Source: Lachnospiraceae bacterium
Lineage (GTDB): Bacteria > Bacillota > Clostridia > Lachnospirales > Lachnospiraceae
Assembly (NCBI GenBank): GCA_024697065.1
Contig: JAILGE010000018.1
Span: 1 to 62,058 of the forward strand
Reading direction: 5' to 3'
Length of the DNA: 62,058 bases
In this document: piece by piece, positions 1 to 62,058 of the stretch
How positions within the stretch are numbered: position 1 is the first letter of the stretch
How the letters are laid out: each line of letters opens with the position of its first letter
Position numbers and translations under genes: made by a program
The notes under the pieces: generated by a model
What the model was told of the DNA's origin: nothing
The model's database searches: none
What the model saw: the letters and a program-made list of their open reading frames with translations, nothing else

Positions 1-417
1 GTAATTGATACGATCAACAAAGCTAAAGCAAGACGTAATACGGATCTTCCTTTAATTCTGCATAGTGACCGCGGTAGCCAGTATGTTTCTAAAGCGTACC
101 GCGCAGCCACTGAGAAATACCAGTTAAGCTATAGCTATCCCGGCTATCCTTACGACAATGCCTGTATCGAATCCTTCCATGCTCTTATAAAACGAGAATG
201 GCTAAACAGATTCAGTATCATGAATTACAGGCAGGCTTATCGCCTTGTTTTCGAATATATCGAAACTTTTTATAACACTGTTCGAATTCACAGCCATAAT
301 AACTATATGTCGCCAAATGAATTCGAAAAACTATATCAGTCTGTATCCGGTGTAGGCATACAGAAGAAAGCGAGTCAATATGAGAAATCTCCCATTTTAA
401 TTTGTTCTAAATCTTGA
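1..417 (+). mobile_element. IS3-family transposase (OrfB), C-terminal part, cut by window edge
   Basis: The frame is open from base 1 and ends at a TAA/TGA-type stop at 417, giving the last ~138 residues of a DDE integrase-type transposase. Visible signatures are HSDRGSQY (the second catalytic Asp region) and, about 35 residues later, DNACIESFHALIKRE with the catalytic Glu, then the YNTVRIHS and MSPNEFE tail typical of IS3/IS150-group OrfB. The start and left inverted repeat lie outside the window, so I cannot tell whether the element is intact. It faces the polysaccharide operon tail to tail. A GGACCAACT copy just past its stop (422-430) may belong to its right end. Confidence 0.9.
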
Positions 418-445
418 CAGAGGACCAACTGTTTAATTAACTCCA

Positions 446-478
446 CAAAAACACTGGACCAACTAACAGTTGGTCCAG
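446..478 (-). terminator. Intrinsic terminator closing the polysaccharide operon
   Basis: A perfect 11-bp inverted repeat CTGGACCAACT (454-464) / AGTTGGTCCAG (468-478) has a 3-nt loop. On the minus strand it is followed by a short T-run (446-450), only a few bases after the GT2 stop at 486. The arm core GGACCAACT also occurs at 422-430, next to the transposase stop. Confidence 0.7.
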
Positions 479-485
479 CTTATGA

Positions 486-1430
486 TCATTCATCAAAATT
501 AATCTTTTCTTTTTCAATGATCAGCGGTTTGTCTGTTACTCTTCGAACCAACACTGCAATGTATTCCCCCAAAAGGCCTATCGAAAATAGCTGAATTGAA
601 GAAACAAAAAACAGTCCTATTACAACAGGTGCTATACCTACATTAAACGAGTCCCAGAAAATCAGTTTAAACACCAAATAAAATAATCCTACCAAGAAGC
701 TGAAAAAACCGCCAACCACGCCTATAGCCGTCAGAAAATGCAATGGTTTTACTGAAGTATTGCATAAAGATGTGATAGCAAAATGAAAGTATGATCCTAT
801 ACTGTAACTGGATTTTCCACATTTTCGTTCTCTCTGCTCATATGGGATCAGTTTAATTCTAAAACCGTATTCGCTTATCAAATGCCTCACACTATACTCC
901 GGGTCCTGTTCCTGTGTTTTCGCAATAGTATCAAGGACTCTGCGATCCATAAGCCCAAAACCAACCACCTGATCTAACTGCTTAACATCCGAAAAATAGT
1001 TGATTATTGAGTAATAAAGCTTTCGGCAGGCATATTTTATTGCATTTTCTTTACTCTTTTTCTTCTGACCCCAAACAACATCATACCCTTGTTTCCATTC
1101 TTCAAGAAATGTAGGGATCATTTCCGGCGGTTCTTGAAAATCGCAAGCAAGACCAAGGTATGCATCTCCAGATGCATTTCTAAACAGATTTATGCCAGAC
1201 CTGCTGGCCCCAAAATTAGTTTGGTTTATAATAACCTTAACCTTCTTATCCTTTTGAGCTATTCTTCTCAGTATTTCCTGGGTTTTATCCTTTGAATCAT
1301 TATCAGCAAAAATAATCTCATAATCATATTCCTTCAAGCCATTCATTTCTTTTGTGACGGCTTCGTACATCTTCTCAACATTTCCTTCTTCGTTAAAACA
1401 AGGTATACCTATTGAAATTAGTTTTTTCAT
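486..1430 (-). CDS. GtrB/CsbB-like GT2 polyprenyl-phosphate glycosyltransferase
   Basis: The protein has 314 residues. The N-terminal ~225 form a GT-A domain of the DPM1/GtrB type, with an early ADND Asp motif and CDFQEPPE in place of the family's usual ADLQDPPE. Two membrane segments follow at ~232-255 and ~268-292. Family members load a sugar from a nucleotide donor onto undecaprenyl phosphate on the inner membrane face. An AAAGGAAAA site precedes the ATG. It is the last gene of the operon, before the terminator at 446-478. A YfhO-like protein in the same locus makes a CsbB-YfhO style glycosylation pair plausible; the sugar is unknown. Confidence 0.85.
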   Translation of the reverse strand: MKKLISIGIPCFNEEGNVEKMYEAVTKEMNGLKEYDYEIIFADNDSKDKTQEILRRIAQKDKKVKVIINQTNFGASRSGINLFRNASGDAYLGLACDFQEPPEMIPTFLEEWKQGYDVVWGQKKKSKENAIKYACRKLYYSIINYFSDVKQLDQVVGFGLMDRRVLDTIAKTQEQDPEYSVRHLISEYGFRIKLIPYEQRERKCGKSSYSIGSYFHFAITSLCNTSVKPLHFLTAIGVVGGFFSFLVGLFYLVFKLIFWDSFNVGIAPVVIGLFFVSSIQLFSIGLLGEYIAVLVRRVTDKPLIIEKEKINFDE

Positions 1431-1462
1431 TTTTCCTTTACCGCAAAATTATTCTGTCATTA

Positions 1463-2626
1463 TCACAAAATGATACACTCATTTTTCAAGCCCAGCTCCA
1501 CAATCTGTTTAACTATGGCATCCCCATTTTTCATAGAGCATATAATAATTGGCAAATTAATATTTTGACTTTTCAAATAATCCGAACCATAAATCATTTT
1601 TCCCGCAAACCGTGTTCCCTGTTTTGTCTTATTATTATCAATACAAAACTCTATTTTATCACTGATTTCGGGAAACTCTGCTAAAAACTGAGTCGCTAAT
1701 GCCCCCGTACCCCAAAGGATATATTTATCCAATGACAATTTTTTATACTTTTCTTCTTTTTCTTTTTTCCTTTCCGAATATTTTTCCAGATAGTTTAATA
1801 CAGATTTTCTTGAACTGTCATCTTTTTCAATCTCATGTGTGTCGACATTCTTTTTTGAATAAACGCCATATAAGATATATTCACCATTTGGCTCAGTGAC
1901 TAATCTGCTTTGTTCATTGCTTATATCATAATATCCATATCCGGCAAACAGCCTGTCAAGAGTTTGCTGACTAAAGAAATTTATATGTTCATGGTTAAAG
2001 TAATTTGGTAAATCGGTATATTTTATTTCAAAGCCTTCTACAGCAGGAACAACAACTATAATTTTGCCATCAGATTTTACAGCAGCTAATACATTTTTTA
2101 TATAACCGTCAACATCAAATATATGTTCCAAAACCCCCGTACTGATAACAACATCAAACTTCGGCAGATCCAAAGCTGCTATTTCAAATACGGAACCACA
2201 TATTCCGTTTACGCCCTTTCTTTCGAGAGTTCTTATAGAATCCGCTGACGGATCTAATCCGTAAACATTCCCATAGCCATTTTGCTTTAGAATACTCAGC
2301 AATCCACCATCGCCACAGCCGACATCAAAAACTGATTCATTAATAGCAATAAATTTTCTCAAAAGACTAAAGTAAAACTTAGGAAATAATTCTTCGTCCT
2401 CGGTATATTTTATACTGTCGGCCTCTGAATAAGAATTCAACTCCTTGTAATACCTGTCATATGAGTCTTGATTCAGATCATTATCCGCAAATACAAAACC
2501 ACAAGTATTACAACAAACAATATCATTTTTTTTTGCAAGTGGATGCTCTTCCCCAAATGCAAATCTGATATCAAACAGCTTTTCCTTTTCTTTTGTATTA
2601 CAAATAGGGCAGTTTCTTCCCATCAT
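1463..2626 (-). CDS. SAM-dependent (sugar C-methyltransferase-like) protein with Cys4 knuckle and C-terminal Rossmann-like module
   Basis: The protein has 387 residues in three parts. An N-terminal zinc-knuckle-like region has Cys6, Cys9, Cys39 and Cys42. A class I methyltransferase core carries VFDVGCGDGG near residue 100. A C-terminal ~90 residues begin ILWGTGALA and continue through FCIDNN and IIICS. This layout matches NovU/TylCIII-type sugar C-methyltransferases in general form, so methylation of a keto-sugar nucleotide is the likely role, but the substrate cannot be read. The C-terminal module resembles parts of the next two proteins upstream in the operon (2641-3696 and 3710-5134). Confidence 0.8.
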   Translation of the reverse strand: MMGRNCPICNTKEKEKLFDIRFAFGEEHPLAKKNDIVCCNTCGFVFADNDLNQDSYDRYYKELNSYSEADSIKYTEDEELFPKFYFSLLRKFIAINESVFDVGCGDGGLLSILKQNGYGNVYGLDPSADSIRTLERKGVNGICGSVFEIAALDLPKFDVVISTGVLEHIFDVDGYIKNVLAAVKSDGKIIVVVPAVEGFEIKYTDLPNYFNHEHINFFSQQTLDRLFAGYGYYDISNEQSRLVTEPNGEYILYGVYSKKNVDTHEIEKDDSSRKSVLNYLEKYSERKKEKEEKYKKLSLDKYILWGTGALATQFLAEFPEISDKIEFCIDNNKTKQGTRFAGKMIYGSDYLKSQNINLPIIICSMKNGDAIVKQIVELGLKNECIIL

Positions 2627-2640
2627 CTCACCTTTTCACT

Positions 2641-3696
2641 TTAATACGCATATAATACTGTGTCATCCAATACAACACCATGTTGTTTAATGCAAAAAGA
2701 ATAATCCATATTCAGATTTCGGATCCATTTTGGTATAAAAATCATATCATACGCATTATGATAAATGCTGATACACATTTTGGGTCTGTCTCTGCAAATA
2801 ATCTTTTCAGCCCCCATTAGCATTTCAAGCTCAAACCCTTCAATATCTGCCTTGATCACGCCAACTTTAATTTCCTTGAAATAATCATCAATTGACCATA
2901 TTTTTTGCTTAACTCCGGTCTCCGAACTCGAAAATGAACTATTCGCAGAATTTCTGTTATCAAAAAACAATTCTTTTGTTTCTCTTCCTATTCCTGCACA
3001 TTCTGCAATTATTTTATCCTCTTTAAAATTCCATTCAGAGTTAATCCTATTTATTCTTCGTTTTAACGCCTCAAAATTTGCCAGATCAGGTTCAAAAACA
3101 TAGTATCTTTCAAAAGCGCCATGTTTCTTAAATAAATACTCTTCAAGACTATCTCCGACATACCCTCCCATATCAAGGTAAACTTCTTTTGGATTGGGTG
3201 CAAAAAAACAGGGGACCGCAAAATAATGATTATCAGCCCATAATTCCGAAGCGTCCGTATCGTTTTCGATCATTTTCTTTATTATCGCACTATATACTCT
3301 GGCGGACTCAGTATCCAAATTTTCCAGATTTGCAAAAACCTCATCCATATACTTTCCAAAAAAATATTTTGTGATCATGATATGATCAAGGTGGGAGCTC
3401 AATGAATTAATATCATTTTCAATACTTTCAACAGTTTCCTTATTCTGTGCACAAATCAAAATAAGAGGATTGGAAGTTTTTTTTAAAATTTCACTGGGAG
3501 TAATAATCTCTATCCCATTATGAACGCCTTTTTGATCTTTGCTTATATAATACTTTATCTGTGTTCCATCAAACCTAAATGCATTTTGGTATAGAGCATC
3601 CACATACCCCATGCCCCATATCATAATATCTCTTTTATCAACCTCTAAAGCGTTATATTCTTCCTTGACTTTCTCAAAATAACTAAAAATTTCCAT
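2641..3696 (-). CDS. FkbM-type methyltransferase with N-terminal Rossmann-like module
   Basis: The protein has 351 residues. The first ~105 form a dinucleotide-fold-like module (MIWGMG, then YYISKD, then LILICAQ). The rest is an FkbM-like methyltransferase: DMGGYVGDSLEEY near residue 175, YVFEPDLANF, and VIKADIEGFELEML. FkbM-type enzymes usually O-methylate sugars or polyketides; here the glycan context suggests a sugar hydroxyl. It sits 14 nt from each neighbour in the run of polysaccharide genes. The target is unknown, and the N-terminal module may be only a substrate-binding or docking part. Confidence 0.8.
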   Translation of the reverse strand: MEIFSYFEKVKEEYNALEVDKRDIMIWGMGYVDALYQNAFRFDGTQIKYYISKDQKGVHNGIEIITPSEILKKTSNPLILICAQNKETVESIENDINSLSSHLDHIMITKYFFGKYMDEVFANLENLDTESARVYSAIIKKMIENDTDASELWADNHYFAVPCFFAPNPKEVYLDMGGYVGDSLEEYLFKKHGAFERYYVFEPDLANFEALKRRINRINSEWNFKEDKIIAECAGIGRETKELFFDNRNSANSSFSSSETGVKQKIWSIDDYFKEIKVGVIKADIEGFELEMLMGAEKIICRDRPKMCISIYHNAYDMIFIPKWIRNLNMDYSFCIKQHGVVLDDTVLYAY

Positions 3697-3709
3697 CCTA
3701 TCCCCTCTT

Positions 3710-5134
3710 CTAATTAATCACATTAATTCCAGATTTCTCCAATTGTTCATTTATCGCATCGTAATGTGTACTTGATATTAACACATAATATTCATCTTTG
3801 TTTCTTTCAAGAAAATCCGGAGATATAACCTCAATGCCACTCTCAACCGTACCCCATTTAGCCTTTGAATTATCGCAAAAATATGTAATACTAATCCCCA
3901 ATCTTTCAAGAATATTCTTGTACTCTCTTCCCATATTGCCCGAGCCGAAGCAAACCACCTTCTTTTCCTTTAATATACCTAAGGATTCTTCCTTTATTCC
4001 CAGTAAACTGATTGCAGCTTTTTTGTATACCTCACTTAACTGATTGGGAATACTGATGGATTGCGGACACCTTTTTGCACATTTTCCGCACTTTATACAA
4101 TTTTCCGCTCTGGATTCTACGGGAATGCAGTTAAAATAAAACTCGCCAAAATTCCTATATTGACTCGGAATCCCAAGCATCACGCTGTCATTATACTTTT
4201 GAAAGCACAAAGGGATATCTACTTTCCTTGGGCATTCCTTAAGACAATAACCACATGCCGAACACGGTACAGGCGATTTATCCTGTATCATCCTGACTAT
4301 CTCGGCATATAAATCATCCTTATCATCTTTAATCTTTTTTCCACCAAGTGTTTTTATGTTTTCTTCAAGTTCCGCTTCCTTCAGCGATCCAGATAAAACA
4401 ACTCTGACATTTTCCAATCGTTTAAAGAAAGACAGAGCAAATCCTGCCGGGGTGAAACCATTGTTACGCAACAGTTGTTTTGCTTCTTCAGGAAGGTTGA
4501 TCAGCCTGCCTCCACCGATTGGTTCCATTACAAACACCGGAATATTCCTATGGGTGCATAGTTCATAATTACTTTTTGCATGCTGTGCGTACCAATCGTA
4601 ATAGTTTATTTGAAGTTGACAAAAATCCCAACTATAATGATCCAATACCTTTTCTAATACTTCCTCATTATCATGAAAAGAAAAGCCAAGTTTTTTTATA
4701 TACCCCTTATCCTTAAGTTCCGATAAAACATCCATTACTTCATATTGTTTTATCATTTCAAAGTATCTGTTATTTACAGCATGGATCAAATAGAAATCAA
4801 TATAATCAACTCCAAGTCTTTCTAATTGAATTTCAAAAAGATTTTTAACATCCTCCTTCTTTGTTACCTTCCAAATCGGAAGTTTATCCGCGATAAAAAA
4901 AGTCTCCCGAGGATATCTGTCTACCAATTCACTCTTTATTATAGATTCTGATGTTCCTTTAATGTATTCAAATCCGGAATCAAAATAATTAATACCGGAT
5001 TCATAAGCTTTTTTTATTACTGAGCGAGCTGCTTGTGGAATCCTTCCGTCTGTATCTGCTTTAAAGCGCATTATTCCCAGCCCCATCCCGCTTACTATAG
5101 GCCGATCTGTTATTTCAATTCCAATATTACCCAT
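3710..5134 (-). CDS. Aldo-keto reductase fused to 2x[4Fe-4S] ferredoxin and a Rossmann-like module
   Basis: The protein has 474 residues. Residues ~1-285 form an aldo-keto reductase barrel with the catalytic set in context (FDSGFEY for Asp/Tyr, IADKLP for Lys, LIHAV for His). Two ferredoxin motifs, CSACGYCLKECP and CIKCGKCAKRCP, follow at ~295 and ~345. The last ~90 residues are a Rossmann-like module (VVCFGSGNMG, FCDNSK, VLISS). Electron flow between the clusters and a keto-sugar or the neighbouring radical SAM enzyme is plausible but inferred. Its ATG overlaps the end of the radical SAM gene by 8 nt, so the two are translationally coupled. Confidence 0.85.
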   Translation of the reverse strand: MGNIGIEITDRPIVSGMGLGIMRFKADTDGRIPQAARSVIKKAYESGINYFDSGFEYIKGTSESIIKSELVDRYPRETFFIADKLPIWKVTKKEDVKNLFEIQLERLGVDYIDFYLIHAVNNRYFEMIKQYEVMDVLSELKDKGYIKKLGFSFHDNEEVLEKVLDHYSWDFCQLQINYYDWYAQHAKSNYELCTHRNIPVFVMEPIGGGRLINLPEEAKQLLRNNGFTPAGFALSFFKRLENVRVVLSGSLKEAELEENIKTLGGKKIKDDKDDLYAEIVRMIQDKSPVPCSACGYCLKECPRKVDIPLCFQKYNDSVMLGIPSQYRNFGEFYFNCIPVESRAENCIKCGKCAKRCPQSISIPNQLSEVYKKAAISLLGIKEESLGILKEKKVVCFGSGNMGREYKNILERLGISITYFCDNSKAKWGTVESGIEVISPDFLERNKDEYYVLISSTHYDAINEQLEKSGINVIN

Positions 5135-6119
5135 TTATCTGCTTCCTTATTCTCTTAACAATTTCTTCTCTGTAATCATCTATATCATCAGGTTGATTCT
5201 GGGTGACATATTTACACTTATCACACAATAAACCTTCTTTTGATAATTCAAGCAAAGAGCAAAGCAGTTCATTTCTTTTCTTTCCATTCCAAATATCTGC
5301 CAATTTTTCTGTATTAATATTTCCAAGTCGCAAGACTCTTTTCCAATCAACAGAGCACGGCATTACATCTCCATTTGCGCTCAAGCAAAGGACCTTAAAC
5401 GGCTGGATACATACCTTTTTTGCTTTTTGATACTCTTCATTTTTATATCTTACCGCCCCATTTATAGCACCCGCACTGAATTCCGGCCAATTCTCTATAA
5501 CACTTTCAACATAAATATAATCACAAAACTCCCCGTATTCAGAGTAAAACTCTTCCTCACTTTCGGTTCCCATATTCGTGGTTTTAATATAAATCTTGGT
5601 GTTTTTCCGAATTGAATAGAATCTCTTCAGCTGTTCTTTAAAAGCGCTAAGATCAACTTTTCTGTTAGCAATCTTATAGAAAAGATCTTCATTGGTTGAT
5701 TCAAGTGATATCAATATCGTATCAAGACCGGCATTAACCAATTCAATTGCAAGTTCATCAGTTATCAAAAGACCATTGGTCGTTATCTCAACTCTTTCAA
5801 ACAGACCTGATTCTTTTGCCATTTTTACAAATAATGCAATATTAGTGTTAACCAGTGGTTCTCCAATACCAATAAATCTAAGCACTTTTATTTTATCCGG
5901 AAACTCTTTACACTGATCAATAAATAATCTAAAGGTTTCCAAACTCATAATATCCTGGGGAAAAAGCTTTCTAGCCTCTTTATCCCCACAAGGACAGAAT
6001 GAACACTCTAAATTACAATACCCTGATGTCTCCAATTGGATTACAAGCGGTGTGGCCAATGGAGCTTTCTCACCCAAATTCATTCTGTTTTTATTTAACA
6101 TATTACTAATTTCTGCCAT
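5127..6119 (-). CDS. Radical SAM enzyme with SPASM-type C-terminus
   Basis: With this start the protein has 330 residues. CNLECSFC (CX3CX2C) near residue 38 binds the SAM-cleaving [4Fe-4S] cluster, and GIGEPLV and EITTNG motifs follow. C-terminal cysteines (CIQPF..CLSANGDVMPC..CDKCKY) are typical of a SPASM domain with auxiliary clusters. I place the start at 6119 (MAEIS), not 36 nt earlier, because AAAGGGGGA lies 8 nt before it and the longer form would overlap neuC. Relatives modify peptides or sugars; in this locus a sugar or glycolipid step is likelier. The substrate is unknown. Confidence 0.85.
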   Translation of the reverse strand: MAEISNMLNKNRMNLGEKAPLATPLVIQLETSGYCNLECSFCPCGDKEARKLFPQDIMSLETFRLFIDQCKEFPDKIKVLRFIGIGEPLVNTNIALFVKMAKESGLFERVEITTNGLLITDELAIELVNAGLDTILISLESTNEDLFYKIANRKVDLSAFKEQLKRFYSIRKNTKIYIKTTNMGTESEEEFYSEYGEFCDYIYVESVIENWPEFSAGAINGAVRYKNEEYQKAKKVCIQPFKVLCLSANGDVMPCSVDWKRVLRLGNINTEKLADIWNGKKRNELLCSLLELSKEGLLCDKCKYVTQNQPDDIDDYREEIVKRIRKQING

Positions 6120-6138
6120 ATAATAATCCCCCTTTAGT

Positions 6139-7305
6139 TTAGAAACAAACTTCATTTATATAGTTCAATATTGCATTTGATGTCTCTTTTGTTTCAACAA
6201 ACTGCTTTTGAGTATTCCCATCTTTAACATTTTTTATTATGTTCATAAACTTTTCCGAACTATGTCCGTCACCATAATATGACGACTTAACTCTGTATTT
6301 ATCAACTTCTTTAATACATCTCAACACTTCACCTGTTGCTTCCTTACAGTGTTGGATATTCCTAATTGCATCAATCCTGTATCTGTTATTCTGCCTGGTT
6401 CCGATATCTATTGCCGGAACACCGTATACGCATGCCTCTCTTACCCCTGCACTGGAGTTACCGATTATATAATCAGCGTTTTTCAGCAGGCATAAAAAAG
6501 ATTCAAATTGAATGGAATCAAATACCATGAAGTGATCGTTATTCTCAAATCTTTTCCATTCTTTTCTTATAAATTCGCTTCCATTATCATTATTCGGCTT
6601 TATCACAATAAAATTATCACCGGATTCTATTACGGAGTCTGCGATCTGCTTTGCTTTTATATCCATATCATCACATGTTGTAACAGGGTGATATATGAGA
6701 ATCGCATATTTATCAAAAGAAACTGAAAGTGAACTTTTAACAGAAGCCAACGGTACGTCGTTTGATACCATAATATCGATATCCGGCGATCCAATAATAT
6801 GAATATCTTTTTCAGCCTCTCCCAGCTGCATCAAACGGAACTTAGCTTCATCATTGGCAACAAAATGAATATTACTCATCTTTGTAATGGCATGCCGCAT
6901 AAACTCATCCGCAGTACCGGTCACCTCTCCGCCTTCAATGTGAGCTACCATAATATTATTCATAACTCCGACTATAGCCCCTGCCAGCGGTTCAACCCGG
7001 TCCCCGTGAACAACGATAATATCCGGCTTAATCCTGTTAACGTAATCCGAGAACTTAACAATAGTTTCCGCAAGGTTTAATTCCATTTTGTCATAATGGA
7101 TATAATCTTCGGGTTTATAAATATTACGATACTTATCTGCTTCTATATCGCTTATTGTATATCCATATTCCTTAAGCAGATGCATACCTATAACAAATAT
7201 GTGATTATCAATCTGATCATCTTTTTCACATGCAATCATAAGCGGTTTCAGTTTTCCGTAATCCGCTCTTGTGCCGGTTAAATATACCACCCTTTTTTTG
7301 TTCAC
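6139..7305 (-). CDS. neuC: UDP-N-acetylglucosamine 2-epimerase (hydrolysing), NeuC type
   Basis: The protein has 388 residues. The N-terminus [18 protein letters not shown] is typical of NeuC/LegG hydrolysing epimerases. Further motifs are [22 protein letters not shown] and [11 protein letters not shown], which bind UDP in this GT-B fold. The family converts UDP-GlcNAc to ManNAc plus UDP, the first step of sialic acid synthesis. The start is a GTG at 7305 whose last two bases overlap the neuB TGA (GTGA), giving tight coupling; the upstream TTG in frame has no ribosome site. The pair NeuC-NeuB points to Neu5Ac or a close relative. Confidence 0.88.
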
Positions 7306-8345
7306 GACTCCACCATATTCCAATCTAAATGAACATCTTTACCAATATCACACTTAGCAATTTTACCTAAAAGCTTCTCGTAATCATCAGCCGGTATCTT
7401 TCCTGTCCCGGGTCTTTTTACCCAGATATTGTCTTTACCAAGTTTTTCTCCAGCCTTTATATCAGCAATTGAAACTACCGTTGCAAATGCAAAATCAATC
7501 GTAACCTGTTCCTCCGGAAGAGCACACTTTTCTCCTCCCCGCATCTTCGGAATCTCTTCGGCTGCCAAAAGCAGATTCTCAAGTTCCTTTTCATCCATAG
7601 AACAAACTATATCATTTCCCTGCCTGTCCATAGTATCCGTAAAATGTCTTTCTACAAGTGAAGCCCCCAAAGCAATTGCGGCTATACACGCATTATTATT
7701 GACCGTATGATCAGAAAGTCCTATCGGAGCCCCTTTAAAATGCTCCATCATTTCCGACATAGCCCCAAGCCTGACCTGTTCCGGCTTAGTCGGATATAGA
7801 TTAGTACAGTGCATCAACGCATAAGGAACATTTCTTTTTTCCATGATCTCAACCGTTTTATCTATACTTTCTATAGAGTTCATTCCAGTTGAAACTATCA
7901 TGGGCTTTCCGAATTCGGCCACATGCTCTATAAGCGGATAATTATTTAATTCACCCGAACCTATCTTGTATGCCTTGACTCCGAATTTCTCAAGTCTGTC
8001 AGCTGCAGCTCTGGAAAAAGGTGTACTGATAAACTCCATTCCCAGACTTTGAACATATTTCATGAATTCCTGCTCTTCATCTTCAGAAAGAGCACACTGC
8101 GCCATAACATCATATATGGAGATATCTGAATTACCGGGGATTACCTTCTTTGCCTCATGACTCATCTCATCTTCAACAACATGTGTTTGATGTTTGATAA
8201 GCCTGGCACCGGCTCTTGCTGCTGCATCCGCCATTTCAAATGCAATCTTTAACGAGCCACCATGATTGATCCCAATTTCAGGGATTACAAGGGGCTTACA
8301 CCCCTTTCCGATCTCTATTGTCCCGATTTTAAATTTTTCTTTCAT
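7302..8345 (-). CDS. neuB: Nonulosonic (sialic) acid synthase, NeuB type
   Basis: The protein has 347 residues: an N-terminal TIM barrel ([52 protein letters not shown]) and a C-terminal antifreeze-like SAF domain ([17 protein letters not shown]). The enzyme condenses phosphoenolpyruvate with ManNAc or a related hexosamine to give a free nonulosonic acid. ManNAc is the most likely acceptor because neuC directly follows. No CMP-transferase (neuA) is in the window. It follows the ThDP enzyme gene by 11 nt. Distinguishing NeuB from LegI or PseI needs a phylogeny. Confidence 0.9.
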
Positions 8346-8356
8346 CCTTTATACCC

Positions 8357-10126
8357 CTACTTGAAGTTTTTAAACAGGCAAGACTCATATTCGTCCTTGG
8401 TAAGAAAAGGTGCAAGGTCATCTATAGTCGGAGAAACCAGCTTACCACCTTCAACCTGTTTACTGGAAAGCCTTGGAATTATCGGATCCAATTCCTTCTG
8501 AACAAGATCAAGGATAGCCCGTCCTTTATATCCCAATATCCAGTCTATACCTTCATCAATATCCTTATCTTTATCTATCGCCTTATACGCAAACCCAAAT
8601 GTATCCGCCACCTTTTCAAATGAAGGGAAGCCTATTCCCGAATCATTTGTACAGCCTGCCAAAACGCCCCCAAAAAATCTCTGATGAGTTCCGACTATGG
8701 CCTGATATTTATTATTATCAAATAATATTATCTTTATAGGCAGATTGTTATATGCCATTGTCTGCAGCTCTTGCAGATTCATCATCATACTTCCTTCGCC
8801 TGTAGCACAATATACCTCTCCATTTTTGGCTATAGCTGCACCGATCGAAGCGGGGAGATCATACCCCATAGTACCGCAATTTACGTTGCCATACATCCTT
8901 TGTCCAGATTTAGCTATGCCACACTGAAGCATTGATACCGCTGCAGTATTATTTCCCAATACAACCACCGCGTCCTCAGGTGCTTTCTCCATGAATCTGT
9001 AAGAGAAATTATATGCCGAAATATTTTCGGTCTCTACCTTATCCCAATCATGAAACTTATTCTTGAGATACCTGCAATAATCACCCCATTTCACATCCAT
9101 ATTATCCAGTGTTATTTCCGCATCTCTGAGCGCTAATACAACATCTGCCAGATCAGCGTTGATAGCCAGATCAATATGAACAGTAGGTTTCTTCAACTCC
9201 TCCTTATCGGCATCAATAACTATCTTTCTGGAATCAGGTGAAAATGCCTCGAAATTAAAGCCAATCTGTTTAAATGAAAGTCTTGCTCCGAAAACCACAA
9301 GAAGATCTGCGTTTTGAACTATAAAATTACCGGCTCTGCTGCCAAATGTTCCAAACATACCAAAATACAGGTCATCATCCGGTGAAAAGTAATCAACGGT
9401 GCTGGTAGGGCAGATTACAGGAATATTTAACTTTTCTGCAATCTTTCTTAAGTCAGATAAAGCTCCTGATGTCCGCACACCTGATCCGGCAATGAGAACC
9501 GGTTTTTTAGCCTTCTTTAATTCTGTTTCGAGTTCATCAATCTTAAGATCAGCCTGATCATCTTCCTCATGATATGTTCTTAATTCATCAGTATCTATCG
9601 TCTGCCCCTGAATATCCAGAGGAACATCTATCCATACCGGCCCCCGTCTTCCGGTAAGAGCCAACTTATACGCTTTCTCCAGATGATAACGGATATCCTT
9701 GGCATCTGTAACCATAACGGCATATTTTGTCATTGGTTTTACCGATCTGACAATATAATACTCCTGCTCCCCAAACTGGCGAAGATCAAGCCCTGTGCTG
9801 TCTACCGTAATATCAGACCTTACCTGTCCTGATATTATCATGACCGGAAGACTGTCCTGCCAGGCACACAGAACGCCTGTGATCGCGTTTGTCCCCCCCG
9901 GGCCACTTGTCACGCATACTGCAGCCATTTTATTATTTATTCTGCTGTAACTCTCTGCAGCGATTGCACACGCTTGCTCATGGTGGTCATAGATCTTGTT
10001 AAGCCTTGATTCCAAAGCAAATGCATTATTTAGATGCATCGCGCCTCCGCCAACAACCGAAAACAGCTGTGTGATGTCATGCTCCACAAGAAATCTTGCT
10101 ATATAATCCGCTACTCTTATTTTCAT
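8357..10126 (-). CDS. ThDP-dependent enzyme, acetolactate-synthase/YerE-like
   Basis: The protein has 589 residues with the three-domain ThDP-enzyme plan: N-terminal PYR domain with catalytic Glu50 (HHEQAC) and TSGPGGTN, a central domain (VLIAGSGV), and a C-terminal PP domain. The Mg-ThDP motif reads GEGSMMMN near residue 440 where the family normally has GDG. Housekeeping acetolactate synthase is unlikely in this locus. YerE of Yersinia adds an acetyl unit from pyruvate to CDP-3,6-dideoxy-4-keto-glucose, and rfbG/rfbH in the same locus would make that acceptor. The YerE-like role is therefore my best inference, with other pyruvate or 2-oxoacid chemistry possible. Confidence 0.75.
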   Translation of the reverse strand: MKIRVADYIARFLVEHDITQLFSVVGGGAMHLNNAFALESRLNKIYDHHEQACAIAAESYSRINNKMAAVCVTSGPGGTNAITGVLCAWQDSLPVMIISGQVRSDITVDSTGLDLRQFGEQEYYIVRSVKPMTKYAVMVTDAKDIRYHLEKAYKLALTGRRGPVWIDVPLDIQGQTIDTDELRTYHEEDDQADLKIDELETELKKAKKPVLIAGSGVRTSGALSDLRKIAEKLNIPVICPTSTVDYFSPDDDLYFGMFGTFGSRAGNFIVQNADLLVVFGARLSFKQIGFNFEAFSPDSRKIVIDADKEELKKPTVHIDLAINADLADVVLALRDAEITLDNMDVKWGDYCRYLKNKFHDWDKVETENISAYNFSYRFMEKAPEDAVVVLGNNTAAVSMLQCGIAKSGQRMYGNVNCGTMGYDLPASIGAAIAKNGEVYCATGEGSMMMNLQELQTMAYNNLPIKIILFDNNKYQAIVGTHQRFFGGVLAGCTNDSGIGFPSFEKVADTFGFAYKAIDKDKDIDEGIDWILGYKGRAILDLVQKELDPIIPRLSSKQVEGGKLVSPTIDDLAPFLTKDEYESCLFKNFK

Positions 10127-10197
10127 TTCTTCTAACCTCTATATCCTTTTATTCCCGCTTATTGCAGGTTTAATCTATACAATAGTATCTTCTTACC

Positions 10198-11109
10198 CTA
10201 TCCATATACCCGTTTTATTGTTTCTTCAAACGATATTGCCGCTTTCCACCCGGTATCCTCAAAAATCTTAGATACAGACGGTGCCAGTGTAACGCGGGGA
10301 AACGATTCATCGCCATATTGAAACTCCACCCCCGGTGCATACATTTCTCTTAATATTTCGGTATAATACTTTAAAGGATGATAATCTCCATTTGCCACAT
10401 TATATATTTTCCCGTTTTTTCCTTTTTCGGCAAGCGCTATAAACGCCTCTGCGCATTCGCCGGCATCAAGATAATCCCAATCCTGTGTGGCAGCTGACAA
10501 TCTTATCCCTACATTTCCCCTCTCATTATTAATTCCAGCACTTTTGAGAGAACAAATAAGATCCGGAATCAGCCTCCCCGCCGGTTCATATTCTCCAATA
10601 AGTGAAAAGATGCGCCCCCAAACCCATTCCATTCCTGTAAGTTGCGCCTGCGCTCTTGACATCACACATTCCGCAACTTTAGCAGCACCATACATTGAAA
10701 AAGGATTCGTCTGGCGTTCTTCAGTGATAAGCCCTTCCGCAACACCATATTCAGCCTGTGAGCCTGTTCCTATAAACCTTCTGCATTCTAACGCCGCAGC
10801 AGCTTTCATCACAGAATTGATATCTTCTACATTGCCATAAGCAGCATATTCATCACTGCGTGTGCCGGGACGATTAGCCATATGGAAAAAAAACTCACAC
10901 TTCTCATCTATCTGTCTCGGAAGTGCACCAAAATCACTATCTTCAATTTCAATAATACGGATTTTTCCCGAAGTGGAAAGATCATTGATTCTTGCATTGT
11001 GAGCTGATCCACGTCTAACAACTGCATAGACATTATACCCATGCTCAGCCAGATGCTTTGTCAGATGAATTCCTGCAAATCCGGCCGCCCCCGTTACAAC
11101 CACATTCAT
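10198..11109 (-). CDS. Extended SDR (NAD-dependent epimerase/dehydratase or reductase)
   Basis: The protein has 303 residues. VVVTGAAGFAGIH gives the nucleotide-binding TGxxGxxG, GTGSQAEYG the catalytic Ser region, and MYGAAKVAE the YxxxK pair. A second lobe follows (DWDYLDAGECAEAFIAL, IYNVANGDYHPL). CDP-abequose/paratose synthases and YerF-type reductases that act on the 4-keto of CDP-dideoxy sugars are of this class, so reduction of the product of RfbH or of the ThDP enzyme is a reasonable proposal. It lies 71 nt before the ThDP gene on the same strand and just after a decayed membrane-protein gene. Confidence 0.8.
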   Translation of the reverse strand: MNVVVTGAAGFAGIHLTKHLAEHGYNVYAVVRRGSAHNARINDLSTSGKIRIIEIEDSDFGALPRQIDEKCEFFFHMANRPGTRSDEYAAYGNVEDINSVMKAAAALECRRFIGTGSQAEYGVAEGLITEERQTNPFSMYGAAKVAECVMSRAQAQLTGMEWVWGRIFSLIGEYEPAGRLIPDLICSLKSAGINNERGNVGIRLSAATQDWDYLDAGECAEAFIALAEKGKNGKIYNVANGDYHPLKYYTEILREMYAPGVEFQYGDESFPRVTLAPSVSKIFEDTGWKAAISFEETIKRVYG

Positions 11110-11203
11110 TAGCCTGTCACCTCATTATCATTTGTTAATTATATCATAACAAAGAGCATATAAGCTTCCTAAATATGAGTAAAAAATAATAATATTCTGC
11201 CCT

Positions 11204-12831
11204 TTACTTTTGTATACATTTGTTATCCATCTCATATATCAGTCTCTTATATTCAAAGCCTCTGAAGGAATATGACTTTTCTTCTACCACGTTAAATCTG
11301 TCCTTAACAAACAAAGCGATATCTTCTCCGGCCATTACGTTGTAGATCAGCGATGCTCTTCCATGATAAGATGAGTCATTTTCAAATGATCCCAGCGCCT
11401 GCGCATCAGACTGCTCAACAAAATCAAGTCACATATCTCCCGGCCTGTTTTTCACAGCATCCCTTATTCCCAGTCTGTCATTGTAAAGCTCTGCCCTAAT
11501 CGCATATTTTGCAGGCTCTGCAGGTGCAAATTCCTCAATCCCGTCAAAGAAACCGTAAGCGCCATACATAACCGGTATGAAAATGAGATCGCCGTCTTTA
11601 ACGGCATCTACAAGAGCAGAGTGGTAAACCACCTCTCCCCATTCGATCTGTCGGTTATATGTCATCCCGTCACCGTACATATATGTACTTATCATCGAAG
11701 CCTTTCCGATATCTGTTCCGCCGAATGCCAAACGGGATACAGGATCTACAGTTATGAAGCACTCAACAAAAAACAGTAAAACCAATACCGACTTTTAAAC
11801 AGTTGTTACAAGTATCATATTCTTATTCCTGACGTGTCCTGTTACAGCTGTAAACAAAAACAACATGAAGGGAACTGCCGGAAGATAATATCTGGCATTA
11901 TTATAGATTTTATATAAAGCAAGAAAAGCAATCATCACAGTAAGCACAGAACCGCATATACTTATTACAAGTGTTTTGGTCCATTCCCGTTTCTTATGCT
12001 TTCCTATAATGATCCCACCGATAGTTCCCGCAACTATTCCGATCCATATCATCCAGTTAAAACTAAAGCAGAAAGACAACCTTAAGTTTCTCTACAAGAT
12101 TCTCCCTGTCAAAAGCAAACCCTCCCCCGGCATAACTGCTTCCCATATTTGAGCCTCTGTCAGCTGATAAAAATGCCGCCAGCCATATAACGACAACCCC
12201 TGCCATTATCATCAATTTCTTCTCGTAAATGATCGTCTTAAATTTTTTTCCTTCTGTACGTCCTTCTATGAGATCGGCAATGATGACACCGATACATATC
12301 CCGCCAAAGACCAGGATCGCAGGTTCCTTGATAAAGCAGAAGAATAATGACAGGAATCCGAAACACCACCATTTCTTTTTGATGATCGAAAGAAGGATAA
12401 ATACAGAAAAACACATCATCAGATAATCCGAGCTTTGTGAATGAACCATTCCCAAGGGCCAGGGTGAAAATGCAAACAAAGATACCGGCAGAAAAATTTT
12501 TAATTACCGCAGTCTCATTGCTTAATGATTCCGTAATACGCCAAAGCAACATATGCTTAACAGATAAAGCAATATATTTCCAAAGATCATTCCAAGAAGA
12601 GCATCATTAAAAAATACAAGCTTCCATATCCTGCACCACAGCAGATAGCTGTAAGAGACGTGCCCAAAAAGTGACCATTCACTCCAGCCAAACAGTTGCA
12701 CAAATTCATAATTCTTTGCGCTGTCCCATCTCAGCTGGAACATTCCGCGATCAAAGCATAAGATAAAACAAAGTAGCAAAAAAATACTTTGAATCTATCC
12801 GGCCTTTTTAAATTTGTTTTAAGCTTCTCCA
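11204..12831 (-). pseudogene. Decayed multi-membrane (GT-C-like) protein gene
   Basis: Successive pieces in different frames read as one ~540-residue membrane protein: start MEKLKTNLKRP at 12831; a frameshift in a 7-base T-run (12778-12784); shifts near 12540, near the A/T-run at ~12495 and near 12080; an in-frame TAA at 11795-11797; an in-frame TGA at 11429-11431; and a final stop at 11204-11206. Hydrophobic stretches such as CFSVFILLSIIKK and the tail GRASLIYNVMAGEDIALFV resemble a glycosyltransferase-C or dolichyl-mannosyltransferase-like protein. Several independent lesions argue for true decay over one sequencing error. It sits between two intact genes of the locus. Confidence 0.8.
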
Positions 12832-12834
12832 TAC

Positions 12835-14529
12835 TCACCTTACAGCATCAAACGGGATCCACGAACCGGTCCCGCAATCATATATATATATTCCAATCAT
12901 CTCAGTAGCGCCGTAAATATCCAGATATGATACAACCCGGTTAATATAGTCATCCAGGTCTCCTGTATATGCCAGATTCCATCCCGGAGGAAAATTGCCC
13001 GAATATCCGTTTACAGTATACAGATCATTGGCCGAAGCTATCATCCAGCTTTTCATCTGTGTCGAATAACGATTTGAAATATCAGATCCGTCAAAAAGTA
13101 TCATTACCCTACAGTCATCAGGAGCCTGGGGAACAGTTGCAATACTATCCCTCATATCGGATATATCAAACTGGACCGGTATATCGCAAATATTTGAAGC
13201 GATCAGCAAAGCAACAACTATCACGCCTGCCACATGATTAAATTTACCTTTCGCCCTTATCGAATGGTCACATACGCAGGCCGTTACAATAGCTATAGGA
13301 AGGCTCATCATACCAAGGATCCTGCCGACAGCTCTGACAGAGCTTCCTCCGGGTATTATCTTTCTCAAAACGATCCACAACGAACTGTTTCCGAATTTCA
13401 AAAATATAAAAAAGCACAGCAGCGTGGAAACAGCCATGGCAGACATTACGCATAACCTGCTCTCGTTCTTTGATTCCTCTCTTCTTACATTCCTTATCAG
13501 CATTATCACAGCGAAAACAAACAGTAAAACAGTGATGACCGGATATCCGCTTGATACTTCAGCTTCAACAGTTTCCCTCCACATTTCCATTTCTGCCGAA
13601 AGACTATGTTTGACCATACTGTTCCACAGTCTCTCCAACGGAGCTTTCGAGATGGTCCTGAAGATATCGCTCCAGTCAGCGGAAAAGAGTGCTACTTCTT
13701 CATCCGAATATCCGCCACCAGATAAAGCAAGCATCGGAAGATAAACCTTGCAGAAGGGATAAATCCACCAGATCTGCGCGGCCAGACAAACAAACGTCTC
13801 TGCGATGTGATCCTTTATCCACTTAAGGATAGCCTTGCATTTCTTCCTGCAGATGATCACAAGGAAAACAGCTGTTAACCCCATCCAGATAGTCATGAAA
13901 TATCCCACATAAAACGCAGTCAGGAAAGACAATCCGTAAAACAGTATCGCTATAAATTCATGTAAATATCTTTTATATCTGTTATCCTTTTCTGAATCCG
14001 ATCGGTAATGGAAGATCCGCTCTATTGCCCAGAATAGGACAGCCATATAGGAAAATGAAAAGAATTGCGAATGCCCGGAAAATGAAACGAAAGAGCAACT
14101 GAAAAAAGATATTAATTCAGCCGCGATAATGTACATCTTTTTTATCCCGATATTCTTAAGGAGAAGCCATTGAAAAATCACTCCGATAAAATGCGTGATA
14201 ACAACAGTAATGATGTACGCAGAAAACAAATCGCATCCGGCCATACGTAACAATGAATGCAGCAAGCCTTCACCAAGCATCATGTCCGAACCGCCAAGCC
14301 ACATATTTACCGGCCAGAAAGCACGCATCTCGGTAAGTCCGTGGCCATATCTGAACACATCGTACCAATGGTCACATTCCATCATTATCAGTGCAGTATC
14401 TCCTCCGGGAAACTTATCATCCCAGATCAATCTCCGAAAAATAATACATTCCAAGATAACAAGGCCCGTCGCGACCAACAGCCATTCATATTTTTTTCTG
14501 TTATTATTCTCTGTTTGTTTTGATCTCAT
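12835..14529 (-). CDS. Multi-membrane protein, GT-C glycosyltransferase-like
   Basis: The protein has 564 residues with about ten hydrophobic segments. The first follows a short basic N-terminus (RKKYEW), and an acidic loop after it (FPGGDTALIMMECDHW) is where GT-C enzymes keep catalytic Asp residues. The last ~110 residues are soluble and would lie outside the membrane. It overlaps the YfhO-like gene upstream by 26 nt, and the pseudogene begins 4 nt after it. A lipid-linked sugar transferase acting on the outer face is the best reading, but I do not recognise a specific family. Confidence 0.7.
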   Translation of the reverse strand: MRSKQTENNNRKKYEWLLVATGLVILECIIFRRLIWDDKFPGGDTALIMMECDHWYDVFRYGHGLTEMRAFWPVNMWLGGSDMMLGEGLLHSLLRMAGCDLFSAYIITVVITHFIGVIFQWLLLKNIGIKKMYIIAAELISFFSCSFVSFSGHSQFFSFSYMAVLFWAIERIFHYRSDSEKDNRYKRYLHEFIAILFYGLSFLTAFYVGYFMTIWMGLTAVFLVIICRKKCKAILKWIKDHIAETFVCLAAQIWWIYPFCKVYLPMLALSGGGYSDEEVALFSADWSDIFRTISKAPLERLWNSMVKHSLSAEMEMWRETVEAEVSSGYPVITVLLFVFAVIMLIRNVRREESKNESRLCVMSAMAVSTLLCFFIFLKFGNSSLWIVLRKIIPGGSSVRAVGRILGMMSLPIAIVTACVCDHSIRAKGKFNHVAGVIVVALLIASNICDIPVQFDISDMRDSIATVPQAPDDCRVMILFDGSDISNRYSTQMKSWMIASANDLYTVNGYSGNFPPGWNLAYTGDLDDYINRVVSYLDIYGATEMIGIYIYDCGTGSWIPFDAVR

Positions 14530-16657
14530 TTTTGTCCGTTATATTTTTGTCGATTTCATTCCTGTTTTTTATGATCCTATATACAAGTATAACGATCAGT
14601 GTTCCGATAACTGATATCAAAACCGCTGTCGTAAATGCGTGATCTTCATATACCACGCTGACATGGTGCTTCCCCGCAGGACAATTAATGACCATGCTTC
14701 CCAGATAAACACCTCTTTCAACCGGTACTTCTTTTCCGTCAATATACCCGTGAAAATTCTTTTGTCTCACATAATTAAAAACTATATAACCATTTTCAAA
14801 AGCTTCATCAGTATTGACTTCAAGAGAATTAACCTTCTGTATGAAGTCTTTAACTTCACCAAGGTATTCTCCATTTTCCGAGATCACATACGCTAGCGGC
14901 ATTGCATTGGGATCATAGAAGAGCACTCTCCCCTTATCTTCTGCCACCTTCTCTATCCCCAATGAAGGAAAGAAATCTTCATCTTCCGACCTTGCGACAT
15001 AAAAAGATACGCCCTGCAGCCTTAACTGATAGATTTCCGCCTCATCCAGGGAGCTGATCATTCCTGTATTATCCGTCTGATCTTCCAAAATATCTCTGTA
15101 TTCCGCAGACTCTGTTGTAACAAGTTGATCATATCCCGACCTTGAATTCAGGCCATAATAAGTAGCGAAATTAGCATCAAGTCCTGCAGGTGCATCACCC
15201 GTGATCCTCCAGGTATCAACATCAACACTGATATTTACTCCGGCTTTTGATATATACCTTTTTTCCCCTATAATGCTGCAAAAGGGATCTGAATAAGGCT
15301 TATCCCCTGAATTCTCAAATACAATAGCTCTGGCAGGAAAAGCGAAATATAAAACAGAAAAATTAGCGATAACGCACAGTACAAGAAACGCGCCGACAGC
15401 CTTCGACGCTTTTCCTTTACTTCTCTTCTGCACAATATTGATCAGATAAGATGCCCCGGCCGCACCAACAGCTATCATGAAGAAATTGACGAATATCAGT
15501 ATTTTAAACGGCCATCTGAAACGATTGATCACGGGGATATAATAAACTATCCGGTTAAAAAGCATACTGAAGGTCCACAGCGAAGAAACCAGCAATCCCG
15601 GAAGCATGATAAAGCAGCAATCCTTTTCATCGCTTCTTTTTTTGCGATCCTTGATCAATAAGAACACAGCTACCACAAAAGAAATCACCATAATATATCC
15701 GATATGGCCTGTCACAGTCTGCATTCTCATCAAGCCATCATCGCCGGATATCCCCTGACTCAGGTCATAATCGTGCATCCTTGAAGTAAACGGATAGATC
15801 AGTGAAAACAGCCATGATCCGAAATCCGATGACAGTGAGAAGAATGTATCAAAATCCAGATTGCCGCTTCTGTCTGCAGAATTCTGCATTGCAAAATACA
15901 TGGGTAAAAGTAAAGGAAGGCTCCATATTCCCATTGGAATGAACGACAGTATATATTTTTCGGCCTTTGGAAGCACCGTTTTTTTATCTTCTGTTGAAAC
16001 AAACAGATATGTAAGTGCGGCCATAACTTCAAAAATAAAAGAATAGATAAAGAATTGAGGATGTCCGATATACAAACACATGAGTCTTGGCACAGATGCG
16101 ATCAGAATACTCTTTATACTGAATTTATCCAGCATATTAATATCCGCAAGGATCATTAAAGGAAAGCATCCTGCCGTCATTATTATGATGATCCAGTTCG
16201 CGCCTATTACTATCGAAAAAGCATTGAATGCCCACGAAATGCCACCTGTTACCGCCGCGATCTCATTTAGCTTCAGCTTCTTAAGAAGATAAAACATAGA
16301 AATCCCACCGATCAAAGAATAGATGAACGCAAGGATCTCGATCATTGCACAACTGTGACCGAATAATATGTGACTAATTATCCACGCAAGATAAACAGCA
16401 GGATTTAAAACTCCCGACTGTCCCTTATCAAGATGCGGTATGCCTGAAAACTGATGAAAATTATATAATGCCAGCTCACCCGAAAAAGCACTTCTAACTG
16501 TATGTTCAAACGAACAAACATACCAATCCGCATTATCATCCTGTAAAAAATAATACGGATGTGTTATCTCACATCCGATAAATAAAAAAACTATCGAAAG
16601 AAAAACGCATATTACGGCTGCATTTCTCGTAGCAAGCTTTTTCAAGTCAAATTTCAT
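14504..16657 (-). CDS. YfhO-family multi-membrane protein (GT-C-like)
   Basis: The start at 16657 (MKFDLKK) follows GGGGAG and gives 717 residues; the longer frame would overlap the methyltransferase gene. It has about twelve membrane segments, RFRWPFKIL in a loop, and a C-terminal extracellular part with FHGYIDGKEVPV, CPAGKHHVSVVYEDHAF and a last membrane helix, as in the YfhO family. B. subtilis YfhO takes GlcNAc from the undecaprenyl carrier made by CsbB and puts it on lipoteichoic acid. With the GT2 at 486-1430 a similar outside-face decoration is likely; sugar and acceptor are unknown. Confidence 0.8.
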   Translation of the reverse strand: MKFDLKKLATRNAAVICVFLSIVFLFIGCEITHPYYFLQDDNADWYVCSFEHTVRSAFSGELALYNFHQFSGIPHLDKGQSGVLNPAVYLAWIISHILFGHSCAMIEILAFIYSLIGGISMFYLLKKLKLNEIAAVTGGISWAFNAFSIVIGANWIIIIMTAGCFPLMILADINMLDKFSIKSILIASVPRLMCLYIGHPQFFIYSFIFEVMAALTYLFVSTEDKKTVLPKAEKYILSFIPMGIWSLPLLLPMYFAMQNSADRSGNLDFDTFFSLSSDFGSWLFSLIYPFTSRMHDYDLSQGISGDDGLMRMQTVTGHIGYIMVISFVVAVFLLIKDRKKRSDEKDCCFIMLPGLLVSSLWTFSMLFNRIVYYIPVINRFRWPFKILIFVNFFMIAVGAAGASYLINIVQKRSKGKASKAVGAFLVLCVIANFSVLYFAFPARAIVFENSGDKPYSDPFCSIIGEKRYISKAGVNISVDVDTWRITGDAPAGLDANFATYYGLNSRSGYDQLVTTESAEYRDILEDQTDNTGMISSLDEAEIYQLRLQGVSFYVARSEDEDFFPSLGIEKVAEDKGRVLFYDPNAMPLAYVISENGEYLGEVKDFIQKVNSLEVNTDEAFENGYIVFNYVRQKNFHGYIDGKEVPVERGVYLGSMVINCPAGKHHVSVVYEDHAFTTAVLISVIGTLIVILVYRIIKNRNEIDKNITDKNEIKTNRE

Positions 16658-16658
16658 T

Positions 16659-17378
16659 TTACTCCCCTGCTTTGTTCTCTTTTTCGGCATACAGATAGTA
16701 TTGCCCGCCCAAAGGGCATCTGGAAAGCCGCCGCTCATACTTCAGCATTCCTTTGAAGAGTTTTTTCCTCGGGAAAAAGATAGAATAATACAGATCTGTC
16801 TTAACATTGTTATTTTTCAGATATTTAATTAATCTCCCGGGCTTTACCAGTTTAACCCCTTCATCAAAAATACAATCGTGAACAACCTTTCGCGTAAGCG
16901 GATTATAGGGATTATGTTCAAAAATCACTATCTTCCCACCGGGTTTTATAATCCTGAGCAATTCCCGTATTATATGCGGACGGTCTTCCGGTTCAATGTG
17001 ATGGAGTACACAAGCCAGATAGATTACGTCAAAGCTGTCATCTTCAAACGGCATATTTACTCCATCATAACTGATAAACCGATATTTGCCTCCATAGCGC
17101 TTATCGGCCACCTCCAGACTAACTGTTGAGATATCAAGACCTATATATTCATATTCCGGATAGTGTTTGGTAATATATTCGGCAGAACTTCCGTCTCCGC
17201 AGCCAAAATCAAGCCACTTGCCCCCCTTTTTCGGGATCACTCCATCCTGTTCAAGTAATTTCAATTTAAACTCACAAAAATAGGCACTGTCTACACCGCT
17301 GACATTATGGATATTCTGTGTATGGATCCCTCTATAATCACTTACATATTTATCAAAAACAGGTGTCTGTTTTTTCAT
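16659..17378 (-). CDS. Class I SAM-dependent methyltransferase
   Basis: The protein has 239 residues. Motif I is WLDFGCGDGSSAEY near residue 56, then YIGLDIS, a post-I VIYLACVLHHI and IIKPGGKIVIFEHNPYN, which is the UbiE/Methyltransf_11 pattern. It is encoded between rfbG and the YfhO-like gene, its stop 1 nt before that gene's start and its stop region supplying the ribosome site. A methyl group on a sugar of the surface polymer is the likely product; nothing in the sequence names the acceptor. Confidence 0.8.
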   Translation of the reverse strand: MKKQTPVFDKYVSDYRGIHTQNIHNVSGVDSAYFCEFKLKLLEQDGVIPKKGGKWLDFGCGDGSSAEYITKHYPEYEYIGLDISTVSLEVADKRYGGKYRFISYDGVNMPFEDDSFDVIYLACVLHHIEPEDRPHIIRELLRIIKPGGKIVIFEHNPYNPLTRKVVHDCIFDEGVKLVKPGRLIKYLKNNNVKTDLYYSIFFPRKKLFKGMLKYERRLSRCPLGGQYYLYAEKENKAGE

Positions 17379-17441
17379 CAGGATTTTTCTCCATTAGGTA
17401 TCAACCGAATCATCTGCTTATCACCGGCTAAATATCCGGCA

Positions 17442-18530
17442 TCATTTCATACCGACAAATTCGTCAATCTGCTTTTTCATCACAGCATTAATATTATCCG
17501 CCGACGGTTCCTCAAGCCAGGCCTTAGTCCATTCGACAGTCTTCTCCACAGCCTTTTCAATATGCCACGCAGGCTTCCATCCGAAGACGCTTTTTACCAG
17601 GGATGTATCTAACTTAAGGAAATTTGCCTCATGAGGCGCATTCGGATCAACAGCAGCGATCTCAGATTTAAATTTCGGACCATAATATTTTCCGAACAGA
17701 TTCACGAGTTCTCCCGTCGTAACACAGTCGCAGTCATCAGGTCCCACATTATAGAATCCCGCCTTAGATGTATCCTCATACTGCGCTGCTGCTATAATCA
17801 TATATGTAAATAAGGGTTCAAGCACATGCTGATAAGGTCTGGTGCTGAGCGGATTTCTTATAACAATAGCCTCACCGCTCTGAACAGCCCTTACACAGTC
17901 CGGGATTATCCTGTCAGCCGCGAAATCTCCACCGCCTATCACATTGCCCGCCCTGGCTGTTGAGACACCAAGCGCAGGTTCCTGATTGTAGAATGAATTG
18001 ATATAACTGTGCGTTACAAGCTCGGAACATGATTTGCTGTTACTGTAGGGATCGAAACCGTCAAGAGGCTCATTTTCCCTGTAACCGTAACACCATTCAT
18101 TATTCTTATAAACCTTGTCGGTGGTTACGTTCAAAAACGACCTTACAGAGTCCATGTGAAGTCTTACCGATTCACATATATTTACCGTTCCCATTACATT
18201 GGTTTCATATGTAAGTCTGGGCTCCTTGTAGGAAGTCCTTACTATAGGCTGGGCAGCAAGATGAAAAACTATCTCAGGCTTAACTTCATCAAACACCTTA
18301 TCAAGTTTTTCAAAATCCCTTATATCTCCTTCAACCGAATGGATCGCTTTTTCCAGATCAGCTATCCCGTAAAGATTCATTGATGTAGGTGCCGGGAGAC
18401 TGTATCCCGTCACAACCGCACCGGCATCAGACAGGATCTTGATCAGCCATGAGCCTTTAAACCCTGTATGGCCTGTTACGAGAACTCTTTTCCCTTTATA
18501 AAAATCGCAAACCGACTTTTTATCCATCAT
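17442..18530 (-). CDS. rfbG: CDP-glucose 4,6-dehydratase
   Basis: The protein has 362 residues. VLVTGHTGFKGSWL is the characteristic glycine-rich start of this SDR subgroup; HLAAQPIVRTSY, NVTTDKVYKN, YSNSKSCSE (YxxxK) and RAGNVIGGGDFAADRIIPD are further hallmarks of RfbG/DdhB. It converts CDP-glucose to CDP-4-keto-6-deoxyglucose with bound NAD. It lies 10 nt after rfbH. The cytidylyltransferase that makes CDP-glucose (rfbF) is not in the window. Confidence 0.93.
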   Translation of the reverse strand: MMDKKSVCDFYKGKRVLVTGHTGFKGSWLIKILSDAGAVVTGYSLPAPTSMNLYGIADLEKAIHSVEGDIRDFEKLDKVFDEVKPEIVFHLAAQPIVRTSYKEPRLTYETNVMGTVNICESVRLHMDSVRSFLNVTTDKVYKNNEWCYGYRENEPLDGFDPYSNSKSCSELVTHSYINSFYNQEPALGVSTARAGNVIGGGDFAADRIIPDCVRAVQSGEAIVIRNPLSTRPYQHVLEPLFTYMIIAAAQYEDTSKAGFYNVGPDDCDCVTTGELVNLFGKYYGPKFKSEIAAVDPNAPHEANFLKLDTSLVKSVFGWKPAWHIEKAVEKTVEWTKAWLEEPSADNINAVMKKQIDEFVGMK

Positions 18531-18540
18531 CCACTCCGAT

Positions 18541-19881
18541 TTATTTGCGCCTTACCGCATCACTTATCACTTCGATCATATAATCAAGTTTCTCTTTAGT
18601 CATTCCGGGATATACCCCCACCCAGAACGAATTATTAACTATAAAATCCGAATTATCCAAAGATCCGACAACTCTGTAAGCATCGGTATTTCTGATCTGA
18701 TCAAAGCAGGGATGTCTGGTTATATTACCGGAGAAGAGAAGTCTGGTCTGTATATTGTGGTCTTCAATAAATCTGGTGACATCATTTCTGTCAAGTCCTG
18801 TCTCGGGTCTAACACTGATAAGGAAACCAAACCACGAAGGATCCGAATCCGGTTCGGCTTCGGGAAGGATCAGCCTATCCGACAATCCCGACAGGTTATC
18901 CTTAAGATATTTCCAGTTTGCCTTTCTGGCTTTAATAAAATCCGGGAATTTCTTTAACTGTTCAACGCCCACCGCAGCCTGCATGTCCGTAACCTTGATA
19001 TTGTAACCGAAATGACTGTAAACATATTTGTGATCATAACCGTGGGGGAGCTCACTCCAGTCACCGTCAAACCTGTGTCCGCAGAGATTATCCTTACCCG
19101 AAGGGCATACACAGTCACGTCCCCAATCTCTGAATGACAGAAGAAGCCTGCTGAGAAGAGGATCACTTGTATAAACAGCTCCCCCCTCTCCCATCGTCAT
19201 ATGATGAGGCGGATAAAAGGATGATGTTCCGATATCTCCCCATGTACCCGTAAATCTGCTTTCTCCCATAGTATACTTTGATCCGAGAGCATCGCAGTTA
19301 TCCTCTACAAGCCACAAATCATATTTATCACAGAATTCCTTTACAGCCTTTATATTAAAAGGATTACCCAGTGTATGTGCGATCATGACGGCTTTTGTCT
19401 TGTCCGGATCATAAGCATCCTCAAGCTTTGTCACGTCAATATTGTATTGCGGTATCGTAACGTCCACGAATACCGGAACTGCACCGTATTGCAAAATGGG
19501 ATTTATTGTTGTAGGGAATCCGCAGGCAACAGTGATCACCTCATCGCCTTTTTTTATCTGTTTCTTCCCAAGTTCCGGCGCTGTCAAAGCAGTAAAAGCA
19601 AGCAGGTTTGCCGAGCTTCCGCTGTTTACCAGATGGACGAATCTGGCCCCGATCCATTCACCGAAATTCTTTTCAAACTCGTTGCTAAATCTCCCTGTTG
19701 TAAGCCAAAAATCAAGTGTTGCATCTGTAAGAGACTGCATCTCTTTCTCATCAAACACTCTGGATGCGTAATTGATCCTGTCTCCGGGTTTAAAAACTGT
19801 TTTTTCTTCTTTAAACTGATGATAATATTCCCCAACCAGTTTCTTTATCTCTGCTCTCGCCTGTTCCTCATTCTCCCACAT
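18541..19881 (-). CDS. rfbH: CDP-4-keto-6-deoxyglucose 3-dehydratase (E1)
   Basis: The protein has 446 residues. It is a PLP-fold sugar aminotransferase relative in which the usual PLP lysine is replaced: the segment reads FYPPHHMTMGEGG, with the His that marks RfbH/DdhC. A CVCPSGKDNLC cluster (C-x-C-x7-C) with an upstream DNCDALG Cys would bind the [2Fe-2S] centre. It removes the C3 hydroxyl of CDP-4-keto-6-deoxyglucose through a PMP radical route that needs an E3 reductase (RfbI/DdhD), not found in the window. It sits between the flippase gene and rfbG. Confidence 0.93.
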   Translation of the reverse strand: MWENEEQARAEIKKLVGEYYHQFKEEKTVFKPGDRINYASRVFDEKEMQSLTDATLDFWLTTGRFSNEFEKNFGEWIGARFVHLVNSGSSANLLAFTALTAPELGKKQIKKGDEVITVACGFPTTINPILQYGAVPVFVDVTIPQYNIDVTKLEDAYDPDKTKAVMIAHTLGNPFNIKAVKEFCDKYDLWLVEDNCDALGSKYTMGESRFTGTWGDIGTSSFYPPHHMTMGEGGAVYTSDPLLSRLLLSFRDWGRDCVCPSGKDNLCGHRFDGDWSELPHGYDHKYVYSHFGYNIKVTDMQAAVGVEQLKKFPDFIKARKANWKYLKDNLSGLSDRLILPEAEPDSDPSWFGFLISVRPETGLDRNDVTRFIEDHNIQTRLLFSGNITRHPCFDQIRNTDAYRVVGSLDNSDFIVNNSFWVGVYPGMTKEKLDYMIEVISDAVRRK

Positions 19882-19944
19882 ATCCGAAAATCGCTCCTAT
19901 CCTTACAATTTTGAATTTCTATTATAAATTTCTATTATATAATT

Positions 19945-21246
19945 CTATTCCGAAATACTATTTGGATTTCTATGTTTAATCCCACGCTCAAATCCGGCAA
20001 AAACTGCCAACATAGCTATAAATAAATATACCATAAGCAGCGCTGCCGTTAAAGAAAAAACAACAGATCCGCCCATGATCCCATGCAGCCTCACAGCCTT
20101 ATTCATAGCTATGATCTCTGCCGCGGTTGTGATCAGATATCCCGTCATGATCATATTCTGTCTTCTGAATATCGTTAGAACACTCATCAGGAAATTACCG
20201 TATGCCAACGCACCGCTTCCTAACATCAGTACATAGAATTCCTGTTTGAGTCCCGACAGATCCGTCGAATACAGGATCGACAGGAATGGTATTCCTAATA
20301 GCCCGGCACCCAATATAATAAGGACAACAGCCCCCAGAATGAGAAATGATTGCTTTCTAACTGACTTTTTCAATAAATCCGCCTCTTCTTTCTGATATTG
20401 AACAGCCATTCCGTTCAATACGGGAAGATACAGGAACTGGCATATCAGACTTGCGAAAAATACCGGCATGCTTATAAAACCGAAATTGGCCTGATCAACA
20501 TTCGTCATAAAGGAATCGATGGAATACTTTGGCGCGTTGATCTGATAAAAACCGATAAATGTGGCAAGGAACAAAGGAAAGCAATCTTTAAGCAGCATGG
20601 GCAATGTGTGTACAGAGTCATCCGATTTAACAGCAGCGCCATCCTTAACTCTATTCCCAAATGTCATGTTTGCAAACCTGATGGTAACAATTGTTACGAA
20701 TAGGGACACCGCCGTTGTCAAAGCGGTGGCAGCCAGTACACTGCCGCCAAAGCAGATACACAGCACGAAAGATACGATTATCGCAAGCATATGCACCGTC
20801 ATGCATTTTCCCGCAATATCGAGGCGACCTGCCTGCTGATACTTCCCATGATAAACATCCTCTATGGAATCTACAGCTTTCATCACGCACATCAGAAATA
20901 TTATCCATGCCTTTTCATCTGTATAGGGCTGTGTAAATCTCTTATATAAAACATATATAAGCCCTGCGGCAACCATCACTACAGTAGTGATCACCCTGGA
21001 TATGAAATACTTTCTCATGCTGTATTTCTGCAGCGTATCCGTAACCTGATAATTACGCATCCCATACTTACCAATCATAAGCATGAGATTTGCAACCGAA
21101 TATGCTAATGTAAAAACACCGGCATCATCCATCGTCATTTTTCTGGAGATGGCCATCAGGATAAAAACCGATTGAAATGCATTAAGCATTCCACCGGCTG
21201 TATTATATATAAAGCTGTCTCTTTCAATCTTTGTCTTGTCCATCAC
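19945..21246 (-). CDS. Polysaccharide flippase, Wzx/MATE-like (MOP superfamily)
   Basis: The protein has 433 residues with about twelve hydrophobic segments, a short polar N-terminus (MDKTKIERDSFIYN) and an early GGMLNAFQS segment as in Wzx/RfbX proteins. It would move lipid-linked oligosaccharide across the membrane. It is the promoter-proximal intact gene of the polysaccharide locus: only a hairpin/terminator (21275-21307) and a possible TATAAT (21310-21315, minus) separate it from the pilin gene. The next gene, rfbH, begins 63 nt later. Confidence 0.82.
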   Translation of the reverse strand: MMDKTKIERDSFIYNTAGGMLNAFQSVFILMAISRKMTMDDAGVFTLAYSVANLMLMIGKYGMRNYQVTDTLQKYSMRKYFISRVITTVVMVAAGLIYVLYKRFTQPYTDEKAWIIFLMCVMKAVDSIEDVYHGKYQQAGRLDIAGKCMTVHMLAIIVSFVLCICFGGSVLAATALTTAVSLFVTIVTIRFANMTFGNRVKDGAAVKSDDSVHTLPMLLKDCFPLFLATFIGFYQINAPKYSIDSFMTNVDQANFGFISMPVFFASLICQFLYLPVLNGMAVQYQKEEADLLKKSVRKQSFLILGAVVLIILGAGLLGIPFLSILYSTDLSGLKQEFYVLMLGSGALAYGNFLMSVLTIFRRQNMIMTGYLITTAAEIIAMNKAVRLHGIMGGSVVFSLTAALLMVYLFIAMLAVFAGFERGIKHRNPNSISE

Positions 21247-21274
21247 TTAAAAACCAATCCGCTCGATCAGCAAT

Positions 21275-21307
21275 AAAAAACAGATCTCATCTGACGAAAT
21301 CTGTTTT
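21275..21307 (-). terminator. Intrinsic terminator between pilin gene and polysaccharide operon
   Basis: AAAACAGAT (21277-21285) pairs with ATCTGTTTT (21299-21307) over a 13-nt loop, and on the minus strand six Ts follow (21275-21280). It lies 30 nt after the pilin stop and 28 nt before the flippase start. A TATAAT on the same strand (21310-21315) stands just before it, so it could end the pilin transcript or act as an attenuator in a leader of the polysaccharide operon. Confidence 0.7.
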
Positions 21308-21336
21308 CTATTATATCTTATTATTCAATTACCTGT

Positions 21337-21882
21337 TTAATATATGCAGATTATGTGACAGGCAGGATCGTCCAGATCTTCCCATTCTGCGGGATTACTT
21401 ACAGCAGCCTCTCCCTTCTTTCCCGTGACATCAGTATCAGTGATCCATGCTGCAAGAGGATTATTTGCAGTTCCTTTATACTGGATATATATATCGCTCG
21501 ATGACGTATGCCACGATCTGATATGTGCAATATAATTGGCGTGATTAAGATCGCTCCATCCAAGCGTATCCTTTACCTCTTTTGACAGTAAAGTCTCTGT
21601 TCCGCCGGGTTTGTATGCTTCTATGGCTGAAAGCGTCATAGGTGCAGAAGACAACTGAGCGAGCAGAAGCATCGAATCCGGATCCTGGACAACATCCGGA
21701 TCGGTAGATGCGTAAGTTACCGCCTTATATATTCCATCCAAAAACTGTTCATCACTTGAAACCTTGGCTTTCTCTACATATTTCAGCAGCTGCGGTGCTA
21801 TGATAGCCACCAATACAGCCATAATTCCAATCACGATGATGAGTTCAACCAGTGAAATTCCCTTGTTATTAATTCTTTTCAT
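21337..21882 (-). CDS. Type IV pilin/pseudopilin-like protein
   Basis: I use the ATG at 21882 (181 residues), which follows GGGG by about 10 nt; a TTG three codons earlier is less likely. The N-terminus MKRINNKG then ISLVELIIVIGIMAV is a class III prepilin signal: basic leader, Gly at the cleavage point, Glu five residues on, and a long hydrophobic helix. The mature residue is Ile, not the commoner Phe/Met. The rest is a soluble head ending in paired cysteine (DPACHIICIY). No assembly ATPase, peptidase or other pilus gene is nearby, so export depends on genes elsewhere. Confidence 0.82.
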   Translation of the reverse strand: MKRINNKGISLVELIIVIGIMAVLVAIIAPQLLKYVEKAKVSSDEQFLDGIYKAVTYASTDPDVVQDPDSMLLLAQLSSAPMTLSAIEAYKPGGTETLLSKEVKDTLGWSDLNHANYIAHIRSWHTSSSDIYIQYKGTANNPLAAWITDTDVTGKKGEAAVSNPAEWEDLDDPACHIICIY

Positions 21883-21896
21883 AATCTTCAAGCCCC

Positions 21897-21910
21897 ACTT
21901 TTATAAAAGT
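21897..21910. promoter_or_regulatory. Perfect 14-bp palindrome ahead of the pilin gene
   Basis: ACTTTTATAAAAGT is a perfect palindrome located 15 bases upstream of the pilin ATG, where it would lie in the 5' leader and could be a protein-binding site or a small AU-rich hairpin. No function is known to me. Confidence 0.35.
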
Positions 21911-21998
21911 CCGTTCCCCCACCTCTGTATCCAATAATATCATTTGTAAACCTTTTATAAAATAAGCTTGGTGTTCTTTATTTATTGATTCGTTACAT

Positions 21999-22349
21999 TT
22001 ATGAGGAAAATGCGAATACTATAATGCCCGTAAGTATCAATGCCAATGCCAGATATTTCTCCCTGCTCATCTTCTCATGGAAGATAGTTATACCGAATAT
22101 GGTGATATAGATATAGCTGGTGGCTTCCAGCACAGGGCCCAAGGACAACGGGATACCCTTATATGCTATCACTGACATGATGGTGGAAGCGAAGAACATC
22201 CCGTAAGCGATGATAACCTCCGGATTGAGATATTCCGCCAGCTTATTCTTATATTCCTTTAATGCCGATTTTTTTAATAATACCTGGCTCACGGAGCTGA
22301 TAAAGGTACCGACCACCAGGACCAGTGAGAATAATAATATCCTGCTCAT
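21999..22349 (-). CDS. Small DMT/EamA-type transporter subunit (4 TM)
   Basis: The protein has 116 residues with four hydrophobic helices, the last being YLALALILTGIIVFAFSS, as in half-size EamA/SMR-like proteins such as ArnE. Its ATG overlaps the stop of the partner gene as ATGA, so the two are co-translated and probably form a heterodimer. ArnE/ArnF-type pairs move undecaprenyl-phosphate sugars across the membrane; that role would suit the nearby glycan genes but is inferred. Confidence 0.75.
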   Translation of the reverse strand: MSRILLFSLVLVVGTFISSVSQVLLKKSALKEYKNKLAEYLNPEVIIAYGMFFASTIMSVIAYKGIPLSLGPVLEATSYIYITIFGITIFHEKMSREKYLALALILTGIIVFAFSS

Positions 22350-22822
22350 TCTTCTGCCTCCTGCTTCCCTGCCCCGTGCACCGTCGTTTCGTCCGTATAC
22401 TTCCCTGCCCCGTTATCCGGTTCACTGATTCTCTTTTTTTCAAGCACGCTTTCTTTTACTGTTTGAGCCTGCTCCTTCCCGTCCGCAACCGAGAAAAGTA
22501 TCACTCCCGCGATGACAAGGAGTGCACCGGCTATCTTGCCTGCGTTTATCTGCTCTTTGAAGATCACCACGCCCCAGATTATCCCCCATACCACAACTAT
22601 GGCTCTGTTTGCATATGCAGTGGTAAGGGGCAGGAATTTTATTATCTGCTGCCATACTATCGCATAGATAAAAAGCAGTCCCAGCACAGATCCGTAGTAC
22701 ACAAAAAAGCTAAGGCTGAATGCTTCAGCCTCAGCCGCAAATTTGCTGAGCACCGTCGTAAAAGAATAGATCAACAACAGAATATTCAGTAAGACAAACA
22801 TCAATATCCTTTTATCCTTCAT
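22346..22822 (-). CDS. Small DMT/EamA-type transporter subunit (4 TM), polar C-terminal tail
   Basis: From ATG 22822 it has 158 residues (an ATG at 22840, inside lepA, is the alternative). Four hydrophobic helices fill residues ~1-115, including IVVVWGIIWGVVIFKEQINAGKI, a typical EamA loop and helix. The C-terminal ~40 residues are hydrophilic and charged, which the partner lacks. It begins at the end of lepA, apparently read on from it, and overlaps the next subunit gene by 4 nt. Confidence 0.72.
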   Translation of the reverse strand: MKDKRILMFVLLNILLLIYSFTTVLSKFAAEAEAFSLSFFVYYGSVLGLLFIYAIVWQQIIKFLPLTTAYANRAIVVVWGIIWGVVIFKEQINAGKIAGALLVIAGVILFSVADGKEQAQTVKESVLEKKRISEPDNGAGKYTDETTVHGAGKQEAEE

Positions 22823-22823
22823 C

Positions 22824-24638
22824 TCAGTTCTTATCCTCATCCAACTTCAACACGCTCATGAACGCACTCTGGGGTATTTCCACATTTCCCACCTGGCGCA
22901 TACGCTTCTTGCCTTCCTTCTGCTTCTCAAGCAGTTTCTTCTTTCTGGAGATATCACCGCCGTAACACTTTGCAAGCACATCCTTACGCATAGCTTTTAC
23001 CGTCTCTCTGGCGATGATCTTGCCCCCAACAGCCGCCTGTATGGGGATCTCGAAGAGATGCCTGGGGATCTCATCCTTCAGTCTCTCGCACATGCGTCTG
23101 CCTCTTTCATACGCAGAGTCCGCATGAACTATGAAAGACAACGCATCCACCTCTTCTTTGTTTATCAGGATATCCAGCTTTACAAGCTTTGACACTTCAT
23201 AATCCTTAAGCTCATAATCAAAGGAGGCATATCCCTTTGATCTGCTCTTGAGCGCATCGAAGAAATCATAGATTATCTCGTTCAATGGCAGGTCATATTT
23301 CAATACCGCACGATTCGACTCGATATAATCAATGGACTTATATACTCCTCTTCTCTCCTGGCAAAGCTCCATGATGGAGCCGATAAATTCCTTTGTCACG
23401 ATGATCTCAGCCTTAACTATAGGCTCTTCCATATGATCGATCTCCGAAGGATCAGGCAGATTCGAGGGATTGGTAAGCTCTATCATGGAGCCGTCCGTCT
23501 TATATACCTTATAGATAACGCCGGGCGCCGTGGTCACGAGATCCAGATTATATTCTCTCTCCAGTCTCTCCTGGATTACATCCAGGTGGAGCAGCCCCAG
23601 GAATCCGCATCTGAATCCGAATCCCAGCGCAATGGATGTCTCCGGCTCATAATTAAGCGAAGCATCATTAAGCTGCAGCTTTTCCAGCGCATCCTTAAGC
23701 TCCGGATATTTTGCTCCGTCTGCCGGATAGAGTCCGCAATAAACCATGGACTGAGCCTTCTTATAACCGGGGAGTGCCTCCGCGCAGGGATTATTTGCAT
23801 CCGTAACGGTATCACCCACAGCTGTCTCACGGACATTCTTGATGGAGGCCGTAAGGTATCCAACCATGCCGGCTGTTAGTTCTTCGCAGGGAATGAATCT
23901 GCCCGCACCGAAAGTACCGACTTCCACCACTTCTGTCTCTGAACCGGTTGCCATCATCCTGACCTTAGTGCCCTTCTTAATACATCCGTCCATGATACGC
24001 ATGAATACGATAACACCTTTATAAGGATCATAAACAGAATCGAAGATCAGAGCCTTAAGCGGCTTACTGCTGTCTCCCGTAGGCGCAGGTATCTTCTCGA
24101 CGATAGCTTCAAGCACTTCCTCCACATTAAGACCGCTCTTTGCTGAGATCATGGGTGCATCCATGGCTTCGATGCCGATGACATCCTCTATCTCCTGCTT
24201 AACCCTCTCAGGCTCTGCACTGGGCAGGTCTATCTTATTGATTACCGGAAATACCTCCAGATCATGTTCCAGAGCCATATATACGTTGGCGAGAGTCTGT
24301 GCCTCTATCCCCTGTGCCGCATCCACTACAAGTATCGCTCCGTCACAGGCCGCAAGAGCTCTGCTCACCTCGTAGTTAAAATCCACATGTCCCGGAGTGT
24401 CTATCAGGTTTAAGATATACTCTTCACCGTTTTTCGCCTTATAGACCGTACGTACAGCCTGAGCCTTGATGGTTATGCCTCTCTCCCTTTCGAGATCCAT
24501 ATTATCAAGGACCTGGTCCTGCATCTCACGTTCCGTAAGGAGTCCGGTCTTTTCTATGATACGGTCGGCCAGCGTCGACTTGCCGTGATCGATATGTGCT
24601 ATTATGCAAAAATTCCTGATATGTGACTGATCTGTCAT
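22824..24638 (-). CDS. lepA: Elongation factor 4 (LepA), ribosome back-translocating GTPase
   Basis: The 604 residues match the usual ~600 of LepA. G1 is [10 protein letters not shown]2/G3 are [10 protein letters not shown] and DTPGHVDF, G4 is [10 protein letters not shown], and the C-terminal LepA-specific region ends [15 protein letters not shown]. It acts on translating ribosomes. The fucosyltransferase gene lies 53 nt upstream and the small transporter pair follows by overlap. Confidence 0.97.
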
Positions 24639-24691
24639 TACTTATATATCCTCTTTCTGTTTATCAGCTTAAGCCTTTATCATCAAAATCG

Positions 24692-25603
24692 TCATATGAG
24701 CATCCAGTTATCTGCTGCCAGAACCGCATCTTCATCTGCCTTGTACTTCTTCGGTGCTATGACTATCCTTCCGTCTGTCCCTGCTCCATCACCAAGCTTC
24801 GCTCCCCAGTACGAGAAGGAACTGTTGGCTGCTATCATATGCCTGCAGCGTGACATAAGTCGCATATCCTCATAGCTTTTTGGCCCTTCATGATGGACCG
24901 GAACGAAGTCACCCATGAATCCCATGTTCTCTCTTACATAATCCATATCATCGGAGAAAACGAAAAATACCGGGGTCTCTGTTTTTTCCTTTATCTTCTC
25001 ACAGGCTCTCCTGTAATAATCCGTGCCGAGTATATCGAAAGCCGTTCCCGTATAATCGCCGCGTCTTACATGTACAGCTACCGACGGGCAGCTTTCCATA
25101 CGAGAGACCATTTCTTCATCTTCCTGAGACATCGGATGCTTAAACTTCAATATCTCTGATGCCTTAAGCCCGGCTTTCTTCATGTAATCATCCGTGGAGA
25201 ATACGCCCTCTATATACCAGTCGGATGTCACATCCAGGTCACTGTATGCGGGATTAAAGGAATACTGACTCTTTCCGAAATCAAAGATATGCTTTCCTTC
25301 AGGCTGATAAGTACGATTCTTTCTCGCTACCATTTTCCTCGCCAGATATCTTACCGGCGCAGTCAAATGATACCTCGGATAAAACTCGTGCACCCTGCCT
25401 ATCTCCTCGTAAGAAGCACAGGGAAGCTTGATCCCGAATACCCGCTCAAGCTCATATCCGTTATGCACATTATGATTTCTGTCAAACCAGGTGATATCCG
25501 CCACAACCTGTGTCCGTTCGCCATACATCTTTTGCATACAGCAGAAGAATGCATATTCAAACATCTGATTGCCGAGACCACCGTGAAATCTGATGATTAT
25601 CAA
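24692..25603 (-). CDS. GT11 alpha-1,2-fucosyltransferase-like
   Basis: The protein has 303 residues. FHGGLGNQMFEYAF at residues 5-18 and VAVHVRRGDY near 165 are the two hallmark GT11 motifs for GDP-fucose binding; SSFSYWGAKL near the C-terminus is the third. The enzyme would add fucose (or a similar GDP-sugar) to a galactose in a cell-surface glycan. The start is a TTG at 25603 with AAGAAGG seven bases ahead; no ATG fits before the first motif. No GDP-fucose synthesis genes are in the window. Confidence 0.88.
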   Translation of the reverse strand: MIIIRFHGGLGNQMFEYAFFCCMQKMYGERTQVVADITWFDRNHNVHNGYELERVFGIKLPCASYEEIGRVHEFYPRYHLTAPVRYLARKMVARKNRTYQPEGKHIFDFGKSQYSFNPAYSDLDVTSDWYIEGVFSTDDYMKKAGLKASEILKFKHPMSQEDEEMVSRMESCPSVAVHVRRGDYTGTAFDILGTDYYRRACEKIKEKTETPVFFVFSDDMDYVRENMGFMGDFVPVHHEGPKSYEDMRLMSRCRHMIAANSSFSYWGAKLGDGAGTDGRIVIAPKKYKADEDAVLAADNWMLI

Positions 25604-25609
25604 ATCTTA

Positions 25610-25745
25610 ACCTTCTTATACTAGACTTCTTAATTAGACTTCAAAATTGACTTCTTATTCAAACTTCTTATTTAAACAATCTTATAAACGTCTTTTCAGG
25701 CTATTTATTCAAGTCCCTTACTCAAACGTCTGTTTCAGACTTTTA
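25610..25745. repeat. AT-rich degenerate short direct repeats
   Basis: Read on the minus strand, variants of TAAGAAGT plus 4-7 AT-rich bases recur five or so times between 25612 and 25672, and two longer look-alikes beginning AGACGTTT follow further upstream. The spacing is irregular (about 11-16 nt). The stretch fills the gap between the fucosyltransferase and ABC genes, has no open frame and no GC-rich hairpin. Confidence 0.5.
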
Positions 25746-25791
25746 TTCCAATTATTATGTGAGACTGTTTATACCGCTTATCTGAAGAAAT

Positions 25792-27582
25792 CTATGAATC
25801 AGCCTGTGGGATCTCATTTAAGACTTCCGCCTTATCACGCTTTACGGCGATACCGTCCTTGACTTCATAGATCTCATCACAGTTTCTGATGGTAGTAAGT
25901 CTGTGGGCTACTATGATCATTGTCTTGCTGCCATGAAGTGAATCGATGGCTTCCATTACGGCAGTCTCTGTCTCTGTATCCAGTGCACTGGTAGCTTCAT
26001 CAAGAACCAGTATCTCCGGATCCTCATACAGCGCACGGGCAATGGCTATTCTCTGTCTTTGTCCGCCGGAGAGTCTGACTCCCTGCTCTCCCACCATGGT
26101 ATCAAGCCCTTCTTCGAGATGTCTTACAAAATCAGCGAGCTGGGCTTCTTCCAGTGCGTGCCAGACCTTATCCTCATCGATCTCATTTTCCCTGATACCG
26201 AATGCCACATTTGCACGTATGGTATCATCGGTGAGATAAACAGCCTGAGGTACATATCCTATGATCTTTGCCCAGCCGGGAAGGTTCTCATAGATATCCT
26301 CATCATCTGAAAGGATATGTCCCTTCTGGGGTTTTAAGAGTCCGAGTATTACGTCGGCGAGGGTTGTCTTACCGGCACCCGAGGGTCCGATGAGCGCAAG
26401 AGATTTGCCCTTTTCCAGCTTAAGCGATAATCCCTCCAGAACATTTTCCTGTCCTGCAGGATACTTCCATGTGATATTGTCGACTTTAAGCTCTTTCTCG
26501 AATTTAACAGGCACAACCTTATCCGGATCGATATGCTTAACGCGGTACATCTCCGTATTCTCGATGGACTTGAGCATCTCATACATGGAATCAAGTCTCG
26601 GACGGTTATATGTGATGGCATTGAGATTTGTTGTAAGTCTTCCCACCGCAGGGAAAAGTCTGAATGCGGCTACTGCGATTATGGCAAGCTTTGTTACGAA
26701 CTCAGCCATATCGGGAGTCATGTGAAGTCTCACTACCACTATTCCGATAAGTCCGCCTATGCAGACTACTTCATATACATTGCTCGGAATGACATTGAGG
26801 AAATTATTCCTCTTTGCTGCCTTTGCGGAAAGCGTGCATGCTCCCTCAAAGCTCTCTGAGAAATATTCCTGTCTGTTCATTACCATTATCTCTTTGATGC
26901 CGCCGAAAGCCTGGGACAGGTACTGGAGCATCTTGCTGTCGCAGTCCTTGCCGATCTGTCCGAAGCGTTTAACAAGCTTCTTTAAACCGAAGAAAAGAAT
27001 GAGCATACATGATCCCAGGATCCCCACAAGAGAGATCGCTAAGAGCGGGTCAAGAGTGATGGTATAGATACCTATGGCCGTAACCGTGAAAAGCTCCGCC
27101 AGTACTCTGAAGAGATAGAAGAATACTCCGAACACGCCTACAACGTCCTGGTTAATGCTTCTGATGAGCACAGAAGAATTCACACCCAGGTGGAATAGAT
27201 ATGAACTGCTCATGAAAGTCCTCTCCAGCTTAATGGAAAGGTCCCTCTGAACACCCGTAGAATACCATGCCTGTACATATGATGAAAAAACAAGATAGAT
27301 GTTCTTTATGATATATACGAGTATTATGGCAATGCCCAGGGTAGTCATGACTTCCATAGGATCTTCTATATGGAAGCTGTCACGCAGTATTCTGTAATAC
27401 CACTTATCCCCAAGCTTCTCGGGCGTCATTATGGATTCCACAAAAGGAAGCACCGCCGATACACCTAGCAGCTCCCATAACGATCCGATAAATGCCACAA
27501 ATGTAACAAGGATATACTGGCGCTTTTGCTTTGCGCTCATGATATATCCCAGCTTATGTAATATATCTTTTACTGCCTTCAT
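25792..27582 (-). CDS. ABC exporter, PglK/MsbA-like (membrane and ATPase fused)
   Basis: The protein has 596 residues. Six membrane helices occupy ~20-310. The nucleotide-binding domain carries GPSGAGKTT (Walker A), VPQAVYL (Q-loop), LSGGQRQR (signature), ILVLDEATSAL (Walker B) and VAHRL (switch His). The N-terminal WELLGVSAVLPFVE and the overall length fit PglK/WlaB-type flippases of lipid-linked oligosaccharides. It is coupled by ATGA to the DtxR-family gene upstream and followed 188 nt later by the fucosyltransferase, so glycolipid export is favoured over metal export despite the regulator. Confidence 0.83.
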   Translation of the reverse strand: MKAVKDILHKLGYIMSAKQKRQYILVTFVAFIGSLWELLGVSAVLPFVESIMTPEKLGDKWYYRILRDSFHIEDPMEVMTTLGIAIILVYIIKNIYLVFSSYVQAWYSTGVQRDLSIKLERTFMSSSYLFHLGVNSSVLIRSINQDVVGVFGVFFYLFRVLAELFTVTAIGIYTITLDPLLAISLVGILGSCMLILFFGLKKLVKRFGQIGKDCDSKMLQYLSQAFGGIKEIMVMNRQEYFSESFEGACTLSAKAAKRNNFLNVIPSNVYEVVCIGGLIGIVVVRLHMTPDMAEFVTKLAIIAVAAFRLFPAVGRLTTNLNAITYNRPRLDSMYEMLKSIENTEMYRVKHIDPDKVVPVKFEKELKVDNITWKYPAGQENVLEGLSLKLEKGKSLALIGPSGAGKTTLADVILGLLKPQKGHILSDDEDIYENLPGWAKIIGYVPQAVYLTDDTIRANVAFGIRENEIDEDKVWHALEEAQLADFVRHLEEGLDTMVGEQGVRLSGGQRQRIAIARALYEDPEILVLDEATSALDTETETAVMEAIDSLHGSKTMIIVAHRLTTIRNCDEIYEVKDGIAVKRDKAEVLNEIPQADS

Positions 27583-27986
27583 TTCTTCCTCTTTTTATCG
27601 GAATTCTTCTCGGGGTCGTATCCCTTACTCTTTAAATATTTCTTAAGTGCCGCAAAGCTTTCCGCACTTATCACATGCTCTATCCTGCATGCGTCGGAAG
27701 CAGCAGTCTCGCTGTCCACGCCGAGATCGGTGAGCCATGCAGAAAGAAATCTGTGTCTTTCATATATGGTCTCAGCCACTTTCCTGCCTTCTTCGGTAAG
27801 ATAGATATAACCTGCATCCATGACCGTGATCATCTTTCTTTCACGCAGATGCTTCATGGCAATGCTGACGCTGGATTTTCTGTAGCCCATCTCGTTTGCG
27901 ATATCAACGGAGCGCACTACGGGTAGTTTTTCACTTAGTATAAGTATTGTCTCCAGGTAATCTTCAGATGATTCATTAGACTTCAT
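27579..27986 (-). CDS. DtxR/MntR-family metal-dependent regulator
   Basis: The protein has 135 residues: winged helix (DYLETILILSE, VRSVDIANEMGYRKSSVSIAMKHL), wing (DAGYIYLTEEGR) and the metal-binding dimer domain (ERHRFLSAWLTDLGV, DACRIEHVIS). It lacks the SH3-like third domain, like MntR. A basic tail (KKRKK) ends it. Fe(II) or Mn(II) sensing is expected from the family. AGGAGGAT precedes the ATG. A DtxR-box-like site lies at 28002-28020 in its own promoter region. Confidence 0.85.
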   Translation of the reverse strand: MKSNESSEDYLETILILSEKLPVVRSVDIANEMGYRKSSVSIAMKHLRERKMITVMDAGYIYLTEEGRKVAETIYERHRFLSAWLTDLGVDSETAASDACRIEHVISAESFAALKKYLKSKGYDPEKNSDKKRKK

Positions 27987-28001
27987 GGCAATCCTCCTTT
28001 T

Positions 28002-28051
28002 TTAGGTTCGAACGTTCTAACAAGTGTAACACAGGCGAACTCAAGTTTCAA
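28002..28051 (-). promoter_or_regulatory. Promoter with DtxR-box-like operator for the regulator/ABC operon
   Basis: On the minus strand a -35 TTGAAA (28046-28051) and a -10 TACACT (28023-28028) are 17 nt apart. Just downstream lies TTAGGTTCGAACGTTCTAA (28002-28020, plus-strand reading). Compared by eye with the DtxR/IdeR consensus TTAGGTTAGCCTAACCTAA it matches at 12 of 19 positions, including the whole first half-site. Its place over the transcription start suits autorepression. Confidence 0.55.
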
Positions 28052-28742
28052 TCCGGAGGGCGTAGAATGGCCCGCTTTTGCCCTTCTCATACCCCACCAC
28101 CGCTTCATAAACCGTAGGATAGATCTTGTCACCTTCATAATCATTATGTGTCTGAAATCCGCTCTCTTCCACGCTTATGCACATGGTATGTATCATGGAA
28201 AAGGGATTGTTCTTCCGATTGTATGTGGTAAATATATAAGCTCTCTTCCTGTTACCGGCAAGTATATCCCCTGCCGTTTCTTCGGCTTTCAGGCGCTCTA
28301 TCCCGCCGCCTGCAAATTCGGTAACAATAAGGCCTCTTTTTTCAAAAAACTTCTTTACAGCCTTCGGATCTGTTCCGAATATCCCATGGAAGCATATCCC
28401 GTCTTCTGCATATTCTTTTAGCACATCCGGAAACGGTTCAGGCCTTCCAAGCGTTAAAAGCGCATTGTAGGTGGCCATTACTTCACAGGAGTTTTCTTTT
28501 GCGGTTATCTGTCTGCCTTTAAAGAAAAGCTTCTCCTGCAGTCTGTCTGCAGTTCCATATAAAAACCCCGAAAGGAGCCACTGTTCGTTAAGGAACCCTT
28601 CCGGGGACTTTTTCTTATTCTTCTTACTGAAATCTTTCCACTCAACACAATTAAGCCGATACTGTCTCTCGGCCTCTTCATCCGTCAGTCTGCCTTTAAG
28701 TGCCTTAAAAACAGCTAAAGTGATAACGGATGTCAGACTCAC
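28041..28742 (-). CDS. C39-like (papain-fold) protein, membrane-anchored
   Basis: I start it at GTG 28742, which overlaps the preceding stop as GTGA and has AAGGG eight bases upstream; 233 residues result. A short hydrophobic N-terminus (SLTSVITLAVFKAL) may anchor it. NSCEVMATYNALL (Cys), later SMIHTMCISVE (His) and HNDYEG (Asn/Asp) give a Cys-His-Asn/Asp order as in C39-like peptidases and BtrH-type acyltransferases. Function is not known; a bacteriocin-type ABC partner is not adjacent. Its partner appears to be the co-translated Cys-rich protein upstream. Confidence 0.6.
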   Translation of the reverse strand: MSLTSVITLAVFKALKGRLTDEEAERQYRLNCVEWKDFSKKNKKKSPEGFLNEQWLLSGFLYGTADRLQEKLFFKGRQITAKENSCEVMATYNALLTLGRPEPFPDVLKEYAEDGICFHGIFGTDPKAVKKFFEKRGLIVTEFAGGGIERLKAEETAGDILAGNRKRAYIFTTYNRKNNPFSMIHTMCISVEESGFQTHNDYEGDKIYPTVYEAVVGYEKGKSGPFYALRIET

Positions 28743-29023
28743 TTGCAGCACCCTTCGCCATGACAGCAAGACTCTTCATCTTTGCAATTGCAGCCACAGT
28801 CGTAAGAAATATTACACTTGCTGTTACCGGATGCAAAACAGTGCTTTGATGCAGTGAGTATTCCCACTACCACGCCTCCTAAGAAAAGTACTGCGCCTCC
28901 AAGGATAAGAGTATTCTTTCTGATCTTGAACTCATCCTTTGACTTCCACTTCTTCACATCCTTCTGAACCTTGTCCTGAACTATCTCAAGGTAATCTTTA
29001 AGCTCATCAAATCTGTCTTCCAT
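28739..29023 (-). CDS. Single-pass membrane protein with cysteine-rich tail
   Basis: The protein has 94 residues. A charged coiled N-terminal part (residues 1-35) is followed by one membrane helix (LILGGAVLFLGGVVVGIL), then a ~35-residue tail with ten cysteines in CxC and CC pairs (CGCNC, CC, CC at the end). Such a tail could bind metal such as zinc or copper; this is inference. AGGAGG-like GGAGGTG precedes the ATG. The gene overlaps the C39-like gene by GTGA. Confidence 0.7.
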   Translation of the reverse strand: MEDRFDELKDYLEIVQDKVQKDVKKWKSKDEFKIRKNTLILGGAVLFLGGVVVGILTASKHCFASGNSKCNISYDCGCNCKDEESCCHGEGCCK

Positions 29024-29127
29024 TTTTACACCTCCATATATTCAGAGTTTTCTTTCAAGTTATTTCCTGCACTCACAGAATTCACGAAAGTGACTTCTAT
29101 GAACCGGAGGAACGGTGGCTGTTCTTA

Positions 29128-29649
29128 TCACGGTCCGTAATAAATCACCCTGTTGCTGGATATGTGAGTATCCACAGCTTTCTTCTTACGCATTACACCG
29201 TCACCGATTGCCGCATATTTATCTGCCACGGAAACTATCAGACTTTCTCTTGAAGTGGGCACCTTGGTCAGTGTCAAAGGCCACATGTGGCAGCGGATTA
29301 TCTTCTCTGTATTGTAGTTGATATCAGGCACCAGACGTCTTGCCACATCAAGCGATCTCACAGGATGCTCGTGATAGCACTCTTTCCTGTTCTTAAAGCA
29401 GGTATCCCTGCCGAGTATCCCCAGATCATGACAAAGCGAACCCACCACCACATCGGACATATTGGTCCTGATATGCATCCGGTTTAACAAATTGCATAAT
29501 CTGATGCTGGTTCTTGCCACTCTGATGGTATGGTCTCCTACAGTAGTGAAATTATGATGCGTCTGATTCATCGCACGCTTAAATTCCGAGGAGCGAAGTA
29601 TGGAAGCTCCGTAGATCCTAAGCATTGAATTTATCTCATTTTCCGACAT
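29128..29649 (-). CDS. HD-domain phosphohydrolase
   Basis: With the ATG at 29649 it has 173 residues (a TTG six codons earlier is possible). Metal-binding residues follow the HD order: HTIRVARTSIRL, CHDLGI (the HD pair), HPVRSLDVAR and IRCHMWPLT with DKYAAIGD near the end. It would hydrolyse a phosphate ester, perhaps a nucleotide; substrate unknown. A possible -10 TATAAT lies at 29759-29764 on the same strand. It ends ~105 nt before the Cys-rich gene. Confidence 0.8.
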   Translation of the reverse strand: MSENEINSMLRIYGASILRSSEFKRAMNQTHHNFTTVGDHTIRVARTSIRLCNLLNRMHIRTNMSDVVVGSLCHDLGILGRDTCFKNRKECYHEHPVRSLDVARRLVPDINYNTEKIIRCHMWPLTLTKVPTSRESLIVSVADKYAAIGDGVMRKKKAVDTHISSNRVIYYGP

Positions 29650-29891
29650 TCTTCTCTTTTTTCTCAAGATGACTGACAGGCCTTTCTTATCTTACCGACC
29701 TGTTGATCCTTATACTCAATTCTTCCCATTTTTGCGGGTATCAACTCCAACAAGCTCTATTATACTACTCCTGATTTTATAGTCCATACTGTCTCTTCAC
29801 AGAAGTTTCACTGAGAAAACCCCTGTTCCCTTGACTAATTTCACAACTATTACGATCTGAATCATACGATCAATCTGTCCTACATTCAAAT
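29650..29891. other. Intergenic region between divergent genes
   Basis: No open frame of note. It should hold the promoter of the HD gene (TATAAT on the minus strand at 29759-29764, weak -35) and the upstream part of the promoter for the phosphatase gene. No terminator or repeat is evident. Confidence 0.5.
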
Positions 29892-29904
29892 TATAATATA
29901 TAAT
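29892..29904 (+). promoter_or_regulatory. Twin -10 boxes for the phosphatase gene
   Basis: Two TATAAT hexamers, 29892-29897 and 29899-29904, lie in tandem. Neither has a good -35 at 16-18 nt, so an activator or a relaxed promoter is possible. A start of transcription near 29911 would place the structured leader (29912-29970) at the very 5' end of the mRNA. Confidence 0.5.
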
Positions 29905-29911
29905 CATCAGT

Positions 29912-30013
29912 GGATCTGATGCACAATTGCATGTAAAGACCGCGAGGGATTGCAAGATACCTTCAGATCCGTCACGTACAACTGTGTACTAAAGCAATGC
30001 AAGGAGAACTATC
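29912..30013 (+). ncRNA. Structured 5' leader, candidate cis-regulatory RNA
   Basis: Arms GGATCTGA (29912-29919) and TCAGATCC (29963-29970) close a long hairpin. Inside, 7-nt internal loops lead to TTGCA (29927-29931) / TGCAA (29951-29955), and the tip is CC-GCGA-GG (29940-29947), a GNRA tetraloop. A second hairpin GTACA-ACTG-TGTAC is at 29976-29989. TTGCAT (29927-29932) could pair instead with ATGCAA (29997-30002), which touches the AAGGAG ribosome site of the next gene. This gives a simple on/off geometry. It matches no riboswitch class I can recognise. Confidence 0.45.
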
Positions 30014-30748
30014 ATGAAACTTATCTTCATCAGACACGGTGACCCCGATTACGAACATGATTCACTTACTGATACGGGAGCAAGAGAGGCCGAACTTCTG
30101 GTTCCCAGAGTAGAGAAACTGGAGGCAAAGGAATTCTATGTATCCCCTCTCGGCAGGGCTCAAGCTACAGCAGCTCCGTCCCTGAAAAAACTCGGCAAAG
30201 AAGCTGTCACTCTTGAGTGGCTTCGGGAATTCGATACCAAAATAGAACGTCCCGATAAGGAAAAAAGCAAGAGCGGCATGGCATGGGACTGGCTCCCCGC
30301 TGACTGGATGGACAATAAAGACTTCTATGACAGAGACCGGTGGCTCGATCATCCCGTATTTACCGAAAAGAATCTTCGTGAGAAATATGATCATGTAGTC
30401 AAAAGCTTTGATGAATTTCTCGCAGATCACGGATATGAACGCACCGGACAGTATTTTAATGTGACACATCCCAATAATGATACTATAGTATTTTTCACCC
30501 ATTTCGGATGTGAGACCCTGCTTTTGTCCTATCTCATGAATATATCTCCCATGGTACTCTGGCACGGGCTTTGCGCTCTCCCCTCATCCGTAACCACCGT
30601 TGTATCGGAAGAGCGCCGTAAAGGTATCGCACATTTCAGATGTATCGGTTACGGAGACGTATCCCACCTCTATGCAGGCGGTGCAGAGCCTTCTTTCTCC
30701 GCCAGATTCTGCGAATGCTATGACAATGAAAATGAGAGGCATGACTGA
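30014..30748 (+). CDS. Histidine phosphatase (phosphoglycerate-mutase-like)
   Basis: The protein has 244 residues. FIRHGDPDYE at residues 5-14 is the catalytic RHG loop, SPLGRAQATA the second Arg region, and FFTHFGCETLLLS holds the second catalytic His. Substrate specificity is not visible; a cofactor-independent role as a small phosphatase is likely. AAGGAG precedes the ATG by eight nt. It is the only intact plus-strand gene in the window, with its own structured leader and a terminator that includes its stop codon. Confidence 0.85.
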   Translation: MKLIFIRHGDPDYEHDSLTDTGAREAELLVPRVEKLEAKEFYVSPLGRAQATAAPSLKKLGKEAVTLEWLREFDTKIERPDKEKSKSGMAWDWLPADWMDNKDFYDRDRWLDHPVFTEKNLREKYDHVVKSFDEFLADHGYERTGQYFNVTHPNNDTIVFFTHFGCETLLLSYLMNISPMVLWHGLCALPSSVTTVVSEERRKGIAHFRCIGYGDVSHLYAGGAEPSFSARFCECYDNENERHD

Positions 30749-30764
30749 TGTCACGCCTCTCATT
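30731..30764. terminator. Bidirectional terminator overlapping a stop codon
   Basis: AATGAGAGGC pairs with GCCTCTCATT, with TGAC/GTCA extending the stem inside, separated by one A-C mismatch. The TGA of the phosphatase gene (30746-30748) lies in the hairpin loop. The minus strand continues with ATTTT, so it can also stop transcripts of the convergent Rpn-like gene. Confidence 0.75.
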
Positions 30765-30859
30765 TAATTAAATCCCAAATAAATGCTGATATAAAGCATG
30801 CAGCTTACAAGTCCGGATCACCTGCCAAATATATCCCGACGTTTCGTCAAAACTTTGCA

Positions 30860-31834
30860 TCACTCTGCAGATACAAGAAGCTGATCTTCCACCGATTTAA
30901 CCTGTTCAACAGAATAACCGCAAAAATCGACTATCTCTTCGACAGTTTTACCTGAAAGAAGCATGCGAGAGATTGCCTCATAGTTTCCTTCCTTAATACC
31001 AGCAGCTTTTCCCTCATGAAAAGCTCTTATCTCCGGGAGTTCCAATACTTTACCACCCATAAAATCACCCACTTTCTCCTGTAAATTCCTATGTTTCATC
31101 AGAAACTTATATATGACTTTATGTGTTAACCTTATGATAACACCGTATGATAGCGATGACAACCGTCCCACTTCATGCTCTTCATCAAGTCTTGACATGA
31201 TGTCACGGTAGAGTCCTACCATCAATTCTGTTCTATCCGCATTTGCATTTATATCTGCCAACTCCTTCTCAAAATTAAATATATAAAACGGAATAAGAAG
31301 ATATAATCGTTTTTCAAAAATACTATCAACAGTAAAATCTGACTCCCTTATCACTTCCACATGATATGAAGTACTGCCCTCAGGTGTTTCAATAATAATC
31401 TTCAGCCGTTCCGGAATATTCTTTGCTTCCCGCAAGAGAAACAGCCCCGAATTCGGTATTTTCACCTTAAGTTCTGCATAATTATTTTCAGCTCCGGACA
31501 GCGCTATCTGTGAGTCATACTCAAAAAATCTCACAAGTATTGTCCCATCATATGCTTTACTCTCACACTCAAGATGATATTTTTTTGAAACATCATATTG
31601 GCTTATCTCAAAATTTGAATCCGTAATTCTTTTAGAATCAGAATGATCACCATGCTCAATAAATTGTTCATTCCGCATACGGATTATCACTGCATCTTTA
31701 CCGTAATCTTCTTTGAAAATATAATTCACAAACGGTATAAGTAGATCATTACATTCTGTTTCCATGGTTCTGAATGCATCATCATATGCAATATCAGAAT
31801 ACAGCCGCGCTTTCTTTGTTTTCTTTTTACCCAT
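30860..31834 (-). CDS. Rpn/PD-(D/E)XK nuclease-family protein
   Basis: The protein has 324 residues. The N-terminal part YDDAFRTMETECNDLLIPFVNYIF and the central YHLECESKAYDGTILVRFFEYDSQIA fit Rpn-type (recombination-promoting nuclease, PDDEXK) proteins common in Lachnospiraceae, with an Asp and an ExExK-like core. The C-terminal EGKAAGIKEGNYEAISRMLLSGKTVEEI is the family's usual tail. These are often transposition-linked or of unknown role. GGAGG precedes the ATG by seven nt. Low GC compared with its neighbours hints at acquisition. Confidence 0.75.
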   Translation of the reverse strand: MGKKKTKKARLYSDIAYDDAFRTMETECNDLLIPFVNYIFKEDYGKDAVIIRMRNEQFIEHGDHSDSKRITDSNFEISQYDVSKKYHLECESKAYDGTILVRFFEYDSQIALSGAENNYAELKVKIPNSGLFLLREAKNIPERLKIIIETPEGSTSYHVEVIRESDFTVDSIFEKRLYLLIPFYIFNFEKELADINANADRTELMVGLYRDIMSRLDEEHEVGRLSSLSYGVIIRLTHKVIYKFLMKHRNLQEKVGDFMGGKVLELPEIRAFHEGKAAGIKEGNYEAISRMLLSGKTVEEIVDFCGYSVEQVKSVEDQLLVSAE

Positions 31835-32070
31835 TCATTTTCCTCCGTACCAAAATCAGACTACCGTTTTCATAAAGTCCATCCAAGCACAAAAGAAAAA
31901 TACAAAAATAACAGTTCATAAGCCAATCAAAAATAAATAGGGAAACTGAGCGAATTGCTCCGGCGAAATGCCAAACTGTACCCAAACGAACCTACTTTTA
32001 TAATTTTAACACTTTTGAGAAGGAAATGAAAAGACCTGATTCACGAAACAGACTCCATAATGCAGGCAAT

Positions 32071-32099
32071 AAAAAAGGCATAGAAGCTATGCCTTTTTT
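32071..32099. terminator. Strong intrinsic terminator after the GH3 gene
   Basis: GGCATAG (32077-32083) pairs with CTATGCC (32087-32093) over a small loop, with A6 before and T6 after, so it is symmetrical. It ends the GH3 gene on the minus strand 22 nt after its stop. Confidence 0.88.
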
Positions 32100-32120
32100 A
32101 TTGTCTATATGTCTTGATAC

Positions 32121-34391
32121 TCAGATCTTCACATTCTTTGTAAGTCGTACATCAGCCGATGATGATGCGGCATAGATCTTCATCTCGCCCTTCATCATTA
32201 CCCAGTCGCCAATACTCTCATCATAATGCGAGAATGCCTTAACCGGAATGACTACACTTACCGTCTTCTCTTCGCCGGGCTTAAGCTCGATCTTTTCAAA
32301 TCCGTTAAGTTCCTTTACGGGATTATCCTTGGAGGGATGAGCCTCACCGGTATAGAACTGAACCACTTCCTTACCACAGGTATCACCGGTATTCTTGACC
32401 TTTACGCTTACTACGAAGAGCCCGTCGCTCATTTTTCTCTTATCAACCGGCTTGCCGTTCACATCCTTTATCAACAGACCTCTGTATGTGAACTTTGTAT
32501 ATGAGAGTCCGTGACCGAAGGGGAACTGTACCGGAACGTTGAACTTCTCGTAATAGCGGTATCCCACAAATACTCCCTCATTAAAGTTCTGAGTGATATT
32601 TGCAAACATACGGGCACTCTCTTCCTTGGTAAGCTTCCTTCCCGGATACTCTCCGAAGTGGGCAACGGAGGAATTCTCGAATCCCATGGGAAGTGATTCC
32701 GCCAGCTTTCCTGAAGGATTAACCTTGCCGCATAATACTTCGCCGAGAGCGCTGCCGCCCTCCATACCGTTGTAGGCCATAAGAACTATAGCTTTTGCTC
32801 TGTCGGACCATGCAGTCATATCAACAGGACTTCCGGCAAACATGACGATGACCATGTTGGGATTGACATCAAGGAGTTCATTGATGAGTTCATCCTGTCC
32901 GAAAGGAAGCTTCATATCCTTCCTGTCTTTATCCTCCACATCATATTCATGATTCAGGCCGCCCACAAAGATGACCTCATCGTATTCCGCAGCAAGAGCG
33001 AGAGCCTCGGCCTTAAGCTTCTTCATAAGCTTCTTCTCGTCAGCCGTATATGTTCTGCAATAGCGGGGATCTTTACCCTTGCCAAGCTTTATGTACTCAT
33101 CCCAGGGCATCTGTTCGTCTTCGGCATATTTCTTTTCCTCCGGAACATAGTACCCTCTTGCGTAATCAACCTGAGTATTACCGCCATAGCTCTTTGTGAT
33201 GCCAAGAAGCGGTGTGACCTCGAATAAAGCCTTTACCTCAGCGCTTCCACCCGCATCGGAATGCTTTCTGTTGGCATTATCACCGATGACCAGTATCTTC
33301 TTAGCTTTAGTCGGAAGGATGGGAAGCCTCTTGTCCTCATTCTTGAGGAGTATAACAGCTTCTCTTGCCGTTTCAAGCGCACGCATCGCATGAGCGGGAT
33401 TGGAATATGTTCCTCTGTTTCTCTCGGGAACAGGCACCGCTCTGGCACTTTCCTTACCACCGGCGTTCTTCTTTATCTCTACGTCGATCTTTCTGATATT
33501 GATCAGGAATCTGATGATATTGCGGATCTTCTCATCGATAAGACTCTCATCTATCTCTCCGGCTTTTACCGCTTTAAGAAGAGGCTTTGCCATGTAGTAA
33601 TCATCAAATTCGGGGATGACAGCCATCTCCACATCAAGACCGCTTTCCGAAGCAGCTTTGGTGTCGTGGATAGCACCCCAGTCTGAAACCACAAGACCGT
33701 TGTACTTCCACTCCTTGCGAAGGACATCCGTAAGGAGCCACTTATTCTGACTTGCATGTGAACCGCGAACGAGATTATATGCACCCATCAGACCTCTGGT
33801 CTTGGCTTTCTTAACAGCAGCCTCGAATCCCGGAAAATAGATCTCACGAAGTGCTCTGTCGCTGACTTCAACATTGACCATGAAGCGTTCGTACTCCTGA
33901 GCATTACATGCAAAATGCTTTACACATGCCGACACATCCGTCTCCTGGATCCCCTCGATAAGAGGGACCACCATCTCCGATATCAGATACGGATCTTCAC
34001 TCATGTACTCGAAATTACGCCCGCATAAAGGATTTCTTTTGATATTGATGCCGGGTGCAAGGATCATATCCTTCCCGCGTCCTCTTGCCTCTTCACCGAG
34101 CATTCTTCCGCTTCCCCATGCCAGTGATCTGTTCCATGTGGATGCGATGGCAGTATTGCAGGGACCGCATCCAACTTCATCCGCGGTGGTTCCCTTCTCC
34201 TTCATCCTTGCAGGTTCAAAATCTTTTCTGACACCGTTAGGTCCGTCGGAATAAACGATGGGCGGGATCCCAAGCCTCTCCACTCCGGCGCTCTTAAAAA
34301 ATTCAGACCCGTGTATCATGCCTATTTTCTCTTCAAGTGTAAGTTCGGAAAGCAGTGCTTCAACTTTTCTTTCACGTTCCTTTTTGTTCAT
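32121..34391 (-). CDS. GH3 family beta-glucosidase-like glycosidase
   Basis: The protein has 756 residues from the ATG at 34391, chosen because AAGGGAG lies eight nt upstream; the longer GTG start is unlikely. The order is an N-terminal barrel with VKHFACNAQE and GLVVSDWGAIHD (nucleophile Asp), a second alpha/beta domain (FGQDELINELL, GGSALGEVL) and a C-terminal fibronectin-like domain (GHGLSYTKFTY). No signal peptide is visible, so it acts inside the cell on imported oligosaccharides. Substrate beyond beta-glycosides cannot be read. Confidence 0.9.
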   Translation of the reverse strand: MNKKERERKVEALLSELTLEEKIGMIHGSEFFKSAGVERLGIPPIVYSDGPNGVRKDFEPARMKEKGTTADEVGCGPCNTAIASTWNRSLAWGSGRMLGEEARGRGKDMILAPGINIKRNPLCGRNFEYMSEDPYLISEMVVPLIEGIQETDVSACVKHFACNAQEYERFMVNVEVSDRALREIYFPGFEAAVKKAKTRGLMGAYNLVRGSHASQNKWLLTDVLRKEWKYNGLVVSDWGAIHDTKAASESGLDVEMAVIPEFDDYYMAKPLLKAVKAGEIDESLIDEKIRNIIRFLINIRKIDVEIKKNAGGKESARAVPVPERNRGTYSNPAHAMRALETAREAVILLKNEDKRLPILPTKAKKILVIGDNANRKHSDAGGSAEVKALFEVTPLLGITKSYGGNTQVDYARGYYVPEEKKYAEDEQMPWDEYIKLGKGKDPRYCRTYTADEKKLMKKLKAEALALAAEYDEVIFVGGLNHEYDVEDKDRKDMKLPFGQDELINELLDVNPNMVIVMFAGSPVDMTAWSDRAKAIVLMAYNGMEGGSALGEVLCGKVNPSGKLAESLPMGFENSSVAHFGEYPGRKLTKEESARMFANITQNFNEGVFVGYRYYEKFNVPVQFPFGHGLSYTKFTYRGLLIKDVNGKPVDKRKMSDGLFVVSVKVKNTGDTCGKEVVQFYTGEAHPSKDNPVKELNGFEKIELKPGEEKTVSVVIPVKAFSHYDESIGDWVMMKGEMKIYAASSSADVRLTKNVKI

Positions 34392-34413
34392 ACGGGCTTC
34401 TCCCTTTTTTATT

Positions 34414-34428
34414 TGCCGCACCGCGGCA
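34414..34428 (-). promoter_or_regulatory. Small leader hairpin before the GH3 ribosome site
   Basis: TGCCGC and GCGGCA form a 6-bp perfect stem with a 3-nt loop, followed by an A-rich stretch and the AAGGGAG ribosome site. It may stabilise the 5' end of the mRNA. Confidence 0.4.
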
Positions 34429-34487
34429 GTTTATATTACATTAATTTTACTTTACACCACCGGCGTATGCAATCTCATCTCTGTTTC

Positions 34488-34515
34488 CCGCATTGATCCG
34501 ACATGATCAATGCGG
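34488..34515. repeat. Perfect 11-bp inverted repeat between DUF362 and GH3 genes
   Basis: CCGCATTGATC (34488-34498) and GATCAATGCGG (34505-34515) with a 6-nt spacer. No T-run follows on either strand, so it is either a U-less terminator of the DUF362 gene (stop at 34536) or an operator ahead of the GH3 gene. Confidence 0.6.
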
Positions 34516-34535
34516 ATGATGAACTCATATAACTT

Positions 34536-35663
34536 TTACTTCATGGTAATGAGCTCATAGTTCCTGGTACCCAGGCCGATCTTCTCACCGTGCTCTAAGG
34601 TCTCTTTCCAGCTGATATTCGGATTGTTATCCAGCCAATGATCGTGGTGATGCTCATGATGAGGATCTGCGAGATTGTCACCCAGCTGTGAATTTCTGAT
34701 GGGTTCGGTCTTCTGGCACAGATCGGCGCATGCCATATCAAGTGCTACGGGATCGAAGGATGCAAGCATTCCCACATCCGGAAGGATGGGAGCATCATTT
34801 TCACCGTGGCAGTCACAATTGGGTGAAATATCCGTGATAAGACTGATATGGAATGTGGGTCTGTTATCGCAGATAGCCTGAGTATACTCAGCGATCTTGC
34901 AGCCTAATATGGAATTGGCATTGCTGTTATTATTTGATATGGCATCAAACGCACATGCGCCTATGCAGCGTCCGCATCCCTTACAGATGTCCGGATCGAT
35001 ATAAGCCTTTCCCGAATCATAGGAAATGGCATCACTGCCGCATTCCTTTGCGCAGCGCTTACAGTTACGGCAAAGTGCCTCATTAACATGAGGTTTTCCC
35101 TGATTATGCTGCTGCATCTTGCCGGCACGCGACCCGCCTCCCATTCCTATATTCTTGAGAGTTCCGCCGAATCCTGTTGCTTCATGGCCCTTAAAATGGG
35201 TAAGAGAGATAAAAATATCCGCATCCATGAGAGCACGACCGATATAGGCTTCTTTACAATATTCACCGTTTCTGACAGGTACCACAACATCATCGGTTCC
35301 TCTGAGACCGTCACCGATTATCACATGGCAACCTGTTGTGATCTCGTTGAATCCGTTCTCCTGGGCGCAGTCAAGATGCTCAAGCGCATTCTTTCTGGAT
35401 CCCGGATAAAGAGTATTACAGTCTGTAAGGAAAGGCTTACCGCCCAGCTCCTTTACTACATCAGCTACAGCCTTGGCATAATTGGGTCTGAGATAAGCCA
35501 GGTTTCCAAGCTCTCCGAAATGCATCTTAATGGCAACGAATTTGCCATCCATATCTATATTTCCTATCCCTGCCATTCGAATGAGCTTCTGCAGCTTCTT
35601 TGTCAGGGGTACTCCCGACACTGTCCTGAAATCCGTAAAATAAACCTTTGATGCCTCTGTCAT
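34536..35663 (-). CDS. DUF362 protein with two [4Fe-4S] ferredoxin motifs
   Basis: The protein has 375 residues from ATG 35663, with AAAGGAGG seven nt ahead (the longer frame lacks one). The N-terminal DUF362 part carries KMHFGELGNLAYLRP, TDCNTLYPGSRKNA and LTHFKGHEATGFGGTLKNIGMG. Two cluster motifs follow, CRNCKRCAKECG and CKGCGRCIGACA. A His-rich stretch near the C-terminus (DPHHEHHHDHW) is unusual and may bind metal. The family is linked to iron-sulfur redox chemistry, exact role unknown. A nearby TATAAA on the same strand could be its -10. Confidence 0.82.
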   Translation of the reverse strand: MTEASKVYFTDFRTVSGVPLTKKLQKLIRMAGIGNIDMDGKFVAIKMHFGELGNLAYLRPNYAKAVADVVKELGGKPFLTDCNTLYPGSRKNALEHLDCAQENGFNEITTGCHVIIGDGLRGTDDVVVPVRNGEYCKEAYIGRALMDADIFISLTHFKGHEATGFGGTLKNIGMGGGSRAGKMQQHNQGKPHVNEALCRNCKRCAKECGSDAISYDSGKAYIDPDICKGCGRCIGACAFDAISNNNSNANSILGCKIAEYTQAICDNRPTFHISLITDISPNCDCHGENDAPILPDVGMLASFDPVALDMACADLCQKTEPIRNSQLGDNLADPHHEHHHDHWLDNNPNISWKETLEHGEKIGLGTRNYELITMK

Positions 35664-35783
35664 TTTGTCCTCCTTTAAAGTTTTCTCTCCCAACACATAA
35701 CACATTTTCCCACACTACACTCTAGATTTTTTATACCATAAAACGCCTCTTAAGCCCATAAAAAACAGCTGATTATTGTGTAT

Positions 35784-35816
35784 AAAAAAGAGGACATCCG
35801 ACATGGGATGTCCTCT
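35784..35816 (-). terminator. Intrinsic terminator of the phosphoketolase gene
   Basis: AGAGGACATCC (35789-35799) pairs with GGATGTCCTCT (35806-35816) over a 6-nt loop; on the minus strand six Ts follow. It begins 28 nt after the phosphoketolase stop. Confidence 0.9.
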
Positions 35817-35843
35817 CTTAAAAAAGCTTAAATATGACAGGAA

Positions 35844-38216
35844 TTACTTATCCTCGGGAGTATGCCACTTCCACTCACGTACCTCAGGAAGATCCTGACC
35901 GTACTCAGCGATATACTGATCGTGAGCAACAAGAGTATCTCTCATCTGCTGAAGGAGATATGCACCTCTGTTGCCGAGCTGAGGAAGGTGATTGATCATA
36001 TCCATTACAAGGTGGTAACGGTCGATCTCGTTCTGAACTCTCATATCGAAAGGAGTTGTGATCGTACCCTCTTCCTGGTAACCGTGAACGCTTAAGTTGC
36101 GGTTGTGACGGTTGTATGTAAGCTCGTGTACAAGTGTAGGATAGCCATGGAAAGCGAAGATGATAGGCTTATCCTTTGTGAAGAGTGCATCGTAATCAAC
36201 GTCTGTAAGACCATGAGGATGCTTGCTGTGAGGCTCGAGCTTCATAAGGTCGATAACGTTGATGAAACGGATCTTAACTTCAGGAAGGTTGTCTCTGATG
36301 ATAGTAACAGCTGCAAGAGCTTCCTTTGTAGGTGTATCACCGCAGCATGCAAGTACGATATCAGGCTCTTCGCCCTGGTCGTTGGATGCCCAATCCCAGA
36401 TACCGATACCCTGTGTGCAGTGCTTAACAGCCTGCTCCATGGTAAGCCACTGATGGCTGGGATGCTTGGAAGCTACGATAACGTTTACATAGTTCTTACT
36501 GCGGATGCAGTGATCAAATGTAGAAAGTAAGCAGTTAGCATCAGGCGGAAGATAGATACGTACAACGTCTGCCTTCTTGTTAGCAATGTGATCCATGAAT
36601 CCGGGATCCTGATGTGTGAAACCGTTGTGGTCCTGCTGCCATACGTTTGATGTAAGGATAAGGTTGAGAGAAGCGATCTTCTGTCTCCAGGGAAGCTCGT
36701 TGCAAACCTTGAGCCACTTAGCATGCTGTGCACACATGGAATCAACAACACGGATGAAAGCTTCGTAAGAAGCGAAGAATCCGTGACGGCCTGTAAGGAG
36801 GTAACCCTCAAGCCAGCCTTCACACATATGCTCACTTAAGTAGGAATCCATGATCCTTCCGTCTACTGCAAGATCCTCATCCTTCTCATGGTAATCGCCG
36901 TTCCAGTCACGCTTTGTCTCCTCGAATACCTTGTAGAGACGGTTGGACATTGTCTCATCCGGTCCGAAGATACGGAAGTTGTGAGCATCCTTATTAAGCT
37001 TGAAGATATCACGAACGAAACCACCGAGCTCGATCATATCCTGAGCTTCTGTCTCGCCGGGCTTCTTGATATCAAGAGCATAATCCTTGAAATCAGGGAG
37101 GCGAAGATCACGAAGGAGCTTGCCGCCGTTAGCATGAGGATTAGCACTGATACGTCTGTCTCCCTTGGGAGCGATGTAACGAAGTCTCTCAACAAGGCGT
37201 CCTTCCTCGTCGAAGAGCTCTTCGGGATGGTAGCTTAAGAGCCATTCCTTAAGAAGATCGATGTGCTCGGGCTTCTCCATTGTGATAGGCACCTGGTGAG
37301 CACGGAAAGATCCCTCAACGGGAAGTCCGTCTACAACCTTGGGACCTGTCCATCCCTTAGGTGAACGAAGAACGATCATAGGCCAGAAAGGTCTCTTTGT
37401 CTCGCCGTTCTCACGTGCATTCTTCTGGATAGTCTTGATCTCCTTGATGCACTTATCTACAGCAGCAGCCATAAGCTTGTGCATTGTCATGGGATCGCTT
37501 CCCTCTACGAAGTAAGGCTTCCAGCCACAACCATGGAAGAAGCTCTCAAGCTCGTCATGAGAGATATGAGAAAGAACTGTAGGATTGCTGATCTTGTACT
37601 CATTCATGTGGAGAATGGGAAGAACAGCACCGTCTGTCTTGGCATTAAGGAACTTGTTTGAATGCCATGCAGTTGCAAGAGGACCTGTCTCAGCCTCACC
37701 GTCACCTACGATAACGGTAGCGATAAGATCCGGGTTATCGAATGCAGCACCGAAAGCATGAGCGATCGAGTAACCAAGCTCACCACCCTCGTTGATGGAT
37801 CCGGGAGTCTCGGGAGCAACATGGCTGGAGATACCGCCGGGGAAAGAGAACTGCTTGTTTAATCTCTTAAGTCCCTCGATATCCTGGCTGATATTGGGAT
37901 ATACTTCGCTGTATGTACCCTCAAGATAAGAGTTAGCTACAAAGAAGTTTCCGCCGTGTCCGGGTCCGGAAATAAGGATCATATCAAGATCGAACTTGTT
38001 GATGGCACGATCCATGTGTGCATAAACGAAGTTCTGTCCGGGTACTGTTCCCCAGTGTCCTACGATCTTCTTCTTAACCTGATCCCTTGTCAGAGGCTCT
38101 CTGAGCAGGGGATTATCCAACAGATACAGCTGGGTTGCAGCAAGATAGTTTGCAGCACGCCAGTATGCATTCAGGTCGGATAAGTACTCATCCGTTGAAA
38201 ATTTGTCTACTGCCAT
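35844..38216 (-). CDS. xfp: Xylulose-5-phosphate/fructose-6-phosphate phosphoketolase
   Basis: The protein has 790 residues from ATG 38216 (MAVDKF), where AAGGAG lies six nt ahead. It shows the ThDP-phosphoketolase hallmarks: [52 protein letters not shown], and [14 protein letters not shown] with [16 protein letters not shown]. It cleaves xylulose-5-P or fructose-6-P to acetyl-P plus a shorter sugar phosphate. Codon choice is strongly biased (AAG, GAA, CTT/CTC style repeats), which fits high expression. It is monocistronic, with its own promoter and terminator. Confidence 0.96.
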
Positions 38217-38261
38217 ATTCCGCTCCTTCATTAAAATTTGAAAATAATATTTTTACGCGAT

Positions 38262-38295
38262 TAGCATTTTATAACAAAATGCTACCCCGTAACAA
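38262..38295 (-). promoter_or_regulatory. Phosphoketolase promoter with overlapping inverted repeat
   Basis: On the minus strand TTGTTA (38290-38295) and TATAAA (38268-38273) are 16 nt apart. An inverted repeat TAGCATTTT (38262-38270) / AAAATGCTA (38276-38284), 5-nt spacer, covers the -10, the natural place for a repressor. The site does not match the CcpA cre consensus by eye. Confidence 0.55.
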
Positions 38296-38324
38296 TGTGT
38301 ATAATGACGAATAAACAACAGAAT

Positions 38325-38371
38325 ACGTTTTTTTTATATTAAAAAAGCATAATTTTTAATATTCAAAACGT
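38325..38371. repeat. Nested AT-rich inverted repeat (possible cruciform)
   Basis: Outer arms ACGTTTT (38325-38331) and AAAACGT (38365-38371) enclose inner arms ATATTAAAAA (38336-38345) and TTTTTAATAT (38353-38362) around a 7-nt loop. It lies between the pyrG stop and the xfp promoter. It could end pyrG transcripts weakly or form DNA structure; no clear T-run follows on the minus strand. Confidence 0.5.
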
Positions 38372-38409
38372 CACAATTGCACGAACAGTTGTTTATCCCG
38401 TGTTGCAGC

Positions 38410-40008
38410 TCAATGTTCGATGGCTGCAGCCACAAGTCCGGCAAAAAGCGGATGAGGCCTGTTGGGTCTGGACTTAAGCTCGGGATGTGCCTGTGTGGCG
38501 ATAAAGAAAGGATTGGCGGGATTCTCTATCATCTCCACGATACGGTTGTCGGGAGAGAGTCCGCATAATCTCAAGCCTCCCTTTGTCAGGGCATCACGGT
38601 AATCATTGTTGACTTCAAACCTGTGACGGTGGCGTTCGCTGATCTCTCTTGAACCATAGAGCTTATATGCCAGTGTCCCCTCTTCCAACACGCAGGGATA
38701 TGCCCCGAGTCTTAATGTACCGCCCAGATCATCATCCTTACTGTGATCCGGCAGGAATGCGATAACGGGATGTGAAGTATCCGGATTGAATTCTATGGAA
38801 TCCGCGTCATGAAGCCCCAGCACATTTCTGGCAAATTCCACTATGGACAACTGCATGCCCAGACACAGCCCCAGAAAAGGTACTTTTCTTTCTCTGGCGT
38901 AACGGATCGCGGTTATCATTCCCGGAATGCCTCTGTCACCGAATCCTCCGGGTACGAGTATACCGCTCACATCTCCCAGTATCTCATCCACAGTATCCTC
39001 CGTTACCGTTTCTGAATCCACCCACTTGATATCCACCCCTGCCTTTGCAGCTATACCGCCATGTTTTAAAGCTTCCACAACACTGATATATGCATCATGA
39101 AGCTGCGTATATTTTCCAACGATAGCGATCTTTACGGTCTTATCCAGGTTATAAAGGACATCCACCATGTGCTTCCAGTCAGCAAGATCCGGCTCTCTCT
39201 GCTCGAGCCCCAGGCAGGTGCACGCCGCCTGTGCCAGATTTTCCTTCTCCATGGCAAGCGGTGCTTCATAGAGGAACCGGAGGTCCAGATTCTTGAGCAC
39301 ATGACATGAAGGGATATTGCAGAAAAGCGCGATCTTATCCCGGATCTCGTCATCGAAGTCCACTTCCGACCTTGCAACGATGACATCGGGCTGAAGCCCC
39401 AGCCCCTGCATTGTCTTGACCGCAGCCTGGGTCGGCTTGGTCTTTAATTCCTCAGAGCACTTCAGATACGGAAGGAGGGATACCAGGATTATCATGGAAT
39501 TCTGCGGACCCACCTCATGCTGGAACTGTCTGATGGCTTCCAGGAAAGGCTGTGATTCGATATCACCCACGGTACCGCCTACCTCGATTATTGCGATATG
39601 TGTCTCGTCATCCGTATTATTTCTGTAGAATCTGGACTTTATCTCATTTGTCACATGAGGGATGACCTGTACTGTATGTCCTCCGAAATCCCCTCGTCGC
39701 TCTTTTTGCAAAAGTGACCAGTAAACTTTTCCGCTGGTGACATTTGAATTCTTATCCAGGCTCTCATCTATGAATCTTTCATAATGTCCCAGATCCAGAT
39801 CGGTCTCCGTACCGTCATCCGTTACGAACACTTCGCCGTGCTGGATGGGATTCATGGTACCGGGATCGATATTGAGATAAGGATCGAACTTCTGCATGGT
39901 AACCTTATATCCTCTTGCTTTGAGGAGTCTTCCCAAAGATGCCGCAGTGATACCTTTTCCGAGTCCGGATACAACACCGCCTGTTACGAATACATATTTA
40001 ACGCTCAT
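38410..40008 (-). CDS. pyrG: CTP synthase
   Basis: The protein has 532 residues from ATG 40008, preceded by GGGAGAAG and overlapping the purF stop as ATGA. The synthetase domain begins [17 protein letters not shown] and includes [11 protein letters not shown] and [22 protein letters not shown]. The glutaminase domain shows [18 protein letters not shown] (nucleophile Cys) and THPELKSRP (His, Glu). It makes CTP from UTP, glutamine and ATP. Gene order purF-pyrG with overlap points to a nucleotide operon. Confidence 0.96.
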
Positions 40009-41402
40009 TTTTCTTCTCCCTTCTCCCGGACATCCGGATATACTCCCGTAAAACATCCCTCGCAAATATTCTTTCTTCCGTAGATTATGTCCTTAAGTCT
40101 TTCAACCTTCAGATATTCAAGCGAATCCGCACCGGTGATCTGTCTGATCTCTTCAATGCTCCTGTTATATGCAATAAGCTGCTTTCTTTCCGGGACATCC
40201 GTACCGTAGAAACATGGCCAGAGGAAAGGAGGTGAACTTATCCTCATGTGGACTTCCCTCGCCCCCGCATCCCGAAGCATCTTCACTATCCTGTATGATG
40301 TGGTGCCTCTTACTATCGAATCGTCTATAAGTACTACCCTCTTGCCCTCGACAGCATGCTTCAATGTATTGAGCTTAAGCATCACACTGTTCTCACGTCC
40401 CGTCTGGCCAGGCTTGATGAAGGTTCTTCCTATGTACGAATTCTTTACAAGGACCTGTCCGCAGGGGATCCTGGATGCGATGGAATATCCGAGGGCAGCG
40501 ATATTTCCGGACTCCGGCACTCCCGCAACGATATCCGCATCAATGGGGCAGTCTCTGAAAAGATATTTACCCGCGCGTATTCTGGCATCATAAACACTTA
40601 TACCGTCTATCACCGAATCGGGTCTGGCAAAATATATATATTCAAAGATACAGTGGCCGTGCTGTTCCGTGGGTATGCAGCATGATCTGTCTGAAAAGAT
40701 CTCGCCGTCTGCCGTGACAGTCACTATCTCTCCCGGTTCAATATCCCGGACAAACTCTGCCCCCGTAACATCAAGAGCACAGCTCTCGGATGCGAAGACG
40801 TAAGCGTTGCCTCTTTTGCCCAGTACCAGCGGTCTGAAACCGTAAGGGTCTCTGGCTGCGATGAGTTTTCTAGGTGACATCACCACCAGGCTGTATGAGC
40901 CTCTCAGCTCTTTCATTGAAAGGGCTACTGCCGCTTCCACACTTTTGCATTCGAGTCTCTTTCTCGCTATGAGATATGCGATCAGTTCCGAATCGATCGT
41001 AGTCTGGAAAATAGCCCCTGTTCTTGCCAGTTCCCCACGCAGCTTATCGGCATTTGTCAGATTACCGTTGTGTGCAATGGCAAGTGTGCCCTTTATATAA
41101 TTGATGGCCAGAGGCTGGGCATTCTCTCTTGTACTGGCACCTGCAGTAGAATAACGTACATGACCTATGCCGATATTACCGGTAAGCTTTGCGATATCTT
41201 CTTCCCCGAAGACTTCGGATACTAACCCCATGTCTTTCCTTAACCGCACCGCACCAAGCTCGCCGCCGGTATCGCTCACGGCTATACCGCAGCTCTCCTG
41301 CCCTCTGTGCTGAAGCGATGTCAATCCGTAATACACCGTTCTTGCAACATTCTCTCCCGATGTATCTAACATTCCGAAAACACCGCACTCTTCGTGGATC
41401 AT
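40005..41402 (-). CDS. purF: Amidophosphoribosyltransferase, [4Fe-4S] type
   Basis: The protein has 465 residues from ATG 41402, chosen because AAGGAGAAAG lies upstream and because Cys6 ([10 protein letters not shown]) becomes the N-terminal nucleophile after propeptide removal. The open frame continues further upstream through the leader only by chance. [18 protein letters not shown] and [13 protein letters not shown] (PRPP loop) follow; cysteines at HCIFEY, PCFYGTD and ICEGCF match the B. subtilis cluster-bearing type. It makes the first committed step of purine synthesis. Confidence 0.95.
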
Positions 41403-41428
41403 TTTGCGCTTTCTCCTTTCAGAAAAAC

Positions 41429-41474
41429 AAAAAAAGGCGACAAAGGTACCGAAAAAACCGGCGCCTTTGCCGTC
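41429..41474 (-). terminator. purF leader: second intrinsic terminator
   Basis: CAAAGG (41441-41446) pairs with CCTTTG (41464-41469), extended outward with G-C and G-T pairs (41436-41474) and capped by CCG/CGG. On the minus strand seven Ts follow (41429-41435). It lies 27 nt before the purF start and downstream of its promoter. Confidence 0.7.
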
Positions 41475-41490
41475 TTTTTGATCAAACAAC

Positions 41491-41526
41491 AAAAAAGGGT
41501 GCAAAGAGGAAAGCCTCTAAGCGCCC
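41491..41526 (-). terminator. purF leader: first intrinsic terminator
   Basis: GGG-GC and AGAGG-CTTT-CCTCT stems (41497-41526) form one hairpin with one or two mismatches; six Ts follow on the minus strand (41491-41496). It lies right after the promoter at 41542-41570, so transcripts made there must pass it. Confidence 0.7.
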
Positions 41527-41541
41527 TTGCTTACACTATGG

Positions 41542-41570
41542 ATTTTATAACCGCACTTTTCCCTTGTCAA
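41542..41570 (-). promoter_or_regulatory. purF promoter
   Basis: TTGACA (41565-41570) and TAAAAT (41542-41547) on the minus strand are exactly 17 nt apart, a near-consensus sigma-A promoter. Start of transcription would be near 41535, giving a ~130-nt leader with two terminators before purF. Confidence 0.8.
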
Positions 41571-41610
41571 TGATCTTTGAAAATAATCACCTTTATTATT
41601 TCCGTCCATG

Positions 41611-42828
41611 TCAGAACATAAGGCGATAGATCTCTTTTACTTCATTCTCATCAAGAGTGACAAAGCCTGCTATACTGCCATCTCTTCCGTCACCGTAGCA
41701 GCACATATGAGCAAGAATATCCACATCCTCCGGTACCGCACCGAACTCCCTTATACTTGAAGGCATCCCTATCTCTGCGAGATATGCGCGGTATTTTGCA
41801 AGGCCTTCATTTATCACTTCTTCATCCGTTTTACCCTCTGCCTCACAGCTCCAGACTCTTTCCGCCCACTTTACAAGCCTCTTTACCCTGATCTCCTGCA
41901 TGGCATCCGCAGCCCTCTCTGCCACGGCTTTCCCAGCCACATAGGTCAGGTAAGCGGGAAAAGTGACCGCAAGTCCCGCACCGTGTGCACAGTCATAGAG
42001 AGCCGAAAGCTCATGCTCTATATTATGGCGGTTCCAGTCCTGGGATCTTCCCACTCCGCAGGAATTGTTGTGACCGATCATACCCGCCCACATGATATTT
42101 GCTCTCGCCTCATAATCTGCGGGATCCTTTATGACCTTGGGGCCTTCTTCTATCATGGCAAGAAGGAGACCTTCCAGCAGCCTGTCGGTGGTAACCACAT
42201 CAGGTGTGACAGTCAGGTATCTCTCGGTGAGATGAGCCATGATATCTGTGATACCGCAGGCCGTCTGATAAGGGGGAAGTGAAGTCGTAAGCTCGGGATT
42301 AAGTATGGAAAATCTCGGTCTGATGGCCTCTCCGCTTGTACCCCTTTTGAAATTTCCGTTTTCATTGGTAATAACGGAATCACCGGATCCTTCGCTCCCG
42401 GCTGCGGCTATGGTAAGGATCGTTCCTACGGGAAGTGCTTTTGTTACAGGTTGCTTTCCGTCATAGAAATCCCAGAAGTCCCCGTCGTAAAGCGCACCCA
42501 TGGCGATGGCCTTGGCTGAGTCAATGCTGCTGCCGCCCCCCACCGCAAGTATGAAATCTATCTTTTCCTTCTTAACAAGTTCTATGCCTTCATATACAAG
42601 ACCGCTTCTTGGATTGGCCTTTACTCCGCCAAGCTCTGCATATGCCAGTCCTGCACCGTCGAGACTTGCCTTAACTCTGTCGATGAGTCCGGATCTGACT
42701 GCACTTCCTCCGCCGTAGTGGATGAGCACTTTACTGCCTCCGAAACGCTTTACCATTTCACCGGCTCTTTTTTCTTCACCCTTGCCGAACACAAAATAAG
42801 TGGGACTGTAAAAAGTAAAATTCTCCAT
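41611..42828 (-). CDS. Iron-containing alcohol dehydrogenase, BDH/YqhD-like
   Basis: The protein has 405 residues. GGGSSIDSAKAIA near 95 is the NAD(P)-binding turn; metal ligands come from GITDIMAHLTE (Asp, His) and HNIEHELSALYDCAHGAGLA (two His). The length and N-terminus FTFYSPTYFVFGKGEE fit YqhD/BdhA-type butanol or broad aldehyde reductases. GGAGG precedes the ATG. It is the last of a series of minus-strand redox genes; the purF promoter begins 40 nt after its stop. Confidence 0.92.
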   Translation of the reverse strand: MENFTFYSPTYFVFGKGEEKRAGEMVKRFGGSKVLIHYGGGSAVRSGLIDRVKASLDGAGLAYAELGGVKANPRSGLVYEGIELVKKEKIDFILAVGGGSSIDSAKAIAMGALYDGDFWDFYDGKQPVTKALPVGTILTIAAAGSEGSGDSVITNENGNFKRGTSGEAIRPRFSILNPELTTSLPPYQTACGITDIMAHLTERYLTVTPDVVTTDRLLEGLLLAMIEEGPKVIKDPADYEARANIMWAGMIGHNNSCGVGRSQDWNRHNIEHELSALYDCAHGAGLAVTFPAYLTYVAGKAVAERAADAMQEIRVKRLVKWAERVWSCEAEGKTDEEVINEGLAKYRAYLAEIGMPSSIREFGAVPEDVDILAHMCCYGDGRDGSIAGFVTLDENEVKEIYRLMF

Positions 42829-42912
42829 ATTTTCCTCCGTTAATCCTTTCGACCAAATTCTCCAATAAGTGATCTCCGCCGCACTATTAATTCACTCTGA
42901 TCCATACAATAT

Positions 42913-43896
42913 TTACTCTGACCAGAATCCGATCTTTGACAGGATCTCATCCATCAGTCTGATATTCTTTAATGAAAACTGCGGCGAAATATGCGGCTGC
43001 TCCCCGTTTAATACATATCTGCTGAGATTCTCTATCTCAAGAGAATAATTCTGAGGCACTTCGATCCTGCGCTCCGTTACCGTATCGCCAATACATATCT
43101 TATAAGATACTTCACCCGCCTGATTGTATTCCACGTCAGAACGGATGGACCCCTTGGAGCCGTGGATAAAGAGACGGTCGTATCTTGAGTTGGTATTCTC
43201 CCCAAGTATCATACCCACCTGGAAAGATGCTCTCGCTCCGTTTGCGAAACGTATTATCGATGCTGTCGATACATCCACTCCCAGATCCGAGAATTCCGCC
43301 GACGCATTTACAAATACGGGATCTGAATCGATCAGCGAAAGGATCATGGTAGTGCAGTAGCATCCCAGATCGTACATCGCGCCGCCGCCCAATTCCTTAT
43401 GAAGTCGGAAATCTTCCCTGTATCCCTGCGTCACAAAAGCAGTATCGATATAATCAACTTCACCGATGATTCCGGAACGGACATCCTTTATAAGACTTTC
43501 CACATAAGGGCTGTGCAGATAAGCATAAGCCTCCATAAGGATCACGCCGTTTTCTTCGGCGGTCTTATACATGATCTCTGCTTCTCCTGCATTCAATGCA
43601 AGAGGTTTCTCGCAAAGCACATTCTTTTTCTTCTTTAAAGCTTCCGTCACCCACTTAACATGGATATCATTGGGAAGAGGAATATAAACACAGCTCACTT
43701 CCGGGTCATCCAAAAGCTCATCATAGCTTCCGTAAGCTTTGGTGAATCCGAATCTTTCTTTGTAACTCTCAGCTTTTTCAAGCTTTCTTCCTGCTATGGC
43801 ATACAGCTCACAGGAAGGAGCAAGCTTCATTCCGGGGATCGTTCCCCATGCTGCTACATTGGCAGTCCCCAGGACTCCCCATTTTACTTTACTCAT
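42913..43896 (-). CDS. Gfo/Idh/MocA-family oxidoreductase
   Basis: The protein has 327 residues. WGVLGTANVAAWGTIPGM is the nucleotide-binding start, SCVYIPLPNDIHVKW and CEKPLALN (catalytic Lys) follow, and GGGAMYDLGCY is the usual second-domain motif. It acts on a sugar or inositol with NAD(P). GGAGGTATAA precedes the ATG. The substrate is not evident; an alcohol dehydrogenase follows 85 nt later. Confidence 0.88.
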   Translation of the reverse strand: MSKVKWGVLGTANVAAWGTIPGMKLAPSCELYAIAGRKLEKAESYKERFGFTKAYGSYDELLDDPEVSCVYIPLPNDIHVKWVTEALKKKKNVLCEKPLALNAGEAEIMYKTAEENGVILMEAYAYLHSPYVESLIKDVRSGIIGEVDYIDTAFVTQGYREDFRLHKELGGGAMYDLGCYCTTMILSLIDSDPVFVNASAEFSDLGVDVSTASIIRFANGARASFQVGMILGENTNSRYDRLFIHGSKGSIRSDVEYNQAGEVSYKICIGDTVTERRIEVPQNYSLEIENLSRYVLNGEQPHISPQFSLKNIRLMDEILSKIGFWSE

Positions 43897-43995
43897 TTAT
43901 ACCTCCACGAAAAATAATTACGAATGAAATCATTCTGAGCCGGGGAATCGGAGCGCACGCGCAGTGTCTACATTCGCACCAATTCCGGATTATCC

Positions 43996-44589
43996 TTATA
44001 TTTCTGTGAGTGTTGCGCGGCAGGGTGCACCGTCGGCGCCTCCCAGATTAAGCGGCGCCGCATGAAGGAGATACGTGCCTTCCGATACATCCGCAAGCCT
44101 TATCCCTTCAAGCAGCACGATCTCTGCCCCCAGCATGATGAGATGCACTTCTTTCGGTGCATCTTCCGGACCCACAGTCTGTGATTCATTGCCGTATAAA
44201 AGGATGCCCTCAGCTGCGAATACCTTTGCAGCTTCCGCGGTCATTACGGCTTTTCCCTTAACAAGGATCCTCTTAGCCGCTTCTGCATCACACTCTTTTG
44301 CCTTTTCCAATATCTTTTTAGCATCAGCCTCCGTGACTTCTCCTTCATGAGCCGCCACATAAGCTCTGCCTATGAATCTCTCAAGGCTTACCTGATCTAT
44401 GGTCTTACCGTCATTGCAGAAGTGAAAAGGTGCATCCACATGGGTACCGTTGTGAGCACACATGGAAAATTTCGTCAGATTGCAGATATCTCCATTATCT
44501 ATGGAGAGCTTTCTTACTCTTACCGGGTTCGGATCACCCGGAAAAACAGCACATCCGAATACTTCCTGTGAAATATCATAGATCTTCAT
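43996..44589 (-). CDS. Cyclase-family (kynurenine formamidase-like) metal hydrolase
   Basis: The protein has 197 residues. HNGTHVDAPFHF is the family HxGTHxDxPxH metal motif. N-terminus YDISQEVF..FPGDP is typical. Members hydrolyse formyl-kynurenine, isatin or related amides/lactones; which one is not visible. It follows the nitroreductase gene by 17 nt, so these two are probably one transcript. Confidence 0.85.
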   Translation of the reverse strand: MKIYDISQEVFGCAVFPGDPNPVRVRKLSIDNGDICNLTKFSMCAHNGTHVDAPFHFCNDGKTIDQVSLERFIGRAYVAAHEGEVTEADAKKILEKAKECDAEAAKRILVKGKAVMTAEAAKVFAAEGILLYGNESQTVGPEDAPKEVHLIMLGAEIVLLEGIRLADVSEGTYLLHAAPLNLGGADGAPCRATLTEI

Positions 44590-44606
44590 AGGCTGATCTC
44601 CATTCG

Positions 44607-45131
44607 TCAGATACGATAAACGTAATTCTCTTTTCTGGGAGCGGGAGCGGCAGGTGCATCTGCTGCATATCCAAGCGCGCAGTGTCCGATACCTTCATAG
44701 TCTCCTTCAATCCCCAGTTTCTTAAGTATCGCTTTACCAAAGTCTGATTCAAATTCTTCCTTTGCTCTGTGGATCCAGATGGAAGCAACGCCCAGACTCT
44801 CAGCCGCATTCATGAGATTACCCATTACAAGCGATCCGTCATAAATATGTGTCGCAACAGACTTATCTGCCAGTACGATAAGGATAACCGGTGCCCCGTA
44901 GAAAGGATCAAAGCCTTCCTTCCATCCTCCGATCTTTCGATTCTCTTCCGCTATCTCATCACGCAGCTTTTTGTCCGTGACCGCGATGATGATGGGGCTC
45001 TGCTTTCCCATTCCGGTGGCGGAATAGGTTCCTGCCTTTAGTATCATATCCAGCTCATCACCGCTTACCATATCCGGTTTGAACTTTCTGCAGCTTCTTC
45101 TGGACTCAAGCACTTTTAATGTTTCATTCAT
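44607..45131 (-). CDS. Nitroreductase-family FMN protein
   Basis: The protein has 174 residues. LESRRSCRKFKPDMVS at the N-terminus is the FMN-binding turn; GTYSATGMGKQSP, DGSLVMGNLMNAAESLGVASIWIHRAKEEF and GHCALGYA complete the small-nitroreductase pattern. It would reduce a nitro or quinone compound with NAD(P)H. AGGAGGAAA precedes the ATG. Confidence 0.9.
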   Translation of the reverse strand: MNETLKVLESRRSCRKFKPDMVSGDELDMILKAGTYSATGMGKQSPIIIAVTDKKLRDEIAEENRKIGGWKEGFDPFYGAPVILIVLADKSVATHIYDGSLVMGNLMNAAESLGVASIWIHRAKEEFESDFGKAILKKLGIEGDYEGIGHCALGYAADAPAAPAPRKENYVYRI

Positions 45132-45167
45132 TGTAAATTTCCTCCTGTTAGATAAGTTACGAATTTT

Positions 45168-46205
45168 TTATTTTTCCAAAAAAGATTTTTTTGCATTTTC
45201 CAGTGTCTCTATAACTCTGTCGCACCATTCATCAAATTCGGGATCTTCAACCTGACATTCTTCCGGATGTGTAAGCACATATTCCACAGCTCTCTTTACA
45301 CCTTCATCAAAGCTCACATTGGTTTTCATGTTCGGCTCTATGCGCTTTAATTTACTGTTATCGAACACAACGGAAACCGACTTGTCACCCATGAGAGAGC
45401 CCGTGAAATCAAATCCGTAAGGATCACCCAATGCCGCAAGCATCTCTGTTGATACATGATATGCATTAAGCTTAACACCCAGAGCATCCGCTACGGTTGC
45501 ATAGATCTGATCCCAGGTGAGGGTCTCATCTGATGTGATCTGGAAAGCTTCGCCTATGGCATGTCTGTCTCCCATAAGTGCCGTATAGCCTATGGCGAAA
45601 TCAGCATTCCATGTAACAGTCCAAAGGCTGGACCCGTCACCCTGAATGATAACAGGCTTTCCTTCGAGCATTCTCTTTATAACCTGCCAGAAGCCTTTCT
45701 TTCCGTGAACTCCGAGAGGTATGTTTCTCTCATCATAAGTGTGGCTCGGGCGCACAATAGTCACCGGGAAGCCTTCTTCCCTGTACTTCTTCATGAGGAA
45801 CTCCTCACATTCGATCTTGTCTCTGGAATATTGCCAATACGGATTGCTTAATGATGTGCCTTCAGTGATGATATAGCCCGAAGCAGGCTTGTGATAAGCC
45901 GAGGCCGAACTAATATAGATATATTGCTTTGTTTTCCCGTTAAAGAGTCTGTGATCTCTCTCTACCTGAGAACGTGTGAATCCTATGAATTCACATACAC
46001 AGTCAAATGTCTCATCTCCGATCTTTGCAAGGACCGCGTCTTCATCATTGATGTCTGCGGTTACGGATACGACATTTGCCGGCAGAACCTGCGGTCTGTT
46101 ACCACGGTTAAGTACCCACACTTCCCATGCGGGATCATTTGCCAGTCTTTTTACGATAGCTGTACTGATGGTCCCGGTACCTCCGATGAATAGAGCCTTC
46201 TTCAT
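45168..46205 (-). CDS. NAD-dependent epimerase/dehydratase (SDR)
   Basis: The protein has 345 residues. ALFIGGTGTISTAIVKRL is the nucleotide-binding motif, YISSASAYHKP the Ser region, YSRDKIECE the YxxxK catalytic pair. VRPSHTYDERNIPLG and GDGSSLWTVTWNADFAIG resemble the RNA-binding CSP41-like/NAD-epimerase branch. The substrate is unknown. AAGGAG precedes the ATG. The region before it (46206-46388) has TGTACA and TATACA half-sites but no clear operator. Confidence 0.82.
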   Translation of the reverse strand: MKKALFIGGTGTISTAIVKRLANDPAWEVWVLNRGNRPQVLPANVVSVTADINDEDAVLAKIGDETFDCVCEFIGFTRSQVERDHRLFNGKTKQYIYISSASAYHKPASGYIITEGTSLSNPYWQYSRDKIECEEFLMKKYREEGFPVTIVRPSHTYDERNIPLGVHGKKGFWQVIKRMLEGKPVIIQGDGSSLWTVTWNADFAIGYTALMGDRHAIGEAFQITSDETLTWDQIYATVADALGVKLNAYHVSTEMLAALGDPYGFDFTGSLMGDKSVSVVFDNSKLKRIEPNMKTNVSFDEGVKRAVEYVLTHPEECQVEDPEFDEWCDRVIETLENAKKSFLEK

Positions 46206-46388
46206 AGATAATACTCCTTGTCCATAACTGATGTGAAAAACAACGTTGCAGATCTGTATACATCACATCATAACAGATTCCCGGGAAAATCAATGTATAA
46301 AATTGTACACAATTCTATTTTGGAAAATCTTATTTCGAAGAGCTATATTTGATATCACCGATACGGGAAAAACAATTGAGAAAAATAT

Positions 46389-47414
46389 TCAGAACGGAGT
46401 TTCCGGAGGTGCATCGGGAATGATGTCATAGTGATCATGTATCTCTTCATTCAAGCCGGCTTTATCCGTACCCTTACCTATGGTTATACCATACAGACGT
46501 GATACAGTACCGCCATAGGAAAAGCTCCCCTTTTTATTTCCATACCATGTATCAACCGACAGGCATGAACGGGTAACAGGCTTCCATGAATCACTTCCCG
46601 CTTCCCTTACGTATATGTTTTTATACTCAAAGCTTCGGGGCTGACAGCAGGTATCGGTCTGATAATCTTCCATAAACTGACTGAGGCCGCCCCTTATGCA
46701 GGAATTATAAAGTCCCGTATCAAATACGCATAACTTTTTCCACTCACCTGCATCGATATCTTTCGCCCACTGTTCCACAAGCGTGTGTCCGCTTACGGGA
46801 TCAGTATAGCATCCCAGATACATGCGATACCATTGATCGCCCTTCCAGTCGTAGTCACCGATATAATTGCTACCCTCACCTTCTCCGCCAAAGGAATTTG
46901 TCCTTGTATTCGGATAAAGCATCTTTGCTCTGTGGCTTTTCTTCGAGCCATCCGTATCGGTATATTGAACTTCCCAGAAAGACATAATGCTCTTGCGTCC
47001 GTCCACGGTATTCTGGAAACCGGCATATGCACCGCCGCCTGTCGCATCAGGATACCATTTCCTGAAATCAGACAGATCCATCCCCCAGTTGCACAACGCC
47101 CAATAGGTTCCCACCGGATCATAGTCCGCTTTAAAGTCGATCAAAAAGCCCGTATATTTTCCGGAAAACCCGTCCAAAACAGGATCGGAGTAGATATTAT
47201 GCGCCATACGATGATCCGGATTCGTCTCTTCGGTAAGATCTGTCGGAAAGGAGATCACGTTTTTCCATGGAATATTCACATCATCAGGCTGATCCAAAAT
47301 AAAAGTTTCGCTCCCTGAAGCGGCCGGCACACTTGCCTCAGCCTGTACAGATCCGACCCCGGAAGCGATCAAAACAGATGAAACAAGAACGGCAGATAAA
47401 AGAATTTTTTTCAT
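46389..47414 (-). CDS. Secreted protein, DUF3472-like
   Basis: The start ATG at 47414 (341 residues) follows GAGG by seven nt. A signal peptide is clear: KKILLSAVLVSSVLIASGVGSVQAEA with a cleavage site near AQA/EA-type residues. The mature part has WALCNWGMDLSDF, GGGAYAGFQ, SFWEVQYTDTDG and GSNYIGDYDW, which read as a DUF3472-type beta fold seen in extracellular proteins. The role is unknown, and cell-surface carbohydrate binding is possible. It follows the EAL gene by a few nt and likely shares its transcript. Confidence 0.7.
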   Translation of the reverse strand: MKKILLSAVLVSSVLIASGVGSVQAEASVPAASGSETFILDQPDDVNIPWKNVISFPTDLTEETNPDHRMAHNIYSDPVLDGFSGKYTGFLIDFKADYDPVGTYWALCNWGMDLSDFRKWYPDATGGGAYAGFQNTVDGRKSIMSFWEVQYTDTDGSKKSHRAKMLYPNTRTNSFGGEGEGSNYIGDYDWKGDQWYRMYLGCYTDPVSGHTLVEQWAKDIDAGEWKKLCVFDTGLYNSCIRGGLSQFMEDYQTDTCCQPRSFEYKNIYVREAGSDSWKPVTRSCLSVDTWYGNKKGSFSYGGTVSRLYGITIGKGTDKAGLNEEIHDHYDIIPDAPPETPF

Positions 47415-47423
47415 AGTCACGCC

Positions 47424-49103
47424 TCAATCAGTCATAAACTTCGGATGTTTCTCGCAAAGATAGTCCGCAAGCTCACATTCTTCATCCGACATATCCTGAA
47501 CAGTATAGAGATATCCGATGGTAAACGAATCGGATGTCTTCGTCACTCTTATCTGTTTCCATTCATATCCGCCATAAACATTTCTGACGCGAAATGCCTC
47601 CTGAATAAAGATTCTTCCGTTCATTTTGATACGTTTGTCCAATGTGGAAAGATCCATGAATTTCAGATATCTCACCTTATCCTTCTCACTGATCTCCCTC
47701 TCTGCGATCTGTGTGATGGCTTCATCAAGCTTCATATCGGCGTACTCATAATTAAATGTAGCCTGTGAAAACAGGACATCCGACCTATTGGTGGGCAGAT
47801 ACATGAGAACGACAATATCGTAGGTAAGAAAAACAGACTGATTGAATCTGAGAATATCATCCGTTTTCCGTTTCTCTTTGTCAGACTCAAAAGTATATAA
47901 TGTTATAGCCATCATATATTTATCATTATGCTTTGAGATACACTTGGTCTTTATGGTGAAATAAACACCGTTCTCCACATAATCTATACGTTCAACCGAA
48001 TTATTCTCGATGGACTTGTCAAGGACCGCTTCCATCATATTATGCTGCACTTCTTTTCTATCATTAAAAGACTTCTCAACCTCCTCTACACAACTATATC
48101 CCAATTGTCTGATACGATTATAGTATTCGTCGTTATAATATACACATTTGGTCTTCCCGTCTTTATATTCAAGCAGTGCCAGTGGTGTCTTTCCCTGTAA
48201 AAGGGCAACGGAATCTTCACCGTTAACACCCTTACCGCTGATAAACATCTCCAACGGGTTAGAACTCAAGAAATTGAAATTACCTACCGCGTCCCAATAT
48301 GCAGTCTCGTCATCAGGCTCAATGGTCTTATTCTCTTTCTTTACGTGCATGATAAATTCTTCCGCAGACAGCGGCTTAAAGAAGTAGTATCCCTGTATAA
48401 GCTCACATCCGGCATCCAGCATAAAGCTGTACTGTTCCTCGGTCTCTATACCCTCGGTAAGGGTATGGATCCCCAGGACTTTAGCCATATTGATCACGGC
48501 TGTGAGCATTTGTTTTGAACGGTTTCCGAAATTCTTAAGGAAAGCTGCATCTATCTTAAGCAGATCAAAATTATAATCCTTAAGAACATTAAGTGAAGAA
48601 TAACCGCTGCCGAAATCATCCATCCAGATATGAAATCCGGAATCCTTGAATTTATCCAGGATCTCACGAAATCTTCCCTGATCATCAAGCATAACGCTCT
48701 CGGTTATCTCTACACGGATAGCCTCCACAGGAACGTCATACTCCTTTAAGATCGCCATGAATTCATCATAAAGATCCTTATATTTAAAATCTATCCTGGA
48801 AAGATTTATTGAAAACTGAGGGACAATGCACCCCTCCGCTTTGATCTTCCGATAAGTATCGCAGATACATCTGAGCATGCAAAGATCAAGCTTTTGTATC
48901 AGCTTATGCTTTTCAAGAACGGGAATAAAATCCATGGGAGAGATCATCCCAAGTTCGGGATCCTCCCATCTGGCCAACGCCTCAGAATCAGAAATGTTCC
49001 TTGTGATAGAACGAACTATAGGCTGGTAATATGCCTTGATATATCCTTTATCAATCGCTTCATCAAAATTTTTGAGTATAAAATCTTCCGATACCTTTGT
49101 CAT
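47424..49103 (-). CDS. EAL-domain c-di-GMP phosphodiesterase with C-terminal sensory region
   Basis: The protein has 559 residues from ATG 49103 (GGGGGG upstream). Residues ~10-255 are an EAL domain with a full active set: SEALARWE, SINLSRIDF, RVEITESVM, WMDDFGSGYSS, LLKIDAAF, TEGIETEEQ and QGYYFFKPL, so activity is expected. There is no GGDEF. The remaining ~300 residues appear to be one or two PAS-like domains (ALLEYKDGKTKCVYYND, MMAITLYTFESDKE). It is encoded directly before the secreted DUF3472-like gene. Confidence 0.88.
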   Translation of the reverse strand: MTKVSEDFILKNFDEAIDKGYIKAYYQPIVRSITRNISDSEALARWEDPELGMISPMDFIPVLEKHKLIQKLDLCMLRCICDTYRKIKAEGCIVPQFSINLSRIDFKYKDLYDEFMAILKEYDVPVEAIRVEITESVMLDDQGRFREILDKFKDSGFHIWMDDFGSGYSSLNVLKDYNFDLLKIDAAFLKNFGNRSKQMLTAVINMAKVLGIHTLTEGIETEEQYSFMLDAGCELIQGYYFFKPLSAEEFIMHVKKENKTIEPDDETAYWDAVGNFNFLSSNPLEMFISGKGVNGEDSVALLQGKTPLALLEYKDGKTKCVYYNDEYYNRIRQLGYSCVEEVEKSFNDRKEVQHNMMEAVLDKSIENNSVERIDYVENGVYFTIKTKCISKHNDKYMMAITLYTFESDKEKRKTDDILRFNQSVFLTYDIVVLMYLPTNRSDVLFSQATFNYEYADMKLDEAITQIAEREISEKDKVRYLKFMDLSTLDKRIKMNGRIFIQEAFRVRNVYGGYEWKQIRVTKTSDSFTIGYLYTVQDMSDEECELADYLCEKHPKFMTD

Positions 49104-49307
49104 ACAGCCCCCCACTAGCCCTTAGACACAAGACAACGTAATCAAAAATATTCAATTAAACGGATAATATAACTGATTTATATTATACCCCTAATAAGTC
49201 TTAGAGGAAAGTTGTTTTATCGGGAGCAGAAAATCCTCGATCTTTGTCGTATCAATCCTGTAATAATCCTCAGCATGGATTGTAATCTCGGTATGCCCCT
49301 TCGCGCT

Positions 49308-50729
49308 TCAAAGTCGTTCGAGCAAACAGCAGGTCTCTATCCCTCCGGTGAAGGGGAACATGTCTACCATTCCCCATCGAACTATACGATATCCCTTGGC
49401 ATTTATCATCTCCATATCCCTTGCCAGGCTGGTCGCCTTGCAGGATACGTAAACCATATGTTTTACGCCATAGTTTAATATCTTAAGCAAAGCCTTGGGC
49501 CCCACCCCGTCACGGGGCGGGTCAACCACGATACAATCCGGCGAATCAAGAGAATCCGCATATGACTCAAGAACTTTAAAAACATCTCCGGCTATAAAAT
49601 CGCAATTCTCAAGTCCGTTCAGCTTCGCATTCTCTTTGGCTGCTTCAACAGCCTCTTCGACTATCTCTACTCCCGTCACCTTTTTCGCCGCAGGCGCAAG
49701 GATCTGTGCGATGGTACCGGTTCCGCTGTACAGATCGAAGACCTTTCCACCCTTCACATCTTCGCTTATATACGAACGTACTAAGGAATACAGCACTTCG
49801 GCCCCGAGGGAATTAGTCTGGAAAAAGGAAAACGGAGTGATCTTAAACTTAAGCCCCAGTAACTCCTCCGTAAACCAGTCCTTGCCATAGAGCACATCCA
49901 TCCTGTCACAGATTATGGCATCCGCCGGAGAATCGTTGATTATATGGAGCACGCCCGTAAGCTTCCCTTTGAATTTTAATGAAAGGAGACTCTCCTTCCA
50001 ATCATTACATAAGCGCTCTATCTCATCGGAGTCAAGTCCCGCCATGGTATCTTTGCCGGATACCGTTACCAATGCCGCCATAAGCTCCCCGGTTTTTGCA
50101 GCCTTTCTCACAAGCAGATGTCTCAATACGCCGGTATGTTTCATGCGATGATAAAAATCCACACCTTTTTCGGAAAAGAATCCTGATGTATGACTGACAA
50201 GAAGACCGAAATCCTCATCGGCTATCCTGCAGTCCGATGCATCAACGATATCATGAAAGCTCCCTCTCTTATGAAGCCCCAGAACTTTGGGCCCATCCAG
50301 AAATTCATCGCCGAAGGTGTACTCCATCTTGCCTCTGTAGCCGTCACAGACAGGGCTTGATTTTATGCCGTCATAAATAACATCATCAGAGAGATAATTC
50401 TCCAAAAGCTTTTTAACCTGTGCTTCCTTTATCTCAATGGTCTTCTCATAATCAAATCCGGGATACAGGCAGCCGCCGCACTTTCCCGCATTCTTACATG
50501 CCGGATCTGTCTCAAACTCCGACTTTTCCACAACTTCCTTAAGCAGGCCTTCGGAATTCCCGTTTCTCTTCTTGGTCAGTCTGAATGCCACCTTCTGTCC
50601 CGGCAGTGCGTTCTTGACGGTAACCCTGTGACGTTCACCATCTTCATCAGTCACATAAACGCAGCCCTTATTGGGGAATCCGATGGACTCCACATATCCG
50701 GTATATACCTCTCCTTTTTTCAATGCCAT
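49308..50729 (-). CDS. 23S rRNA (uracil-5-)-methyltransferase, RumA/RlmCD type
   Basis: The protein has 473 residues from ATG 50729, preceded by GGAGG. A TRAM domain comes first (YTGYVESIGFPNKG), then cluster cysteines (CKNAGKCGGC and CDGYRGKMEY), then the methyltransferase with FFQTNSLGAEVLY, VFDLYSGTGTIAQIL, VVDPPRDGVGPK and the nucleophile Cys in YVSCKATSLARDM. It methylates U residues of 23S rRNA with SAM. A C-terminal His-free end and no fusion are seen. Confidence 0.92.
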   Translation of the reverse strand: MALKKGEVYTGYVESIGFPNKGCVYVTDEDGERHRVTVKNALPGQKVAFRLTKKRNGNSEGLLKEVVEKSEFETDPACKNAGKCGGCLYPGFDYEKTIEIKEAQVKKLLENYLSDDVIYDGIKSSPVCDGYRGKMEYTFGDEFLDGPKVLGLHKRGSFHDIVDASDCRIADEDFGLLVSHTSGFFSEKGVDFYHRMKHTGVLRHLLVRKAAKTGELMAALVTVSGKDTMAGLDSDEIERLCNDWKESLLSLKFKGKLTGVLHIINDSPADAIICDRMDVLYGKDWFTEELLGLKFKITPFSFFQTNSLGAEVLYSLVRSYISEDVKGGKVFDLYSGTGTIAQILAPAAKKVTGVEIVEEAVEAAKENAKLNGLENCDFIAGDVFKVLESYADSLDSPDCIVVDPPRDGVGPKALLKILNYGVKHMVYVSCKATSLARDMEMINAKGYRIVRWGMVDMFPFTGGIETCCLLERL

Positions 50730-50773
50730 TATTTTTCCTCCACGAAGGGAATTATATTCCCCCACAATATCAA

Positions 50774-50801
50774 GAAAAAGCGGGGGCTTATCGTCCCCGC
50801 T
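50774..50801 (-). terminator. Intrinsic terminator after the acidic-tail protein gene
   Basis: AGCGGGG (50779-50785) pairs with CCCCGCT (50795-50801); on the minus strand the T-run at 50775-50779 follows. It stands between the small membrane-protein gene (stop at 50879) and the rRNA methyltransferase gene. Confidence 0.85.
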
Positions 50802-50878
50802 CAACATTTTTACGTCAAAACAAAACCGCATGCGCAGTCAAAATTGACTATATCATCAGATTAAATAATCCAGGCTGC

Positions 50879-51163
50879 TTATTCAGCGTCCTTCTTAGAC
50901 TCATCCTCTACAAGATCATCATCATCGAAGAAGTCTTCATCGAAATCATCATCGAAGTCATCATCGAAATCATCGAGATAATCCGGTGTCATGAATTTAT
51001 AGATTGCGAATGCGATCGCAGCTGCAACGGCAACGATACCCAGAATGATAAAAATAGTCTTTACTACATTCTTTGTTGCCTTCTCCTCAACTTCTTCCTC
51101 TTTCTTTCTGTTGAGCAGATCATTTAACTTAACTGCTGCCAGAACGTCCTCAACCTTAGCCAT
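50879..51163 (-). CDS. Small membrane protein with highly acidic tail
   Basis: The protein has 94 residues: a charged N-terminal ~30 (LLNRKKEEEVEEKATKN), one membrane helix (IFIILGIVAVAAAIAFAIYKF), and a tail of repeated DDF/DDDF units with about 18 Asp/Glu in 30 residues. The tail is encoded by near-repeats of GATGATGATTTC type, so repeat-driven length variation is possible. The function is unknown. It lies between the Bat-like operon and the rRNA methyltransferase gene and has its own terminator. Confidence 0.72.
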   Translation of the reverse strand: MAKVEDVLAAVKLNDLLNRKKEEEVEEKATKNVVKTIFIILGIVAVAAAIAFAIYKFMTPDYLDDFDDDFDDDFDEDFFDDDDLVEDESKKDAE

Positions 51164-51300
51164 TTTATTTACCTGCCTTTCATTGATTGATTGTAATCCA
51201 ACGTCTTTATTTTATCATAAAAGATTTTCATTTACTATGAGATAATGAACATTTTTACCACATGGTGAATTTACGGATCCTGCTTCCCCGAGCCGGCAGA

Positions 51301-52197
51301 TTACCATGACTTGGAGTCATTTCCGCTTTCACCCTGTCCGCCTTCATCGCCGGAGCCTCCGCTTCCCTCTGACTTACCGTTCCAGTACTGATCCTCTTTA
51401 AAATCATCCTGAGCCTGTGTCTGCTCTTCCTTGGTACGGGACTGCTGCTGCTCAAGCTGATTCTTTACTTCATCTTCACGGCCGCTGTTTCCTGACGACT
51501 GGCCGGAGCCTCCACCGGAGCTGCCACCGCCGCCATCATTATTATCATCATTTCCGGAATCACCGCCTGAAGAAGGGGGTTGAAGCTTTTCCAGCATTTT
51601 CTTTAATTCTTCGATCTCTTTATCGATATCTTCATCAAGCTTCGCAGCCTCATCAAGCTCTTCCTGCGGAATGGAGAGATCGAGAGTTCCCTCCTCTCCC
51701 ACACATCCGTTGTCTGACAGATCTTTCTTTGCATTTTCCAGAACCTTTATAGCCTGGTTTATCTTGTCCACCAGAACTACAACATCAGTTTCCTTTCCGT
51801 CTTCAAAATCGTCAAACCTTTCATAGATATCATCGAAGTCTATGGTCTTGGTACGGGAAAGCGACAGGTTGACGCAGGTTCTGCCCTTCAGCCGGCCTGT
51901 AACATTATCATCCAGAACCTGTTCATACATTTCCAGCGCATTCTCATAATTTCCGTTTGCATATTCTGCGTTTGCCAGATTATAGGTTGTTATGTACTTA
52001 TCGATGAATTCGATCTTTGCAGCTTTCTCTTCTGCATCTACAGGATATTTGTCCTTCTCACTCATGAGAACAAAGAAACTGTTCAAACCGATTCTCGCAC
52101 CGCAGACCGCAAAGCATGCAAATACAGCAAGACAGACCACCAGCATCAACAGCATCAATACTATAAGGATATTATATTTTTTTCTGTTAAATTCCAT
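51301..52197 (-). CDS. TPR-containing membrane protein of Bat-like operon, low-complexity C-terminus
   Basis: The protein has 298 residues. A membrane helix at ~10-35, then a tetratricopeptide unit (ATTYNLANAEYANGNYENALEMYEQVL with TGRLKGRTCVNLSLSRT) as in BatC proteins, an acidic coiled part, and ~90 residues rich in Gly, Ser, Asn, Gln. The last gene of the moxR operon, ten nt after a VWA gene. It likely works outside the membrane with the VWA proteins, in an unknown stress or assembly role. Confidence 0.72.
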   Translation of the reverse strand: MEFNRKKYNILIVLMLLMLVVCLAVFACFAVCGARIGLNSFFVLMSEKDKYPVDAEEKAAKIEFIDKYITTYNLANAEYANGNYENALEMYEQVLDDNVTGRLKGRTCVNLSLSRTKTIDFDDIYERFDDFEDGKETDVVVLVDKINQAIKVLENAKKDLSDNGCVGEEGTLDLSIPQEELDEAAKLDEDIDKEIEELKKMLEKLQPPSSGGDSGNDDNNDGGGGSSGGGSGQSSGNSGREDEVKNQLEQQQSRTKEEQTQAQDDFKEDQYWNGKSEGSGGSGDEGGQGESGNDSKSW

Positions 52198-52206
52198 ATG
52201 ATCGCT

Positions 52207-53151
52207 TTACTCCTTAAAGAGAAGAAAAACCGCTAACAGCAATATCATGAATCCGGGTACGAACATGTAGTAAATATCATCATAGTTATCCAGATCATCT
52301 CTGTCAGTCTGGACTTCCTTTGCACTCACTATAGCCTTCTCGATCACATCCGATACATCTTTTTTATTCTTTACATGGATGCTCTCGAGTTCCAGATCCT
52401 TCGCCAGATTGTCCAAAGAATCCATATCCAGACATGTTACGGCATCACTCCATGTTGTATAGTCGAAGAGCGTATTCCCGTATTCGTCCTTCATTATGGA
52501 ACCTTCCTTTGTGCCGAATCCCAAAACCGCCCCGCCGTCTATCATGGAAGCCATATCCGAGAAATCCGTCAATTCTTCATCGACAGTTATCTCTCCGTCA
52601 CTTAAGATGAATACGATACGTTCGTGTCCCTCTTCCTTTCCCATATGACTGAGCATATATTCCATATTATCGAAAGGTGAATTAAGTGATGTTCCTCTGG
52701 CTACCCACCTGTTGGGCATATTGATTGACTTTATGGCATCATCTATAGACTGGGCATCCTGTGTGATGGGCATCCTCACTTCACTGGTGTCCCCAAAGGT
52801 AACAAGAGCAAAGGAACTGCCTTCCATCTCTGACATTATGTATTCGATGGTCTCTATGGCGCCGCTCATTCTGGTATCGTTATGATAATCCTCTGCCCAC
52901 ATACTGATCGTACCGTCCAATACAAAAAGCACATCAAGATTCGGTCTTGAATACCGGATGTCTTTATTTCTTATCATCGGACGCACGGCGATAGGTACGA
53001 CGGACAGGCAAAGCAGCGCAGACATTATGATGGTAACCGTCTTATATATCACCGTACCGTGATTTCTGACAGCTCCTATCAGTAACAATATAAAAAGTAT
53101 TACCAGCAGGACGGCAAGAACCGCAACTGGTACAACCGGTTGAAATCTCAT
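52207..53151 (-). CDS. VWA-domain membrane protein (BatB-like)
   Basis: The protein has 314 residues: two N-terminal membrane helices, a von Willebrand A domain and a C-terminal helix (MFVPGFMILLLAVFLLFKE). The metal-site motif reads LDGTIS (DxTxS) where most VWA domains have DxSxS, followed by GDTSEV and FILSDGE. Its ATG shares an A with the preceding stop (TGATG), coupling it to the first VWA gene. Confidence 0.85.
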   Translation of the reverse strand: MRFQPVVPVAVLAVLLVILFILLLIGAVRNHGTVIYKTVTIIMSALLCLSVVPIAVRPMIRNKDIRYSRPNLDVLFVLDGTISMWAEDYHNDTRMSGAIETIEYIMSEMEGSSFALVTFGDTSEVRMPITQDAQSIDDAIKSINMPNRWVARGTSLNSPFDNMEYMLSHMGKEEGHERIVFILSDGEITVDEELTDFSDMASMIDGGAVLGFGTKEGSIMKDEYGNTLFDYTTWSDAVTCLDMDSLDNLAKDLELESIHVKNKKDVSDVIEKAIVSAKEVQTDRDDLDNYDDIYYMFVPGFMILLLAVFLLFKE

Positions 53152-54314
53152 CAGGCACCCGCCCCCTTTGCTATTACGAATAATATGAGTCCCAGGATAC
53201 AGATCATTATTGCAAGATTCGGATCATCGGCCTGTCTGTTTACAGTGACCTCATCCACCTGCATCGCTTCATGAGCCTGTATCTGCTTTATCACATCTTC
53301 CGTATCAAAATCGGAACCGACAATATAGAATTCACCGCCGGTTTTTTTGATATTCTGCCTCATATCGGTACTTAAGTTATCAAAGTTCTGCCCCGGATCC
53401 AGCTCGCGAAGAGCCTCCTTGGGAGGAAAGATACCGAATACAGCCACATCTTTATCCTTACACATATCCACAGCCTCAGCCAGCTCTATGGTAGGAGGCG
53501 TATCGGCAGACTGCGCATTATCGGTGACCAGGATTATGACTCTGGTCCTTTCAGAATCTTCCAGATACGGAAAATTAAACAGACAGCTGGCAAGACCTTC
53601 TCCGATAAGTGAGCTTCCCTTTACCTCATTATCAAGCGTTACGGGTCTGTCGATAAGATCAAGTCTGTCCAGCATGTCAATGTATTCTTCATATTCTTCT
53701 TCCGTCATGGAATCGAAAAATTCATTGATCTGATCACCTGTCATATTGTTGAAGTCATTCTCATCGCGGATATGCATATATTCCTTTTGAAGGATAAAGT
53801 ATTCCCTGAGTTCTTCAAGCTTGTCTATGGCGAAGTCCATATCCGTTGTGAGGGGCATATATTCCACTGTAGAGGTATTGAATATGGAGATACCCACTCG
53901 GTCTCCCTCAAGGCCTCTTACTACGTCTTCAAGATTCTCAACAAAATCAGCATTAAGCTCATACAGCGAATATGAAACATCGAGACAAAGATAGATATCC
54001 CTTCTCTTCACACCCGCATCGATCTTCTTGTTAAAGCTGGGACGTCCCATAAGATATGCAGCACTCAAAAGACTGGCGGCAAGTCCCACAAATCCCATTA
54101 TCTTAAGCAGGATATAGAGCGCCAGTCTCCTCTTATACTGCGGAAGCTCCGAAGCTATCCACATAGCCGAATAGCCCCTGAAATGCTTCTTCTCTTTATC
54201 CTTTATGCTCCTCCTCATCCGGATTATCCGAAATACAAGGATGCTTACCGCAGCCAATATCACAACAGCCGCTGTAGCCCATGCCGATGACGGATTTCTT
54301 AAGCTTATTTCCAT
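53151..54314 (-). CDS. VWA-domain membrane protein (BatA-like)
   Basis: The protein has 387 residues: two membrane helices at ~10-30 and ~60-85, a VWA domain with canonical LDVSYSL (DxSxS) near residue 112, GDRVGISIF and ILVTDNAQS, and a C-terminal helix (LAIMICILGLILFVIAKG). A ~60-residue insert rich in Glu/Asp (DQINEFFDSMTEEEYEEY) interrupts the VWA fold. It follows the DUF4381-like gene with a 10-nt overlap. Confidence 0.87.
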   Translation of the reverse strand: MEISLRNPSSAWATAAVVILAAVSILVFRIIRMRRSIKDKEKKHFRGYSAMWIASELPQYKRRLALYILLKIMGFVGLAASLLSAAYLMGRPSFNKKIDAGVKRRDIYLCLDVSYSLYELNADFVENLEDVVRGLEGDRVGISIFNTSTVEYMPLTTDMDFAIDKLEELREYFILQKEYMHIRDENDFNNMTGDQINEFFDSMTEEEYEEYIDMLDRLDLIDRPVTLDNEVKGSSLIGEGLASCLFNFPYLEDSERTRVIILVTDNAQSADTPPTIELAEAVDMCKDKDVAVFGIFPPKEALRELDPGQNFDNLSTDMRQNIKKTGGEFYIVGSDFDTEDVIKQIQAHEAMQVDEVTVNRQADDPNLAIMICILGLILFVIAKGAGA

Positions 54315-54802
54315 GTCATCACCAGCCTTCCTGCGTCTTTGAAGAATTTCGCAGTACTGTTAACCGATAAGGGAGAAAATTCCCCACCGTATATCCCCTC
54401 TACGAATTTCGCAACTTCCGGTCTGTTCCACTGTCTTATCTCCGTAAGAGTCTGACAATCGGCATTGAGTCCCCCTGCCTTTGAAAGGAATTCTCTCACG
54501 ACCGCACTTATACCTATACATACTTCACGCGGCTTCATCCTTCCCTGCATCTGTTCGCTCTCGAGATATTTAAGCTTTGCAAAAGCAGTCTGTCGCAAAG
54601 CTTCGATAGCTTCCGGGCCCTTCTTCATTCCCACCTTTTTCTTGAGTTCCTTCATCCTGGCAACACGCATGGCATGCACCTTCAGGATGAGCCCTATAAG
54701 AATGGACAGAAAAAAGATCCCCGCAGCAAGGATGAAAAGCACTATTAAAAACCAGAACAGTCTGTCCCAAGCGGCAGGCTGTAATCCAACAGAATATTTC
54801 AT
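54305..54802 (-). CDS. DUF4381-like membrane protein
   Basis: The protein has 165 residues: a membrane helix at ~15-40 (LFWFLIVLFILAAGIFFLSILIGLIL) then a cytoplasmic helical part (REVCIGISAVVREFLSKAGG) like DUF4381 proteins found beside DUF58 and VWA genes. Its start shares an A with the DUF58 stop (TGATG). Its role is probably to bridge the ATPase system and the membrane VWA proteins; that is inference. Confidence 0.72.
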   Translation of the reverse strand: MKYSVGLQPAAWDRLFWFLIVLFILAAGIFFLSILIGLILKVHAMRVARMKELKKKVGMKKGPEAIEALRQTAFAKLKYLESEQMQGRMKPREVCIGISAVVREFLSKAGGLNADCQTLTEIRQWNRPEVAKFVEGIYGGEFSPLSVNSTAKFFKDAGRLVMTWK

Positions 54803-55704
54803 CAGTCCGCAATCTCCCCGTTCAGTACACCGGTCACTGTTTCAGGTATCTCCTTCTTATCATCAAGATAAGCATAAAATACGCCGCATCTTCTGAGCTT
54901 GTCCCGTACCTGTGCCTGATACTCCGTTTGTTTCTTCCATATCTCTGCCGACAGTCCTTTGCTCCTGCTTATAAACTCAGGGATCATCCTGTCAGTCAGA
55001 ACATCATAATAATTCCTTCTGTCAAAGCTTCCGTCCGAGATCTCAAATACATAGAACTCCCGCTCTGTAGCCGCGGTTCTCAGTATCCTCTCCGGGATCT
55101 CCAGGAGTCCCTTCATATCCGTCACCAGACAGATGGCCACACCTTTAAGCGGTGCATCCAGAATACCGTCCAGGCGCTTTTCCAGATCATATACTTCTTT
55201 ACCGAATACTTCTTCCTGAAGTTCCGACAGTCCTTCTTCCAAAAATGCAGGTCCGTTTCCGAATCTCTTGATCCTGCTTCTCCAGTCTCTTCCACAGAGT
55301 ATGGAATAATCCGCACCGCTCCTTCCCGCAAGGTAAGCCGCCGAAGCGATGGCGAGTATCCCGCATTCTCTCTTGTCTGTTCCGTCAGGCATTATGCCCC
55401 GCATGGTCTTGCCGGTATCAGCCATGAAGATTATCTGCTTGCGCTTATCGGCCACATAGTTCCTCACCATGGGGATACCTGATCTGGAAGATGCCTTCCA
55501 GTCCATATCACGCAGATTATCTCCCGGGATATACGGTCTTAAATCCTCAAATTCCATGCTCTGCCCTCTGAATACGGAAGGAAAAGCTCCGTCTGCGACA
55601 GACCCTGAACGACTGTATTGTTTAAATCGTATCCTCGAGCTCAGGCCGTTGAGCGACTCATAATCCGGCCTGATACGGGAGGTTTTATTTATCTTCTGGG
55701 CCAT
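54802..55704 (-). CDS. DUF58-domain protein
   Basis: The protein has 300 residues. FEDLRPYIPGDNLRDMDWKASSRSG is the DUF58 hallmark, with a VWA-like region (IIFMADTGKTMRG, VAICLVTDMKG). It is a standard partner of MoxR ATPases. The MoxR gene ends 12 nt before it. It lacks membrane segments, unlike many DUF58 proteins. Confidence 0.88.
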   Translation of the reverse strand: MAQKINKTSRIRPDYESLNGLSSRIRFKQYSRSGSVADGAFPSVFRGQSMEFEDLRPYIPGDNLRDMDWKASSRSGIPMVRNYVADKRKQIIFMADTGKTMRGIMPDGTDKRECGILAIASAAYLAGRSGADYSILCGRDWRSRIKRFGNGPAFLEEGLSELQEEVFGKEVYDLEKRLDGILDAPLKGVAICLVTDMKGLLEIPERILRTAATEREFYVFEISDGSFDRRNYYDVLTDRMIPEFISRSKGLSAEIWKKQTEYQAQVRDKLRRCGVFYAYLDDKKEIPETVTGVLNGEIAD

Positions 55705-55716
55705 GGTTTTACCTCA

Positions 55717-56718
55717 TCACGGAGTAGGTATCACATTCAACAGATTATTGATGATGATATCGGAAGTCACTCCGTCTGCAGCTGCGGTATATCTGAGTGC
55801 GATACGATGACGAAGTACGGCAAAAGCTGCATTCTTGATGTCATCGGGGATCACATAGCCTCTGCCCTGCATAAGCGCACCGGCCTTACCCATCTTAAGA
55901 AAAGCGATCATGGCTCTGGGACTGGCGCCGAGCTTAACATATCCCTTAAGTTCATTGGGCAGAACATTGTCTGCATTTCTCGTAGCCGTAACAATGGAAG
56001 AGATATACTGCTTCACAGAGTCATCGCAATATACGTCCTCTGTGATCTGCTGCAGTCTCACCACGTCTTTAACTTCAAGAACGGGGGAAGTTTTTTCATT
56101 CTTCTTCCTGCTTCTGTTTTCAAAGAGATTTAAGATTTCAAGATCCTCGCCCGGTGCGGGATAGAAAAGTGTCTCCTTTATCATGAAACGATCAGACTGA
56201 GCCTCGGATAAAGGATATGTCCCTTCCTGCTCGATGGGATTCTGAGTTGCTATAACTATAAATATATCCTCGGGCATGGGGTATGAAGTTCCACCTATGG
56301 TAACCTGACGCTCTGCCATAGCCTCGAGCATGGCGCTCTGCGTCTTCGCACTTGATCTGTTGATCTCATCCAGCAGAACAAAATTTGCAAATACAGGGCC
56401 CAAAACAGTTTCAAAATTACCGCTGTCCTGTCTGTAGATCTGTGTTCCCATGATATCACTGGGAAGGAGATCCGGTGTACACTGGATTCTGGAAAACTGT
56501 CCGTTAACAGCATCCGCCACCGCTCTTGCCGCCGTTGTCTTGGCAAGTCCCGGTACCGATTCGATGAGTACATGTCCGTCTCCCAGTAAGGCTGCCACAA
56601 GGGCTCTTTCAAGATTCTTCTGTCCTATTACTCTTGATGAGAAAAAAGAATCAAGATCAGCCAACGCGCTCTGGGACCATTTCATGTCCGCATCAGAGAT
56701 GTTCATAACATTCTGCAT
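55717..56718 (-). CDS. MoxR-family AAA+ ATPase
   Basis: The protein has 333 residues. Walker A is VPGLAKTTAARAV near residue 59, Walker B FVLLDEINRSSAKTQSA near 110, then FIVIATQNPIEQEGTYPLSEAQSDRFM (sensor) and the C-terminal lid with YVKLGASPRAMIAFL. MoxR ATPases act as chaperones for VWA protein complexes. It heads the operon MoxR-DUF58-DUF4381-VWA-VWA-TPR and starts 31 nt after the pcrA stop. Confidence 0.92.
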   Translation of the reverse strand: MQNVMNISDADMKWSQSALADLDSFFSSRVIGQKNLERALVAALLGDGHVLIESVPGLAKTTAARAVADAVNGQFSRIQCTPDLLPSDIMGTQIYRQDSGNFETVLGPVFANFVLLDEINRSSAKTQSAMLEAMAERQVTIGGTSYPMPEDIFIVIATQNPIEQEGTYPLSEAQSDRFMIKETLFYPAPGEDLEILNLFENRSRKKNEKTSPVLEVKDVVRLQQITEDVYCDDSVKQYISSIVTATRNADNVLPNELKGYVKLGASPRAMIAFLKMGKAGALMQGRGYVIPDDIKNAAFAVLRHRIALRYTAAADGVTSDIIINNLLNVIPTP

Positions 56719-56749
56719 TTATATTTCCCTCCTGCATAAATAATGATTA

Positions 56750-59065
56750 TCATATTTTAATGAGCTTCGCGAAAGCGGCATACATTATCTTCTGCCCTAC
56801 TCCGTCAAACTCAACTGTGACCTGATAGTCTCTGGGACCCTTGTCCACTGCTTTCACAGTTCCGTCACCAAACTTAACATGTCTTACCCTGTCTCCCGGC
56901 CCGTAATCCGGTGCTCCGAAGGACAGATCCGCGCCTCTGGTAAAGGTGCCGGCTGTGGTATTAACCTGCGCAGTTCTCTGCTGCGAAGCTCTTCCGGTAT
57001 CGGACGCCGTCCCTGCCTTAACCCCAAGGAATGCTGCCGCATTCTTTTTTAAAAGCTTATTCTCTGCAACCTTATTACCATATGAACTACCGAATGAACT
57101 TCCATGCGAACCAAAGCCCGCACCGGTATCGGAGGCATTCTCCGATTCCATAAGTTCTTCCGGTATCTCTTTGATGAATCTGCTTACAGGGAGATATTGA
57201 GTCTCACCCCTAACCATCCTGGACTTTGCTGCAGAGATATTGAGCACATCCTTTGCACGTGTTATCGCAACATAGGCAAGTCTGCGCTCTTCTTCGATAT
57301 CTTCTTCATTACCGCTGTTTATGGACATGAAGCCCGGGAATATCCCATCCTCCATACCGCATAAGAACACGTGGGGGAACTCCAGTCCCTTAGCGCTGTG
57401 TATGGTCATGAGGAGTACTCTTGAGGTTTCCTCATCAGCGCTGTCCAGATCAGAAACAAGGGCCGCTTCCTCAAGGAAATCCGAAAGTGTTGCTTCGGGA
57501 TGATTGTCCTCATACTGTCTCACAGTGGATATAAGTTCTTCTATATTGCCGATACGGTCTTCCGCATCATCTTCATCCGCCTTCTTTATCTCATCAATAA
57601 AACCTGTCTCATCGATGATCTCTTTAAGTACAGCTGTCATCCCTTCCTGCGCCAGAACTTCCCGCATATTGTAAATGAAGGATGTGAATTTCTCTATCTT
57701 GGCTGCAGCCTTTCCGAGTCCCGGCACCTGATCAGCCATAGTGCAGGCGTCGTAAAAACTCATATTATTTCCGTCTGCAAATTCCATGACTTTCTGGATA
57801 GTAGTCTGCCCGATACCTCTCTTGGGAACATTGATTATCCTGGCAACAGCCAGATCATCCTGAGCATTTTCTATGGTCTTCAGATAGGAAAGGAGATCTT
57901 TTATCTCACGTCTCGAATAGAAGTTAACGCTTCCGATTATGAAATACGGAACGCCTTCCCTTACCAGCTGTTCTTCGAATTCTCTGGACTGTGCATTGGT
58001 CCTGTAGAGTATGGCGCAGTCTCCGAAATCCGCGATCCCTCTTCTCTTAAGCCTTATTATCTGTTCGGCCACATCTCTTGCTTCTTCTCTTCCGTTACCA
58101 TATACGCGGAAAAATACAGGATCCCCGCCGTCTCTGTCTGTCCAGAGCTTCTTGGGCTTTCTCCCGTAATTGTGGGCTATGACCGAATTGGCCGCATTAA
58201 GGATATTCTGGGTACTGCGGTAATTCTGCTCAAGCTTTATTACCTTTGCTCCGGAAAAGTTATTCTCGAAATTAAGGATATTCTTGATATTAGCTCCGCG
58301 GAATTTATAGATCGACTGATCATCATCACCGACCACGCACAGATTCCTGTGCTTTGCGGCCAGAAGCTTTATCAATTCGAACTGTGCATTATTGGTATCC
58401 TGATACTCATCCACCATGATATAACGGAACCTGTCCTGATAATTGGCAAGCACCTCCGGGCAGCGCTCAAAAAGCGATACCGTAAGTCTGATGAGATCAT
58501 CGAAATCAAGAGCATTGTTGTTCCTAAGGATATCCTGATACAGATCGTAAGCCTTTCCGATCTGAGCCATGCGATAGTCCCCCGCATTCTCACTCATGAA
58601 TCTGTCGGGACCTATAAGCTCATTCTTGGCATTGGATATCTCTCTGAGAACCGTGGCCTCTCTAAGCTGCTTCGGATCGAACTGCAGTTTCTTATATACT
58701 TCACGCATCGCTGCCTTGGTATCATCCGTATCATAGATAGTAAAATTGTTGTCGTAGCCGATCTCGTGGATATGGCGTCTTAAGATACGCACGCAGGTTG
58801 CATGGAAAGTCATGACCCATACAGCCTCACAGCCTGAGCCTACGATCTTGTCCACACGCTCTCTCATTTCTCCGGCAGCCTTATTTGTAAAGGTTATGGC
58901 CATGATATTATACGGGTCGACATTGCACTCCTTGATAAGATATGCAACACGATGTGTGAGAACCCTGGTCTTGCCGGAACCGGCGCCGGCAATAATAAGA
59001 AGCGGCCCGTCAATATGTCCTGCCGCTTCACGTTGTCTGTCATTTAAACCGTCAAGTATACTCAT
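56750..59065 (-). CDS. pcrA: ATP-dependent DNA helicase PcrA/UvrD
   Basis: The protein has 771 residues from ATG 59065 (MSILDGLNDRQREAA), the usual PcrA start; the upstream TTG is not needed. Superfamily 1 motifs are plain: AGAGSGKTRVLTHR (I), FTNKAAGEMRERV (Ia), VDEYQDTN (II), VGDDDQSIYKFRGA (III), LEQNYRST (IV), MTIHSAKGLEFPHVFL (V), EEERRLAYVAITRA (VI). A C-terminal Tudor-like part follows (GDRVRHVKFGDGTV). It acts in repair and rolling-circle replication. Confidence 0.96.
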   Translation of the reverse strand: MSILDGLNDRQREAAGHIDGPLLIIAGAGSGKTRVLTHRVAYLIKECNVDPYNIMAITFTNKAAGEMRERVDKIVGSGCEAVWVMTFHATCVRILRRHIHEIGYDNNFTIYDTDDTKAAMREVYKKLQFDPKQLREATVLREISNAKNELIGPDRFMSENAGDYRMAQIGKAYDLYQDILRNNNALDFDDLIRLTVSLFERCPEVLANYQDRFRYIMVDEYQDTNNAQFELIKLLAAKHRNLCVVGDDDQSIYKFRGANIKNILNFENNFSGAKVIKLEQNYRSTQNILNAANSVIAHNYGRKPKKLWTDRDGGDPVFFRVYGNGREEARDVAEQIIRLKRRGIADFGDCAILYRTNAQSREFEEQLVREGVPYFIIGSVNFYSRREIKDLLSYLKTIENAQDDLAVARIINVPKRGIGQTTIQKVMEFADGNNMSFYDACTMADQVPGLGKAAAKIEKFTSFIYNMREVLAQEGMTAVLKEIIDETGFIDEIKKADEDDAEDRIGNIEELISTVRQYEDNHPEATLSDFLEEAALVSDLDSADEETSRVLLMTIHSAKGLEFPHVFLCGMEDGIFPGFMSINSGNEEDIEEERRLAYVAITRAKDVLNISAAKSRMVRGETQYLPVSRFIKEIPEELMESENASDTGAGFGSHGSSFGSSYGNKVAENKLLKKNAAAFLGVKAGTASDTGRASQQRTAQVNTTAGTFTRGADLSFGAPDYGPGDRVRHVKFGDGTVKAVDKGPRDYQVTVEFDGVGQKIMYAAFAKLIKI

Positions 59066-59086
59066 TACTGTTCCAATCAAAATTGC

Positions 59087-59114
59087 AAAACAGGCGGACT
59101 AAAAAACGTCCGCC
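59087..59114 (-). terminator. Intrinsic terminator of purA
   Basis: GGCGGAC (59093-59099) pairs with GTCCGCC (59108-59114) over an 8-nt loop; TGTTTT follows on the minus strand. It lies between purA (stop 59140) and pcrA. Confidence 0.8.
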
Positions 59115-59139
59115 CGTAGTCTAACCATATCTGCTCAGC

Positions 59140-60432
59140 TCACTTCTTAAGCGGGCTCTTTCTCATGATGATATCCTCACGCGCAGGACCGTTCGAGATC
59201 ATTGTGATGGGATATCCTATCTGCTCTTCGGCAAATTCTATGTACTTTCTGCAGTTCTCCGGGAGATCCTCATACTTTGTGATACCACGGATATCGCACT
59301 TCCAACCGGGCATAGTCTTGAGAACAGGCTTTGCTTTCTCAAGCAGTCTCGTTACAGGGAACTCTGTGGTCTCTTTGCCATCGATCTCGTAAGCCACACA
59401 TACAGGGATCTCATCGAGATATCCGAGAACATCCAGAACAGTGAAAGCAACATCCGTAGTACCCTGGATCCTGCATCCGTACTTGGAAGCCACACAGTCG
59501 AACCAGCCGACTCTTCTGGGTCTTCCGGTTGTAGCACCGTACTCACCGCCGTCACCGCCTCTGTTGCGAAGCTCGTCAGCCTCATCTCCGAATATCTCGG
59601 AAACAAATGCGCCGCCGCCGACAGCCGATGAATAAGCCTTGCATACCGTTATGATCTGTCCGATCTCATAAGGCGGGATGCCCGCACTTACTGCCGAATA
59701 AGCAGCGATCGTATTTGAAGATGTTACCATGGGATAGATACCGTGATCCGCATCCTTAAGAGTTCCCAACTGACCTTCCATAAGAACTGTCTTGCCGTCA
59801 CGGAGTGTCTGCTCTAAGAAAGAGGATGTATCCGCAACATAAGGAGCCACCATATCTCTGTACTCGGCAAGAGTCTTTATTATCTCCTCTTCGGAAATAA
59901 GAGGCTTGTGATAAAGATGCTCAAGAAGAACATTCTTCTGAACAAGTACTCTGTCAAGCTTGCCCTTTATAAGCTCATCATCAAAAAGCTCATTAACCTG
60001 GAAACCGATCTTGGCGAATTTATCCGAATAGAAAGGTGCGATACCTGACTTCGTGGATCCGAAAGCCGCTCCCGCAAGTCTCTCCTCTTCGTACTGATCG
60101 AAAAGGATATGATAAGGCATAACCACCTGACATCTGTCGGAGATCATGATCTTTGGCATGGGAACGCCCTTGGAAGTGATATCCTTTATCTCCTCAAATA
60201 ATCTCGGAACGTTGAGAGCAACGCCGCTTCCTATAACATTGACGGTATTCTCCGAAAAAACACCGCTGGGAAGTGTATGCAGTGCGAATTTACCATACTT
60301 GTTCTTTATCGTATGACCGGCATTGGCTCCACCCTGAAACCTTACGACTACGTCCGCATCCTGTGCGAGCATATCCGTTATCTTACCCTTGCCTTCGTCA
60401 CCCCAGTTAGCACCTACGACAGCCTTTACCAT
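59140..60432 (-). CDS. purA: Adenylosuccinate synthetase
   Basis: The protein has 430 residues from ATG 60432, with AAGGAGG ahead; the longer frame has no ribosome site. VGANWGDEGKGKITD is the P-loop-like start, then GGANAGHTI, GSGVALN, STKSGIAPFYSD, EGQLGTLKDADHGIYPMVTSSNT and TTGRPRRVGWFDCV. It makes adenylosuccinate from IMP, aspartate and GTP. A promoter and a terminator-like hairpin stand before it, as for purF. Confidence 0.96.
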   Translation of the reverse strand: MVKAVVGANWGDEGKGKITDMLAQDADVVVRFQGGANAGHTIKNKYGKFALHTLPSGVFSENTVNVIGSGVALNVPRLFEEIKDITSKGVPMPKIMISDRCQVVMPYHILFDQYEEERLAGAAFGSTKSGIAPFYSDKFAKIGFQVNELFDDELIKGKLDRVLVQKNVLLEHLYHKPLISEEEIIKTLAEYRDMVAPYVADTSSFLEQTLRDGKTVLMEGQLGTLKDADHGIYPMVTSSNTIAAYSAVSAGIPPYEIGQIITVCKAYSSAVGGGAFVSEIFGDEADELRNRGGDGGEYGATTGRPRRVGWFDCVASKYGCRIQGTTDVAFTVLDVLGYLDEIPVCVAYEIDGKETTEFPVTRLLEKAKPVLKTMPGWKCDIRGITKYEDLPENCRKYIEFAEEQIGYPITMISNGPAREDIIMRKSPLKK

Positions 60433-60497
60433 CGTGCACTCCTCCTTATCTGATACCGAACTCATCTGCGCTTACTTCGAAACATCTGTTCGCGCAT

Positions 60498-60525
60498 AAA
60501 AAGACGTACCCGTAACAGGTACGTC
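60498..60525 (-). terminator. Hairpin/terminator in the purA leader
   Basis: GACGTACC (60503-60510) pairs with GGTACGTC (60518-60525) over a 7-nt loop; five Ts follow on the minus strand (60498-60502). It lies downstream of the purA promoter and 66 nt before purA. It could also end transcripts of the truncated hipA. Confidence 0.78.
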
Positions 60526-60546
60526 CCTTTGCCCTATTACTGTCCT

Positions 60547-60575
60547 ACTTTATCACAAAAGCGTTGATTTTTCAA
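60547..60575 (-). promoter_or_regulatory. purA promoter
   Basis: TTGAAA (60570-60575) and TAAAGT (60547-60552) on the minus strand have the optimal 17-nt spacing. The leader it makes would contain the hairpin at 60503-60525. Confidence 0.6.
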
Positions 60576-60596
60576 TTGACTAATTACCTGATCAAC

Positions 60597-61094
60597 CTAT
60601 TTTCGGTGGAATACGATTAATACCTCTTGCTTTATCTGTTTAATGGATAGCCCTTCCCGGTTAGTCAATATATCTGATGCAAATTTCACCATCTCGCTTA
60701 CATTGATATTTTCATCTATATCCTTAATATCAGTACTTGCAGGTACATATTCCAGAGCGCCCATTCCGCGCTTTCCGGTGTAACAAAGTCTATCAATCGC
60801 AGAGAAATCAGATAACGATTTTCCAAGAGACATAAGCCACTGCTCTATAACTGTGTTACCAAATCTGTCGGGCAAGGAATCCGCTACCAATCCCGGCATT
60901 CCATAAAAAGGATCCCCTATCAAGCCGGGAAATTCATATATATTACTACTGAGTGGCATACGAAGAGGCGCTACTTCAATTCCACTATTCAAAAAATCCC
61001 TGTCATACTCAAAGGATGCATAAGACTTTGTATTATCTTGATGAATAATACCTATTCTGGTTCCCCATAAATATACTTCAGCTGTATCATTCAT
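60597..61094 (-). pseudogene. HipA-family kinase, N-terminal part only
   Basis: The frame has 165 residues; full HipA has ~430. The N-terminal HipA_N domain is present (AEVYLWGTRIGIIH, PLRMPLSSNIYEF, GLVADSLPDRFGNTVIEQWL, RLCYTGKRGMGALEY), and the frame breaks off after IKQIKQEVLIV, just where full-length proteins enter the glycine-rich GxxxGGARPK kinase loop. The rest of the kinase is missing, so no kinase activity is expected. It begins at TAATG overlapping the antitoxin gene. Confidence 0.8.
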
Positions 61095-61423
61095 TATTCA
61101 TCTCCCCACTTAAACTCGTTCTTCTTTGTCTTTTTGCGAACTCGCTTATTCTTGCTTTCTGACTTTTCCAAGTAATAGCTGGGTCTTTTAGTCTGATCCG
61201 GAACCAATAAATCAATGTTCTCTCCAAGATCTAATGCCAGGAGGATTTTGAACAAGTTATCTAACTGCACAGATTCGCCTTGTTCCAACCTGGATATACT
61301 TCTCTTAGAAACCCCTGTTTTATCCGCCAGGTCCTGCTGAGACATTTCTTTCATAATCCTATATAGCTTTATCTTTTGTCCTAATTCTTTTATATATTCC
61401 TGATAATCTTTTTGTTTATTCAT
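61094..61423 (-). CDS. HipB-like XRE-family repressor (antitoxin)
   Basis: The protein has 109 residues from ATG 61423; the upstream ATG lies in the promoter itself. A helix-turn-helix occupies ~10-65 (LGQKIKLYRIMKEMSQQDLADKTGVSKRSISRLEQG), and a Lys-rich tail follows (KSESKNKRVRKKTKKNEF). HipB proteins bind HipA and repress their own operon. No clear ribosome site is seen. With its partner truncated, it may still repress. Confidence 0.83.
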   Translation of the reverse strand: MNKQKDYQEYIKELGQKIKLYRIMKEMSQQDLADKTGVSKRSISRLEQGESVQLDNLFKILLALDLGENIDLLVPDQTKRPSYYLEKSESKNKRVRKKTKKNEFKWGDE

Positions 61424-61434
61424 ATCAACGCGCC

Positions 61435-61489
61435 ATTTCTGTCTATTTGATAAGTAGATTATAGCAGAAAGTGTCATTTGTGTCTATTT
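61435..61489 (-). promoter_or_regulatory. hipB promoter with paired operator-like repeats
   Basis: TAGACA (61481-61486) and TATAAT (61458-61463) on the minus strand are 17 nt apart. The same 14-nt element, AAATAGACA followed by one base and AAAT, occurs twice (61476-61489 and 61435-61448), 41 bp apart, one covering the -35 and one just after the start site. They match at 13 of 14 positions and flank the -10, so they are good candidates for HipB sites. Confidence 0.68.
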
Positions 61490-61852
61490 ATTTATACGTA
61501 ATAGTGCCACGTAAGGTAAATAGCGCTGAGTAGCAAGGCGAGATGCGATTTTGTACTTGGAAATGCAACTTTGTAAATTGAAAACTGAATATTTGTAAAC
61601 GAGATGCCACTTTTGTCAGTGAGATGCTTGATTTGCAAGCGAAATGCTTGTTTTGTAAACGAAATGCAGCGTTGACATTTATTATTTTTTCGGTAGCGCC
61701 ACTAATTCAAATATTTTTTTCTTTTGCTGAATTGGAATCCGAGGTTTCAGTTTGCAAAAGTAAACGCCTGTTTCAGATAACTCTTGCATCGTATACCGTT
61801 CCGCTAATTCCATATGCTGTTATATCCTAACTCAGCTTTCAGTTACACATAT
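61490..61852. other. Intergenic region holding the 20-nt repeat array
   Basis: Apart from the array at 61540-61680 it contains T-rich runs and no convincing open frame (a 68-codon frame at 61624-61830 starts inside the repeats and has no ribosome site). No promoter stands out. Confidence 0.5.
61540..61680. repeat. Tandem array with 20-nt period, seven degenerate units
   Basis: Units begin at 61540, 61560, 61580, 61601, 61621, 61641 and 61661, each close to GARATGC-NNN-TTTTGTAAAC; the third is 21 nt. Adjacent units share 60-80 percent of bases by eye. The last unit degenerates. The 9-mers TAGTGCCAC (61502-61510) and TAGCGCCAC (61694-61702) flank the array. The period is not a multiple of three, so it is not coding; there is no spacer, so it is not CRISPR. 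Confidence 0.7.
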
Positions 61853-61890
61853 AAAAACCTACAGATAATCCTGAAGACAATCTGCAGGTT
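61853..61890 (-). terminator. Intrinsic terminator of the gene at the right edge
   Basis: On the minus strand AACCTGCAGAT pairs with ATCTGTAGGTT (11 bp with one G-T pair, 13-nt loop) followed by TTTTT. It lies 38 nt after the stop at 61929. Confidence 0.75.
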
Positions 61891-61928
61891 ATAAAAATAT
61901 AGGCAAATATACATCTGAAGTCTCTAAA

Positions 61929-62057
61929 TTACAGATAATCCACAGCCGTTATCTTTACTTCACAGTTCGGTAAAGATTGCTTAAAACGATCTACAACCTC
62001 ATCGCACTCCTGTTGTGATATATACTTATCAGAAATCCTTACATCCAATTTCTCAAG
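61929..62057 (-). CDS. C-terminal end of an unidentified protein, cut by window edge
   Basis: Only the last 42 residues are present, ending ...CEVKITAVDYL with a TAA at 61929-61931. The composition is soluble and charged. Too little is visible to assign a family. Confidence 0.65.
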   Translation of the reverse strand, partial: LEKLDVRISDKYISQQECDEVVDRFKQSLPNCEVKITAVDYL

Positions 62058-62058
62058 T

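Follow-up and report, generated by a model that had tools for sequence, protein, structure and literature searches.

A Lachnospiraceae locus predicted to build a large C4-branched deoxy sugar with a NeuB-made keto acid as donor

The closest described systems are those built around YerE-like ThDP carboligases. In a review of the class, YerE, from the yersiniose pathway of Yersinia pseudotuberculosis, and its relatives are tied to CDP-3,6-dideoxy-4-keto-glucose chemistry, and YerE itself uses pyruvate (PMC12247030). Other members, ErwE (erwiniose) and MMAR_2332 (caryophyllose), favour longer, hydroxylated keto-acid donors, and SpirE and RhopE have so far shown no ketone acceptance; the words sialic, neuraminic and nonulosonic are absent from that review (PMC12247030). 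JanthE (Janthinobacterium sp. HH01, PDB 8rph) is described as taking several donors, pyruvate among them (PMC12188165). Also related are the 3-dehydratases of the E1/SpnQ kind. E1 has a dedicated reductase, E3; for SpnQ, reductase pairs with ferredoxin or flavodoxin have been described (PMC8987622).

Here we consider a locus from Lachnospiraceae bacterium assembly GCA_024697065.1, a genome available as contigs and 99.84% complete. The window, that is, the whole stretch of DNA analysed, comprises 62,058 nucleotides (contig JAILGE010000018.1, positions 1 to 62,058, forward strand). Profile and PDB matches bear out the genes that the first-pass annotation had named at this locus, those for a ThDP enzyme, an SDR, RfbG, RfbH and NeuC/NeuB (Table 1). 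The arrangement differs from that of YerE in four respects: E3 was not found, rfbF lies elsewhere in the genome, the Mg-ThDP motif is GEG, and a neuB gene, which overlaps neuC by 22 bp, is the immediate neighbour of the ThDP gene at a distance of 11 bp.

Table 1. Genes of the locus, with positions in the window and the matches on which the names rest
Feature	Position	Strand	Evidence or remark
GT2 glycosyltransferase	486..1430	-	PF00535, 91 bits; lowest-coordinate gene in closely packed run
SAM methyltransferase	1463..2626	-	PF13489, 78.5 bits
FkbM-type methyltransferase	2641..3696	-	PF05050, 56.9 bits
Aldo-keto reductase + 4Fe-4S domains fusion	3710..5134	-	PF00248 + Fer4 matches
Radical SAM/SPASM protein	5127..6155	-	PF04055, PF13186
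NeuC, UDP-GlcNAc 2-epimerase (hydrolysing)	6139..7323	-	TIGR03568, 376.2 bits (cut-off 235.9)
NeuB-family synthase	7302..8345	-	PF03102, 236.6 bits
YerE-like ThDP carboligase (predicted)	8357..10126	-	PDB sequence match, tree, Foldseek
Extended SDR	10198..11109	-	PF01370, 112.2 bits; best PDB match 2pk3
Membrane protein, 564 aa	12835..14529	-	No Pfam family above cut-off
Membrane protein, 744 aa	14504..16738	-	No Pfam family above cut-off
SAM methyltransferase	16659..17378	-	PF08241, 81.1 bits
RfbG, CDP-glucose 4,6-dehydratase	17442..18530	-	TIGR02622, 425.6 bits (cut-off 278.45)
RfbH/E1, CDP-4-keto-6-deoxyglucose 3-dehydrase	18541..19881	-	PRK15407, 708.4 bits (cut-off 423)
Polytopic membrane protein, flippase-like by eye	19945..21246	-	No Pfam family above cut-off

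By sequence and structure comparison, the ThDP enzyme is YerE-like. JanthE is its closest solved relative in both sequence and fold: it heads the PDB sequence search (332.9 bits, residues 2-584; the second-best entry reaches 231.7 bits over residues 3-528) and supplies all of Foldseek ranks 1-6. The C-terminal tail of the window enzyme is common to JanthE and lies outside the range of the next-best match. A tree holding 111 YerE-like rows, from which ThDP proteins below 560 or above 730 residues, any further copy within a locus and every locus numbered L243 or higher were omitted, splits the YerE-like enzymes, including both the window enzyme and JanthE, from the acetolactate synthases with a support of 99. 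Identity as a housekeeping acetolactate synthase, the grouping that the first-pass annotation had singled out as fatal to its YerE logic, was ruled out by tree, structure and tail together. JanthE differs in being 33% identical and in standing beside DmpG/DmpF-linked enzymes in the tree. The GEG motif was read correctly at the outset as a variant of GDG; it recurs in 6 others of the 61 ThDP genes compared (L072, L075, L078, L079, L080 and L088) and so looks like a family variant rather than damage, the motif of three more (L100, L101, L104) being unmatched by the search pattern. In JanthE the equivalent motif is given as CDG (PMC12247030). Residues at the JanthE hot-spot positions show no pattern that sets the window enzyme apart and gave no decisive signature of the donor. 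E50, which we take to be the catalytic Glu, is invariant in the comparison.

As the first-pass annotation had noted, rfbF and rfbI lie outside the window; a genome search placed rfbF on another contig (C12:26363-27133, 373.6 bits against a cut-off of 300.25) and returned no rfbI-type protein, there being zero matches to FAD_binding_6, one of the domains of E3. Of the yersiniose gene set, rfbF, rfbG and rfbH are present, and no match for E3 was found. Absence of rfbF as an argument against the pathway was dropped with the find on C12. The stretch around rfbF on that contig contains genes that, on inspection by eye, look like those for flagellin and glycosyltransferases.

RfbH aligns with PDB 3bcx (522.1 bits) and, like E1 and SpnQ, has the catalytic His in place of Lys together with four Cys (196, 257, 259 and 267) at what are taken to be the positions of the E1 cluster ligands. 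The His/four-Cys pattern was present in 58 of 59 E1-type ORFs. The Cys spacing was searched as X56-62, since most of the ORFs have a 3-residue insertion and a fixed X57 spacing fits 11 of 73. An E3 elsewhere in the family was considered and rejected: among 33 genomes (this one and 32 whose fetched loci include RfbH), FAD_binding_6 was matched in 13, by 14 genes, of which the seven that were domain-scanned carried either a PyrK-type Fe-S domain (five) or a C-terminal Fer2 (two), the other seven being judged from the sequence start only. Since SpnQ is described as working with ferredoxin/flavodoxin systems, the missing rfbI-type protein appears tolerable (PMC8987622).

YerE-like genes are strongly linked with RfbH. 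Across 299 genomes, 89 have both, 7 a YerE-like gene without RfbH, 10 RfbH alone and 193 neither, where the 96 YerE-like genomes were picked by hand as full-length or split matches and ~30% matches over roughly residues 6-550 were left out; taking all 124 listed genomes, the table reads 91/33/8/167.

The window NeuB scores 373 bits against TIGR03569, under the equivalog cut-off of 399.65, which makes it a NeuB family member without fixing its exact product. Residues E23, K51, K127, H213, E232 and H234, which we assume to be those of the active site, are identical across 14 of 14 aligned NeuBs. The genome contains one other NeuB, PseI, and a single PF02348 gene, PseF, its sole CMP-nonulosonate synthetase; the PF02348 search found no NeuA. 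With PseI as the other NeuB, this leaves the window NeuB without an activating partner. A CTP-transferase lies near the NeuB gene at none of the 13 loci where NeuB directly adjoins the ThDP gene (p 0.005), at 3 of 25 NeuB loci and at 6 of 12 control NeuBs. In G104 (96% complete), three strong NeuBs all lie inside the ThDP cluster and PF02348 has no match; in a Chromobacterium genome, the one NeuB is located in an rfbFGH-ThDP run and only KdsB is present (of the genes called KdsB, 9 were checked and two, in L312 and L313, were assumed to be so).

Gene neighbourhoods across the tree point in the same direction. The window enzyme falls in a clade of 7 with 100% support, and all seven loci contain NeuB. 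In 13 of the 25 NeuB loci the ThDP gene is the direct neighbour of NeuB. Chromobacterium (L202), which has a neuB-cupin/ThDP pair, and Dechloromonas (L221) both carry rfbF-rfbG-rfbH-neuB-ThDP as an unbroken series. Elsewhere, 4-hydroxy-2-oxo-acid aldolases occupy this neighbourhood, and other loci have DmpG/DmpF or an HpcH aldolase beside the ThDP gene. NeuB (27 loci) and the main aldolase (44 loci) share none of 129 loci (111 YerE-like tree rows and 18 genus loci), where 9.2 would be expected. At L302, a NeuB-cupin fusion lies beside a member of the HAD phosphatase family that otherwise accompanies the aldolase (19 of 20 HAD loci). None of the three tallied suppliers was found in 48 of the 111 rows, a count that includes three HpcH-aldolase loci as well as L093, where tblastn and PF03102 detect a NeuB-like stretch that was hidden by a longer overlapping ORF.

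From neighbourhood and tree, we infer that the donor is a NeuB-made keto acid rather than pyruvate, and we put the probability that the locus makes a large C4-branched sugar in this way at roughly 55%. In this pathway, RfbF, RfbG and RfbH would produce CDP-3,6-dideoxy-4-keto-glucose, and given that no E3 was found, RfbH would be reduced by a ferredoxin or flavodoxin of general use. NeuC is the predicted source of free ManNAc, made from UDP-GlcNAc; NeuB, the predicted maker of the 2-oxo-acid donor, would condense ManNAc with PEP to a nonulosonic acid whose open form is a 4-hydroxy-2-oxo acid. The YerE-like enzyme would decarboxylate this acid and add the 8-carbon acyl unit onto C4 of the CDP-sugar, and the SDR, a predicted ketoreductase acting on the branch, would reduce the new ketone; SDRs of its cluster occur in 40 of 61 loci, mostly at ~30% identity. 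The 14-carbon product could then pass to a lipid carrier and a surface polymer by way of the GT2, by inference of the polyprenyl-phosphate type (cluster present in 68 of 141 loci compared), and the membrane proteins. The 564- and 744-residue proteins, initially called YfhO-type transferases, a name that we could not confirm, are possibly GT-C; the flippase-like protein clusters with proteins of L069, L082 and L176. The aldo-keto reductase fusion, with a weak C-terminal NeuD-like match (TIGR03570, 21.5 bits, cut-off 160.8), might be guessed to be a side-chain ketoreductase or an electron donor. Alpha-aurantose, a C-branched sugar of Spirochaeta aurantia credited to the putative YerE-like enzyme SpirE, may be a branched tetradecose and would then match a sum of 6+8 carbons. 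By analogy, ErwE offers a precedent, as it is reported to prefer 4-hydroxy-2-oxo acids without use of pyruvate (PMC12247030), although the donor identity differs from that proposed for the window enzyme.

Several observations count against the C14 proposal. The neuC-neuB-ThDP order was seen in none of the 18 genus loci, and neither the hot-spot residues nor the 48 rows without a tallied supplier speak for it. Nonulosonic acids are mostly in the ring form, which leaves little of the open keto acid. PseF might accept another nonulosonate, half of the control NeuBs likewise lack a nearby CTP-transferase, and the window NeuB is below its cut-off. Finally, CMP-synthetase-like genes do occur at related loci: in L074, of the window clade, 4.8 kb from a NeuB that is itself 7.4 kb from the ThDP gene, and in L205 and L217 at most 12 bp from NeuB (a short HMGL-like protein adjoins the ThDP gene of L205); G343 has NeuB beside ThDP plus an unclassified CTP-transferase.

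The strongest alternative, still an unlikely one in our judgement, is a yersiniose-like pathway with pyruvate as donor, a two-carbon branch, and NeuB/NeuC serving a separate sugar. It would agree with the donor of YerE and the donor range of JanthE, with the rows lacking a supplier and with the absence of an aldolase from the window, and is opposed by the NeuBs of all seven clade members, the 11-bp spacing, the missing NeuA for separate use and the mutual exclusion of NeuB and aldolase. The two-carbon branch initially predicted is thus doubtful on the sequence evidence; neuB and neuC, adjacent as first described, look like part of the ThDP enzyme's own pathway rather than mere neighbours. Distinctly less probable is that NeuB and NeuC make an ordinary sialic acid activated by PseF or an unseen NeuA, with the ThDP enzyme taking a keto acid from central metabolism. 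PseF is present, a genome in contigs may miss a gene, and in L074, L205 and L217 both NeuB and a CMP-synthetase-like gene lie close to the YerE-like gene; against this, PseI and PseF already form a pair, G104 has no PF02348 match for its three NeuBs, and the Chromobacterium genome, with its one NeuB, has only KdsB. That the enzyme acts on a ketone other than the CDP sugar, or is a spare acetolactate synthase, is very improbable given the RfbH co-occurrence, the placement with JanthE and the shared tail, despite the ~7 kb between rfbG/rfbH and the ThDP gene and the seven genomes whose YerE-like gene has no RfbH above cut-off.

Beyond this locus, we consider it about an even bet that the NeuB family supplies YerE-like ThDP enzymes in several phyla, with sialic- or legionaminic-type acids serving as carbon donors, not CMP-activated, for C14 sugars. 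With NeuB as supplier, YerE-like loci would be modular, combining an RfbFGH acceptor module with interchangeable sources of the keto acid: NeuB, an HMGL-type aldolase with HAD phosphatase, DmpG/DmpF or an HpcH aldolase. Sialic-type acids as acyl donors did not turn up in the open-access literature searched, and the survey by Krug et al. (2024), reportedly an in silico study of over 200 YerE-like enzymes, may already describe part of this picture.

If the C14 proposal is true, sialic-type acids gain a use as acyl donors for C-C bond formation, the neighbour genes of YerE-like enzymes predict branch length, and chemists are told which donors to try on SpirE and RhopE. A class of 14-carbon surface sugars would then be predicted in gut bacteria and other phyla, and the gut-type bacterium considered here probably couples a deoxy sugar with a sialic-acid-like compound, making an unusually large branched surface sugar.

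The ThDP enzyme of the window is very probably YerE-like and acts on the CDP sugar. Its best sequence match in the PDB is 8rph (332.9 bits, residues 2-584), identified in an excerpt of its source as JanthE, a YerE-like enzyme (PMC12188165), and the next is an acetohydroxyacid synthase (231.7 bits, residues 3-528). With an AlphaFold2 model (mean pLDDT 92.2), JanthE chains fill Foldseek ranks 1-6 (TM 0.92-0.93 by query length); among the best 50 rows, acetohydroxyacid synthases reach 0.81-0.88, a range shared by one further JanthE chain. In a quick tree of 128 rows, YerE-like proteins, including JanthE, separate from acetolactate synthases with support of 99. One ThDP protein from the window's family is identical there to that of 'Bacterium C-53', and another neighbours that of Lachnospiraceae bacterium A4, which fits a Lachnospiraceae origin of the window. 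The YerE-like family is common in the Lachnospiraceae: the enzyme has matches at 1e-60 in 124 of 299 family genomes, 96 of them YerE-like by our count.

The 2.69-Mb genome is 99.84% complete, and the window, an entire contig, starts inside a partial ORF that is transposase-like by eye. A packed minus-strand run, with gene spacings of -22 to +71 bp, encodes in window order a GT2 glycosyltransferase, a methyltransferase, an FkbM methyltransferase, an aldo-keto reductase with Fe-S domains, a radical SAM protein, NeuC, NeuB, the ThDP enzyme and the SDR. The next ~1.7 kb, up to the first large membrane protein, contain only short ORFs. Three of these are on the minus strand, and one matches GtrII/DUF2079 weakly, under the cut-off; the stretch resembles a membrane gene that has decayed or had its frame disrupted. 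Still on the minus strand come genes for two membrane proteins and a methyltransferase, then rfbG, rfbH and a gene for a flippase-like protein. The aldo-keto reductase, a 24% relative of which lies near the ThDP gene of locus L073, is possibly a side-chain reductase or an electron donor to RfbH; the aldo-keto reductase Pau7 is described in an excerpt on paulomycin as a side-chain reductase (PMC4753412). Members of the sequence cluster of the radical SAM/SPASM protein are likewise found close to YerE-like genes in L051, L073, L168 and L180.

Positions of features in the window and in two other regions
Feature	Position	Strand
Aldo-keto reductase fused to 4Fe-4S domains	window 3710-5134	-
Radical SAM/SPASM protein	window 5127-6155	-
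NeuC	window 6139-7323	-
NeuB	window 7302-8345	-
ThDP enzyme	window 8357-10126	-
SDR	window 10198-11109	-
Stretch of short ORFs	window 11112-12830	-
RfbG	window 17442-18530	-
RfbH	window 18541-19881	-
rfbF of the window genome	9342-10139 of L044 (G000:C12:17001-37000)	
Three YerE-like genes and three strong NeuBs within about 60 kb (L046, L047, L095)	G104:C1:1318800-1378500	

What does the enzyme transfer? The opened NeuB product carries a C1 carboxyl, a C2 ketone, a C3 CH2 and a C4 hydroxyl, and is thus a 4-hydroxy-2-oxo acid. This is the donor class preferred by ErwE, which refuses pyruvate according to an excerpt of a review (PMC12247030). We consider it somewhat better than even, at about 55%, that the NeuB product is the donor for the window enzyme. 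The window NeuB scores below the NeuB equivalog cut-off, so the exact identity of its product is tentative. NeuC would supply free ManNAc, making a phosphatase unnecessary; the ORFs around the window NeuC show none. Decarboxylation would leave eight skeleton carbons, giving 14 with the hexose. Aurantose of Spirochaeta aurantia is probably a branched tetradecose. In the same review excerpt, its formation is attributed to a YerE-like enzyme that is itself putative (PMC12247030).

The neighbours of ThDP genes in 61 family and 80 named loci fall into several types of candidate keto-acid supplier. A 4-hydroxy-2-oxovalerate-aldolase-like HMGL protein is found in 33 loci (one scanned protein gave 97.5 bits with PRK08195, under its cut-off of 229), and a HAD phosphatase family in 20, 19 of them with the HMGL aldolase. 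DmpG occurs in 5 loci, 4 of which also have DmpF, and five scanned DmpG/DmpF proteins exceed their cut-offs; JanthE, which accepts 4-hydroxy-2-oxovalerate with benzaldehyde according to its excerpt (PMC12188165), places in the DmpG-linked part of the tree. An HpcH/HpaI aldolase is present in 3 loci and NeuB in 25, including the window. No surveyed ThDP locus combines two of NeuB, the main aldolase and DmpG, and 18 further loci from the window's genus have the aldolase in 11, NeuB in 2 and both in none. Across 129 loci, 9.2 would be expected to share NeuB and aldolase and 0 do (hypergeometric 2e-6, uncorrected for relatedness). Supplier labels change 22 times on the tree, versus 52.9 when shuffled. 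A tallied supplier is lacking in 48 of 111 tree rows, so pyruvate or distant suppliers may serve those rows. The window enzyme may itself take pyruvate, a less likely reading. The window's own clade of seven rows (support 100) has NeuB in every locus.

The NeuB-product reading also draws on gene order. NeuB is the immediate neighbour of the ThDP gene in 13 of the 25 NeuB loci, NeuC accompanies it in the window, L046, L048, L051, L168 and L204, and both Chromobacterium (L202) and Dechloromonas (L221) show the order rfbF-rfbG-rfbH-neuB-ThDP. A NeuB-cupin fusion is present in L202, L198 and L302 (D-lyxose-isomerase matches of 21.1-27.3 bits, just above the cut-off of 20.8); an isomerase making the aldose substrate would fit. 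L302 comes from the window's genus, and its flanking genes match the window's 30-40 kb part by eye; here the order is ThDP-neuB/cupin-HAD, and the HAD (272 bits) belongs to the family elsewhere paired with the aldolase, so NeuB appears to stand in for the aldolase. In a border case, L205, NeuB occurs with a short HMGL-like protein, which adjoins the ThDP gene and falls outside the aldolase cluster; this NeuB lies 12 bp from a CMP-synthetase-like gene and thus looks part of a normal CMP pathway. L200, L208 and L209 are a different setting, where the ThDP-NeuB pair adjoins a hotdog-like protein (FabZ-like by eye), preceded in L200 and L208 by a small carrier-protein-like ORF. Short NeuBs lie near the ThDP genes of L093, L094 (276 aa) and L095 (294 aa), accompanied by a protein that in L094 combines a KdsC-like phosphatase with a GmhA-like isomerase; the sugar substrate may therefore be phosphorylated.

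The ordinary nonulosonate pathway requires a CMP-synthetase. The only such gene in the window genome is PseF (271.2 bits, cut-off 205.7), and the only other NeuB-family gene is PseI (476.1 bits, cut-off 340.25); PseF pairs with PseI, leaving the window NeuB over. Under our rule, strong CTP-transferases, KdsB apart, should equal strong NeuBs minus those in ThDP loci. Among family genomes 9 of 12 fit, G160 has a surplus of one, G286 is one short and G060 is ambiguous; among named genomes, where two KdsBs were assumed and several assemblies are incomplete, 12 of 15 fit, G343 has one too many and G335 and G338 one too few. All three strong NeuBs of G104 lie in its ThDP cluster, and that genome has no PF02348 (CTP-transferase) match. 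A CTP-transferase is nearby in none of 13 loci with a directly adjacent NeuB and in 3 of 25 NeuB loci overall, versus 6 of 12 control NeuBs outside ThDP loci (Fisher 0.005 and 0.036); the controls are few, three of these NeuBs have a ThDP gene at a distance of 12-20 kb, and two are PseI, at least one with its PseF elsewhere.

For the acceptor, RfbH exceeds its cut-off in 99 of the 299 family genomes: 89 have both RfbH and the ThDP enzyme, 7 the ThDP enzyme only, 10 RfbH only and 193 neither (Fisher p about 2e-55, uncorrected for relatedness). Since rfbF, rfbG, rfbH, ThDP and SDR genes also sit together in many compared loci, these genomic patterns support CDP-3,6-dideoxy-4-keto-glucose as the probable acceptor. 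The window RfbH retains the His and four Cys of E1. So do 58 of the 59 E1-type ORFs found in compared loci; the exception is 300 aa long and cut at a locus end. FAD_binding_6 has no match in the window genome, one of 20 without it among the 33 genomes examined; the others hold 14 such genes, and the 7 scanned are all PyrK-like or carry a C-terminal Fer2. SpnQ, described in an excerpt with ferredoxin or flavodoxin reductase pairs (PMC8987622), is a precedent for an RfbH whose genome shows no E3. The genome's rfbF lies apart from the cluster, 26 kb into contig C12, near two flagellin-like and several glycosyltransferase-like genes, as judged by eye; flagellin glycosylation could thus be a further use of the CDP sugar.
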